From contig JAGPDF010000048.1 in the NCBI GenBank assembly GCA_018057705.1, positions 1 through 35,372 on the forward strand: a DNA stretch of 35,372 bases, in the 5' to 3' direction. Origin of the DNA: Thermoanaerobaculia bacterium. GTDB taxonomy: Bacteria; Acidobacteriota; Thermoanaerobaculia; Multivoradales; JAGPDF01. This document shows, piece by piece, positions 1 to 35,372 of the stretch. The notes beneath the pieces are model-generated. The model had not been told where the DNA came from. It searched no databases and was given only the letters and a program-made list of their open reading frames with translations. Positions within the stretch are counted from its first letter, which is position 1, and each line of letters begins with the position of its first letter. The position numbers and the translations under genes were made by a program.

Positions 1-1509
1 CAACCCGGAGAGCTCGGCCCCGTCGGCACCCAGTTCTGGAGTCAGGCCTCGGACGGCCTCGGAATCGGCCCCCAGGCCGACGCCGGTTTCGGCACCGCGC
101 TTGCCGCTGGCGATTTCGACTGCGACGGCTTCGACGACCTCGCCATCGGCATGCCGGGGGACGACCTCGTGGGCGCTCCCGCAGGCGGCCGGGTCCTCAT
201 CCTCTTTTCCGACGGCAGCGGCCCCGCGGCGGCCGATCGTCAGATCTGGTCGCAGAACAGCCCGGTGATCGAGGACGACGGGGAGCCCGACGACCTCTTC
301 GGGGAGGTCCTCGCCGCCGGCGACTTCGACGACGACGGCTGCGACGATCTCGCCATCGGCGTCCCGAGGGAGGATTTCGACGCCGCCCTTTCGGTCGGCG
401 CGGTGCACGTGCTCTACGGCAGCGAGCTCGGCCTGACCGGGGACAATGACGACTTCTTCCATCAGGGCCTGGCGAGCATCAACGGCCTCGCGGAGGCCGG
501 CGACCGCTTCGGCTTCGCGCTCGCCGTCGGCGATTTCGACGACGACGGCATCGACGATCTCGCCATCGGCTCGCCGGGCGAAGGCATCGAAAGTGAAGCG
601 GTGGCCGACGCCGGCGCAGTGCACGTCCTGTTCGGCTCCGCCGGAGGGCTCGTGACCGCCGGACAGGTCCTCTTCTACCGTGGCCAGGGATTGAACGGCT
701 CGCCGCAGGAGAACGAGGAGATCGGCATGGTGCTCGCCGCCGGCGAGTGGAATCCGATCACCGCCGGCAGCGAGCTCGCGATCGGCGTCCCGTTTCACGA
801 CCTCGGCGACGTCGACCAGGCCGGCGCCGTGATCCTGGTCTCCGACATCCCCGGCGCGCTCTTCGATGCGATCTACACGCAGGACACCGCGGGAGTTCCC
901 GGCGTCGCCGAGGAGCTCGACCGCTTCGGCGCCGTTCTCGCCGGCGGCGACTTCGACGGCGACGGGGTCGACGAGCTCGCGGTCGGCGATCCGATCGAGA
1001 GCCTCGAGGGTCCCTTCGTCGGCGCCGTCGGTTCGGTCACCGTGCTGGATTTCGACGGCGACGGCCATGTGCAGTGGCTTCAGGACGACCTCAACCCCGA
1101 GAGCTCCGAAACCGCCGACCAGTTCGGCAGCGCCCTCGTCGCCGCCGACTTCGACGCCGACGGCATCGACGATCTGGCCATCGGCGCGCCCGACGAGGAC
1201 CTCGGGCCGATCGACCAGGCCGGCCTCCTGCACGTCCTCTACGGCGAGGCCGGCGCCGGCCTGGGCAACGGCCGCGACCAGATCTGGCTGCAGACCCTCG
1301 ATCCGTCGGAAGGCGACGATCGATTCACCGGAGCGCTCGCCGCCGGGCACTTCTCCGGCCACTCCGGCGCCGACCTCGCGATCGGCGCGCCCGGCGAGAC
1401 GCTTGGCGGCCTGGCGGCAACCGGTGCGGTGAACCTCCTGTTCTCGCAGGCTCTCTTTCTCGACGGCTTCGAGTCCGGGAGCTCGGCCGAGTGGGGGCCC
1501 ACCCCCTAG
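1..1509 (+). CDS. FG-GAP repeat beta-propeller secreted protein, 5' end outside window
   Basis: The reading frame is open from base 1, so the N-terminus and any signal peptide lie upstream; the first internal Met is at 151. Seven repeats of about 55-70 residues are visible, each built on FGxxLAAGDFDxDGxDDLAIGxP. Five carry the DxDxDG-type calcium loop. The fourth (near 725-800) and seventh (near 1325-1400) have lost the acidic loop but keep the LAIGxP strand. Seven units would fill one integrin-alpha-like propeller. The protein ends in LFLDGFESGSSAEW plus four residues, a tail resembling that of the delta-60 protein at 33891-35282. The likely role is an extracellular or surface binding protein; the ligand is unknown. 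The family call is secure, the function is not. Confidence 0.9.
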   Translation, partial: QPGELGPVGTQFWSQASDGLGIGPQADAGFGTALAAGDFDCDGFDDLAIGMPGDDLVGAPAGGRVLILFSDGSGPAAADRQIWSQNSPVIEDDGEPDDLFGEVLAAGDFDDDGCDDLAIGVPREDFDAALSVGAVHVLYGSELGLTGDNDDFFHQGLASINGLAEAGDRFGFALAVGDFDDDGIDDLAIGSPGEGIESEAVADAGAVHVLFGSAGGLVTAGQVLFYRGQGLNGSPQENEEIGMVLAAGEWNPITAGSELAIGVPFHDLGDVDQAGAVILVSDIPGALFDAIYTQDTAGVPGVAEELDRFGAVLAGGDFDGDGVDELAVGDPIESLEGPFVGAVGSVTVLDFDGDGHVQWLQDDLNPESSETADQFGSALVAADFDADGIDDLAIGAPDEDLGPIDQAGLLHVLYGEAGAGLGNGRDQIWLQTLDPSEGDDRFTGALAAGHFSGHSGADLAIGAPGETLGGLAATGAVNLLFSQALFLDGFESGSSAEWGPTP

Positions 1510-1550
1510 CGCCCCGAGCCCGCTGCCCTGCGAGTCGCCGCCGCTTCCGG

Positions 1551-1556
1551 TACACT
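1551..1556 (+). promoter_or_regulatory. -10-like hexamer TACACT before pilB, probable leaderless start
   Basis: TACACT lies 8 nt before the ATG at 1565 in otherwise GC-rich spacer. The 8 nt between them hold no Shine-Dalgarno. A transcript starting about 7 nt after the hexamer would begin at or next to the start codon. No good -35 is visible. The same arrangement occurs at 3358 and 14876. Confidence 0.45.
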
Positions 1557-1564
1557 CGCAGGGT

Positions 1565-3328
1565 ATGGCGCTCGCACCCCACTTCGTCGCCGACGTGCTG
1601 CAGCGACAGGGCCTCATCTCCGCCGCTCAGGCCGAGGAGATCAAGAAGGAGGCGCGCCAGCTGCCGTCGCGCGCCAAAGCCCCGTCGACCTACGAACAGA
1701 AGGCGGTCGCCTACGATCTCATCGGCTCGTTGCGATTCCCGAGTCTTCGCGACCCCAGGGTCACGATCGGAGAACAGGAGATCGCCCAGGCCATCGCCGC
1801 CGATTCCAATCTGGAGTCGGTGCAGATCGACACGCTCTCCCTCGACGCCGACCTCATCGAATCCAAGATCTCGCGGCCGTTCGCCAAGCGCCATCGCATG
1901 ATCCCGCTGTCGATGACCAACGGCCGCCTCAAGGTCGCCTGCGCCAATCCGTTCGACATCGAGGGCATCGACGCCTTCCGCCGCATCGCCGGCCGGGACC
2001 TCCAGCTCGTCGTCGCCTCCGAGCCCGACATCCTGCGCGCGATCACCGAGTTCTACGGCCTGCGCCACTCCGTGAAACGTGCCGAGCGCGACCTCTCGGC
2101 AGGCATCGATCTGGGCAACCTCGAACAGCTCGTCCGGATGAAGAACGAGTCCGAGATCGAGTCGAGCGACCAGCACATCGTCAACGCCGTCGAGTTCATG
2201 CTGCAGCACGCCTTCGACACGCGGGCTTCCGACATTCACGTCGAGCCCAAGCGCGAGTTCTCATTGATCCGCTTTCGCATCGACGGCGTCCTGCACGACA
2301 TCCAGTCGATCCCGAAGATCGTGCACGCCGCGATCCTCTCGCGGCTGAAGACCCTCTCCCGCCTCGACATCGCGGAGAAACGCCGACCGCAGGACGGCCG
2401 CATCAAGACGACACGTGCCGGCAAGGAGATCGAGCTCCGAGTTTCGACGCTGCCGGTCGCCTTCGGCGAGAAAATCGTCATGCGCATCTTCGATCCGGAC
2501 GTCCTGATGCAGGACCTCTCCGGGCTCGGCTTCTACCCGGAAGAGACGGTCGTCTTCAACGAGTTCATCACCCGCCCCCACGGCATCATCCTGGTCACCG
2601 GCCCCACCGGCAGCGGCAAAACGACCACGCTCTACTCGGCCCTGAAATCGATCGCCACGCGCGAGCTCAACATCACCACCATCGAGGACCCGATCGAGAT
2701 GGTGCTCGAGGAGTTCAACCAGACCGCCGTGCAGGCCAAGGTCGGGATCGACTTCGCCGGCGCGCTGCGCCACATCCTGCGCCAGGATCCGGACGTCATC
2801 ATGGTCGGCGAGATCCGCGACGGCGAGACCGCGCAGTACGCGATCCAGGCGGCGCTGACCGGCCACCTGGTCTTCTCCACCCTGCACACGAACGACGCCT
2901 CGACCTCGATCTCGCGGCTGATCGATCTCGGCGTCGAGCGCTTCCTCATCAGCTCGACCTTGATCGGAGCGATGGCGCAGCGTCTGGTGCGGAAGATCTG
3001 CACCAAGTGCATCACCGAACGGATGCTCTCGACCGAGGAGGCGTTCTCGCTGCGGCTCACCGTGCCGGCCGGCAAGAAGATCAAGGTCAAGGAGGGCCAG
3101 GGCTGCCACGACTGCCGCGGCACCGGATACCTGGGCCGCTGCGGCATCTTCGAGATCCTGCCGATCGACGAGTCGATCAAACATCTGATCGTCGAAGGCA
3201 AGGACGCCCCGGAGATCAAGCGCGAGGCGGTCAAGAACGGCATGCGGACGCTTCGCCAGTCCGCCCTGCGCAAGCTCGCCGAAGGGGTCACGACCTTCGA
3301 AGAGGTCGTCCGCGTCACCGGTCTGTAG
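1565..3328 (+). CDS. pilB: Type IV pilus / type II secretion assembly ATPase (PilB/GspE family)
   Basis: This 587-aa hexameric motor ATPase would power pilus extension or pseudopilus assembly at the inner-membrane cytoplasmic face. Residues 1 to about 180 form a GspE/MshEN-like N-terminal region; the ATPase core follows. Walker A GPTGSGKTTT starts at residue 346, and the Walker B/Asp-box segment DVIMVGEIRD starts at 410, followed by the STLHTND His box. A zinc-binding tetracysteine (C479, C482, C514, C517) is typical of PilB/GspE and absent from retraction ATPases such as PilT. The length matches the family. No other pilus or secretion genes are in the window, so PilB and GspE cannot be separated by context. 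The gene stands alone between an FG-GAP gene and the LamG lipoprotein gene, with its own -10-like hexamer just upstream. Confidence 0.93.
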   Translation: MALAPHFVADVLQRQGLISAAQAEEIKKEARQLPSRAKAPSTYEQKAVAYDLIGSLRFPSLRDPRVTIGEQEIAQAIAADSNLESVQIDTLSLDADLIESKISRPFAKRHRMIPLSMTNGRLKVACANPFDIEGIDAFRRIAGRDLQLVVASEPDILRAITEFYGLRHSVKRAERDLSAGIDLGNLEQLVRMKNESEIESSDQHIVNAVEFMLQHAFDTRASDIHVEPKREFSLIRFRIDGVLHDIQSIPKIVHAAILSRLKTLSRLDIAEKRRPQDGRIKTTRAGKEIELRVSTLPVAFGEKIVMRIFDPDVLMQDLSGLGFYPEETVVFNEFITRPHGIILVTGPTGSGKTTTLYSALKSIATRELNITTIEDPIEMVLEEFNQTAVQAKVGIDFAGALRHILRQDPDVIMVGEIRDGETAQYAIQAALTGHLVFSTLHTNDASTSISRLIDLGVERFLISSTLIGAMAQRLVRKICTKCITERMLSTEEAFSLRLTVPAGKKIKVKEGQGCHDCRGTGYLGRCGIFEILPIDESIKHLIVEGKDAPEIKREAVKNGMRTLRQSALRKLAEGVTTFEEVVRVTGL

Positions 3329-3357
3329 CGTCTGAAGCCGGATCGGGAGTGGATTCG

Positions 3358-3363
3358 TATACT
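3358..3363 (+). promoter_or_regulatory. -10-like hexamer TATACT before the acetylation cassette, probable leaderless start
   Basis: TATACT lies 9 nt before the ATG at 3373, with no Shine-Dalgarno between. It is the best -10 match in this part of the window. If used, transcription starts at or beside the ATG and would serve the three-gene unit 3373-8372. A convincing -35 is not visible. Confidence 0.5.
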
Positions 3364-3372
3364 CCGCAGTCG

Positions 3373-5607
3373 ATGTCCCCGCTGCCGATTCGCGCCCTGC
3401 ACCTCGCCCTCGTCGCCTCGATGCTCCCGGGGCTCTCCTGCACGGGCGAATCGTCCGCCCCGGGAGTCACCGGGGGCGAGCCGACGGCGGCACCCGTGGC
3501 TGGCGCGGTCTCCGCGACGCCCGCCTCCCCTTCGAGCCCGGCAGCCCCGGCGACTCCGGCAAGCACCGTGAGTCCCGCGCTGTCGGGGACCGACGCCGAC
3601 AAGATCCTCGTCGTCTGGGAGTCGAATCGCTCAGGGGAGTTCCGCATCTGGCGCCAGGACATTCCCGGCGGCGAGCCGCGACAGATCTCCCCCGAGGAGC
3701 CCGGGCGCGACCACTGCTGCGCGAAGCTCTCGCCGGACGGCAGCCGCCTGGTCTACTTGAGCCTCCCGGGTGGAGCCCGCAAGTACGCCCAGGACGCCGG
3801 CCCGCTCCATCTGGTCGACGCCGACGGCGGACGGGACCGGATTCTCGTGCCCGCGGCCCGCCACTACGGCGAGCATCGTGCCGCGGTCTGGTGGGGCGAG
3901 GACGAGCTGGTCTACATCGATGGCAGAAGCGCGACGCAGTTGCTCCGCCTATCGGCCGGGTCGACCACCGAGCTCATCGGGGCGCGCGCCGCGAGCGCGA
4001 CCGCCCATCCCGGCGAAGGTTGGCTCGTGGCTCCCGGCGGGCAGGTCGTCTCCGGAAATACGCCCACCTTCTCCGACCACACCGAAGGCGAGGGGGTTCG
4101 AATCCGGCCGTCGCTCGGCGGCTGCCAGCCTGCGTTCTCGCTGGACGGCCGCTTCGCGGTCTGGTCGGCGGGTGCCGGCGGCCCGATCGACGCCCTAGAT
4201 CTCGCCACGCGGCGCAGTTGGACCGTGCTCGAGAAGGGCGATCCGCACCTCCCCGCGGGCCGCGGCTACAGCTACTTCCCGGCGCTCTCGAACGACGCCT
4301 CGCTGCTCGCCGTGGGGGCCTCCGCCGGGGAGCACGACCACTTCCGCGCCGACTACGACATCTACGTCCTCGAGCTCGATCCGTCGACGCTCCTGCCCGC
4401 CCCCTCCGGCGCGAACAGCGCGCGCGTGGTGGCGCCCCATCCGGGGGTCGATCGCTTCCCCGATCTCTATCGGCCGGCCCGTCCGGTGGATCGCGCCGGC
4501 GCGAGGGGCGTCCAGGCTTCGGGCACTTCGGCCACCGCGGTCCCTGCGGCCGCCGAGCCGCACGCCGGCGACGGACTCACCCGGCGCGGCCTGGTCTTTC
4601 TCTGGCAGCGCGCCGACGCCGAGAATCGCGTCGCCGCCGACAGCTCGAGCGAGACCCTGCAGCCGCAGGGTCTCGCCTGGGTCGACCGCCACCGGGCGCT
4701 CGCCCTCGGCGGCGGCTCGTTCTCGGCCGCCGAGGAGACCGCTCGCCGGCTCGCCGAGACGCTCGTCGCGAAGCACCAGATGACGCTCTCGCTCCTCGTC
4801 ACGCCCGCCTCGCTCCGCGAGCGCGGCGCGATCGTCGCCTTCTCGGACGGTCCGCGGGCGCGCAACTTCGTTCTCCGCCAGGAAGGCGACCAGGTCGTCT
4901 TCGCCCTGCGCACGTCGGACAGCGCAAAAGAGGGGCTCGCAGTCCCGGTCGCAAGGCTCGCGTCGACCGCATCGACCGCCCCGACGCACCTGCTGCTCAC
5001 CTTCTCGCCCGGGCGCCTGGCCGTCTTCGTCGATGGCAAGAGCCCGGGCGCCGCCGCGGAGCCGATCGCCCTGCCCGGGGACTTCTTTCACTGGCGGCCC
5101 CGCGCCCTCCAGTTCGGCGCCGAAGCGAAGTCCGAGGAGCGCTGGCACGGCACGGTCGCCGAGATCGCCATCTGGAATCGCCCACTTCAGGCGACCGAGA
5201 TCGCCGCCGAGGCGGCGCGCGTCCGGGCGCTCGTCGACGCGCGCCCGGCTGCTCCGCGGGCCGAGCTCGAGTTGCGCCTCCTCGCCTCCTCGCCGGCGCC
5301 GGGGCTCGAGGAGATCTCGCCCTACCGCGAGGCCCTCGTGGTCGACGAGCTCGAGGTCGTCCGGCAAATCTCGGGGCCGCCGGTCGCCGCACCCCGGATC
5401 CGCGTCGCCCGCTGGGCCATCCTCGACGGTCAGATGCTCGCGCCGCCGCGCGTCGGCGAAGTCCGCCGTCTGGTGGTCGAGCCGTTCGCGGCGCAGCCAC
5501 AGCTCGAGCCGTTCTATCTCGCCGACCGCCTGCCGGCGGCCTCCGGACATCCCCTCTATTTCGATCTCGGGGCGACTTCGGCGGCCGAAGCCAGCGCCAC
5601 GCCCTGA
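3373..5607 (+). CDS. Probable lipoprotein with PD40/TolB-like propeller and C-terminal LamG (concanavalin-like) domain
   Basis: The product is 744 aa from the ATG at 3373. I chose this start because it gives a signal peptide with a hydrophobic stretch ending GLSC (an imperfect lipobox) and follows the TATACT box; the open frame continues upstream, but only inside pilB. A low-complexity Ala/Pro/Ser/Thr linker (about residues 25-75) follows. Then come WD40/PD40-like strands (IWRQDIPGGEPRQIS, LSPDGSRLVYLS) to about residue 380. A LamG-like jelly roll at about 430-620 contains HLLLTFSPGRLAVFVDGK and the typical closing strand GTVAEIAIWNRPL. A C-terminal region of about 120 residues is unassigned. 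The stop is 3 nt before the MBOAT gene, so the two are surely cotranscribed. It may bind the glycan that the two downstream enzymes modify; that is inference. Confidence 0.8.
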   Translation: MSPLPIRALHLALVASMLPGLSCTGESSAPGVTGGEPTAAPVAGAVSATPASPSSPAAPATPASTVSPALSGTDADKILVVWESNRSGEFRIWRQDIPGGEPRQISPEEPGRDHCCAKLSPDGSRLVYLSLPGGARKYAQDAGPLHLVDADGGRDRILVPAARHYGEHRAAVWWGEDELVYIDGRSATQLLRLSAGSTTELIGARAASATAHPGEGWLVAPGGQVVSGNTPTFSDHTEGEGVRIRPSLGGCQPAFSLDGRFAVWSAGAGGPIDALDLATRRSWTVLEKGDPHLPAGRGYSYFPALSNDASLLAVGASAGEHDHFRADYDIYVLELDPSTLLPAPSGANSARVVAPHPGVDRFPDLYRPARPVDRAGARGVQASGTSATAVPAAAEPHAGDGLTRRGLVFLWQRADAENRVAADSSSETLQPQGLAWVDRHRALALGGGSFSAAEETARRLAETLVAKHQMTLSLLVTPASLRERGAIVAFSDGPRARNFVLRQEGDQVVFALRTSDSAKEGLAVPVARLASTASTAPTHLLLTFSPGRLAVFVDGKSPGAAAEPIALPGDFFHWRPRALQFGAEAKSEERWHGTVAEIAIWNRPLQATEIAAEAARVRALVDARPAAPRAELELRLLASSPAPGLEEISPYREALVVDELEVVRQISGPPVAAPRIRVARWAILDGQMLAPPRVGEVRRLVVEPFAAQPQLEPFYLADRLPAASGHPLYFDLGATSAAEASATP

Positions 5608-5610
5608 CCG

Positions 5611-7065
5611 ATGGTCTTCAGCTCGCAGCTCTTCCTCTTCTGGTTCCTGCCGGCGGCGCTGGCCTTCTACTACCTCGCGCCGCGGCGGCTGAAGCATCTC
5701 ACCCTCACGCTCTTCTCCTACGTCTTCTACGGCTGGGCGAATCCATCCTTCTCGGTCCTGCTCCTGATCTCGACCCTGATCGACTGGATCGCCGGGCTCG
5801 TGATGGCCGGGACCACGCCCTGGAGCCGCGCACCGCTCGAGGCTCTGCCGAAAGGGGTGCGTCGCAACCGGCGCGAGCGCTTCGCCCTCCTGCTCTCCGT
5901 GTCCTCCAACCTCTCCCTCCTCGGCTTCTTCAAGTATTTCAACTTCGCCGTCGACAGCTGGAACGGCATCGCCACGGCGATCGGAGTGGACGTCGCGAGC
6001 CTCGACATCGCCCTGCGCGTGACGCTGCCGCTGGGCATCAGCTTCTACACCTTCCAGTCGATGAGCTACGCCATCGACGTCTATCGCGGCGACGCCAAAC
6101 CGCTGCGCAATTTCGTCGACTTCGCCTGCTTCGTCTCGATGTTCCCGCAGCTCGTCGCCGGTCCGATCATCCGCTTCTCGGAGGTCGCCGACCAGCTCGC
6201 GAACCGCACGCACACGCTGGCCAAGTTCGCGCGCGGCGTCGCCTTCTTCTCGGTCGGCATGGCGAAGAAGGTGCTCCTCGCCAACCCGTGCGGGCAGATC
6301 GCCGACACCGTCTTCGACGCCGGAGCTCCGACGGTGCTCCAGGCCTGGCACGGCGTCGTGGGCTACGCCTTCCAGATCTACTTCGACTTCTCGGGCTACT
6401 CCGACATGGCGATCGGCCTCGGCCTCATGTTCGGCTTCGTCTACGCCAAGAACTTCGACTCGCCCTACCAGTCGCAGTCGATCACTGAGTTCTGGCGCCG
6501 CTGGCACATCTCGCTCTCCTCCTGGCTGCGCGACTACCTCTACGTGCCGCTGGGCGGAAACCGCAAAGGGGTGCGCCGCACCTACATCCACCTCGGTCTC
6601 ACCATGCTGCTGGGCGGCCTCTGGCACGGTGCCTCGTGGAACTTCGTTCTCTGGGGTGCCTTTCACGGTGTGCTGCTCGCGGCCGAGCGCGCCGTCGGCG
6701 TCGAACGGCTCTATGGCTGGATGCCACGTGCCGCGCGCGTCGCCACGACCTTCTCGCTCGTTCTGGTGAGCTGGGTCTTCTTCCGCGCCGCCGACCTCCC
6801 GGCCGCGCTCGCCTATCTCGGGAGGATGTTCGGCCTCGGCGCGGCAGGCGAAGGGGCGCCGCTCCTCTCCGGCCTGCTGGCGAGTCCCTATCTGGCGCTC
6901 TCCTTCGTCATCGCCGCGGCCGTGGTCTGGGGCGCCGAGCAGAGCTGGACCTGGACGCGGGAGCTCACGCCGCTGAAGATCGCGCTCGCCCTCGCCCTCC
7001 TCGTGACGGCGATCGCCGCGCTCTCGACGCAGGATTACAACCCCTTCATCTACTACATCTTCTGA
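5611..7065 (+). CDS. MBOAT-family membrane O-acyltransferase (AlgI/PatA/DltB-like)
   Basis: This 484-aa polytopic membrane protein belongs to the family that moves acetyl groups across or to the membrane for O-acetylation of exported polysaccharide. It has about ten hydrophobic helices beginning at LFLFWFLPAALAFYYLA. The family signature is present: FWRRWHISLSSWLRDYLYVP (H299) and GLWHGASWNF with the catalytic-type His H339. The QSITEFWRRW stretch is typical of AlgI-type members. The length is usual. It sits 3 nt after the LamG gene and overlaps the next gene by one base (TGATG), so the three form an operon. Pairing with an AlgJ/AlgX-like SGNH protein supports polysaccharide acetylation rather than teichoic-acid D-alanylation. 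The glycan itself is unknown; no glycosyltransferases are in view. Confidence 0.93.
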   Translation: MVFSSQLFLFWFLPAALAFYYLAPRRLKHLTLTLFSYVFYGWANPSFSVLLLISTLIDWIAGLVMAGTTPWSRAPLEALPKGVRRNRRERFALLLSVSSNLSLLGFFKYFNFAVDSWNGIATAIGVDVASLDIALRVTLPLGISFYTFQSMSYAIDVYRGDAKPLRNFVDFACFVSMFPQLVAGPIIRFSEVADQLANRTHTLAKFARGVAFFSVGMAKKVLLANPCGQIADTVFDAGAPTVLQAWHGVVGYAFQIYFDFSGYSDMAIGLGLMFGFVYAKNFDSPYQSQSITEFWRRWHISLSSWLRDYLYVPLGGNRKGVRRTYIHLGLTMLLGGLWHGASWNFVLWGAFHGVLLAAERAVGVERLYGWMPRAARVATTFSLVLVSWVFFRAADLPAALAYLGRMFGLGAAGEGAPLLSGLLASPYLALSFVIAAAVVWGAEQSWTWTRELTPLKIALALALLVTAIAALSTQDYNPFIYYIF

Positions 7066-8372
7066 TGAGCCAACCCGGAATCCACGCTTCCCAACCCTCG
7101 AGGGAAGACCAGGCGGTCGCCGAAATCGCCGCGACGCGCCTCTCCCGGACCGGCGGCCTCGTCCTCACCCTCGGGCTGCTCGCGGCGATCGCCGTCGGTG
7201 CCCTGCTGGAAGCGGCGCGCGTCCGCCGCGGCGAGGCGACGGCGTTCGCCGGCGGGGCGCCGATTCCGACGCCAGGGGAGTTCCTCGATACCTGGCGTAC
7301 CGCCGGTCCCCTGGCCGCGAATCGCGCGCTGCGTGAGGGCATCGCCGCCCTCGAGGACCGGCTCGGCCGCGAATCCGCCCTTTCGGCCGCCCTGCGCCCG
7401 GCCGCCCAGACGCTGCTCGCGCGCCATCTCGGCTACGGCAACAGCCAGGTGCTCGTCGGCCGCCAGGGCTGGCTCCACTTCCGTACCGCCTTCGACTACC
7501 TCACCGGCCACCCGTTCCTCGCCGGGAGCGAGCTCGCGCGCCGCCGCGCCCACGGCACCCGCTACGCCGTCCCGGAGCCCGACCCCGTGCCGGGCCTGCT
7601 GGAGCTCCACGACGTGCTCGCGGCGCGCGGCATCGAGCTCGTCTTCTTTCCCGTCCCGGTCAAGGCGCAGGTTCACCCCGAGACCCTCGCGCGGCTGGGC
7701 GGCATTGGCCCGGTGGGCCCGGCGAACGAATCGTTCCCGGAGCTCGTCCGCCGCCTGGGCGAGGGCGGGCTCCCGGTCTACGACGCGTTGCCCGACCTGC
7801 GGGCGGCGGCTCTCGCCGGCGAGCGGCTCTACCTCGCGACCGACACGCACTGGAATTCCGCCGGCATGCGCGTCGCGGCTTCCGGGTTGGCGCGCTTCCT
7901 GGCCGAGACGACCGCCCTGCCGCAGCGTCCGCCGGCCGGCCTGCGTCGGCGCAGCTTCGCTCACGAGCTCGAGGGAGATCTCACGCGGCTCCTCGGCGCC
8001 GGCGTCCGCGGCCCGGTCTTTCCCAACGAGTCGATCGAGCTCGACGAGGTCGTCGGCTTGGGCGGCGTGCCCTACGACGCCGCATCTGCGGCGCCGGCAA
8101 CGGCGAGCGACGTCCTTCTGTTGGGCGACAGCTACTCTCTCGTCTTCTCCTCGGCCGCGGGGAGAAGCGCCGGCTTCGCCGAGCAGCTCGCCTTCGCGCT
8201 CGATCGCCCGATCCGGCGTCGCGCCAAGGTCGCCGCGAACAATCTCTCCGATCGCGTGCAGTGGCTGCGGGAGGATCCGTCACTCCTTTCGGGCGTGCGC
8301 GTCGTGATCTACGAAGTCACCGCGCGGGCGCTCTCGTCGGCCGACTGGTCGGGCGCCGGACTCGAACCTTGA
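7065..8372 (+). CDS. AlgJ/AlgX-like SGNH O-acetyltransferase, membrane-anchored
   Basis: The product is 435 aa. The start is the ATG overlapping the MBOAT stop by one base. A single transmembrane anchor (about residues 28-48, GLVLTLGLLAAIAVGALLEA) puts the rest in the periplasm. The catalytic motifs of the ALGX/AlgJ branch are present: DTHWN (D260, H262) and LLLGDSYS with nucleophile S356. In that family they transfer acetyl groups delivered by the MBOAT partner to the polysaccharide. The segment GNSQVLVGRQGWLHFR matches the usual N-terminal part of the domain. It closes the three-gene unit; the next gene begins 20 nt later with its own strong ribosome site. The family is confident; substrate and linkage are unknown. 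Confidence 0.88.
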   Translation: MSQPGIHASQPSREDQAVAEIAATRLSRTGGLVLTLGLLAAIAVGALLEAARVRRGEATAFAGGAPIPTPGEFLDTWRTAGPLAANRALREGIAALEDRLGRESALSAALRPAAQTLLARHLGYGNSQVLVGRQGWLHFRTAFDYLTGHPFLAGSELARRRAHGTRYAVPEPDPVPGLLELHDVLAARGIELVFFPVPVKAQVHPETLARLGGIGPVGPANESFPELVRRLGEGGLPVYDALPDLRAAALAGERLYLATDTHWNSAGMRVAASGLARFLAETTALPQRPPAGLRRRSFAHELEGDLTRLLGAGVRGPVFPNESIELDEVVGLGGVPYDAASAAPATASDVLLLGDSYSLVFSSAAGRSAGFAEQLAFALDRPIRRRAKVAANNLSDRVQWLREDPSLLSGVRVVIYEVTARALSSADWSGAGLEP

Positions 8373-8392
8373 ATTCACCCACGGAGGAAACG

Positions 8393-8929
8393 ATGATCGA
8401 CCCGAACGACCTCAGATACCCCATTGGCAAGTTCGCCTACGCAGCGGCCTATACCCCGGAGCTCCGCGATCTCCACCTCGATCAGATCGCCGCCTGTCCG
8501 GCAGAGCTCCGGCGCGCAATCGACGGACTCTCTCCCGGCCAGCTCGACACGCCCTATCGGGACGGCGGCTGGACGGTGCGGCAGGTGGTGCATCACCTGC
8601 CCGACAGCCACGTGAACGCCTACGTGCGGCACAAGCTCGCAGCGACCGAGGATCAGCCGACCATCCGCCCCTACAAAGAGGCGCTCTGGGCCGAGCTCCC
8701 CGACGCCAGGAGCGCCGACCCGACGCTTTCGCTCGCGCTCCTCGACGCCCTCCACGCGCGCTGGACACACTTCCTGCGCGCACTCCCGCCGGAGATGTTC
8801 GAGCGCACCTTCCTCCATCCGGACCTGCCGGGCCCGGTCCCGCTGGCGAAGAACATCGGCATGTACGCCTGGCACGGCCGCCACCACGTCGCCCAGATCG
8901 ACGCCCTGCGCCAGCGCAACGGCTGGTAG
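8393..8929 (+). CDS. DinB-superfamily metal-dependent thiol transferase, BstA/YfiT type
   Basis: The product is 178 aa, the normal length. The start is the ATG at 8393 behind a clear GGAGG. The family forms four-helix bundles with a nickel or zinc site of three His. Here H67 (in VVHHLPDSH) and H161/H165 (in WHGRHHVAQI) match the YfiT pattern closely. YfiT/BstA homologues transfer bacillithiol or another low-molecular-weight thiol to electrophiles, mainly in the cytoplasm for detoxification. The lead-in RYPIGKF and the GGWTVRQVVHHLPDS segment are typical. It is probably the last gene before the hairpin terminator at 9013-9052. It may be read through from the acetylation cassette, but a functional link is unlikely. 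Confidence 0.88.
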   Translation: MIDPNDLRYPIGKFAYAAAYTPELRDLHLDQIAACPAELRRAIDGLSPGQLDTPYRDGGWTVRQVVHHLPDSHVNAYVRHKLAATEDQPTIRPYKEALWAELPDARSADPTLSLALLDALHARWTHFLRALPPEMFERTFLHPDLPGPVPLAKNIGMYAWHGRHHVAQIDALRQRNGW

Positions 8930-9012
8930 CGCCTGCGCCGCTGGTCCGCCTCCAATCGGCGGCGGAACCGGCGCCTCCGTCACCGAACTGAGGGAAGCTC
9001 GACCCTTCCTGA

Positions 9013-9052
9013 CCGCTGTATGACGCCCGTCATGCAGCGGTTTTTGCTTTTC
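9013..9052 (+). terminator. Strong rho-independent terminator (12-bp stem, T-run)
   Basis: CCGCTGTATGAC (9013-9024), loop GCCC, then GTCATGCAGCGG (9029-9040) pair over 12 positions with a single wobble, followed by TTTTTGCTTTT. It lies 83 nt after the thiol-transferase gene and ends transcription before the heme-copper operon. The inner part is also an inverted repeat, ATGAC-N4-GTCAT, with the spacing of FNR/DNR-type sites. Confidence 0.85.
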
Positions 9053-9058
9053 TCCTAA

Positions 9059-9070
9059 GTTCCCGGGAAC
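9059..9070. promoter_or_regulatory. Perfect 12-bp palindrome upstream of the heme-copper operon
   Basis: GTTCCCGGGAAC is a perfect palindrome centred 40 nt before the first ATG of the operon (9105) and just after the terminator T-run. Only about 50 nt separate the terminator from the gene, so the promoter must lie around here and the palindrome is well placed for an operator. I do not recognise the regulator. Confidence 0.35.
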
Positions 9071-9104
9071 GCGCAACACTGGCTTTCCCGCGAAGGAGGG
9101 AGAC

Positions 9105-9266
9105 ATGAACGAACCGGGCAACACCACCGAGGCGATTCCGCTCGGACAGCGTCTGTTCGATCGGCCGTTTCTGCTGCTCGCCGCCGGACTGATCGTGATG
9201 TTCCTCTTCTATACCGGATGGGGGCTCTGGGAGATTCTCAGCCTGCCCGCCGGAAAGCTACCGTAA
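9105..9266 (+). CDS. 53-aa single-helix membrane peptide, likely small subunit of the heme-copper complex
   Basis: This short gene has an excellent ribosome site (AAGGAGG, 5 nt before the ATG). It encodes a polar N-terminus, one transmembrane helix (about residues 21-43, PFLLLAAGLIVMFLFYTGW) and a short tail ending GKLP. Its stop overlaps the AAGGAGG of the CuA subunit gene 11 nt downstream, so the two are translated in series. Position and form match subunit IIa of Thermus ba3 oxidase, a one-helix peptide that supplies the helix missing from a short subunit II. Here subunit II has its own N-terminal helix, so the equivalence is inference. It is easy to miss in automatic annotation. Confidence 0.75.
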   Translation: MNEPGNTTEAIPLGQRLFDRPFLLLAAGLIVMFLFYTGWGLWEILSLPAGKLP

Positions 9267-9277
9267 GGAGGCCTGCC

Positions 9278-9901
9278 ATGGAATTCCATTCCGGCGTCGT
9301 CCCGCCGCAGGGCGTCTGGTGGCGCCCCGCAGGCAAGCAGGAAAAGCTCTGGGTCGCGATCGCTTTCGCCTGGTGCATGGTGCTCTTCGCCATGATGCCC
9401 TTCTGGCACATCAAGGGCGGTCAGAACCCCTCCGGCATTCGCAGCCGCGTGACGCCCGAAGACTTTCTGGCGCGCGTCTTCACCTTCGTCGAGGACTACA
9501 AAGTCAGCGAAGAGAATGGCATCCCGCTGGTCGCCCCGCCGCCGGGTAGCGACGTCTACCTGCTCGGCCAGATGTGGCGCTGGTATCCGGCGCTCGAGCT
9601 CGAGGAGGGCGTGAGCTACACCCTCCACCTCTCCTCGATCGACATCAACCACGGATTCAGCCTCTACCCGGCCAACATCAATTTCCAGGTCATGCCGGGC
9701 TACGACTACGGCCTGGTCATCAAACCCAACAAGCCCGGCGAGTACCGCATCGTCTGCAACGAGTTCTGCGGCGTCAACCATCACAACATGCTCGGCCGCA
9801 TCGTGGTCCGGCCGGCGAAACAGGTGGCGCAGGCAACCTCGCAGGGGACCCCGCAGACCCTGCAGATGACCCCGATACCGGCCCAGGAGACGACGCGATG
9901 A
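9278..9901 (+). CDS. Heme-copper reductase subunit II with complete CuA site
   Basis: The product is 207 aa; the ATG at 9278 sits behind the AAGGAGG overlapping the previous stop. One N-terminal transmembrane helix (about residues 24-42) is followed by a periplasmic cupredoxin domain. The binuclear CuA ligands are intact: H125 (DINHGF), then CNEFCGVNHHNM giving C160, E162 (backbone), C164, H168 and M171. It therefore accepts electrons from a periplasmic donor such as cytochrome c or a cupredoxin and passes them to the heme of subunit I. No cytochrome c domain is fused and no CXXCH is present. The last about 25 residues are a Gln/Thr/Pro-rich tail. Its stop overlaps the subunit I start (ATGA). 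Confidence 0.92.
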   Translation: MEFHSGVVPPQGVWWRPAGKQEKLWVAIAFAWCMVLFAMMPFWHIKGGQNPSGIRSRVTPEDFLARVFTFVEDYKVSEENGIPLVAPPPGSDVYLLGQMWRWYPALELEEGVSYTLHLSSIDINHGFSLYPANINFQVMPGYDYGLVIKPNKPGEYRIVCNEFCGVNHHNMLGRIVVRPAKQVAQATSQGTPQTLQMTPIPAQETTR

Positions 9902-11667
9902 GCACCATGGCCACCACTCCCGCCGCTGCCGGTTCCTCGAATCCCGACTCGGCGCTCTGGCGCCTTGCATCGCGTCTGTGCCCGGTGACCGGCCTCCGGG
10001 TCAACCGCGACTCGGAGCTCCTGGTGCGCTGGAACGCGGTCGTCGGGATCGTCTTCCTGCTGGTCGGCGTGGTCGCGGCGCTGCTCCTGGCGCTCACCCG
10101 CTGGCAAGCGGTGCAGCTCCTGGCGCCGACCTGGTTCTACCGCATCCTCACCCTGCACGGCCTCAACATGCTGATCTTCTTCATCATCTTCTTCGAGATG
10201 GCGATCCTCTACTTCGCCGGACCGATCGTCCTCGGATGCCGGCAACCGGCGCCCAAGCTCGCCTGGGCCGGGTTCAGTCTCATGCTCATCGGCGCTCTGC
10301 TGGTCGACGTCGTCGTGCTCATGGGCCGGGCGGACGTACTCTTCACCTCCTACGTGCCGCTCAAGGCGCATCCGCTCTACTACCTGGGCATCATCCTCTT
10401 CGCGGTCGGAGCGCTCATCGCCACCCTCCTCTTCTTCGCCGCGCTGGTCGTGGCGAAACGCGAGAAGAGCTACACCGGATCGATGCCGCTGGTCTCCTTC
10501 GGCGCGCTCACCGCGGCGATCATCGCGGTGATCACGCTGCTCCACGGCGCGGCGATCTACATCCCGACCTTCCTCTGGTCGATGGGGTACATGAACGTCG
10601 ACCCGGAGGTCTACCGCCTGATGTTCTGGGCCCTGGGACACGCCTCGCAGCAGATCAACGTCGCCGCGATGGTCTCGGTCTGGTACCTCATGGGCGGCCT
10701 GACGATCGGCGCCGTGGTGCTCAACGAGAAGGTGAGCCGCTGGGCGTTCGTCCTCTACGTGCTCTTCATCTCGATGGCCTCCGCCCACCACCTGCTGGTC
10801 GATCCCGGCTTCGGACCGGCGTGGAAGGTCTGGAACACCAGCTACGCCATGTACCTCGCGGTGCTTGCCTCGATGATCCACGGCTTCACGGTGCCGGCCG
10901 GCATGGAGACCGGCATGCGCTTGCGCGGCTTCGTCAAGGGCCGCTTCGAATGGCTGAAGAAGGCCCCCTGGTCGGACCCGGGATTCTCCGGGACCTTCCT
11001 CTCGCTGGTGATCTTCGGCTTCATGGGCGGCATCACTGGCGTCACCCAGGGGACCGAGCAGATCAACATCCTCGCGCACAACACGCTGCGTATCCCCGGC
11101 CACTTCCATGTCACCGTGGTCGGCGGCACGGCGCTCTCGTTCATGGCGCTCACCTACTACGTCATTCCCCTGATCTTCCGCCGCAAGGTGGCGTTCTGGG
11201 GCGCCGCCAAGTGGCAGCCGTACCTGTTCGCGATCGGCATCGTGATCCTCTCGATGTCGATGACCTTCGCCGGCAGCTTCGGCGTACCGCGCAGGAGCGC
11301 CGACATCTCGTTCGCCAAGGCGCCGTTCACGCTCGAGTTCCCGCCGATCGTCGACCTGCTGCTCGCCGGAATCGGCATCGGCGGCACGATCACCTCGATC
11401 GCTGTGCTGCTGTTCATCGCGATCGCCGTGAAATCGGTCTTCTTCGGCGAGAAGCTCGACTTCGCGGCGATGCAGCCGGGGATGCCGGGCGTGCCGCAGG
11501 GCGTGGTGAAGCTGCCTGCCCAGACCCATTCCGGCGAGAACGCCGAAGCGGTCCACAAGAGCGGCGCTCCGGGCACGATCGTTCTGGTTTTCGTCTTCCT
11601 GGCGGTCTTCATCCTCTACTACTTCGCCAACTGGAAGGTCCTGTCGATGATCTGGAAGATCGGCTGA
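9898..11667 (+). CDS. Heme-copper superfamily subunit I, B-family-like, lacking the active-site Tyr (candidate NO reductase)
   Basis: The product is 589 aa with 12 or more hydrophobic helices; it starts at the ATGA overlap. All six metal-binding His are present: H87 (LTLHGLN, low-spin heme), H248 (LGHASQQ, CuB or FeB), H297/H298 (AHHLLVDPG) and H402/H404 (PGHFHV). The AHHLLVDPGFGPAWK and HNTLRIPGHFH segments resemble Thermus ba3 (B family). The hallmark Tyr four residues after the CuB His (GHPxVY) is Gln252 in GHASQQIN. The cbb3-type alternative (six residues before the HH pair) is Ile291. Oxygen reductases need that cross-linked Tyr; B-derived NO reductases with CuA partners lack it. I infer NO reduction or another non-oxygen activity. 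Automatic tools will probably call it cytochrome c oxidase subunit I. Confidence 0.9.
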   Translation: MSTMATTPAAAGSSNPDSALWRLASRLCPVTGLRVNRDSELLVRWNAVVGIVFLLVGVVAALLLALTRWQAVQLLAPTWFYRILTLHGLNMLIFFIIFFEMAILYFAGPIVLGCRQPAPKLAWAGFSLMLIGALLVDVVVLMGRADVLFTSYVPLKAHPLYYLGIILFAVGALIATLLFFAALVVAKREKSYTGSMPLVSFGALTAAIIAVITLLHGAAIYIPTFLWSMGYMNVDPEVYRLMFWALGHASQQINVAAMVSVWYLMGGLTIGAVVLNEKVSRWAFVLYVLFISMASAHHLLVDPGFGPAWKVWNTSYAMYLAVLASMIHGFTVPAGMETGMRLRGFVKGRFEWLKKAPWSDPGFSGTFLSLVIFGFMGGITGVTQGTEQINILAHNTLRIPGHFHVTVVGGTALSFMALTYYVIPLIFRRKVAFWGAAKWQPYLFAIGIVILSMSMTFAGSFGVPRRSADISFAKAPFTLEFPPIVDLLLAGIGIGGTITSIAVLLFIAIAVKSVFFGEKLDFAAMQPGMPGVPQGVVKLPAQTHSGENAEAVHKSGAPGTIVLVFVFLAVFILYYFANWKVLSMIWKIG

Positions 11668-11680
11668 CCGGATCGCCTCC

Positions 11681-12607
11681 ATGAGCACCCTGCCCGATCC
11701 AGCGCTTCCCCCGCATCGCTTCGCCGTCGGAGCCCTCTTCCTCTGGCTCGTGGTCACGGTCGGCTGGTGGGTCCTCGCGTTTGCGCCCCTGCCGGTACCG
11801 GCGGAGTGGCTGGATCAGGCAAGGGCGGTCTGTTTCGGCTCGTCGCCGTCCGGACTGCCGGACAATTACGGCTGGGTGCTCCTGGTTCTCGGACCGCTTT
11901 CGATGCTCGGTTTTCTGGTCGCCGTCTGGGGATCCGAGCTGCGCAGCGCTCTGCAGCGGGCGGCGCGCCGCTCGTGGGGCGTGGCGCTCATCGTCTGGAT
12001 CGCGGCCGGCCTCGTGGGCGGCAGCCTCTGGGTCGCCCGGCGCGTCGACGGCGCACGCCGCGCCGCCGCGGCCTATGCTCCCCTCGCCGAAGAAGAACGC
12101 CTCCCCGACGCCTATCCGCGGACCTTCGATCCCGCGCCGGCCCTGGGTCTCGTGGACCAGAACGGCGCGACTCTCGGGCTCCCCGAGCTCGCCGGCAAGA
12201 CCGTTCTCGTCTCTTTCGCTTTCGCGCACTGCGTCACGGTCTGCCCGGTGCTCATCGGTACTCTCCACGCTGCCATCGAGGGCCTGCCGCCGTCCGAGAC
12301 CGCGGTCGTCGTCATCACCCTCGACCCCTGGCGCGACACGCCCGCCAATCTTCCCGCTATCGCCAAGGCCTGGCGGCTCGAGCGCATCGCCGACGCCCGG
12401 GTGCTCTCCGGCGAGGTCGAGCAGGTGAACGCCGTGCTTGCGGAGTGGGGCGCGGGTGGCAATCGCGACGAAGCCACCGGGGAGATCAGCCACCCCGGGC
12501 TGATCTTCGTTGTCGACGCGCAGTCCCGCATCGCCTTCCGCTTCCTCAATCCACCGCGCGGCTGGCTGATCGATGCCGTCGCCCGCCTGCACCGCGAGGG
12601 CCGATGA
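11681..12607 (+). CDS. SCO1/SenC-type copper chaperone with a multi-helix membrane N-terminus
   Basis: The product is 308 aa. The C-terminal half is a thioredoxin-fold SCO domain with the copper ligands C184 and C188 (AHCVTVCP) and H271 (ISHPGLIF). SCO proteins deliver copper to, or reduce, the CuA cysteines of subunit II, which fits the upstream gene. The N-terminal about 130 residues are unusual for SCO: hydrophobic segments near residues 15-35, 65-85 and 100-120, with a loop CFGSSPSGLPDNYGW between the first two. Ordinary SCO proteins have one anchor helix. It starts 13 nt after subunit I and overlaps the next gene (ATGA), so it belongs to the operon. The catalytic domain is certain; the role of the extra membrane part is unknown. 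Confidence 0.88.
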   Translation: MSTLPDPALPPHRFAVGALFLWLVVTVGWWVLAFAPLPVPAEWLDQARAVCFGSSPSGLPDNYGWVLLVLGPLSMLGFLVAVWGSELRSALQRAARRSWGVALIVWIAAGLVGGSLWVARRVDGARRAAAAYAPLAEEERLPDAYPRTFDPAPALGLVDQNGATLGLPELAGKTVLVSFAFAHCVTVCPVLIGTLHAAIEGLPPSETAVVVITLDPWRDTPANLPAIAKAWRLERIADARVLSGEVEQVNAVLAEWGAGGNRDEATGEISHPGLIFVVDAQSRIAFRFLNPPRGWLIDAVARLHREGR

Positions 12608-14286
12608 GCTCGACTTCCCCTGTTTCCCGGCAGGACCCGCAGCTCGACGTCGGCTCGGCCGGTCCGCCGGCGGCGGTCCGCTTCCTGCGCTTCTGGACCG
12701 ATCCGGTCGAGCGCCTCCTCGACCGGATCTACGGTTCGAAGTGGAACCCGTTCTACCAGAGCGGCAACCTGGCCGTCCTCTTCTTCCTGGTCTCGCTCGC
12801 CTCCGGCCTGGTGCTCTTCCTCTGGTACCACATTGCCGATCCGTACGGCTCGGTGCGGGAGATTCACCAGGGCCTCCCGGGAGGGGCCTGGCTGCGCTCC
12901 CTCCACCGCTACAGCGCCGATCTCGCGGTGGTGGCGATCGTCGCGCACCTGGTACGCAAACTCCTCCAGGGGCACACCTGGGGACCACGGGCGCTCGCGT
13001 GGATCTCGGGCGTCGTCCTGCTTCTCGTCACCCTGTTCTGCGGCTGGACCGGCCTGGTCATGGTCTGGGACGTCCAGGGTCAGGGGATCGCCATCACCGG
13101 CGCCCGCCTGCTCGATCTCCTGCCGATCTTCTCGGAGCCGATCAGCCGCGCGTTCAGCGGCGACGTGCCGCCGGCCTCCTCGTTCTTCTTCATGACGCTC
13201 TTCCTGCACGTCGCCCTGCCGCTCGGGCTCGGCGCCCTGCTCTGGCTGCACGTCTCGCGGGTGTCGCGGCCGGCGCTCCTGCCGCCGCGCCCGATGATCC
13301 GCTTCCTGCTCGTCGTGATCGCCCTCGCGGCGCTCCTTGCGCCCCTGGAGCTCCCGCCGGCAGCCGACCTGCTGGCGCTGCCGGGGGTCGTTCCCACCGA
13401 TCTCCTCTACGCCTTCTGGCTGCCGCTCGCGCAGCGGCTCCCGGCCGGCGCCCAGGCGGCGCTCTGGGGCGGACTTCTTGTCCTGCTCTGCGCCGCACCC
13501 TGGTGGTGGCGGCCACGGCGCGCGATCTCGGTCTCGTCGGTCGACGAAAGCCACTGCACCGGCTGCACGCACTGCTACCAGGACTGCCCTTACGAGGCGA
13601 TCGCCATGGTGCCGCGGACGGTCCTCTCCCAGACCTCGCTGCTGGTCGCCCGGGTGGATCCCGACCGCTGCGTCGGGTGCGGGATCTGCGCCGCTTCCTG
13701 TCCGCCGATGGGTGTCGGACCCCAGAATCGCGACGGCCGCGACCAGCTCGCCGCCGCCCGTGCCTACCTCGACCTACGCCAACCGTACGGCCCGACCGGG
13801 CGCGAAGTGGTCCTCATCGCCTGCCGGAACGGCGCGGCCGCGCACCCGGAGACGCTGGCCCTTCCGGGCGTCGAGCTCTACCCGACCGGCTGCTCGGGCT
13901 CGGTCCACACGTCGGTCCTCGAACTGCTGATCCGCCGCGGCGTGGGAGGCGTTTTCATACTCTCCTGCCCGCCGCGCAACTGCTATTTCCGCGAGGGTCC
14001 GAAGTGGCTCGAAGCGCGCCTGGAGAACGGCCGCGACGCCGCCCTGCACCCCCGCGTCGACCGCCGGCGGGTGGCGTTCGCCAGCTTCTCGGCAACCGAG
14101 AGCGCCGCGATCTGCGCCGCGCTCGTCGCTTTTCAGGGCACGATCTCCGCGCTCGCGACGACCGCGGAAGCGGAGCCCGACCTCGAGGTCGTCTGCCTGC
14201 CACCTCTGGATCCGAACGCCCCCCCGACCCCGGCGCCCCCGGGCAACTCGAAGCGGTCAGCGCTGGTGGAGGTGACCGATGTCTGA
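12604..14286 (+). CDS. Cytochrome b - 2[4Fe-4S] ferredoxin - MvhD/FlpD-like domain fusion
   Basis: This 560-aa protein has three parts. Residues about 25-225 are a four-helix cytochrome b N-terminal domain with two His pairs spaced as in bc1/b6 proteins, H101-x13-H115 and H202-x13-H216, to bind two b hemes. Further helices lie at about 240-300. Residues about 310-370 form an 8Fe ferredoxin: C318, C321, C324, C328 and C356, C359, C362, C366. Residues about 400-500 resemble MvhD/FlpD, the [2Fe-2S] subunit linking hydrogenase or formate dehydrogenase to heterodisulfide reductase, with C407, C430 (PTGCSGSV), C455 and C460 (SCPPRNCYF). The tail is proline-rich. It starts at an ATGA overlap with the SCO gene. 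The Fe-S parts probably face the cytoplasm, so the protein could connect a soluble donor to membrane hemes or quinone; direction and partner are inferred. Confidence 0.88.
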   Translation: MSSTSPVSRQDPQLDVGSAGPPAAVRFLRFWTDPVERLLDRIYGSKWNPFYQSGNLAVLFFLVSLASGLVLFLWYHIADPYGSVREIHQGLPGGAWLRSLHRYSADLAVVAIVAHLVRKLLQGHTWGPRALAWISGVVLLLVTLFCGWTGLVMVWDVQGQGIAITGARLLDLLPIFSEPISRAFSGDVPPASSFFFMTLFLHVALPLGLGALLWLHVSRVSRPALLPPRPMIRFLLVVIALAALLAPLELPPAADLLALPGVVPTDLLYAFWLPLAQRLPAGAQAALWGGLLVLLCAAPWWWRPRRAISVSSVDESHCTGCTHCYQDCPYEAIAMVPRTVLSQTSLLVARVDPDRCVGCGICAASCPPMGVGPQNRDGRDQLAAARAYLDLRQPYGPTGREVVLIACRNGAAAHPETLALPGVELYPTGCSGSVHTSVLELLIRRGVGGVFILSCPPRNCYFREGPKWLEARLENGRDAALHPRVDRRRVAFASFSATESAAICAALVAFQGTISALATTAEAEPDLEVVCLPPLDPNAPPTPAPPGNSKRSALVEVTDV

Positions 14287-14815
14287 CCTGCGCGTCGCCA
14301 GCCTGCTGCGCCTCGGCCTGCAGGTCGCGGTGGCGCTCGGCCTGCTGCTCGGCGTGCAGGCACTGGCGCACCTGCCGCTCGGCGCGCCGCCCGAAGGGGC
14401 GGCCATCCGTCTCGCCGTTCGGACTTCGGCGGGCAAGCTCGAGATCTGTCGCGACGTCCCCGCCGAGGAGCTCGCGCAGTTGCCCATCCACATGCGCCAG
14501 TCGCGCATCTGCGAAGTGCAGCCGGTGGCGTATCGGCTCACGCTCAGCGTGGACGGCATGCCCTTGCGTGCCATCCATGCCGAACGCCGCGGCATGCGCA
14601 GTGACCGCGCCCTGGTCATCGACGATCTCGTGCCGGTCGCCGCCGGACGGCGGGCCCTGGTCGTCGCGCTCGAGCCGGAAGTGCCACCGGGCACGCCGGA
14701 GGCCGGCGCCGCGGTGCTGCCGCGCGGCGAGCTGCGGCAGACGATCGAGCTGCTGCCAGGGCGCATCGCTCTCGTGACCTGGGAGGCGAGCATAGGCCTC
14801 GCTGTCCGGCAGTAG
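14279..14815 (+). CDS. Unknown membrane-anchored protein at the end of the heme-copper operon
   Basis: This 178-aa protein overlaps the fusion gene by 8 nt, so it is translationally coupled to the operon. An N-terminal hydrophobic helix (about residues 10-32, LGLQVAVALGLLLGVQALA) anchors or exports it. The rest looks like a periplasmic beta-rich domain with two cysteines about 20 residues apart (KLEICRDVPAEEL and SRICEVQPVAYRL). I do not recognise the family. The position suggests an assembly factor or accessory subunit, and the two Cys could bind copper or form a disulfide. A function cannot be given. Confidence 0.8.
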   Translation: MSDLRVASLLRLGLQVAVALGLLLGVQALAHLPLGAPPEGAAIRLAVRTSAGKLEICRDVPAEELAQLPIHMRQSRICEVQPVAYRLTLSVDGMPLRAIHAERRGMRSDRALVIDDLVPVAAGRRALVVALEPEVPPGTPEAGAAVLPRGELRQTIELLPGRIALVTWEASIGLAVRQ

Positions 14816-14847
14816 CTGCGGCGCCGGAAGCCTGGCGGCTTCGCAGC
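14815..14847 (+). other. Hairpin after the heme-copper operon, no T-run
   Basis: GCTGCG (14815-14820) and CGCAGC (14842-14847) form an outer stem, with GAAGCC (14827-14832) and GGCTTC (14837-14842) inside, sharing one base and leaving a bulge on the 5' side. It begins at the last base of the operon's stop codon. The absence of a T-run argues against an intrinsic terminator. It could pause or protect the transcript. Confidence 0.35.
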
Positions 14848-14875
14848 CCGCCCTCGACGCCGGAACACAACGGCG

Positions 14876-14881
14876 TACAAT
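14876..14881 (+). promoter_or_regulatory. -10-like hexamer TACAAT, probable leaderless start
   Basis: TACAAT lies 9 nt before the GTG at 14891 with no Shine-Dalgarno between, the same layout as at 1551 and 3358. No good -35 is visible. It implies separate transcription of 14891-16702 from the heme-copper operon. Confidence 0.45.
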
Positions 14882-14890
14882 CTGGCGATC

Positions 14891-16702
14891 GTGTTCCCTC
14901 TGCCTTCGCATCTCCTCGAGATCGCTGCTCAGCCGACGGTCCGCTTCGCCGACACACCGTTCCCGCTGCTCCTCGTCGCGCACCATGCTGCAGAGTCGAC
15001 CGGCATGCTGGTGGCGCGCCGCGGCCCGATCGAGAAGCGCGTCGTGCTCGACCGCGGCGTGCCCGTCGAGTGCCGCTCCAACCTCGCGCACGAGACCTTC
15101 TCCCGTTTTCTCGCGGCGGCCGGCAGACTGACTCCCGAAGAGGCCAACGCCGTCCTCGCGCGCTCGGTGGCGAGCGGCGTCCTGTTCGGCGAGGCGCTCG
15201 TCGCCGAAGGCAGGATGGAGACCGTCGAGCTGCACCGTCTCCTGCAGCAGAGCCTGGCGCGCAAGCTCTTCGACCTCTTCACCTGGCGCGACGGCGAGGT
15301 TGCCTTCGAGAACGGCCCCTTCGCGACGGCAGCGGCGCTCAAGGTGAAAGTGCCGCGCCTGGTGCTCACCGGTGTCGAGCGCTTCGTCCCCCAGGAGACG
15401 ATCGACGCGGCGATCGCACCGCTCGCCGGCGCGCTCTTCGCACGCCACCCTGAGGCCGCGGCGCTCGCCGAGGAGCTGCGTCCCACCGAGCGCGAGCGGA
15501 CGCTGCTCGCTGCGCTCGAGACGCCGCGCCGCCTCGAGGAGTTGTTGCCGCTCGCCGCCCTGCCGCTCGAGGAGCTCTCGAGACAGATCTGGGGCCTGGC
15601 GATCCTCGGGCTGGTGATCCCAGCCGACCGCCTGCCGAGCCTGGCACGCAGATCCGAGCCTCCGACAGCAGCCCGGCCAGTCTCCGCTCCGCCGCCAACA
15701 CACGATGCGCCGCTGGCTCCGACGGCTCCGATGCCTCCACTGGCTCCGACAGCTCCCGTAGTTTCGGTGACCGAGGTCGCTTCGTCGCCTCCGACACCTC
15801 CAGCGCCAGAGCTGGCATCGACTACGGCTGCGCCGTTCGCTCCAGCCATCGCGCCGCCATCCGAAGAGCCGGCGAGGGTTCGCGAGCGCGTCGCGGAGGC
15901 GTTCGGCAAGTTGCGCGGACAGGATCCGTTCGACCTGCTCTGCGCTGCCGACGCCACGACTGTCGACGAGATTCGCGAGCGCTACTTCGCCTTCGCGCGC
16001 CTCTTTGCGCCCTGGCAGTTCTCGTCGCCCGAGCTCCGCAGCGCCGCGCCGGCCGCTGAAGAGCTCTTCGCCGCCGGTGCCCTGGCGTTCGCGCGACTGA
16101 GCGACCCGAAGGAGCGCGAGGCCTTGCGCGCCGCGCGGCGCATTCGCCAGGGCGCGACGGCGCCGGCGATTGCGGCACCGCAGGTCCCGGCGCCGGAGAG
16201 GGGAACGCCTGAGAAGTCGTCCGCTCCAGTGGCGGCCGCCGCGGCGCCCCCGCCGCTCTCCGGCCCGGGAGCGACGCACCGCTCGGCGGGACCGACTCCG
16301 GCCTCGTTCCGCATCGAGACCGATCTGCTCGATCCGGAGGTCCAGTTCAAGAAGGGGCGGACGCTCAAGGAGGCCGAGCGCTGGTCGCAGGCGCTGCAAC
16401 AGTTCGAGTTCGCCGCCGACTGCGACGCTCAGAACGGCGCCTATCGCGCCGAGGCTGCCCACTGCCGGTTCCTGCTGGCGCCGAGCTCCATGGCAGCGAA
16501 GAGTCTCGATGAGCTCAAGGAGGCGCAGCGCATCGATCCGGAGGCGGTGACGCCCTACCTCTACGCCGGTGAGATCGCCGCTCACCTCGGCCGCTACGAC
16601 GAAGCCGAGACCTATCTGCGCACAGCGGCGAAGCGCCTCGGCCCGGCCGACCGCCGGGCGCTCGACGCGCTGCGCGACCTGGCCAAGAAGCGCAAGAAGT
16701 AG
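14891..16702 (+). CDS. PATAN/DUF4388-like, J-like and TPR multidomain protein
   Basis: The product is 603 aa from a GTG start placed just after a TACAAT box; no ribosome site is seen. Residues 1 to about 230 resemble the DUF4388/PATAN type found in delta-proteobacterial and acidobacterial regulators (GMLVARRGPIEKRVVLDRGVP, then the helical VLFGEALVAEGRM and LARKLFDLFTWRDGEVAFE). A Pro/Ala/Thr linker spans about 250-330. Residues about 340-420 look like a J-like domain (DPFDLLCAADATTVDEIRERYFAFARLFAP) without an HPD tripeptide. Tetratricopeptide-like helices occupy about 480-590 (RYDEAETYLRTAAKRLGP). There is no signal peptide, so it is cytoplasmic. It is probably a scaffold or signalling adaptor; no enzyme motif is seen. 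It converges with the S9 peptidase gene, 13 nt apart. Confidence 0.78.
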   Translation: MFPLPSHLLEIAAQPTVRFADTPFPLLLVAHHAAESTGMLVARRGPIEKRVVLDRGVPVECRSNLAHETFSRFLAAAGRLTPEEANAVLARSVASGVLFGEALVAEGRMETVELHRLLQQSLARKLFDLFTWRDGEVAFENGPFATAAALKVKVPRLVLTGVERFVPQETIDAAIAPLAGALFARHPEAAALAEELRPTERERTLLAALETPRRLEELLPLAALPLEELSRQIWGLAILGLVIPADRLPSLARRSEPPTAARPVSAPPPTHDAPLAPTAPMPPLAPTAPVVSVTEVASSPPTPPAPELASTTAAPFAPAIAPPSEEPARVRERVAEAFGKLRGQDPFDLLCAADATTVDEIRERYFAFARLFAPWQFSSPELRSAAPAAEELFAAGALAFARLSDPKEREALRAARRIRQGATAPAIAAPQVPAPERGTPEKSSAPVAAAAAPPPLSGPGATHRSAGPTPASFRIETDLLDPEVQFKKGRTLKEAERWSQALQQFEFAADCDAQNGAYRAEAAHCRFLLAPSSMAAKSLDELKEAQRIDPEAVTPYLYAGEIAAHLGRYDEAETYLRTAAKRLGPADRRALDALRDLAKKRKK

Positions 16703-16715
16703 CCGGCGTCGGACG

Positions 16716-18809
16716 TTACAGAGCCGGCGCGGCCGGGGCCGCTGTCACCGCCGGTGGCGTCGGAGGTGTCGGGCTCCCCGGCTGCAGGTACTTCCCCCAC
16801 CAGGCGAGGAAGCGCTGCAGGCGATCGCGTTGGTACGAGGGCACGGTCAGGCCGTGGAACTGGTCGGGGTAGATGATCAGCTGGGTGTCGAGCCGCAGGC
16901 TTCGTAGCGCCTGGTACATCTGCTCGGAGCCGGCCAACGGCACATTGAAGTCCTTCTCGCCGCAGAGGAAGAGCGTCGGCGTCTTGATCTTGTCGGCGCG
17001 GAAGAACGGATAGGAGACCCGCGTCCACAGATCCTTCGACTTCCAGGGCAGCCCGATCTCCTGCTCGTACTGCACGACGTACTGATCCACGCCGTACATC
17101 GACATCTGGAGCGAGCTGCCGGCGCCCGAGACTGCGGCCTTGAAGCGGCGATCGGAGGCGATCGTGTAGTTGGTCAGGATGCCGCCGTAGCTCCAGCCAC
17201 CGAGGCCCAGCCGGTCGGGATCTGCCACCCCCAGCCGCACCGCTTCGTCCACCGCACCCAGGAGATCCTGCACCTCCTTGTTGCCCCAGTCGGCGTAGAT
17301 CGCCTTCTGGAAGGCGGAGCCCCGGCCGGCGCTGCCGCGATAGTTGACCTCGAGTACGGCGTAGCCGTTCGCCGCGAAGAGCTCGCGATCGAAGTTGAAG
17401 GAGTAGTCGTCCTGCCCGTTCGGCCCGCCGTGGATGTAGAGCACGGTTGGCAGCTTCACGCCCTCGACGGCGCCGGCCGGGCGGGTCAGGAGACCGTGGA
17501 CGACCGTACCGTCCTTGCTCTTCGAGGTGAAGTCCGCGACGGTCGCGAGCTGGAGCTCGTCGCGGAGCTTGTCGTTCTGGTGGCTCAGCGGACGCAGCAC
17601 CCCGTTCTCGAGGGCGTGAACCTCCGTCGGCTCACCCGGAGCGGTGGCGAGGACCGCCATCTCTGCGTCCTTGCCACCCGCCGCCAGGCTCGGCTCGGTC
17701 ACCACGCGACGCCCGGTCGTCAGCGCTTCGACGGCGCCTCCGGCGGCAGCGACGCGGCCGATCCAGACTGCGCGGTCATCCTCCACCGAGAAGACCAGCG
17801 CCTGGCCGTCCGAGGTCCAGCTCGGATTCTGGACGGCTCGATCGAGCCCCGGCGTGAGGAACGTCGGAGGGCCGCCGCCCGCAGGGACGACGGCGAGCTT
17901 GGCCTGGTCGTAAGCGTAGAACTTGTCCACGTCGTCGACCAGGATGGCGATGCGCGTGCCGTCGGGGCTCCAGTCCGGCCGCCCCACTTCGCCTTCCGCG
18001 GTCTTCGTCAGCTGCACGGGCACGGCGCCGCTCCGAGCCTCGATCGCGAACAGGTCCTCGTTCTCCGTCCGGTCGGGCTCGGCGTGGGCGCGCTTGCTCA
18101 GGAAGGCGATCGTCTTGCCGTCCGGCGACCAGGCCGGGTCGCTGTCATCGAAGTTGCCCGAGGTCAGCATCGTCAGGCTCTTCGACGCCAGGTCGAAGAG
18201 CGCGATGTGGGAGTAGAGCCCTTTCAGGTAGCCGTCCCGGTCCTGCTTGAAATGGTAGCGATCGAGCACGACGGGCGGCGCCGTCTTTCTCTTCCAGCCC
18301 TCTTTCTTCTCAGGTTCGTCGTCCGCGTCGAAGTCGCTCACCACCAGCGCCAGCCGCGAACTGTCGGGCGACCAGACGAGATCCTCGACGCCGCCCTGGA
18401 TGTCGGTGAGCTTCACCGCCTCGCCGCCGGCACGATGCAGCAGCCAGACCTGGCCACCCTTCTTCTTCTCGTCCTCGTCGCCGCGCGAGGCGATGAAGGC
18501 GAGATACTTTCCGTCCGGGCTGAAGCGCGGATCCGACTCGTCCTCGGGCGAGGAGGTCACGCGGATCTCCTCGCTGCCGTCCCAGCGCGCCATCCAGATG
18601 TCGGTGTCGCGCTTGTCCTTCTCGACGTCGCTCGAGCGCACCGTGTACGCCACCCACGCCCCCTCTGGCGAGCGCTGCGGATCCGACACCTCGCGCAGCC
18701 GCGACAGGTCCTCCAGCACGATCGGCCGTTTGGCGGCAGCAGCGGCCGGGTGCAGCTGATGTCCGGCGACGACGATGACGGCGAGCGCAAGCCACGGGAT
18801 TCGACGCAT
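16716..18809 (-). CDS. S9-family prolyl oligopeptidase (acylaminoacyl-peptidase/DPP-like), secreted
   Basis: This 697-aa protein begins with a signal peptide (RRIPWLALAVIVVAGHQLHPAAAAA). A seven-bladed PD40/TolB propeller (about residues 30-420, repeats such as FSPDGKYLAFIASR and WSPDSSRLALVVSD) gates the C-terminal alpha/beta-hydrolase domain. The catalytic triad is visible: S540 (GGWSYGG), D620 (CGEKDFNVPL) and H652 (DQFHGL), with the usual spacing. The likely role is cleavage of short peptides in the periplasm or outside the cell. A loop rich in Lys and Glu (DEDEKKKGG) lies in the propeller. A promoter and ribosome site are visible upstream. The neighbours are unrelated; it is transcribed alone. 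Confidence 0.92.
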   Translation of the reverse strand: MRRIPWLALAVIVVAGHQLHPAAAAAKRPIVLEDLSRLREVSDPQRSPEGAWVAYTVRSSDVEKDKRDTDIWMARWDGSEEIRVTSSPEDESDPRFSPDGKYLAFIASRGDEDEKKKGGQVWLLHRAGGEAVKLTDIQGGVEDLVWSPDSSRLALVVSDFDADDEPEKKEGWKRKTAPPVVLDRYHFKQDRDGYLKGLYSHIALFDLASKSLTMLTSGNFDDSDPAWSPDGKTIAFLSKRAHAEPDRTENEDLFAIEARSGAVPVQLTKTAEGEVGRPDWSPDGTRIAILVDDVDKFYAYDQAKLAVVPAGGGPPTFLTPGLDRAVQNPSWTSDGQALVFSVEDDRAVWIGRVAAAGGAVEALTTGRRVVTEPSLAAGGKDAEMAVLATAPGEPTEVHALENGVLRPLSHQNDKLRDELQLATVADFTSKSKDGTVVHGLLTRPAGAVEGVKLPTVLYIHGGPNGQDDYSFNFDRELFAANGYAVLEVNYRGSAGRGSAFQKAIYADWGNKEVQDLLGAVDEAVRLGVADPDRLGLGGWSYGGILTNYTIASDRRFKAAVSGAGSSLQMSMYGVDQYVVQYEQEIGLPWKSKDLWTRVSYPFFRADKIKTPTLFLCGEKDFNVPLAGSEQMYQALRSLRLDTQLIIYPDQFHGLTVPSYQRDRLQRFLAWWGKYLQPGSPTPPTPPAVTAAPAAPAL

Positions 18810-18826
18810 GAAGAGCCTCCGCGAAG

Positions 18827-18854
18827 ATCATACGGCCGGAACTGCACGATCCAA
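18827..18854 (-). promoter_or_regulatory. Candidate sigma70-type promoter of the S9 peptidase gene
   Basis: On the minus strand TTGGAT (18854-18849), a 16-nt spacer and TATGAT (18832-18827) stand before the ATG at 18809. The 17 nt between include GGAGG, a proper ribosome site. The -10 is good and the -35 is weak. Confidence 0.4.
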
Positions 18855-18900
18855 TCGTCCCGATCGTTCCGCCGCGATCGCTGACGATGGAAGCACCTGC

Positions 18901-21564
18901 CTAGGGTGTGGCCGTCGGCTCAGTTTGCGGGCTCGCTGGTGTCGGCACGGCGAGCAGCTCCTTGCCGGAAAGACGCCAGAGCTCGGGCGCCGGAACCGGC
19001 GGCGACACGGCTTCGGGCGGCGCCACCGGAGGCGGCTCTTCGCCCTCGAGGGGCTCCCGGGGCTCGGGCACCGTCGCAGACTCCGCGGCGCTGGTCGCCG
19101 GCGGATCGAAGACGATTCGACCGCCCTCGATGCGCAGCCGGCCGACCGCCGGACGCGCCCCGAGAGGCAGCGTCGCCACGTTCTCGGGCCGCCCGTTTCG
19201 ATCCTCGAGAGCCGCCAGAAAGAGGGTCGGCCCCTCGCCGACTCCGCTCCGAGCGAGGAGGACGGCCGCCTCCTCCCGCCCGTCGCCATCGAGATCGCCG
19301 CGCGCGATGCTGCCGGGGACGATCTCGAACGGCGCCGGGGCGGCTTCGATCCCGTCGTCGGCATCGAGCTCGGCGAGCTCGGAATCGGCGAGCGACAGGG
19401 GTTCCGCCGCGAGACCCGAGAAAGAGACCGAGGCGAGCGCCTCCTCGGAGAAGCTCCCCGCAGGATCCACTTCCGACTCGCTCGTGGAGAGATCGAGCCC
19501 CTGCGCCGCGTACCAGTTGCGAGCCCCGAGCAGCTTCATCCGCCGGCGTTCATCATCGAATCGGACTCCCAATCCCAGTTTCCGCCAGCCGACGAGCAGG
19601 ATGCCGGTCTTGTGCTCGGCGCCGAAGCGGACGCGGGCGCGGATCGTGGCCTTCTTGAAGGGCATGCTGAACTCGTCGAGAGTGAAAGTCTCGCCCGCGT
19701 AGGCGAATCCCGATTCGGCCTGCAGGTCGCGCACGGTGAGCAGGCGCTCGACCCACCGCGGCAGGTTGCGGCGGGTCTCGAAAAGCCCGATGAAGGGCAC
19801 GGAGTCGCGGAGCCGGACGCGCAGGTGGCCGCTCGCCGCGGATCCGGGTGGCAGGTCGATCTCCCCCTCGGGCAGCTCGATCCGCGCCCACCAGCCGGTG
19901 CTGCCCCCCGGGGCCTTAGGCGCTGCGACGGGCGGCTCGTCGCCCGCCAACTGTGGGCTCTGGAACTCGGTGAGCGCGATGCTCGTGCCGGCGAGATCGA
20001 ACCGACCCTCGGGCAGGGACGCCGTGGCGAGGGCGAGATCGATCTGCATGCGCCCGTGGAGGTCGAGTTCTCCATAGCGCACCTGGACGTCGTCGAGAGC
20101 GATCTGGATTGCGCCGCGGCCGGCGAGCGCCGGCAGCTCGAGGTCGAACGCGCCTTCGGCCCGCCCGGAGCCGCCGACCAGCGCCACTCCCGCTGAAGGC
20201 GGCATGAGGCCGGAGAGCGTTGCGAGGTCCGGCACCCGCGCCTGGCCGAGGTCGAGCTTCGCCGAAGCCTCGAGGCTGGCGAGCTCTGAAAGCTGCAGGT
20301 CGCGCGTCGTGGCCACCACGACCAGGCCGTCGCCGACGATGTCGGGCTGCTCCGCCGCGCTGCGCCGGATGCCGAACTGCCGGAGGTTCACCCGCCCCTC
20401 CGCCTTGCTTCCGTGTTCGTCGCTCGACACCTCGAAGCTGCCCAGGACGTCGCCCGTGACATGGAACTCGAACGCCCGCGCCGCGTAGTCGTCCTGACGG
20501 AACTCGACCTTCGTGCCGGGCTGAAGGGCGCCCTCGACGAGGCGGATCTCGCCGGAGATCTCGGCCGTGTCGTCGTCGAGCTGCAGCCAGGCCTGGGGCG
20601 GCAACGACGCGAACCAGAAGCGGCCGCCCGACACCCGGCCCGACACCTGGACGGCGGCGGTGACGTGAGCGAGCGTCGCCAGTCCGCGATCCTCCTGATA
20701 GGGATAGCGCGCGACCGCGAGGTCGCCCTTGCCGGCCAGCGCTTCGCCGAGGATCAGATCGCCAGCGTGGAGGGTGCTGTCGCGGAATTCCAAGGCGGTG
20801 CCGAGAAGCTCGATCTCCCGGGTCGGCAGATGGAGCGTGAGCGCGCCGGTAGCCTTCGCCGTGGTGGTGATCCGAAAGCGATCCATCCAGATCTCGCGCA
20901 CGCCTGTCGCGTCATAGCCGGCGATCTCGACCGTCCACCGCGGAGCGACCGCCGGCCCCGGCGGCGGCGGCGCGAGCGGCGCAATGACCGGCAACGCGAG
21001 GTCGAGGTCGAACGCTGCCCGCGCCAAAGGCGCTGCAGGTGCCGGAGCCAGAGCCGAGAGCGCGCGCTCGCCAGGGACCGCCGATGGGGGCTGCGACGAC
21101 TCCGCCGGCGCTGGCGCGGGCAGGGATGGCGAGGCCTCCGGCTGAGATTCCGGGGCGTTCGCTTCCGGAAAGGGTGCCTGAAGGGGCTCGCGCAACAGGC
21201 TGAACTCGACGCCCGCCGCCTTCACCCCCGCAAGCCTCAGGCGCCGGGAGGCGAGGCGCCAGGGGACCAGCCAGCCCGAGGCCTGGTCGACGTGCGCTCG
21301 CCAGCGTAGGCGCGGCGCCTGGCCACGCGCCTCGATTCCGGAAGCCGTCGCCCAGAAGGGGAACCAGGAGTGCGCCGAGTCGAAGGCGACCGCGAGTTTG
21401 TGCGGGCGGCGATTCAGAATGCGTTCGGCGACACCGGAGCGCACCGCCACCTCGAAACCGGCGACGTAGAGAACCCAGGCCGCGACAAGCCCTCCGAGTA
21501 TCCGCCGCGGACGAACGCCGCGACGCGGTGGCGATACCGACTCAGGCGGCGCGGAAGCGCTCAA
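18901..21564 (-). CDS. Large AsmA/TamB/YdbH-like envelope protein with a VCBS/FG-GAP-like tail
   Basis: The product is 887 aa. The start is TTG at 21564, because a stop lies just upstream in frame and the first Met is far downstream of the transmembrane helix (about residues 21-43, RILGGLVAAWVLYVAGFEVAV). A Pro/Ala-rich stretch (about 130-180) follows. Most of the protein is repeated beta-strand segments with alternating hydrophobic residues (for example LRQFGIRRSAAEQPDIVGDGL, then VRDLQAESGFAYAGETFTLDEF), in the style of AsmA-like groove proteins that bridge the envelope. Near residue 770, RGDLDGDGREEAAVLLARSG looks like one FG-GAP/VCBS unit, unusual for this class, and a Pro/Glu-rich tail ends the protein. 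A lipid-transport or envelope-assembly role is inferred from fold type only. Confidence 0.65.
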   Translation of the reverse strand: MSASAPPESVSPPRRGVRPRRILGGLVAAWVLYVAGFEVAVRSGVAERILNRRPHKLAVAFDSAHSWFPFWATASGIEARGQAPRLRWRAHVDQASGWLVPWRLASRRLRLAGVKAAGVEFSLLREPLQAPFPEANAPESQPEASPSLPAPAPAESSQPPSAVPGERALSALAPAPAAPLARAAFDLDLALPVIAPLAPPPPGPAVAPRWTVEIAGYDATGVREIWMDRFRITTTAKATGALTLHLPTREIELLGTALEFRDSTLHAGDLILGEALAGKGDLAVARYPYQEDRGLATLAHVTAAVQVSGRVSGGRFWFASLPPQAWLQLDDDTAEISGEIRLVEGALQPGTKVEFRQDDYAARAFEFHVTGDVLGSFEVSSDEHGSKAEGRVNLRQFGIRRSAAEQPDIVGDGLVVVATTRDLQLSELASLEASAKLDLGQARVPDLATLSGLMPPSAGVALVGGSGRAEGAFDLELPALAGRGAIQIALDDVQVRYGELDLHGRMQIDLALATASLPEGRFDLAGTSIALTEFQSPQLAGDEPPVAAPKAPGGSTGWWARIELPEGEIDLPPGSAASGHLRVRLRDSVPFIGLFETRRNLPRWVERLLTVRDLQAESGFAYAGETFTLDEFSMPFKKATIRARVRFGAEHKTGILLVGWRKLGLGVRFDDERRRMKLLGARNWYAAQGLDLSTSESEVDPAGSFSEEALASVSFSGLAAEPLSLADSELAELDADDGIEAAPAPFEIVPGSIARGDLDGDGREEAAVLLARSGVGEGPTLFLAALEDRNGRPENVATLPLGARPAVGRLRIEGGRIVFDPPATSAAESATVPEPREPLEGEEPPPVAPPEAVSPPVPAPELWRLSGKELLAVPTPASPQTEPTATP

Positions 21565-21605
21565 TCGAGACTCTCACCGGGACGGCGCAGGTAGGTGCGT
21601 AGCAT
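21561..21605 (-). other. Possible 14-aa upstream ORF coupled to the TTG start
   Basis: ATG at 21605 opens MLRTYLRRPGESLD and stops at a TGA that overlaps the TTG start of the AsmA-like gene (TTGA). Such overlap can couple translation to a weak start codon. A GGGAGA lies upstream of the ATG. It is very short, so chance is quite possible. Confidence 0.25.
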
Positions 21606-21773
21606 GGACGGGGATCTCCCGACCGGATCCTAGGCCAACCGTGCCACCGCCGAGCCGCTCCGATGGCGATCTTCACCAAGGGGCAAGAGACCTCCCGCTG
21701 TCACGTTCGAGCTCGCGAGTCCGTTCTGTAAGGTGCGACCACAACTCTCACCCGCCGTCCGCGAGGACTCGCC

Positions 21774-23522
21774 ATGCGCCCTTCGAGCACAGCCGAGCGT
21801 CATCCATCGTTGCGTTGCTCCCCTGGCGTTGCCACTGCCGTCCTCTTCGCGGTCGCGATCTCGCCGGCGGTGGCCGCGCCCATCCCGCCGGACCTCGACG
21901 CCCGGATCGACGCGCTCTTCGCGGAGCACTCCGGGGCCGACCGTCCCGGCTGTGCGGTCGGCGTGGTGCGCGACGGCGAGCCGATCGTCGCCCGGGGCTA
22001 CGGGCGCGCAAACCTCGAATCGAATCTCCCGATCACGTCCACCACCACCTTCAACCTGGGTTCGGTCGGCAAGCAGTTCACGGCGCTCACGGCGCTCATG
22101 CTGGAACGCAGCGGGCGACTCGACCTCGAAGCCGACGTACGCCGCTTCGTACCGGAGCTCGATCCTTCCGTGCCCCCGATCCGCGTCCGCGACCTGCTCG
22201 TCCATACCAGCGGCCTGCGCGACGAGGGCACGCTCGGGCTGCTCGCCGGCCGTGCGGCCCGCGACATGGACGGCCTGCTGGCGCTGCTCGCGCGTCAGAG
22301 GGGACTCAACTTCCGGCCTGGCACGCGCCACGAGTACAGCCACAGCGACTACTCGGTGCTCGCGCTCGTCCTCGAACACGTGACGAACGAACCGTTGGGC
22401 GACCTGCTCGAGCGCTCGATCTGGCGGCCGCTGGGAATGACCTCTACCCGGCTGCACGACCGGCGCGGGCGACCGATCCCGGGCCGCGCCTTCGCCTACA
22501 CACAGAGCGCAGGCGGCTTCGGCGTGCGCTTCCCGGGCAGCACGCTCGTGGGCGGCAGCAACGTCTACAGCTCGGTCGACGACCTCGCCCGCTGGGAGCG
22601 CAATTTCGTGACCGCCGAGGTCGGCGGGCGCGAGGCGATCGATCGCATGCTGGCGCGTCCGCGGCTCCCATCGGGCGAACCGGGACCCTATGCTTACGGC
22701 CTTCGCCACGGCAGCTGGCGCGGCCTGCGCACGATCGCTCGCGGCGGTTCGGGCGGCGGCTTCGCGACCGAGATCCTTCGCCTTCCCGACCAGCGTCTGG
22801 CGGTGACGGTGCTCTGCAACCTGCTGCCAGCGCACCCCGGGCGCCTCGCGCGCGAGGTCGCCGCGCTGCTCGTCGCCGACAGCCTGGCACCCGTCGCCGC
22901 GGAGACGCTGCCGTCTTCCCCCAGGCGTTCTCCCGCCGACGAGCTCGCGCGCGATGCCGGCTGGTATCGGCCCATCGACGACAGGTGGAACGTCGTGCAC
23001 ATGATCGCCGTGGACGGCGTCCTGCACGAGGAGCTCGACGGTTCCCTGATCCCGCTCACGCGTCTCGCCGCGGATCGCTACGCCGACGGGGAATCGCTGA
23101 CCTATGAGTTCACGCAGCCGGAGGGGGCACCGCGTCGTCTCACCTTGCGCACCGAGGACGAGCCCGAGGTGCTCGTGCGAACTGTCTGGACGGGGCTCTG
23201 GCGCCCGGCGCCCGCTGAGCTCGAGGAGTATCTCGGCGAGTTCGTGAGCGACGAGCTCGCCACGCGCTGGCGGTTCGCGCGCGAGGGCGAGGTACTGGTG
23301 GTGCATCGCGACGGAGCCGTGACGCCCTGCCCCCTTCAGCCGATCGAACGCGATCTTTTCCGCCTGGTCCCCGGCGGGCCGGAGAGCTGCGCCAGGATCG
23401 GACTGGCGATGACACGCGACGCCAGCGGCCACGTCGACGGCTTTGCGCTCTCGGCGATTCCCGACCCTTACGAAATCGTGCGCGGAGTGCGCTTCGAACG
23501 GATCGTGCGCGCGAAGGGTTGA
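21774..23522 (+). CDS. Serine beta-lactamase-fold hydrolase (class C/PBP4*/esterase type), secreted
   Basis: This 582-aa protein has a signal peptide (VATAVLFAVAISPAVAAP). The penicillin-binding-protein/class C fold covers about residues 35-370. The first motif is S97-V-G-K100. The second is Y188-S-H in EYSHSDYSVLALV, where Asn is more common at the third position. The third is a glycine-rich RGGSGGGF in place of K/H-T-G. Residues about 390-582 form an extra C-terminal region with lipocalin-like beta strands (LRTEDEPEVLVRTVWTGLW), common in beta-lactamase-related hydrolases. The substrate could be a D-amino-acid peptide, ester or cell-wall fragment; resistance to beta-lactams should not be assumed. 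It is divergent from the AsmA-like gene, with 209 nt between them and no clear promoter. Confidence 0.88.
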   Translation: MRPSSTAERHPSLRCSPGVATAVLFAVAISPAVAAPIPPDLDARIDALFAEHSGADRPGCAVGVVRDGEPIVARGYGRANLESNLPITSTTTFNLGSVGKQFTALTALMLERSGRLDLEADVRRFVPELDPSVPPIRVRDLLVHTSGLRDEGTLGLLAGRAARDMDGLLALLARQRGLNFRPGTRHEYSHSDYSVLALVLEHVTNEPLGDLLERSIWRPLGMTSTRLHDRRGRPIPGRAFAYTQSAGGFGVRFPGSTLVGGSNVYSSVDDLARWERNFVTAEVGGREAIDRMLARPRLPSGEPGPYAYGLRHGSWRGLRTIARGGSGGGFATEILRLPDQRLAVTVLCNLLPAHPGRLAREVAALLVADSLAPVAAETLPSSPRRSPADELARDAGWYRPIDDRWNVVHMIAVDGVLHEELDGSLIPLTRLAADRYADGESLTYEFTQPEGAPRRLTLRTEDEPEVLVRTVWTGLWRPAPAELEEYLGEFVSDELATRWRFAREGEVLVVHRDGAVTPCPLQPIERDLFRLVPGGPESCARIGLAMTRDASGHVDGFALSAIPDPYEIVRGVRFERIVRAKG

Positions 23523-23600
23523 CGAGCGGCGCAGCATGCCGTGCGCGGGGCGAAGCGCTCTGCGCAGGCTCCGCGTCGGGCGCCGGGTGAGATGAGCCGG

Positions 23601-23798
23601 TTATTCGGTTGGGGGGGAGGACTGGAGATCACGGGGGCCGAGCTCGCCCCCTCGATCGATCGTGAACCACCACCGCGTTCTGGCGTCTCGCAGCTCCTCG
23701 CGATGGTGGTTGTACAAAGGGAACCGTTCGAGCTCGCGTCGGATGAAGGCTTTCAGCGTGGGCTCCTCCGGCAGACCTGAGGCACCTGACATAGCCAT
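23601..23798 (-). CDS. Small hypothetical protein, 65 aa
   Basis: The ATG at 23798 has a good ribosome site (AAGGGAG about 5 nt upstream). The product is charged, with a helical core (TLKAFIRRELERFPLYNHH, then REELRDARTRWWFTIDRGG) and two adjacent Trp. There is no signal peptide or membrane helix. The frame stays open upstream to 24446, but the Lar-like gene occupies much of that stretch on the other strand and the upstream part has poor protein character. I do not recognise a family. It converges with the hydrolase gene. Confidence 0.45.
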   Translation of the reverse strand: MAMSGASGLPEEPTLKAFIRRELERFPLYNHHREELRDARTRWWFTIDRGGELGPRDLQSSPPTE

Positions 23799-24135
23799 CT
23801 CTCCCTTCTCGCCTCGGCCGATGCATCCCGCCATCGAGCGCACGAACCAGGGGCCGGGCTCGGTACAGGAAAACCGTTGCGGAGATTCCTTTCTATCAGG
23901 CGTTCGCACCGCGGCGGGCTCGCCCGAGCGCTCTGTCACAGAACTGTCGCACTGAAACCTGATCCTCGAACGCTCATACTTCAACGCCTTCAAGTTTGTC
24001 GGCTCGCAGAGAGACCTCTCGCGAACCCGACCGCGACACCAGGTGCTACGGGATCGTCGCAGTGCCGCTCCGGAGAAAGAGGGCGACGCCGATATCTTCC
24101 AAGGGACGAGAAGGAGCGTCGCCAAGGAGGAGACC
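23799..24135. other. Gene-poor stretch between two divergent small genes
   Basis: These 337 nt look less GC-rich than the surrounding genes and contain no convincing gene. They must hold the promoters for the minus-strand 65-aa gene and the plus-strand zinc-ribbon gene. AT-richer patches such as CATACTTCAA (near 23977) and GATATCTTCC (near 24091) could be -10 regions, but none pairs with a good -35. Confidence 0.4.
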
Positions 24136-24456
24136 GTGGAAACCCGCCGAACGATGTTGCCCGCCATCACGCTTTCGAACGACCCCTGTCCGTTCTGCAG
24201 GTTTCCGCCGGAGAAGGCGGTCCTCGTCGAAATCGGGCGCTTCGATGGCATGACGCGTCGGACCCTGTACCAGGTTGCCTGCGCTTGCAGCGCGGCGGGT
24301 CCCCTGCGCTCCTCCCCCGCCGAAGCCGCGCTCGGCTGGAGGGCCGCTCGCGAGCGCGACACTCCGAAAGATGAAGTGGCGGCCTGGAACGGGACTCCCC
24401 GCCAGCCGTCGGCTACGGTCGAGTCGTTCCGCGTCTGGAGTCCCACCGGGAAATAG
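24136..24456 (+). CDS. Lar-like (restriction-alleviation-type) zinc-ribbon protein
   Basis: The product is 106 aa from a GTG at 24136, chosen because AAGGAGGA ends 5 nt upstream. Residues near 15-65 resemble the Lar/zinc-ribbon pattern: PCPFC near the N-terminus, then YQVACACSAAGPLRSSPAEAA with the closing aromatic GW. Lar proteins usually have CxxC in the second knuckle followed by GAxGP; here it is CAC, one residue shorter, so metal binding may be changed. Lar-type ribbons are common in phages and mobile DNA, where they counter restriction, but many are of unknown role. The surrounding stretch is gene-poor, compatible with acquired DNA. No integrase or phage genes are nearby. The annotation is tentative. 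Confidence 0.55.
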   Translation: METRRTMLPAITLSNDPCPFCRFPPEKAVLVEIGRFDGMTRRTLYQVACACSAAGPLRSSPAEAALGWRAARERDTPKDEVAAWNGTPRQPSATVESFRVWSPTGK

Positions 24457-24498
24457 GCAGGGCAACAGATCGATGGAGCCAGGGACCGGGCACCACGA

Positions 24499-27207
24499 TT
24501 ATCGCGACTCCGGGGGCGGCGACCAGTTCATGACCACCTCGATCCGCGCCCCGCCCCCTTCACCGACCAACTGATTGACCAGGAAGCGCTGCCCGTCGGG
24601 AGCGGGGCTGAAGTAGGTCCTGTTCGAGGTCACTTTCGGCTCGGGGGTGCGCAGCCGGAAGAGCGCGATCGGTGTAGCGAACGAGAACGGATCGGTGCTC
24701 GTGACCGGCACCGCCCTGAGAACGCGGTCGTGTCCGGCGAAGTAGAGCTCCTTGCCGTCGGCGCGCCAGTGCGGCCAGTCGCCGCCATCCCGCGAGACCT
24801 GCCAGTTGCCTCCCGCACTTGCGACAGCACGCACAAAGACCTGCCCGACACCGCCGTCGTCCGAGACGTAGGCGACCAGCTTCCCGTCCGGAGAGACGGC
24901 TGCATGCGCCTCGTTGGCGCGGCCTTCGAGGAACGGCACCGCCTTCTTCGACCCGTCGAGCGGCAGGATCCAGAGGTCGGCGCCGCGATCCGGGTCGTAG
25001 CGCTCGATCAGCAGACTCTTCCCGTCGGGAAACCAGGAGTCGACCCAGCAACCGACGCCCGATTCGAAGAGCAGCTCCTCGGCGCCGCTCCCGTCCGAGG
25101 ACTTGCGGAAGACCGCCCATCCGCTGGTGCGGGGCGACGTGTAGGCAATCGCTCGTCCATCGGGAGACCAGACAGGAGTCTCGCCACCGGCATCGAAGGT
25201 GAGCCGCCGGCCCTGGTCGAGACCGGCGGCGTCGAAGATCCAGAGCTGGCCCTTCTCTCCGGCCGTTACCGTCTGGACCGCGACCTGCCGGCCGTCCGGC
25301 GAGAGCGCGGGCTCCATCAATCTCGCCGCAGAGGTGACGGCGGCGAGCGGCGCTCCGCGGCGATCGAACCAGGCGAGCTCGGTGCTCTCCCGCGCGCCGT
25401 GGCGCAGGGCGATCGTTCCCGAGGCCGAGACGGAGTACCAGTCCTCGGCCGCCGCCTGCTCTTCGGCGCCGATCTGCGCGGCAAGCGGGCTGATCTCTCC
25501 CGAGAGCGTTCCGTTGGCCGGGTCGAAACGCTGCGCGACGAGCGATCCATCATGGACCCAGAGCAGGTAACCGCGCCGGTCGTAAGAGGCGCGCGAGACC
25601 TCCGGCAGGATGCGTCGTGCCGGCGTGCCCGCCGGGCCGCGCCAGTAGATTCCCGCAATCTCGTCGTTACCGAAGCAGGTGTAGATGAGCGCACCGCCAG
25701 GCAAGGCCAGGGGGAAGCGATGGCTTTGCTCGCCGCGACTCGAATCGAGTTCGGTCGCCCGATGGCTCGGTCCCGAAGAGGCCGAAACCTGCGAGAGCGC
25801 CGACGACGCGCCGGACGAGTAGTAGATCTCGCCGTCGTCGCTCCAGCTGCCGCCGCGCGGATCCGAAGCCGGGACCACGGTCTGGGAGAGACCGGTCGCG
25901 AGATCGAGGCGCTTCAACTGACCGCCGGCGAAAAAAGCGAGCTTCTTGCCGTCCGGAGACCAGAACGGCTGCTGGGCGCCTGTCGTCCCGGCGAGCGTCC
26001 GGCTCGCGCCGCTTTCGAAGGAGTGCGCCCAGAGTATGGCGGGCCCTTCGTCCGGCCGGAGCGAGAAAATCATCGTGCGGCCGTCGGGCGACAGCGCGGG
26101 AAAGCCCTGCAGGCTCCCCTTCTCCTCGGGGACGACGGCGAAGCGGGTCACCTGGGTCGCTGTGCCGGCGGCGCGGTCCGGGGCCTGCTGGCGCAGAACG
26201 AACGTGGCCACCGCCGCGCACCCGGCGAGGAGCGCGACGGACCAGGCCATCTGTTCGCGGCGCGACGCGCCGCGCGGCGGAACCTCGACCATCCGCGCCG
26301 GTTCGGTTGCTCCCTCGCCGCGCAGCTGCTCCTCGAGCACGATCCGCGCATCGGCGATGTCGTGCAGGCGGTTCTTCGGGTTGCGCTCGAGGCAGCGGCG
26401 CAGGAGCTGCCGGATCGCCGGCGGCGTCGACTCCGGCAGCTTCGAGAAATCGATCTCGGTCTTGAGCACGCCGGCGAGTGTGTCGGTCACGGTGTCGCCG
26501 GCGAAGAGCGAGCGGCCGACCAGCATCTCGTAGAGCACGACGCCGAAGGCCCAGATGTCCGCCCGCTTGTCGACCGTTACGCCACGCGCCTGCTCCGGCG
26601 CCATGTACGCCGCCGTGCCGAGGATCACCCCCAGCTGCGTCCCGTGCGCCGCCGTCAGGGTCGGCGACTGCATCAGCGTCGGCGAGCGCGCGAGATCCGC
26701 GGCCGACGCAGCCGACCCGGCCGAAGGATCCATGGCCTTGGCGAGCCCGAAGTCGAGGACTTTGACCTTTCCCTCTATGGAGGCCTTTATGTTCTGGGGC
26801 TTCAAGTCCCGGTGAACGATCCCCTTCTCGTGCGCCTCTTCGAGCGCCTGCGCAATCTGGAGCGCGACAGAAAGGCTCTCGGCAATGGCAAAGGCGCCGG
26901 ACTCGAGGCGCTCGGCGAGCGTCAGCCCGTCGACGAGTTCCATGACGAGCGCGCGTGTTCCGTCCGACTCTTCGAGGCCGAAGATCGAGGCGATGTTCGG
27001 ATGATGGAGCTGGGCGAGGAGCTTCGCTTCGCGCTCGAATCTCGCCAGGCGCTCCTTGTCCTCGGTGAATTCGGCAGGCAGGACCTTGATCGCGACCTGG
27101 CGATCGAGCCGGGTGTCGGTCGCCCGGTAGACCTCCCCCATACCGCCCTCGCCCAGCTTGGCGGTGATCTCGTACTGGCCGAGGCGGGTGCCCGAGGAGA
27201 GCGTCAT
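24499..27207 (-). CDS. Receptor-type Ser/Thr protein kinase with PD40 beta-propeller (kinase 1)
   Basis: The product is 902 aa. I chose the ATG at 27207 because [22 protein letters not shown] aligns with the two paralogues; the frame upstream lies inside vapC. The Hanks-type kinase domain (residues about 12-285) is intact: GEGGMG loop, K41 (VAIK), catalytic D134 (HRDLKPQN), D152 (DFG) and GTAAYMAPEQARG. The activation segment has several Ser/Thr (SPTLMQSPTLTAAHGT). One transmembrane helix (WSVALLAGCAAVATFVL, near 355) separates it from an outside TolB/PD40 propeller (FWSPDGKKLAFFAGG, WSPDGRAIAYTSPR). It starts only 16 nt after vapC without a clear ribosome site, so it is probably cotranscribed with vapBC. 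Ligand and targets are unknown. Confidence 0.93.
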   Translation of the reverse strand: MTLSSGTRLGQYEITAKLGEGGMGEVYRATDTRLDRQVAIKVLPAEFTEDKERLARFEREAKLLAQLHHPNIASIFGLEESDGTRALVMELVDGLTLAERLESGAFAIAESLSVALQIAQALEEAHEKGIVHRDLKPQNIKASIEGKVKVLDFGLAKAMDPSAGSAASAADLARSPTLMQSPTLTAAHGTQLGVILGTAAYMAPEQARGVTVDKRADIWAFGVVLYEMLVGRSLFAGDTVTDTLAGVLKTEIDFSKLPESTPPAIRQLLRRCLERNPKNRLHDIADARIVLEEQLRGEGATEPARMVEVPPRGASRREQMAWSVALLAGCAAVATFVLRQQAPDRAAGTATQVTRFAVVPEEKGSLQGFPALSPDGRTMIFSLRPDEGPAILWAHSFESGASRTLAGTTGAQQPFWSPDGKKLAFFAGGQLKRLDLATGLSQTVVPASDPRGGSWSDDGEIYYSSGASSALSQVSASSGPSHRATELDSSRGEQSHRFPLALPGGALIYTCFGNDEIAGIYWRGPAGTPARRILPEVSRASYDRRGYLLWVHDGSLVAQRFDPANGTLSGEISPLAAQIGAEEQAAAEDWYSVSASGTIALRHGARESTELAWFDRRGAPLAAVTSAARLMEPALSPDGRQVAVQTVTAGEKGQLWIFDAAGLDQGRRLTFDAGGETPVWSPDGRAIAYTSPRTSGWAVFRKSSDGSGAEELLFESGVGCWVDSWFPDGKSLLIERYDPDRGADLWILPLDGSKKAVPFLEGRANEAHAAVSPDGKLVAYVSDDGGVGQVFVRAVASAGGNWQVSRDGGDWPHWRADGKELYFAGHDRVLRAVPVTSTDPFSFATPIALFRLRTPEPKVTSNRTYFSPAPDGQRFLVNQLVGEGGGARIEVVMNWSPPPESR

Positions 27208-27223
27208 GCCGGCGCGATCCACA

Positions 27224-27637
27224 TCACGCGCCGCTCTCCAGCGGCAGGCGCTCGAGACCGGCGACGCGCTCGAAGCCGCGGTCGAACGAGGCGATGCGCG
27301 GGATGTCGTGGTTGAGCGCCACGCCGGCATGGACAGCGTCGCGCACCGAGAGGCCCTCGACCGTGCGCAGCAGCGCGCGTGCCCGATCCGTATCCGCCAG
27401 CGTCACCGGCAGGACGACCGGGCAGAGCTGCACGAAGAGCTCGTAGACCTCGTGCGCGAGGTCGGCGCGCCGGAGGCCGAAGTAGCGGTAGAGAATCTCC
27501 TGGAGCACCTCGGTCGACGTATACGCCTCGACCTCGCCGGTGCGCACCCGCGCGAGGAATCGCAGCGCCGGCTCGCGCAGCGGGTGATCCCTCCCTGCCA
27601 CGTACATCGGCACGTTCGAATCGACGAAGACCTTCAT
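27224..27637 (-). CDS. vapC: VapC-type PIN-domain toxin ribonuclease
   Basis: The product is 137 aa, normal for VapC. The four acidic residues that bind Mg2+ in PIN nucleases are present: D6 (VFVDSNVPMY), E43 (STEVLQEIL), D100 (SVRDAVHAG) and D119 (ASFDRGFERV). VapC toxins cut tRNA or rRNA when freed from their antitoxin. Its ATG overlaps the end of the vapB frame by 4 nt, the classic TA layout. It is followed after 16 nt by kinase 1, an unusual neighbour. Confidence 0.92.
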   Translation of the reverse strand: MKVFVDSNVPMYVAGRDHPLREPALRFLARVRTGEVEAYTSTEVLQEILYRYFGLRRADLAHEVYELFVQLCPVVLPVTLADTDRARALLRTVEGLSVRDAVHAGVALNHDIPRIASFDRGFERVAGLERLPLESGA

Positions 27638-27861
27638 CCGCGGCCCGTTTCGATCTCCGCCAGCATCTGATCGATGTCCGCAGTCGGACCACCGAGCGCG
27701 GCGAGGCGCTCCAGCGGATCGGGCTCGCGAGGCCCTTCGGTCAACGCCTGCTCAATGGCACGCCGGACCCATTCGCCCTTGGAGAGCCGCCTTCGCGCCG
27801 CCGCCTTGGCCAGCCGCGCTTCGAGACTCTCTGGAATGAGAACCTGCAATCGATGACTCAT
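27634..27861 (-). CDS. vapB: VapB-type ribbon-helix-helix antitoxin
   Basis: This 75-aa protein has an N-terminal ribbon-helix-helix: the strand RLQVLIPESLEARL, then the helix AAARRRLSKGEWVRRAIEQAL. The acidic C-terminal tail (about residues 45-75, PTADIDQMLAEIE) would wrap and inhibit VapC. RHH antitoxins bind their own promoter together with the toxin, and a repeat is present upstream. It lies immediately before and overlaps vapC by 4 nt. The start is the ATG at 27861; no strong ribosome site is seen. Confidence 0.88.
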   Translation of the reverse strand: MSHRLQVLIPESLEARLAKAAARRRLSKGEWVRRAIEQALTEGPREPDPLERLAALGGPTADIDQMLAEIETGRG

Positions 27862-27866
27862 AGGCG

Positions 27867-27880
27867 CATGCTAACATGCT
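27867..27880. promoter_or_regulatory. Candidate VapB operator, CATGCT direct repeat
   Basis: CATGCT-AA-CATGCT lies 5 nt upstream of the vapB ATG. Because CATG is itself palindromic, the block also reads as overlapping inverted repeats (GCATGC at 27866-27871). Its place and form suit ribbon-helix-helix autoregulation; this is inferred from position. Confidence 0.4.
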
Positions 27881-27965
27881 CACAGCAAGAGGTCGTCTCG
27901 CGCGAGCCCCAGAGGCAGGTCGTCCCGCTTCCGACCGACCAGCGAAAAGGGGTGGCGCCAAGGAC

Positions 27966-28136
<171 letters not shown>

Positions 28137-28161
28137 GGGGGACCGATCACCGCACCGTACT

Positions 28162-30861
28162 TCAACGAGCCTTGCTTTCAGCGAGCCGCCGCTCGAGCTC
28201 CGGGAACCAGTGAAGGACCACTTGCAGGCGTCCGGAGTCCGGAGTCCGGCGCAGGAAGATGAAGCGGCCGTCGCGGGTGACGTCGTAGTTCGGCGTCGTG
28301 ATGCCCGGCCCGAAGTCGTACTCGTCGGCGAAGAGCGACGTCGGCCGGCCCAGACGAGGCTCCGCCGAGCTGCCGTCGAAGGTCGCCGCCATCACCTGTC
28401 CCGCGCCGCGGTAGTAGATCTCGCGGCCGTCGCGGCTCCACCGCGTCTGGGAGCCGCCGCCCTCGGAAACCTGCCAGGCGCGATCGAGGGCCGGATAGGC
28501 CCGCACGTAGATCTCGGGCTCGCCCGATGCGTTCGACTGGTAGACGAGCCAGCGCCCGTCCGGCGAGAGCTCCGGCCCGCCTTCGTAGGCCGGCGTCGCG
28601 ATCAAGGTCCGCGGCTCGAAGGCGCCACCGATCGAAGTGAGCAGGATGTCGCCCGCCGTCTCGGGCCGAATTCGCACGGTTACCAGCGAGTCGGGATCGG
28701 GCCCCGGCGCGGATGGGTAGTCGTTGATTGTCGCGCCCGGCAGTGCACCCCCACGGCCGCTGCCGTCGGCCGCCACCCATCGCGGCACGGTCTGAAGGCG
28801 CAGGAGGATCCGCTGGTCGTCGGCGCTCCAGATCGCGAAGCTCGTGCCAAACGTCCCGCCCGCAATCCGGGTGCGCGTCCCGCGTTCGAAGTCGAGCGCC
28901 TCGAGGGTGCGCGACCCCTCGAGTAGCAGCCGGCGGCCATCTCCGGACACCCGCGGCAGCCCATACGCTCCGGGCGGGAGGTCGAGGGCGCGCTCGCTGC
29001 CGTCGCGCCCCACCGAGACCGCGCGCTTCTCGTCGAACTCCCGCGGCATGTAGAGGAGCGTGCCGGCGGGCGACAGCCGGTAGCCAAGGGATCCGTAAAG
29101 CGGCGCGGCGAGCGACGACGCCGGCAGGACCTCCGTGGCCCGCCCCGAAACGACCGCGCGCTCGGTGTCGAAGGCCATGGCCCAGACCGCTCCGTCGCGC
29201 TCGAAGAGCAGGTGCCCGGTCGCCGACAGCATGGGGGTGGACGCATTCTCGACGACCACGGACCGCTCACCGCCGGTGAGCGACAGCGACTCGATTCGGG
29301 ACGTCTCGGCGTGCTCCGTGAGATTCGCGAAGAGCAGGCGGCGCCCGCCGGGCAGCTCGACCGGGTCGGTGTGCAACACCTCGTGGCGCGCGCCGTCGAG
29401 CCGCGTCAGCTGCGCGGGCTCGCCGCCAGCGGCGGGCACGCGCCAGATCTCGCCGGCGCAGAGGTAATAGATCCAGCCCTCGCCCCAGGCGACGCTGTTG
29501 CGCAGGTCGGCACAGGTCGCGAGCACCGCGCCCTGCTGGTCCGCGAGCGCGAGGCGCACGACGCGCGAGCCTCCCGGGACGAAGGCGATGCTCTGGCCGT
29601 CCGGTGAGAAGGTCAGGGCGTTGACGCCCGACGAGGCCTTGATCTCGGTCGCCTCGGGTCGGTCCAGCCGGCGAACGTAGAGCCTTCGCTGACCCTCGCG
29701 GAAGCCGATCATCGCGATCGTCCGTCCGTCCGGCGAGACTGCGAGACCGGCCGGGACTCGCGTCACCAGGTCGACCCCCGCCGGCAGCGAGAGCTCGACC
29801 TGCGTGACCTCCCTGCGATCGTCTTTCGCCACCTCGCTGCGCGACGCACGCCCCAGCATCCAAGCCGCCCCGGCGATCGCGGCGATCGCGGCGATCGCCG
29901 CGACGCCAGCGACCGCGGCCACCGCGCGCGACCGCGGAAGGGCGCGGCGCTCGGCGGCGAGCGGCGCGGCCACGACCTCCGGGCTCGCGATCGCTTCGGC
30001 CAGCACCAGCCGCGCGTCGCCGATGTCGCGCAGCCGGTTCTTCGGATTGCGCTCGAGGCAGCGGCGCAGCAGCATCCGGATCGCTGCCGGCGTCCCCGCT
30101 GGCAACTGTGAAAGATCGATCTCAGTCTTGAGCACCCCGGCCAGTGTGTCGCTCACCGTGTCGCCGGCGAAGAGCGAGCGGCCGGTCAGCATCTCGAAGA
30201 GCACGACACCGAACGCCCAGATGTCGGCGCGCTTGTCGACCGCCACGCCGCGCGCCTGCTCTGGCGCCATGTAGGCCGCCGTTCCGAGGATCACGCCCAA
30301 CTGCGTCCCGTGCACCGCCGTCAGCGTCGGCGAGTTCATGATCGTCGGAGAACGTGCGAAATCAGCCGCGGAGGCGGCGCCGGAGGTCGCATCCATCGCC
30401 TTGGCGAGCCCGAAGTCGAGGACTTTGACCTCGCCCTCGACGGAGGCCTTGATGTTCTGTGGTTTGAGATCTCTGTGGACGATCCCCTTCTCGTGCGCCG
30501 CTTCGAGCGCTTGCGCGATCTGGAGCGCGAAAGAAAGGCTCTCGGTAAAGGAGAGAGGCCTGGACTCGAGCCGCTCGGCGAGTGTCGGGCCGTCGACGAG
30601 CTCCATGACCAGCGCCCGCGTTCCTCCGGACTCTTCGAGTCCGAAGATCGCGGCGATGTTGGGGTGATGAAGCTGCGCGAGGAGCTTCGCCTCGCGCTCG
30701 AACCTCGCCAGGCGCTCCTTGTCCTCGGTGAATTCGGCAGGCAGGACCTTGATCGCGACCTGGCGGTCGAGCCGAGTGTCGGTCGCCCGGTAGACCTCGC
30801 CCATGCCGCCCTCACCGAGCTTGGCGGTGATCTCGAAGGGGCCGAGGCGTTGACCGATCAC
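28162..30861 (-). CDS. Receptor-type Ser/Thr protein kinase with PD40 beta-propeller (kinase 2)
   Basis: The product is 899 aa from a GTG (30861), 10 nt after the kinase 3 stop and with no clear ribosome site, so translation may be coupled to kinase 3. The kinase domain is intact: GEGGMG, K38, D131 (HRDLKPQN), D149 (DFG), GTAAYMAPEQARG. The activation segment differs slightly from the other two (SPTIMNSPTLTAVHGT). The membrane segment near 325-345 is built from an Ala-Ile-Ala repeat encoded by a 9-bp tandem repeat (29872-29898). The outside half is a PD40/TolB propeller (VSPDGRTIAMIGFREG, FSPDGQSIAFVPGG, LSPDGRWLVYQSNASG) that has diverged strongly from kinases 1 and 3, suggesting a different signal. 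Substrates are unknown. Confidence 0.93.
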   Translation of the reverse strand: MIGQRLGPFEITAKLGEGGMGEVYRATDTRLDRQVAIKVLPAEFTEDKERLARFEREAKLLAQLHHPNIAAIFGLEESGGTRALVMELVDGPTLAERLESRPLSFTESLSFALQIAQALEAAHEKGIVHRDLKPQNIKASVEGEVKVLDFGLAKAMDATSGAASAADFARSPTIMNSPTLTAVHGTQLGVILGTAAYMAPEQARGVAVDKRADIWAFGVVLFEMLTGRSLFAGDTVSDTLAGVLKTEIDLSQLPAGTPAAIRMLLRRCLERNPKNRLRDIGDARLVLAEAIASPEVVAAPLAAERRALPRSRAVAAVAGVAAIAAIAAIAGAAWMLGRASRSEVAKDDRREVTQVELSLPAGVDLVTRVPAGLAVSPDGRTIAMIGFREGQRRLYVRRLDRPEATEIKASSGVNALTFSPDGQSIAFVPGGSRVVRLALADQQGAVLATCADLRNSVAWGEGWIYYLCAGEIWRVPAAGGEPAQLTRLDGARHEVLHTDPVELPGGRRLLFANLTEHAETSRIESLSLTGGERSVVVENASTPMLSATGHLLFERDGAVWAMAFDTERAVVSGRATEVLPASSLAAPLYGSLGYRLSPAGTLLYMPREFDEKRAVSVGRDGSERALDLPPGAYGLPRVSGDGRRLLLEGSRTLEALDFERGTRTRIAGGTFGTSFAIWSADDQRILLRLQTVPRWVAADGSGRGGALPGATINDYPSAPGPDPDSLVTVRIRPETAGDILLTSIGGAFEPRTLIATPAYEGGPELSPDGRWLVYQSNASGEPEIYVRAYPALDRAWQVSEGGGSQTRWSRDGREIYYRGAGQVMAATFDGSSAEPRLGRPTSLFADEYDFGPGITTPNYDVTRDGRFIFLRRTPDSGRLQVVLHWFPELERRLAESKAR
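29872..29898. repeat. 9-bp tandem repeat GGCGATCGC x3 inside kinase 2
   Basis: Three exact copies in a row, in frame, encode part of the Ala-Ile-Ala membrane helix of kinase 2. Each unit contains the palindrome GCGATCGC. In-frame units can be gained or lost without breaking the gene. Confidence 0.9.
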
Positions 30862-30871
30862 CGGGACCCGT

Positions 30872-33640
30872 TCACGGGCGGCCTGCGGCGCGCTTGCGCA
30901 GCGCGAGCTGCCAGTGGAGCACCACCGTGATCGGCGGCTGCTCGCTGCTGCGACTGGCGGCGACGAGGAATCGCTGACCGTCGCCGGCGGCGGCGTAGGT
31001 GAAGATCGGCGTGTTGCCCGAAGACGGGATGCCGACGAAGAGGGGCCGCGGCGCGGAGCGCTCTTCGATCGCGCTGGCGCCCGGGCCGGCGCCGAGCTCG
31101 ACGGCCATCAGGGTGCCGTCGTTGGCGCGGAAGTAGAGCTCTCGCCCGTCGGCGCGGCGCCAGCGGGGCATGGAGCCGCCGCCGGTCGAGATCTGCCAGA
31201 GCGCTCCGCTCGGCGGGACCGAGGTCACGAAAACTTCGAACTGCCCCTGGACGTCGCTGGCGTAGGCGACCCAGCGACCGTCCGGCGAGAACTGGAAGTA
31301 CTGCTGCGCTCCGCCCGGGGGCAGGAACTCCACCGGCTTTTTATCGCCGGCGAGCGGCAGCAGCCAGGAGGCATAGGTGTTGCTGCCGAAGAGAAGCGAT
31401 CGGCCATCCGGCGAAAAATCCCAGCTGTAGAGGGCCGACTTCGACTGCAGCAAGGTCTCCTCCGCCCGGCTGCGGTCGGCGCGCCGGCGGCGCATCTCGT
31501 ACTGCGGCAGTCCGGAAAGATCCCACGTCGTGTAGACCAGTTCGTCGCCGTCCGGAGACCAGAGCGGATTCGCCCAGCCCGGAGCGGGCCCGAAGGTGAA
31601 CCGCGAAGGCTCGCCGCTCGGCAGGTTCTGCACCCAGATGTCGGAAGGATCGCCGGAGCCATAGGCGACGCGCTTCTCGCCACGCGCCAGGCCCAAACCC
31701 TGCAGAGCGCGAATGTCCGGATTCACGACGGCGAGCCGCTCTCCGGCACGATTCATCCAGACGATCTCGACGACGTCGTCTCCCGAGTTGCTGAAAGCCA
31801 GAATCTCGTGCGAGGCGAGTGTGAAGGCCCCCGTGCCGGTGTTCATCGCGATGCCCACGCCGTCGGCGACGGGAATGGCCTCGCCCGAGAGCTTTCGCCG
31901 GACGCTGTCGAACGCCTGCGCCATGAGAACGGTACCGCGCCGGAAGAGAAGGTATCCGGAGCCGGCGGAGGCATCAGAGCCAGCGGAGTCGTCGATCCCG
32001 GAAAGAGTGGCAGGAGCGAATCGGGCCTGATCGCTGCCGTCGAGCACGCGCTGAGGCTCGGCGCCGTCGACGCTCCCGACGTAGACCCCGGCCCGCTCGG
32101 CAGAGGCCGTCAGGACCTGGAACAGAAAGCTCCGTCCATCCGGGAGAAACTGTGGGTAGCGGTGATACTCCTGCACCTCCCCGGACGCGGGCCGAGTGAG
32201 CGGTGCCGGCGTGCCGCCCTGAGCAGCCACCCGCGACAGACCCTCGACTCCCTGCTTCTGACTGAAGACGATCACGCCGTCTGGACTCCAGGAGCCACCC
32301 CGACCCTCCACGGCGTCGCAGATCTTCTGTGCCGCACCTCCTTCGCGGGGGATCTTCCGCAGCTGGCCTTCGGCGAAGAATCCGATCCAGGCTCCATCGG
32401 GCGACCAGAACGGATAGGTCGGCCCTTCGACCCGAGCGATCGGATGCGACTCCACCGCGTCGAGCGCGCGGACCCAGATTCCGGTGGCGTTCGACATGAC
32501 CAGGAAGCGGCCGTCCGGCGAGAGCTCGAACCCGCTGCCGCGCCGCGTCGGGCTCAGCTCACTCGGCGGCGTCAGCTGGAAGCGCACCTCTCGCTTGATC
32601 TCGGCTTGCGGCGAGCGCAGGAGCAGGCTTGTCGTGACCGCCCCAAGCCCCGCGCCGAGCAGGAGGAGCGGGGCCAGCCAGCGCCACTGACGCATCATCG
32701 GAGCCGGGCGCGCCTCGGACGCTCCGGATACGCTCCCAACCACCACGTTCTCTTCGGCTCGGCCCGAAGCGACTTCATCCAACACGAGACGCGCATCCCC
32801 GATGTCGCGCAACCTGTTCTTCGGACTGCGCGCGAGGCAGCGCCGCAGCAGGCGCCGGATGGCCGGCGGCGTCGCTTCGGGCAGGGCCGTCCAGTCGATT
32901 TCCTGGCGCAGGACCGCGGCCAAGGTGTCGGAAACGGTCTCGCCGTCGAAGAGGCGTTTGCCGGTCAGCATTTCGAAGAGGACGACCCCGAACGCCCAGA
33001 TATCGGCGCGCTTGTCGACCGTCAGCCCGCGCGCCTGTTCCGGCGCCATGTACGCCGCCGTACCGAGGATCACCCCGAGCTGGGTCCCGTGCGCAGCGGT
33101 CAGGGTCGGCGACTGCATCAACGTCGGCGAGCGCGCGAGATCCGCCGCGGAACTGCCGCCCGCACTGGACTCCATCGCCTTGGCCAACCCGAAGTCGAGG
33201 ACCTTGGCTTTTCCTTCACTGGATGCCTTGACGTTCTGGGGCTTGAGATCGCGATGGACGATCCCCTTTTCGTGGGCCTCCTCGAGCGCTTGCGCAATCT
33301 GCAAGGCGAAAGAGAGGCTCTCGGTAAAGGAAAGAGGCCCCGATTCGAGGCGTTCGGCGAGGGTCGGACCGTCGACGAGCTCCATGACGAGCGCCTTGAC
33401 GCCGTCGCTCTCCTCGAGGCCGAAGATCGAGGCGATGTTGGGATGATGGAGCTGCGCGAGGAGCTGCGCTTCGCGCTCGAACCTGGCGAGGCGCTCCTTG
33501 TCCGCGGTGAAGGCAGCGGGGAGGACCTTGATCGCCACCTCGCGCCGGAGCTTGGTGTCGGTCGCCCGATAGACCTCCCCCATCCCGCCCTCGCCGAGCT
33601 TGGCGGTGATCTCATAGGGGCCGAGGCGTTGCCCGATCAT
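30872..33640 (-). CDS. Receptor-type Ser/Thr protein kinase with PD40 beta-propeller (kinase 3)
   Basis: The product is 922 aa; the ATG at 33640 is preceded by GGAGGG at a 10-nt distance. It is the first gene of the array. The kinase domain (about residues 9-280) is intact: GEGGMG, K38 (VAIK), D131 (HRDLKPQN), D149 (DFG) and GTAAYMAPEQARG; its activation segment matches kinase 1. A transmembrane helix lies near 330-350 (WLAPLLLLGAGLGAVTTSLLL). The outside propeller has PD40 units (ELSPDGRFLVMSNATG, FWSPDGAWIGFFAEG, FSPDGRWVAYASDVQG). Such kinases are strongly expanded in Acidobacteriota and sense envelope or outside cues; the ligand is unknown. Kinase 2 follows after 10 nt, so both are likely one transcript. 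Confidence 0.93.
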   Translation of the reverse strand: MIGQRLGPYEITAKLGEGGMGEVYRATDTKLRREVAIKVLPAAFTADKERLARFEREAQLLAQLHHPNIASIFGLEESDGVKALVMELVDGPTLAERLESGPLSFTESLSFALQIAQALEEAHEKGIVHRDLKPQNVKASSEGKAKVLDFGLAKAMESSAGGSSAADLARSPTLMQSPTLTAAHGTQLGVILGTAAYMAPEQARGLTVDKRADIWAFGVVLFEMLTGKRLFDGETVSDTLAAVLRQEIDWTALPEATPPAIRRLLRRCLARSPKNRLRDIGDARLVLDEVASGRAEENVVVGSVSGASEARPAPMMRQWRWLAPLLLLGAGLGAVTTSLLLRSPQAEIKREVRFQLTPPSELSPTRRGSGFELSPDGRFLVMSNATGIWVRALDAVESHPIARVEGPTYPFWSPDGAWIGFFAEGQLRKIPREGGAAQKICDAVEGRGGSWSPDGVIVFSQKQGVEGLSRVAAQGGTPAPLTRPASGEVQEYHRYPQFLPDGRSFLFQVLTASAERAGVYVGSVDGAEPQRVLDGSDQARFAPATLSGIDDSAGSDASAGSGYLLFRRGTVLMAQAFDSVRRKLSGEAIPVADGVGIAMNTGTGAFTLASHEILAFSNSGDDVVEIVWMNRAGERLAVVNPDIRALQGLGLARGEKRVAYGSGDPSDIWVQNLPSGEPSRFTFGPAPGWANPLWSPDGDELVYTTWDLSGLPQYEMRRRRADRSRAEETLLQSKSALYSWDFSPDGRSLLFGSNTYASWLLPLAGDKKPVEFLPPGGAQQYFQFSPDGRWVAYASDVQGQFEVFVTSVPPSGALWQISTGGGSMPRWRRADGRELYFRANDGTLMAVELGAGPGASAIEERSAPRPLFVGIPSSGNTPIFTYAAAGDGQRFLVAASRSSEQPPITVVLHWQLALRKRAAGRP

Positions 33641-33890
33641 CGGGCGCCGACCCTCCGCCGCTTACGCTCCGGCGCCATGGGTCCTACCAGAGTTGGAAAC
33701 AAGGCGGCGATCTTACGTCAAGCGAGCCCGCAGCTCAGGGCCGTTCCTCCGCGGCACAGCCGAGCTTCTCGATTTGTACGCCCTTGGACGACTCGGCCGG
33801 CCCGCAGGTCGGACTGGTTATCCGTGAAGACCACGCGCCGGAAGACGGCGGTATCACCCTCACGGCTGGTCACAGCGCCTCTCGCGGTCG

Positions 33891-35282
33891 TCAGTACCAG
33901 CTGCGCCAGGCGAGTGTCGATCCGGTGTCGAAGCCGTCGGCGAAGACGAGCGCGGTCTCGAGGCGAACGAGCGCGGGGCGAAAGCGGTCGTCGGAGTGGC
34001 GGACCTGGCCGCCGACGACGGGTCGCCCGGACTGGAACGCGATGGCCGTCGCCTGGTCGTGGAAGGTCGAGCCCGAGAGGTCGAACGGCACCGTGACGCT
34101 GCCGTTGGGCCCGAAGTTGGAATCGAGCGCGCCGTTGGGCGCCAGGCGGACGATCGCGAAGTCGGCCGGTCCGCTGACGCCGTCGTAGGCAATTCCGGTC
34201 GCCACCAGTCGTCCGAGACCATCGAAGACGACACCGCTCAACGCCGACTGGTCGGAGCCTTCGACCAGGAAGGTGGACTTGCCATCGCCGGAGAAGCCGG
34301 TGTCGAGCGCTCCGCTCGAGGTCAGCACGGCGACCGAGGCGCGGCGCGTCCCGGGTGCGTCGGCCGAGCCGCCGAGGGCCAGCCGGCCGCTGCCGAAGTC
34401 GAAGGCGACCTCGTAGGCGGTGTCGTAGAGCCCGCCGAGGTCGAAGTCGACGCTGGCGACCCCGTCGCCCGAGAAGGTCGAGTCGAGCGCGCCCGTGAGC
34501 GTGAACCGCACCGCGACCGCGTCGAAGTTGCCGGTCGCGACGTTCGCGTAGCCCGCGACCACCGGCTTGTGATCTGCCTGGACCGTGACCGCCATCGCCT
34601 GATCCTGCCGCGCGAGACCGAGCGAGTCGAGCGTCAGCCAACCGTTGCCCGAGAAGGTCGGATCGAGGTCGCCGTCGGATTGGAGCCGCATCACGAGCAT
34701 TTCCTGGTCGGCGTCGGCGAGGCCCTTGGCCCCGACGACGTAAACGCGCGCCGCGATGTCGGTGTCGATCGCTGTAGCGATCTCGTCCTCCGGTGTCAGG
34801 TCGAAGGTGGCGTAACCGTCGCCATCGAAGGCGGTGTCGAGCGTGCAGTTCGGATAGAGGAACCGCGCCACGACAGCGACCAGATTGCCGGCGCCGTATT
34901 CGACCGTGCCGGCAATCAGCAGACGGCCGGCGACGTCGAAGGTACCGACGGCGCCATAGACGTCCCACACCCCGGTGGCGCCCCCGGGGGGCTCGAAATT
35001 GCAGATCGTCGAGAGCGTCGTCGCGCCGACGCGCTGCCAGAACAGCGCGCCGGGGTCGGAGACGCGCTGCCGCGCCGCGACTACGACCAGGCGGTCATCC
35101 GGCGCCGCGAGGACACTGCCGACGCGAAACGTGCCGTCGTAGACCGACGAGTAGCTCATCTTGCCGTCGCCCCAGAAATCCGTATCGAGATCGCCGTCCG
35201 CGGCGACCAAAGGGGCCGCCTGGGCGAACCAGGCGCAAAGCAGGAGCGATAGCAGGCACCTCGTGGCGAGAGGAATGGGCAT
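33891..35282 (-). CDS. Secreted delta-60 repeat (beta-propeller-like) protein
   Basis: The product is 463 aa from the ATG at 35282, chosen because AGGAGG (35296-35291) lies 8 nt upstream; the GTG at 35291 touches that site and is unlikely. A signal peptide (LATRCLLSLLLCAWFAQAAP) is followed by at least six delta-60 units with the motif GxLDxxFxGDGxxxxxF, for example GALDSTFSGDGVASVDF and GALDTGFSGDGKSTF, alternating with VxADxxxxVxG-type strands. The protein ends ALVFADGFDTGSTLAW plus four residues, a tail like that of the FG-GAP protein at 1-1509. It is probably extracellular or surface-held; function unknown. The 250 nt between it and kinase 3 hold no gene that I can see. Confidence 0.9.
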   Translation of the reverse strand: MPIPLATRCLLSLLLCAWFAQAAPLVAADGDLDTDFWGDGKMSYSSVYDGTFRVGSVLAAPDDRLVVVAARQRVSDPGALFWQRVGATTLSTICNFEPPGGATGVWDVYGAVGTFDVAGRLLIAGTVEYGAGNLVAVVARFLYPNCTLDTAFDGDGYATFDLTPEDEIATAIDTDIAARVYVVGAKGLADADQEMLVMRLQSDGDLDPTFSGNGWLTLDSLGLARQDQAMAVTVQADHKPVVAGYANVATGNFDAVAVRFTLTGALDSTFSGDGVASVDFDLGGLYDTAYEVAFDFGSGRLALGGSADAPGTRRASVAVLTSSGALDTGFSGDGKSTFLVEGSDQSALSGVVFDGLGRLVATGIAYDGVSGPADFAIVRLAPNGALDSNFGPNGSVTVPFDLSGSTFHDQATAIAFQSGRPVVGGQVRHSDDRFRPALVRLETALVFADGFDTGSTLAWRSWY

Positions 35283-35372
35283 CGTCGACACCTCCTGGGG
35301 GCTCTATTCCCAGTACGTCGACCATGGCGAGAAAGGGACAGGGGGCGGAAGCTGAAGCCCCCCGTTCGGTGG

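What the first reader, a model, noticed from the sequence alone, without database searches (positions are those of the whole stretch)
9105..14815. Six-gene respiratory module that may form an undescribed complex
Gaps are 13 nt or less and three junctions are ATGA or 8-nt overlaps, so the small peptide, CuA subunit, Tyr-less subunit I, membrane-SCO, cytochrome b/Fe-S fusion and unknown anchored protein are made together. No subunit III, no cytochrome c and no heme-A synthesis genes are included. The set combines CuA (periplasmic electron entry) and Fe-S/cytochrome b (cytoplasmic or quinone entry), which suggests two input routes to one terminal reductase.
Basis: partly seen in the sequence, partly recalled or inferred. 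Interest (0 to 1): 0.75.

Follow-up and report, generated by a model that had tools for sequence, protein, structure and literature searches.

The report
NO-reductase operon with cytochrome b/ferredoxin partner
This is a six-gene bacterial operon for a poorly studied type of nitric oxide reductase (eNOR) that travels, across several phyla, with an unexplained membrane protein joining a bc1-like cytochrome b to iron-sulfur domains, and that seems to be controlled together with the genes that remove the greenhouse gas N2O.

Summary
The six genes, their order and their tight junctions are confirmed. The core is a known kind: subunit I carries the active-site Gln that a published study uses to define eNOR, a nitric oxide reductase family. 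It comes with an intact CuA subunit II, a one-helix small subunit and a SCO/SenC copper chaperone. What I could not find described is the second half: a Rieske-less, bc1-like cytochrome b fused to two [4Fe-4S] sites and an FlpD/MvhD domain, plus a membrane-anchored beta-sandwich protein. These belong to the module. In 249 Gemmatimonadota genomes, 57 of 60 with the reductase have the fusion, against 4 of 189 without it (p about 2e-47). All 7 Acidobacteriota genomes with the reductase have it too, against 3 of 290 others. In at least 12 loci the fusion and the anchored protein form one polypeptide. A palindrome, ATGAYNNNNRTCAT, lies upstream of the operon, of the host's own nosZ operon and, in relatives, of nirK or a lone fusion gene. 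NO reduction is therefore well supported. The 'two electron inputs' idea is plausible but unproven; a role in copper-centre or haem assembly is the main rival. Verdict: new variant of a known kind.

The parts
9020..9033 (.). Palindrome ATGACGCCCGTCAT (ATGAYNNNNRTCAT), proposed operator, 71 nt before the first gene; lies inside a 14-pair hairpin 9011-9042 followed by T-rich DNA that may also terminate the upstream gene
   Evidence: only match in the window, expected 0.00; in 12 of 88 upstream regions, shuffle mean 0.1, maximum 1; hairpin
9105..9266 (+). small one-helix protein (53 aa), resembles the small CbaC/subunit IIa-type peptide of ba3/CuA-NOR clusters in size and position
   Evidence: ORF and ribosome-binding site; hydrophobic segment 23-41; homologue found in 77 of 80 named loci
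9278..9901 (+). subunit II, CuA cupredoxin with one N-terminal helix
   Evidence: COX2 domain; CuA ligands H125, C160, E162, C164, H168, M171 conserved in an alignment of 89
9898..11667 (+). subunit I, heme-copper NO reductase of eNOR type (Gln at the Tyr position)
   Evidence: PF00115; H87, H248, H297, H298, H402, H404 in all of 88; Q252; nearest solved structures are ba3 oxidases
11681..12607 (+). SCO/SenC copper chaperone with three N-terminal hydrophobic segments and an extra conserved Cys51
   Evidence: PF02630; C184, C188 and H271 in 81 of 81, C51 in 80 of 81; hydropathy
12604..14286 (+). fusion: bc1/b6-like cytochrome b (two bis-His haem sites, Qo-type Asp266) + two 4Fe-4S sites + FlpD/MvhD domain
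   Evidence: Pfam; H101, H115, H202, H216 and 12 Cys in 83 or 84 of 84; AlphaFold2 pLDDT 90, pTM 0.88; cytochrome b match over residues about 44-307; PDB profile hits to cytochrome b6, HdrA, MvhD
14279..14815 (+). membrane-anchored protein, one N-terminal helix and a periplasmic beta-sandwich with conserved C57, H71, M72, C78
   Evidence: conservation in 65-68 of 68; AlphaFold2 pLDDT 94; fused to the C-terminus of the cytochrome b/Fe-S protein in at least 12 loci

Best explanation
The operon makes an eNOR-type nitric oxide reductase (NO to N2O) together with its own copper chaperone and its own membrane redox partner. Shown from sequence: subunit I keeps all haem and CuB histidines and has Gln in place of the oxidase Tyr; subunit II keeps CuA; the SCO protein keeps its copper-binding residues; the fusion has two bis-His haem b sites, two 4Fe-4S sites and four FlpD cysteines; the anchored protein acts with the fusion because the two are one polypeptide in other lineages. 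Inferred: SCO and the partner proteins serve the same enzyme; the fusion oxidises menaquinol at a Qo-like site and/or takes electrons from a cytoplasmic Fe-S or flavin donor through FlpD, moves them across the membrane through the two haems b, and the anchored domain helps pass them to CuA on the outside. In the host this feeds an NO to N2O to N2 chain with the clade II NosZ, under one Crp/Fnr-like operator.
For: Gln criterion for eNOR (PMC8756737) met in the window and in Defluviimonas, Thermus, Thermomicrobium and G515 relatives, while ba3 controls have Tyr. Co-occurrence 57 of 60 against 4 of 189 and 7 of 7 against 3 of 290. Of 80 named loci, 70 hold the fusion in the locus and 6 more elsewhere in the genome. 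Fused forms. NirK above the curated cut-off beside the module in G014 and G175, and high-scoring NirK in 7 of 80 named loci. NirK enriched with the reductase, 17 of 60 against 18 of 189, p 0.001. The host has NosZ in a nos operon headed by the same palindrome. The palindrome also precedes nirK in L050 and L052, crp in L032 and the unlinked fusion gene in G299. Structural match to cytochrome b over residues about 44-307, with the ef-loop acid D266 in 54 of 56. 19 of 26 module genomes, the host included, show no bc1-type PF00032 domain.
Against: No activity, expression or complex data. [quoted passage not shown] Relatives 45-47% identical (G515 whole genome; Thermus and Thermomicrobium plasmid records) lack the fusion, so eNOR chemistry does not need it. 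Most loci transcribe the fusion divergently. ctaA next to the fusion/anchored pair points towards assembly. The absence of bc1 has no module-negative control, and the host has alternative complex III genes (my reading of the ORFs).
Confidence: 0.52

Rival explanations
1. The fusion and the anchored protein are maturation factors: they bring cytoplasmic electrons across the membrane to reduce copper, or the thiols of SCO and CuA, or to serve haem A synthesis. They would work like CcoG, the Fe-S cupric reductase of cbb3 oxidases, and not as electron input for turnover.
For: SCO is the usual neighbour (score over 100 in 72 of 80 named loci). ctaA follows the anchored gene in many loci, including G421, which has fusion, anchored protein and ctaA but no reductase found. 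The anchored protein has conserved Cys/His/Met. CcoG, a membrane protein with ferredoxin-like motifs, is a reported cupric reductase for cbb3 assembly (PMC8267372, passages).
Against: Two conserved haems b and a Qo-type acid are more than a cupric reductase is known to need. The palindrome also heads nirK and nosZ operons, which need electrons. CuA enzymes with SCO are common without such a protein.
Confidence: 0.32
2. The heme-copper enzyme is mainly a high-affinity oxygen reductase, with NO reduction a side activity.
For: A related argument was made for the Nitrosomonas sNOR (PMC6967387, passages).
Against: The cross-link Tyr is replaced by Gln, and the eNOR family is reported as biochemically characterised for NO (PMC11388526). 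NirK, NosZ and regulator context.
Confidence: 0.1
3. The fusion is an independent enzyme that is only co-regulated with the reductase, for example a route from menaquinol to a cytoplasmic acceptor.
For: Divergent transcription in most loci; unlinked copies in six named genomes; a few genomes with the fusion and no reductase found.
Against: Near-strict co-occurrence. Of the four Gemmatimonadota exceptions, G542 holds a reductase piece at a contig end and G454 and G490 stop at the fusion, leaving G421.
Confidence: 0.12

Closest known systems
eNOR nitric oxide reductases (PMC8756737; Murali et al., cited as ref 22 in PMC11388526)
   Same: Gln at the active-site Tyr position, cupredoxin subunit II upstream, relation to B-family oxidases
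   Different: published descriptions seen here list subunits I and II only; this cluster adds SCO, the cytochrome b/Fe-S/FlpD fusion and the anchored protein
qCuANOR/bNOR cluster cbaC-cbaB-cbaA-senC-cbaD of Bacillus azotoformans (PMC3475470)
   Same: same order: small peptide, CuA subunit, subunit I, SenC, then one more membrane protein; accepts both menaquinol and cytochrome c
   Different: Asn instead of Gln; fifth gene is a 6-helix protein with no Fe-S domain reported
sNOR norSY-senC-orf1 of ammonia oxidisers (PMC4940428, PMC6967387)
   Same: CuA subunit, subunit I, SenC, one extra ORF
   Different: residue listed as Asn for sNOR; orf1 sequence could not be fetched, so whether it resembles the fusion is untested
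CcoG/RdxA cupric reductase (PMC8267372)
   Same: membrane protein with cytoplasmic 4Fe-4S motifs linked to an oxidase
   Different: the fusion has a two-haem cytochrome b and an FlpD domain
Cytochrome b of bc1/b6f
   Same: fold over residues about 44-307, four haem-ligand His, ef-loop acid
   Different: no PEWY sequence, no Rieske partner found in the cluster, ferredoxin/FlpD tail

Membership tests
eNOR | Gln in place of the cross-linking Tyr in subunit I (PMC8756737) | tested here: met
   Q252; same column at least 93% conserved in 88 relatives
eNOR | cupredoxin subunit II directly upstream | tested here: met
eNOR | groups with published eNOR sequences in a tree | not tested
   no named eNOR reference sequence could be fetched; Thermus and Chloroflexi members share the motif
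eNOR | NO reductase activity | not testable with these tools
   needs protein
sNOR | Asn at the Tyr position (PMC8756737 Table A4) | tested here: not met
   Gln
B-family (ba3) oxygen reductase | cross-linked Tyr in helix VI | tested here: not met
   three ba3-type relatives as controls have Tyr
CuA-containing subunit II | His, Cys, Glu, Cys, His, Met ligand set | tested here: met
SCO/SenC copper chaperone | CxxxC plus His | tested here: met
   C184, C188, H271 in 81 of 81
cytochrome bc1/b6f complex | cytochrome b with four haem-ligand His and an ef-loop acid | tested here: met
cytochrome bc1/b6f complex | Rieske protein and cytochrome c1/f in the same cluster | tested here: not met
   none in the window cluster; not recognised among the frequent neighbours of the surveyed loci, whose families were only partly identified
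CcoG-type cupric reductase | copper reductase activity | not testable with these tools
   needs protein

The most novel reading that the evidence does not exclude
A two-input NO reductase supercomplex: a Rieske-less bc1-like cytochrome b oxidises menaquinol on the outer face and hands one electron, by way of the anchored domain, straight to CuA of eNOR, while the haem b/4Fe-4S/FlpD wire exchanges the other electron with a cytoplasmic partner. NO reduction would then be coupled to a quinone-based branching of electrons without cytochrome c.
Probability: 0.17. Interest if true: 0.88.

Novelty: new variant of a known kind. Interest (0 to 1): 0.62.

Why it matters
Gene surveys misname eNOR and its kin as oxidases (noted in PMC8756737 for eNOR and in PMC11388526 for bNOR and sNOR), so NO and N2O turnover in soil phyla such as Acidobacteriota and Gemmatimonadota is easily miscounted. 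Here a dedicated redox or maturation partner of eNOR, and a palindrome shared with nos and nirK operons, give a ready gene-context test for true NO reducers. How eNOR receives its electrons, or its copper and haem, becomes a concrete, testable question.

Tried and rejected
Name sNOR: my first reading from order (CuA, subunit I, SenC), dropped when the active-site residue proved to be Gln, not Asn.

Deinococcus and Geobacillus plasmid homologues as sNOR references: both are Tyr-bearing oxidases.

FNR box TTGAN6TCAA: 4 one-mismatch hits in the window, no more than chance. Four of the ATGAYNNNNRTCAT matches listed are set aside as probable coding matches: three Gemmatimonadota ones (L098, L100, L109, repeating ATGATCGAGATCAT, read as coding in the small gene) and one in the host (L146, inside a predicted ActF-like gene). 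One search also lists further matches inside genes that I did not follow up.

Own-genome multicopper oxidase at C135 as NirK: only 45 bits to the NirK profile, and the curated NirK model misses the host.

Anchored protein fold: a beta-sandwich; best VIA Z 8.8 (rmsd 2.7, 91 aligned) to domains of unlike function, so no functional call.

A cross-phylum survey in Pseudomonadota, to reach ammonia oxidisers, was not possible with the handles on hand.

Tree of 94 subunit I sequences: the fusion-free members are long branches and unstable, so no order of gain was inferred.
Full report
WHAT IS THERE. Flanks are ordinary: MBOAT and AlgX-like genes and a DinB-like gene upstream, a DUF4388/TPR gene and a prolyl oligopeptidase downstream.

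THE REDUCTASE. Subunit I (PF00115) keeps every haem and CuB histidine in an alignment of 88. Where three ba3-type relatives have the cross-linking Tyr, it has Gln252 in the motif H-x-x-Q-Q-I/V-N. A published study uses exactly this Gln to define eNOR and includes Thermus and Chloroflexi members (PMC8756737, passages); the Thermus and Thermomicrobium homologues fetched here share it. sNOR is listed there with Asn, so the norSY-senC likeness that first suggested sNOR (PMC4940428, passages) is one of layout. eNOR is described as biochemically characterised (PMC11388526, passages). Subunit II has the whole CuA ligand set, and SCO its CxxxC and His. The small protein and the order match the Bacillus azotoformans cluster cbaC-B-A-senC-D, whose enzyme takes both menaquinol and cytochrome c (PMC3475470, passages).

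THE SECOND HALF. The 560-aa fusion holds a cytochrome b, two 4Fe-4S sites and an FlpD domain. Four haem-ligand His and all 12 Cys are kept in 83 or 84 of 84. The AlphaFold2 model (56 sequences; pLDDT 90, pTM 0.88) matches cytochrome b of bc1 complexes over residues about 44-307 (best VIA Z 24.3, rmsd 2.5, 254 aligned), so helices E and F are kept. Profile alignment puts D266 (Asp in 54 of 56) on the ef-loop acid of a bc-type cytochrome b. Helix count and charge put the Fe-S part in the cytoplasm. The 178-aa protein is one helix plus a beta-sandwich (pLDDT 94) with C57, H71, M72 and C78 conserved. In L034, L036 and ten named loci it is the C-terminal part of the fusion protein, after an extra helix, which places it outside and ties the two together. 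In one search, 12 of the 60 named loci that hold both have them in one ORF.

LINKAGE. Acidobacteriota: of 297 genomes, 16 matched subunit I at 1e-30; 7 of these are 52-100% identical and all 7 have the fusion, against 3 of the other 290 (Fisher 3e-12). The other nine matches are 28-33% identical; the three I examined are Tyr-type oxidases. Six of the 7 have the genes side by side; G200 has them at two contig ends. The three others hold a split form (cytochrome b/Fe-S and separate FlpD) in another setting. Gemmatimonadota: 249 genomes, 60 with subunit I (1e-90), 61 with the fusion (1e-20), 57 with both; 53 of 57 within 5 kb, all divergent. Exceptions: G431 and G488 end at the reductase; G515 (45-47% identical) truly lacks the fusion; G542 has a reductase piece at a contig end; G454 and G490 end at the fusion; G421 keeps fusion, anchored protein and heme A synthase without a reductase found. 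Named genomes (best 80 of 477 relatives): 70 of 80 have the fusion in the locus (17 downstream co-directional, 51 divergent, 1 convergent, 1 upstream), and 6 of the other 10 elsewhere in the genome. L073 is the same sequence as G285, so these sets overlap slightly.

FUNCTIONAL CONTEXT. After the module genes, the commonest neighbours that I could name in an unbiased comparison are NirK/cytochrome c-type genes, heme A synthase and NirV-like genes. NirK passes its curated cut-off in G014 and G175. In Gemmatimonadota, NirK goes with the reductase (17 of 60 against 18 of 189, p 0.001) and NosZ weakly (29 of 60 against 62 of 189, p 0.03). The host has no NirK hit but a full clade II NosZ (852 bits). 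Among 26 module genomes 8 have NirK and 12 have NosZ over the cut-off.

OPERATOR. ATGAYNNNNRTCAT occurs once in the window, 71 nt before the first gene (expected 0.00). It is in 12 of 88 upstream regions (shuffle mean 0.1, maximum 1). In the host it lies about 60 nt before a cytochrome c gene followed by nosZ (expected 0.01 in that 14-kb stretch). In relatives it precedes nirK (L050, L052), a FixK-like crp gene (L032) and, in G299, the fusion gene that sits apart from the reductase. One regulon for nitrite, NO and N2O reduction plus the fusion is the simplest reading. 76 of 88 upstream regions lack the exact motif, so it is not general.

HOW IT MAY WORK. Electron input and assembly both fit. 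For input: two haems b, a Qo-type acid, a wire ending in FlpD, and 19 of 26 module genomes without a bc1-type PF00032 domain (no module-negative control was run). For assembly: SCO and heme A synthase neighbours, and the CcoG precedent (PMC8267372, passages). I lean to input at about 5 to 3.

PRINT SEARCH. Six full-text searches and passages of thirteen papers showed no description of this fusion with eNOR. Murali et al. was not held and is known here only through citing papers. Statements on bc1 Qo residues, the MvhD cluster and alternative complex III genes are partly recalled.

Noticed in passing
window 9011-9042: The proposed operator sits inside a 14-pair hairpin followed by a T-rich tail, so the same DNA could end the upstream DinB-like gene and bind a regulator.
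   Followed up: partly
L164 6675-12761 (host contig C23): Host nos operon: cytochrome c, nosZ, then nosD-, nosF- and nosY-like ORFs (the last three named from reading the ORFs), headed by the same palindrome.
   Followed up: yes
window 11681-12607: The SCO protein has three N-terminal hydrophobic segments with a near-invariant Cys51 (80 of 81) in a CFGxxxxGxP-like motif, not usual for SCO as I recall.
   Followed up: no
L123 6215-13918: A Defluviimonas plasmid carries the whole module with heme O synthase inserted and a bacteriohemerythrin after it.
   Followed up: partly
L037, L038, L039: A split form of the fusion (cytochrome b/Fe-S protein plus separate FlpD) lies beside a bc-type cytochrome b in three genomes of one Acidobacteriota family; function unknown.
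   Followed up: partly
L034 4966-6348: A 461-aa ORF weakly like subunit I (23%) directly before the module in G198, with the palindrome about 60 nt before it; no Pfam or NCBIfam hit.
   Followed up: no
L148 7858-9506: G421 has fusion, anchored protein and heme A synthase in a row but no reductase found, possibly a relic or a separate use.
   Followed up: partly

Follow-up and report, generated by a model that had tools for sequence, protein, structure and literature searches.

Our analysis identified, in a 35,372-nucleotide stretch of DNA from a Thermoanaerobaculia bacterium (hereafter, the window), a heme-copper subunit I that is very probably the catalytic subunit of a CuA-containing, B-family-derived NO reductase of the eNOR class, catalyzing the reduction of 2 NO to N2O. 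This assignment brings together an observed sequence, clade and genome linkage with a predicted catalysis, heme type and proton movement. The enzyme belongs to a known class, and what is less expected is the conserved partner module encoded beside eNOR. All genes of the operon (9105 to 14815) lie on the plus strand and are tightly packed, with the following features:

9105 to 9266, plus strand: small, hydrophobic, IIa-like subunit of 53 amino acids with a single transmembrane (TM) helix, encoded immediately upstream of subunit II
9278 to 9901, plus strand: subunit II, 207 amino acids, one TM helix and a CuA cupredoxin domain (COX2/CoxB matches)
9898 to 11667, plus strand: subunit I, the probable catalytic heme-copper subunit of eNOR (translation of 9898-11664, 589 amino acids; COX1, PF00115, E = 2e-64)
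10639 to 10662, plus strand: GHASQQIN helix segment of subunit I, with CuB ligand H248, Q251, Q252 (replacing Tyr) and N254; Q251, Q252 and N254 are invariant in 91 aligned sequences
10786 to 10791, plus strand: CuB ligands H297 and H298, from the alignment with family controls
11101 to 11109, plus strand: heme ligands H402 and H404, from the same alignment
11681 to 12607, plus strand: SCO1/SenC copper chaperone (CuA assembly) with an N-terminal membrane part (PF02630, E = 9e-20), found in most related loci
12604 to 14286, plus strand: fusion of a cytochrome b6-like diheme membrane domain, two [4Fe-4S] motifs and an FlpD/MvhD domain (PF00033, Fer4, PF02662)
14279 to 14815, plus strand: membrane-anchored protein of 178 amino acids (C/HMR/C protein), with conserved C57, H71-M72-R73 and C78 in 65 aligned sequences

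Between the operon and an upstream DinB/YfiT-like gene, at about 9012-9047, an inverted repeat (ACCGCTGTATGACG/CGTCATGCAGCGGT) followed by TTTTT was noticed by eye and resembles a terminator.

First, we analyzed the active site of subunit I in an alignment of 121 sequences, including 91 eNOR-like, 15 B-family and 12 A-family sequences together with C-family controls. H87, H248, H297/H298 and H402/H404 are in register with the six ligand histidines of the A-, B- and C-family controls, as the original prediction had stated; the range that it gave, 10600-11115, holds for the sites from H248 to H404, whereas H87 (10156-10158) lies outside it. At H248+4, where A- and B-family O2 reductases carry the cross-linked Tyr, the window encodes Gln252 (codon 10651-10653). 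This position is Gln in 91/91 eNOR-like sequences (a number that includes near-duplicates and does not equal 91 independent events), with homologs as distant as ~46% identity, and Tyr in 15/15 B-family and 12/12 A-family sequences, which bears out the predicted replacement. In the HMM alignment, GHASQQIN lies over GHPIVYFW of Thermus ba3, placing Q252 opposite a Tyr that we take to be Y237 in ba3 numbering. The Tyr that marks C-family (cbb3) enzymes, six residues before the HH pair, is also absent, since the corresponding residue is I291, as had been proposed, and the cbb3 oxidase of the same genome has Tyr in this column. A sequencing error, chance or a pseudogene of the CuB site was rejected as the cause of Gln252, given the open frame, the invariant ligands and the occurrence of Gln in every eNOR-like sequence; the Tyr-to-Gln change is evolutionarily fixed among the relatives of subunit I. 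As Gln251, Gln252 and Asn254 are all invariant in eNOR, it is plausible that they line the active site. Three further residues, Y287, Y316 and His328 (the latter at the ba3 T312 position), are conserved in the eNOR sequences only. It should be noted that two sequences encoding subunit I of T. thermophilus plasmid eNORs (L034 and L161) have HFK in place of HFH, with Lys in the column of H404, whereas T. roseum and other eNOR sequences retain the heme ligand His in this column.

The missing Tyr is explained by the class of the enzyme, because Gln at exactly this position is what identifies an eNOR in the literature, while O2 reductases have Tyr, sNOR and CuANOR have Asn, gNOR has Asp and cNOR/qNOR have Glu (PMC8756737). 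The Asn or Asp typical of sNOR, bNOR and gNOR is therefore not the residue found here, and the active-site Glu, FeB and lack of CuA that characterize cNOR/qNOR are at odds with the Gln, the CuA subunit and the B-family placement. Gln at the Tyr position, six histidines, a CuA subunit II encoded directly upstream and a distinct B-family-related clade are instead the combination expected for eNOR. The description of this class is reportedly due to Hemp and Gennis in 2008 and to Murali et al. in 2024. In our phylogenetic tree, the Gln-bearing sequences form a single clade (SH-aLRT 99) that adjoins the B family and is separate from the Tyr-type B-family oxidases, as the placement suggested in the original prediction required; the eNOR-like members of this tree were recognized by their Gln rather than as named references such as the R. 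marinus enzyme. Gln-bearing homologs from a T. thermophilus plasmid, T. roseum (Thermomicrobium) and Defluviimonas fall inside this clade with 46-52% identity (46-47% for the Thermus and Thermomicrobium sequences), and relatives with 62-80% identity are found in Acidobacteriota, Gemmatimonadota, Bdellovibrionota, Myxococcota, Rokuibacteriota, Spirochaetota, Kiritimatiellota and others. Plasmid-encoded homologs from Haloarcula and Halomicrobium, considered as archaeal eNOR candidates, were discarded due to the presence of Tyr at the position. The closest solved structure by sequence is Thermus ba3 (E = 4e-40), the closest by profile are 7deg and ba3, and the AF2 model of subunit I (pLDDT 75.6) matches A- and B-family subunits with Z about 30. 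The proposed CuA-dependent NO reductase of B-family origin is thus supported by the CuA ligands, the Gln signature, the distinct clade and the co-occurrence and co-location with nitrite reductases described below. The alternative wording, that of a related unexplored enzyme, does not apply, as eNOR is already named and was counted among the biochemically characterized NO reductases in a 2024 paper that cites Murali 2024 (PMC11388526).

Second, we analyzed the remaining subunits and the putative proton path. The CuA ligands of subunit II (H125, C160, E162, C164, H168 and M171) are invariant or nearly so in 83 eNOR sequences, and Glu22 of the same subunit is invariant in these and in 11 B-family sequences. 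Glu22 presumably corresponds to E15 at the K-channel entrance of ba3, whose channel residues we take as commonly numbered. According to the alignments, the K-channel positions Glu22 (subunit II), Tyr263 and Thr331 are kept, while Tyr is replaced by Gln252 and the residue at the T312 position by His328, so that protons would enter via a modified K-channel, a path suggested by residue conservation. A single K-like proton channel is what is predicted for the eNOR class. A similar small hydrophobic ORF lies upstream of subunit II in 80/81 related loci, and in example loci its C-terminus reads LFDRPFLLLxxGLxVMFxFYTxWGLxEIxxLPxxxLP.

In the proposed mechanism, electrons would pass from CuA of subunit II to the low-spin heme and on to the high-spin heme/CuB site, where 2 NO would be reduced to N2O, probably in an electrogenic reaction. 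The redox-active cross-linked Tyr, replaced by Gln252, would not be needed in eNOR because NO reduction takes two electrons and involves no O-O cleavage. The SCO protein is predicted to assemble CuA, and the cytochrome b-FeS-FlpD fusion protein may connect the eNOR complex, by electron transfer, with the quinone pool or with an FeS donor in the cytosol. Purified ba3 oxidases show slow NO reduction (PMC8780969), and therefore NO activity alone cannot tell the classes apart.

To what extent NO is the substrate can be judged from genome context. By NirK HMM count, 10/80 loci encode NirK at a distance of no more than about 8 kb from eNOR, including two examples that pass the NCBIfam cutoff (L062 and L083); NirS adjoins eNOR in genome G248, and in A. 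maritima eNOR and NirK are encoded in one operon (PMC4653789). Among 297 sampled Acidobacteriota genomes, 5/7 with eNOR versus 6/290 others encode a nitrite reductase (p = 5e-7), and 4/7 versus 28/290 encode NosZ (p = 0.003), comparisons that include few eNOR genomes and ignore shared ancestry. Likewise ignoring shared ancestry, nitrite reductase is present in 5/7 eNOR genomes versus 0/9 genomes with Tyr-type relatives (p = 0.005), and in 5/8 versus 3/51 in the set of relatives (p = 5e-4). This context supports NO as the probable substrate. Beta-propeller proteins that had been counted as NirK, joined via cytochrome c domains, were removed by the NirK HMM recount, and as clusters of neighboring ORFs were noisy from high-GC shadow ORFs, only NCBIfam-checked clusters were retained. 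In L062 (2612-4962), and also in L046, L052, L060, L067, L071 and L100, a NirK near eNOR adjoins a formylglycine-enzyme-like (EgtB/SUMF-type) protein, an arrangement that resembles nirK-nirV pairs.

The same data bear on the reading of subunit I as a B-family high-affinity O2 reductase that operates without the usual cross-linked Tyr and in which another residue, such as Y316, Y287 or a Trp, would donate the electron and proton. The B-family fold, CuA, the K-channel Glu and the six histidines are retained, and two Tyr are conserved in the eNOR sequences only; however, the known O2 reductases in the alignment keep the Tyr, the nitrite reductase enrichment is absent from genomes with Tyr-type enzymes, and aa3 and cbb3 oxidases are already present in the window genome, making this reading very improbable. 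A second question is whether an eNOR serves mainly to detoxify external NO rather than in energy-conserving respiration, which would leave the identity of subunit I unchanged. The window genome encodes a clade II nosZ, and neither nirK nor nirS was found above the cut-off in this 96% complete assembly; the enzyme may therefore use external NO, although another route or nir genes missing from the incomplete assembly may also account for its supply. Next to the loci of the Thermus relatives are genes of the Rrf2 and DUF542 families, which have known links to NO stress, and the last gene of the Defluviimonas locus encodes a hemerythrin; like the lack of a clear nirK or nirS in the window genome, both fit detoxification, and the Thermus genes also speak for NO as the substrate. 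Nonetheless, the organism's own nosZ, the frequent NirK/NirS partners elsewhere and the retained proton-channel elements fit respiration, and we regard detoxification as the main role as rather unlikely. The Defluviimonas copy (L036; NZ_CP156080.1, 13852-20598) is located on a plasmid and comprises the entire operon, a heme o synthase and the hemerythrin gene, which suggests that the module is mobile.

Finally, we analyzed the cytochrome b-FeS-FlpD fusion protein. Its four bis-His heme ligands (H100/114/201/215) and twelve Fe-S cysteines (C317/320/323/327 and C355/358/361/365, along with C406/429/454/459) are conserved in 69 aligned sequences, being invariant or nearly so. The AF2 model (pLDDT 89.6) resembles solved structures of cytochrome b/b6, the HdrA ferredoxin and MvhD, and six TM helices precede the Fe-S part, whose clusters would be cytoplasmic provided that the N-terminus faces the cytoplasm, as it does in cytochrome b. 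The fusion protein is encoded beside eNOR in 72/80 GTDB loci, several of the remaining 8 being short contigs, and among the 297 Acidobacteriota genomes sampled it is present in 7/7 eNOR genomes versus 2/290 others (p = 1e-12). In one of these seven (G248), the sole copy is divergent and located on another contig. L162 and L163, the two exceptions lacking eNOR, have a split form of the protein; their operon (L162, 5141-9599; L163, about 5447-10125) encodes the cytochrome b-ferredoxin and FlpD parts separately, along with a Rieske protein and another cytochrome b. Genome G005, which appeared to encode the cytochrome b protein without eNOR, was discarded, as its contig ends inside the SCO gene. 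The fusion protein is the only PF00033 match detected in the window genome. The C/HMR/C protein gave zero matches in Pfam and NCBIfam, and in several loci it is encoded in the same frame as the fusion protein. Both proteins are missing from the Thermus and T. roseum eNOR loci, and the fusion is therefore not essential to every eNOR.

We tentatively propose, at somewhat less than even confidence, that the fusion protein supplies electrons to eNOR. It is also possible, albeit not probable, that the fusion and C/HMR/C proteins are not electron donors and constitute a CcoG- and SCO-like maturation system that reduces and delivers copper for CuA/CuB. The fusion gene adjoins SCO, the conserved Cys, His and Met of the small protein are ligands typical of Cu(I) carriers, and the absence of both genes at the Thermus and Thermomicrobium loci is also consistent with such a role, whereas the full bc/b6-type diheme membrane domain and the quinol-oxidizing context of the split homologs, whose neighbors are a Rieske protein and another cytochrome b, speak against it. 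The two roles are not mutually exclusive. Extending the electron-supply proposal, a more doubtful scenario is that eNOR forms a larger complex in many phyla, in which the C/HMR/C protein and the fusion, with its diheme cytochrome b, two [4Fe-4S] clusters and [2Fe-2S] FlpD domain, supply CuA directly with electrons from quinol or with low-potential electrons from the cytosol; if true, NO respiration would have an HdrA/MvhD-like input that does not depend on cytochrome c. A literature search covering work other than the primary eNOR paper (Murali 2024) found no description of the partner protein, and its novelty is provisional.

The usual annotation of eNOR genes is that of a cbb3-type or b(o/a)3 cytochrome c oxidase, and the potential of Acidobacteriota, Gemmatimonadota, Bdellovibrionota and others to produce N2O, a greenhouse gas and the predicted product of eNOR, is therefore overlooked; residue 252 cleanly tells eNOR from oxidases. 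In addition, the near-constant fusion partner poses a testable question, namely how electrons are delivered to eNOR in a genome with no other PF00033 protein detected.

Regarding known systems, the three parts of the partner match the solved families of cytochrome b6, the C-terminal ferredoxin of HdrA and MvhD, and no PDB entry was found with these parts in one chain. The window enzyme resembles Thermus thermophilus ba3 (B family; 1ehk, 3s8f) in fold (Z about 30, 25% identity), six histidines, CuA and the Glu at the K-channel entrance, and differs from it in having Gln for the cross-linked Tyr237, Asn for the Trp of the YFW motif and His at the T312 position. The bNOR (CuANOR), sNOR, gNOR and nNOR enzymes are also B-family-related CuA NO reductases; sNOR and CuANOR carry Asn and gNOR carries Asp where the window enzyme has Gln (PMC8756737). 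Finally, the window enzyme shares with described eNORs the Gln at the Tyr position, a CuA subunit II, a B-family-like subunit I and, in some genomes, linkage to nirK (PMC8756737), while the literature outside the primary paper (Murali 2024) names subunits I and II only, and the window adds to these the SCO, cytochrome b-FeS-FlpD and C/HMR/C genes.

What the first reader, a model, noticed from the sequence alone, without database searches (positions are those of the whole stretch)
12604..14286. Cytochrome b, 8Fe ferredoxin and MvhD-like domain fused in one protein inside a heme-copper operon
Seen: two H-x13-H heme pairs, two complete CxxCxxCxxxCP clusters and a C407/C430/C455/C460 pattern with the C-x4-C ending of MvhD. 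Known: MvhD carries electrons between hydrogenase or formate dehydrogenase and heterodisulfide reductase, and cytochrome b handles quinone. Inference: a one-protein electron conduit joins a cytoplasmic low-potential donor to the membrane. It might feed the terminal reductase via quinol or directly, or run the other way.
Basis: partly seen in the sequence, partly recalled or inferred. Interest (0 to 1): 0.78.

Follow-up and report, generated by a model that had tools for sequence, protein, structure and literature searches.

The report
Iron-sulfur cytochrome b serving NO reductase
In an Acidobacteriota genome, a membrane protein joining cytochrome b, a ferredoxin and an MvhD-like domain sits in a conserved operon with an enzyme that looks like a nitric oxide reductase, and is probably that enzyme's own electron-supply unit.

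Summary
In detail: window 12604-14286 (+) encodes one 560-aa protein with a bc1/b6-type cytochrome b (four haem histidines), two [4Fe-4S] motifs and an FlpD/MvhD domain. It is no artefact: homologues occur in Acidobacteriota, Bdellovibrionota, a Schekmanbacteria MAG and a Defluviimonas plasmid. The operon is small protein - CuA subunit II - haem-copper subunit I - SCO - fusion - new 178-aa subunit. Subunit I carries the Tyr-to-Gln change that marks the NO reductase eNOR, in 18 of 18 homologues. Fusion and subunit I co-occur: 8 and 7 of 297 Acidobacteriota (the extra one is a split variant) and the same 6 of 191 in a second phylum. The predicted cytochrome b keeps six helices and an invariant aspartate where bc1 has the PEWY glutamate of its quinol site. 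One relative lost only the Fe-S part, keeping cytochrome b plus the 178-aa domain in the operon. So the core is probably a quinol-to-NO-reductase module, with the cytoplasmic Fe-S arm as an extra low-potential port. HdrA, MvhD's usual partner, was not found in this genome.

The parts
9011..9042 (+). Intrinsic-terminator-like hairpin (14 bp stem, T tail) that separates the operon from the DinB-like gene upstream
   Evidence: pattern; number found not above shuffles; folding -24.1 kcal/mol, z -6.6, 0 of 200 shuffles as stable
9105..9266 (+). 53-aa single-helix small protein (no family match)
   Evidence: found by tblastn upstream of COX2 in the homologous loci
9278..9901 (+). HCO subunit II with complete CuA ligand set (HG...CNEFCGxxHHxM)
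   Evidence: NCBIfam CoxB 8.2e-11; His and C-x3-C-x3-H-x2-M conserved in all 16 aligned subunits II
9898..11667 (+). HCO subunit I, B-family-like, active-site Tyr replaced by Gln (Q252): eNOR-type NO reductase
   Evidence: COX1 2.2e-64; closest solved structures ba3 oxidase; Q252, H248, H297, H298, H87, H402, H404 invariant in 18 homologues; Gln as eNOR mark: PMC8756737 passages
11681..12607 (+). SCO1/SenC copper chaperone with extra N-terminal hydrophobic stretches
   Evidence: SCO1-SenC 9.2e-20; conserved neighbour
12604..14286 (+). The finding: cytochrome b (helices A-F, residues about 50-301) + 2x[4Fe-4S] ferredoxin (about 311-370) + FlpD/MvhD domain (about 402-516)
14279..14815 (+). 178-aa subunit: one N-terminal membrane helix + predicted periplasmic beta domain with conserved C57, H71-M72-R73, C78; no known family; fused to the C-terminus of the cytochrome b protein in Bdellovibrionota and two Acidobacteriota

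Best explanation
It is the dedicated electron-supply module of a CuA-containing, eNOR-type nitric oxide reductase. Cytochrome b (helices A-F, two b haems) binds quinol at a periplasm-side pocket that keeps an acidic residue (D266) in place of the PEWY glutamate, and passes electrons to the CuA of subunit II, with the 178-aa subunit as periplasmic docking piece and seventh helix. The 2[4Fe-4S]-FlpD arm is spliced into the cytoplasmic loop after helix F, next to the inner haem, and acts as a second, low-potential port that exchanges electrons with a cytoplasmic partner (ferredoxin or NAD(P)H-linked, not HdrA). SHOWN: sequence, motifs, operon, co-occurrence, fused variants, Fe-S-less variant. PREDICTED: fold and topology. 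INFERRED: quinol oxidation, delivery to CuA, NO as substrate, direction of flow in the Fe-S arm.
For: HCO subunit I has Gln at the cross-linked Tyr position and all CuB/haem His, 18 of 18; Gln is the published eNOR mark. Fusion and HCO co-occur: 8 and 7 genomes of 297 (HCO count unchanged at E<=1e-60) and the same 6 of 191. Cytochrome b and HCO distances correlate, r 0.88 over 19 loci, 0 of 2000 permutations as high. nirK lies within about 3 kb of the operon in 4 of 22 carrier genomes (with coordinates); nirK or nosZ over cut-off in 15 of 22 carriers against 3 of 20 others; this genome has nosZ. Four His, four Gly and D266 are 22 of 22, D266 aligning with the Asp of the SDWY motif of a cytochrome b encoded next to a Rieske protein. 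The model matches bc1 cytochrome b over about residues 42-308 (Z 18.7-23.6). G372 keeps cytochrome b + 178-aa domain without the Fe-S arm. In 16 of 22 carriers it is the only PF00033 protein found. No cytochrome c gene in the operon.
Against: No Rieske or c-type haem is encoded in the operon, so the step from quinol or haem bL to CuA has no visible carrier; the 178-aa domain shows no cofactor motif and its two Cys are missing in L035 and L036. PEWY itself is not kept (PTDLLY here), only the acid. eNOR-type HCOs on Thermus and Thermomicrobium plasmids have no such partner annotated within 8 kb, so it is not needed for the chemistry as such. This genome has no nirK over threshold. The Fe-S arm is conserved in most relatives, which a purely quinol-driven role does not explain.
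Confidence: 0.5

Rival explanations
1. Direct wire: reduced ferredoxin or another cytoplasmic low-potential donor gives electrons to FlpD and the clusters, which run through haems bH and bL across the membrane to CuA, so NO is reduced with cytoplasmic reductant, bypassing quinol and cytochrome c.
For: Clusters and haems in one chain; C-terminus predicted cytoplasmic after six helices; a pyruvate:ferredoxin-oxidoreductase-like frame exists in this genome (named from sequence reading); no cytochrome c in the operon.
Against: G372 lacks the arm yet keeps the rest of the unit; the 4th FlpD Cys is Ala in L028 and L051; the acid of the quinol site is invariant, 22 of 22, which a plain wire does not need; inside-to-outside electron flow costs membrane potential.
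Confidence: 0.17
2. Quinol-based electron bifurcation: quinol is split at the Qo-like site, one electron falling to CuA and NO, the other pushed through bL and bH to the Fe-S arm to make low-potential reductant.
For: Invariant Qo-type acid plus an Fe-S exit beside the inner haem; the same idea is proposed, with supporting Rieske potentials, for anammox Rieske/cytochrome b complexes carrying NAD(P) oxidoreductases (PMC12954380, passages).
Against: No Rieske protein in the operon, hence no gated one-electron acceptor is known; no HdrA or other obvious acceptor enzyme; G372 without the arm.
Confidence: 0.14
3. Assembly/maturation factor: like CcoG or NosR it brings electrons to the periplasm to reduce copper or thiols while CuA/CuB are loaded, with SCO next door.
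For: SCO is the neighbouring gene; membrane core + cytoplasmic 2[4Fe-4S] + last helix + C-terminal periplasmic beta domain recalls the layout of CcoG (recalled, not tested).
Against: No FixG_C match for 8 of 8 homologues of the 178-aa subunit at E<=5 (HMMER filters apply); the Cys pair is not universal; a bc-type cytochrome b with a conserved quinol-site acid is unexpected for a cupric reductase; Thermus and Thermomicrobium HCOs lack it nearby.
Confidence: 0.12
4. Ferredoxin:quinone reductase: the arm reduces quinone at the inner (Qi-like) site and only indirectly feeds the NO reductase.
For: Fe-S arm next to the inner haem in the predicted topology.
Against: Tight one-to-one association with one terminal reductase in two phyla is unexpected for a general quinone-pool enzyme; the Fe-S-less form persists in the operon.
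Confidence: 0.07

Closest known systems
Cytochrome b of bc1/b6f complexes
   Same: Helices A-F, four haem His, four Gly with spacing 14/68/14, acidic residue in the ef loop
   Different: No Rieske or cytochrome c1/f in the operon; no b6-type Cys for haem cn (Gln52 here); helix H absent; Fe-S arm after helix F; helix G perhaps supplied by the 178-aa subunit (suggested by 14 of 50 alignments)
MvhD / FlpD (PF02662; PDB 5odc, 8rvu)
   Same: FlpD region with C430, C455, C460 aligned to MvhD-type chains
   Different: Fused behind a membrane cytochrome b; HdrA not found in 21 of 22 carriers, this genome included
eNOR nitric oxide reductase (PMC8756737, PMC4653789, passages read)
   Same: Gln in place of Tyr, B-family relative, CuA subunit II next to subunit I, nirK nearby in some genomes
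   Different: Only subunits I and II are described in what I read; here SCO, cytochrome b-Fd-FlpD and a 178-aa subunit are steady companions
Anammox Rieske/cytochrome b complexes with NAD(P) oxidoreductase (PMC12954380, passages read)
   Same: Cytochrome b with an Fe-S/redox extension on the cytoplasmic side, proposed low-potential exit
   Different: Those have Rieske, multihaem cytochromes c and a flavoprotein; here a Fd-FlpD arm and a CuA NO reductase
RME88945.1, listed in Table A3 of PMC8756737
   Same: An ORF with a cytochrome b6-like, a ferredoxin-like (DMSOR_beta-like) and an FlpD domain already in a public table
   Different: Contains in addition a C1 cytochrome c homologue; the table gives no function; sequence not available to me
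Split version in G153 (L033)
   Same: Cytochrome b-2[4Fe-4S] protein followed by a separate FlpD gene
   Different: In a cluster with cbb3-like subunits, cytochromes c, a Rieske protein and a full cytochrome b; no eNOR-type HCO in that genome at E<=1e-30

Membership tests
eNOR nitric oxide reductase (window subunit I) | Gln at the active-site Tyr position | tested here: met
   Q252 aligned to Y237 of ba3; 18 of 18 homologues; Haloarcula ba3-type control has Tyr; criterion from PMC8756737
eNOR nitric oxide reductase (window subunit I) | Relative of B-family oxygen reductases with CuA subunit II adjacent | tested here: met
   ba3 4.2e-40 versus aa3-600 1.1e-07 in the PDB; CuA ligands in all 16 aligned subunits II
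eNOR nitric oxide reductase (window subunit I) | Position inside the eNOR clade with biochemically shown members | not tested
   Reference set of Murali et al. 2024 not held; no tree made
eNOR nitric oxide reductase (window subunit I) | Reduces NO to N2O | not testable with these tools
   needs the expressed enzyme
Rieske/cytochrome b (bc1/b6f) complex | Cytochrome b fold with two bis-His haems | tested here: met
   (sequence and predicted fold; haems not shown)
Rieske/cytochrome b (bc1/b6f) complex | Acidic residue of PEWY in the ef loop | tested here: met
   D266, 22 of 22; the rest of PEWY is not kept in the window
Rieske/cytochrome b (bc1/b6f) complex | Rieske protein and cytochrome c1/f partner in the operon | tested here: not met
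   none among the six operon proteins; no genome-wide Rieske search was made
FlpD/MvhD | PF02662 above gathering score with Cys ligands | tested here: met
   42.7 bits against 22.3; C407/C430/C455/C460
FlpD/MvhD-Hdr system | HdrA partner in the genome | tested here: not met
   no NF040770 match at E<=1e-30 in G000 (25 of 49 first-look candidates were scored; assembly 96% complete)
CcoG/NosR-type copper-site maturation | FixG_C periplasmic domain | tested here: inconclusive
   no match in 8 of 8 at E<=5, but no fold comparison of the isolated domain

The most novel reading that the evidence does not exclude
A Rieske-free, NO-driven quinol bifurcase: quinol is split on the outer face of a cytochrome b, one electron dropping directly to the CuA of an eNOR and the other pushed inward through both haems into a built-in ferredoxin-FlpD arm, so that NO respiration makes low-potential reductant for the cell.
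Probability: 0.14. Interest if true: 0.88.

Novelty: new variant of a known kind. Interest (0 to 1): 0.62.

Why it matters
How CuA-type NO reductases of the eNOR kind are fed with electrons is not settled in what I could read. This unit gives a concrete, testable answer for one set of lineages: a cytochrome b partner of their own, in most carriers the only PF00033 protein found in the genome, with an Fe-S arm opening onto the cytoplasm. If the arm is active, NO reduction, the step that makes the greenhouse gas N2O, is wired to low-potential cytoplasmic metabolism in Acidobacteriota and Bdellovibrionota. It also supplies an evolutionary series (separate, fused, Fe-S-less, split) for the modular history of cytochrome b, and a marker set for finding these HCOs, which are annotated as cbb3 or ba3 oxidases in the records seen.

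Tried and rejected
Assembly artefact: rejected; same domain order in independent assemblies and on a complete plasmid. O2 as the substrate: less likely than NO because Tyr is Gln in 18 of 18, but untested. Hdr circuit: no HdrA in G000. Haem cn as in b6: the Cys position is not Cys in any of the 16 aligned rows. The listed fold-search rows for both models were cytochrome b chains only, so FlpD, ferredoxin and beta domain are untested by fold. Distances between clusters and haems could not be measured (no coordinates given out). Literature: searches brought up no description of this fusion as an eNOR partner in the listings and passages I read; Murali et al. 2024 (PNAS) is not held, so I cannot say it is undescribed there. 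The nirK/nosZ enrichment is not corrected for phylogeny, and the 20 comparison genomes were handles picked by me. The distance correlation shows shared history, not physical contact. Rows dropped or partial: G005 (contig ends before subunit I), G007 (subunit I near a contig edge, no fusion found), G016 (subunit I and fusion in pieces), L025/G006 (frame lost in FlpD), L053/G376 (cut at contig end), L022 (left out of the 178-aa alignment because the stretch held a stop).
Full report
CHECK OF THE OBSERVATION. The frame 12604-14286 (+) codes for 560 residues, starts within the end of the SCO gene and overlaps the next gene by 8 bases. H101/H115 and H202/H216 are the two H-x13-H pairs; C318-C328 and C356-C366 are the two complete 4Fe-4S motifs; C407, C430, C455 and C460 are the FlpD-type Cys. 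Pfam gives Cytochrome_B 3.6e-18, several Fer4 models down to 2.6e-10 and FlpD 6.7e-11, over their gathering scores. The FlpD part aligned by phmmer to solved MvhD-type chains (8rvv 2.6e-4, 8rvu 3e-4, 5odc 0.0079), with C430, C455 and C460 in register.

THE ORGANISM. The window lies in G000 (5.08 Mb, 177 contigs, 96% complete).

THE OPERON. A strong hairpin with a T tail (9011-9042) follows the DinB-like gene upstream; then come a 53-aa single-helix protein, subunit II with all CuA ligands, subunit I, SCO, the fusion, and a 178-aa protein with one helix and a beta-rich remainder. The same order is read on one strand in L023, L024, L025, L029, L030, L031, L035, L050, L051, L052, L053 and, with a haem o synthase gene added, on the Defluviimonas plasmid L068; in L024, L030 and L053 the contig ends before the 178-aa gene. 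In L026/L039, L032, L034, L037 and L038 the fusion and the 178-aa gene stand on the other strand, side by side with the small-II-I-SCO genes. In G340 and G248 the two halves are on different contigs.

WHAT THE REDUCTASE IS. Subunit I matches ba3 oxidase best among solved structures (4.2e-40). The residue aligned to the cross-linked Tyr237 is Gln252; Gln252, Gln251, the three CuB His (248, 297, 298) and the haem His (87, 402, 404) are invariant in 18 homologues. PMC8756737 (passages read) uses this Gln to recognise eNOR and tabulates Tyr for oxygen reductases, Glu for cNOR/qNOR, Asn for sNOR and CuANor, Asp for gNOR. PMC4653789 (passages) reports an eNOR in an operon with NirK. Here nirK lies close to the operon in G072, G224, G342 and G497, 4 of 22 carriers; in L032 and L034 it is a multicopper oxidase with a C-terminal cytochrome c. 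nirK over cut-off: 8 of 22 carriers against 1 of 20 others; nosZ: 10 of 22 against 2 of 20; either: 15 of 22 against 3 of 20, Fisher p 7e-4, not corrected for kinship. 'Carriers' means the 22 genomes with the fusion, the HCO or both. This genome has nosZ but no nirK at the threshold. A Rrf2-family regulator (the superfamily of NsrR and IscR) stands between the halves in L037. eNOR is therefore the likely, not proven, identity.

TIE BETWEEN FUSION AND REDUCTASE. Of 297 Acidobacteriota genomes 7 have this subunit I and 8 have the fusion: the same 7 plus G153. Loosening the subunit I threshold from 1e-120 to 1e-60 adds none. Of 191 genomes of the phylum of G343 (an Oligoflexia MAG) 6 have each, the same 6. 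The Schekmanbacteria genome G340 has subunit I on another contig. Distances in the cytochrome b part and in subunit I correlate (r 0.88, 19 loci, 0 of 2000 permutations). Against a strict need: eNOR-type HCOs with the same small-II-I core on Thermomicrobium roseum and Thermus thermophilus plasmids (46-48% identity, Gln kept) have no such protein annotated within 8 kb.

ANATOMY. AlphaFold2 with 16 rows gave pLDDT 85, pTM 0.83. The membrane part superposes on cytochrome b of bc1 complexes over about residues 42-308 (Z 18.7-23.6, rmsd 2.6-4.6, about 250-260 residues), so helices A to F are there, not only the b6-like four. Gly54/68/136/150 have the spacing 14/68/14 known for cytochrome b (recalled) and are 22 of 22. 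The ef loop keeps an Asp (266) in 22 of 22; aligned with a Rieske-linked cytochrome b of L033 it falls on the Asp of SDWY, and Defluviimonas reads GLDWF. Ordinary cytochromes b of the order have PEWF. Helix F is followed by an Arg-rich stretch, and with six helices the C-terminal part should be cytoplasmic (inference). In the one-chain version of L031 (686 aa; pLDDT 82.9, pTM 0.80) the aligned range reaches the helix belonging to the 178-aa part (522-543) in 14 of 50 rows, with chain ends at 341-394, the neighbourhood of helix G in mitochondrial cytochrome b (recalled; one search gives first and last residues only). This suggests that the Fe-S arm is an insertion in the cytoplasmic F-G loop, that helix G comes with the 178-aa part, and that helix H is gone.

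VARIANTS. (i) Fusion and 178-aa protein separate: most Acidobacteriota here, Schekmanbacteria, Defluviimonas. (ii) One chain: L028, L029, L031, L035, L036, L051, L052 (in L036 the last domain was recognised by eye, tblastn did not find it). (iii) L050/G372: cytochrome b joined directly to the 178-aa part, with no ferredoxin and no FlpD, one open frame of 460 codons in the intact operon. (iv) L033/G153: cytochrome b-ferredoxin followed by a separate FlpD gene, in a cluster with cbb3-like subunit I, FixO/cytochrome c, Rieske and full cytochrome b, without this HCO. In addition the fourth FlpD Cys is Ala in L028 and L051. PMC8756737 Table A3 lists RME88945.1 with cytochrome b6, a ferredoxin-like and FlpD domains beside a cytochrome c.

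MECHANISM. Facts that any account must meet: constant pairing with a CuA NO reductase; no cytochrome c in the operon; invariant haem and quinol-site residues; Fe-S arm usual but dispensable in one lineage; HdrA not found in 21 of 22 carriers, this genome included; in 16 of 22 carriers no other PF00033 protein found. I take quinol oxidation by cytochrome b and delivery to CuA as the core (0.5), with the Fe-S arm as a second port. A transmembrane wire from ferredoxin (0.17), bifurcation (0.14), metal-centre maturation (0.12) and ferredoxin:quinone reduction (0.07) remain. The bifurcation reading has a precedent in the proposal for anammox Rieske/cytochrome b complexes (PMC12954380, passages read), but a Rieske protein is missing from this operon, so CuA itself would have to be the high-potential acceptor.

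The sequence reading was accurate. The inference of a one-protein electron conduit is fair; the MvhD-Hdr link is not borne out, and the more informative points, the NO-reductase-type active site and the 178-aa partner, lay next door.

NOVELTY. Each module is known; a cytochrome b with an Fe-S-FlpD arm tied family-wide to an eNOR-type HCO did not turn up in the papers I could search, with the caveat that the main eNOR paper is not held.

Noticed in passing
L029:10052-11419 (+), L035:1966-3351 (+); also L028 about 3421-3621, L050 10261-11199 (-), L052 6467-7396 (-): A divergent HCO-subunit-I-like membrane protein (about 455 aa, motifs GxGHxxQFAN and P[GA]HYHA, no HH pair seen) stands near the operon in 5 loci; the L029 and L035 copies have no Pfam match at 0.01 and no NCBIfam match at 0.1.
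   Followed up: partly
L033:861-9102 (+), G153: Cluster joining cbb3-like subunit I, FixO/cytochrome c, a Rieske protein, a full cytochrome b with SDWY, a cytochrome b-ferredoxin protein and a separate FlpD: possibly a supercomplex operon of its own.
   Followed up: partly
L068:13514-13918 (+): Hemerythrin-family gene directly after the operon on the Defluviimonas plasmid, with a molybdopterin-enzyme region further on.
   Followed up: no
L070:3196-11062: Thermus thermophilus plasmid: eNOR-type HCO (Gln) beside a multicopper oxidase, a cytochrome c, an Rrf2 regulator and a DUF542 protein, annotated as cbb3 or ba3 oxidase in the listed records.
   Followed up: partly
L032:8892-10529 (-), L034:3155-4627 (+): NirK-like multicopper oxidase fused to a C-terminal cytochrome c near the operon.
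   Followed up: no
window 24499-33640 (-): Three large proteins in a row with nearly identical N-terminal protein-kinase-like stretches and different C-terminal parts (named from sequence reading, no family search).
   Followed up: no
window 11681-12607: The SCO protein carries extra hydrophobic stretches before its thioredoxin-like part; the N-terminal half aligns in relatives too.
   Followed up: no
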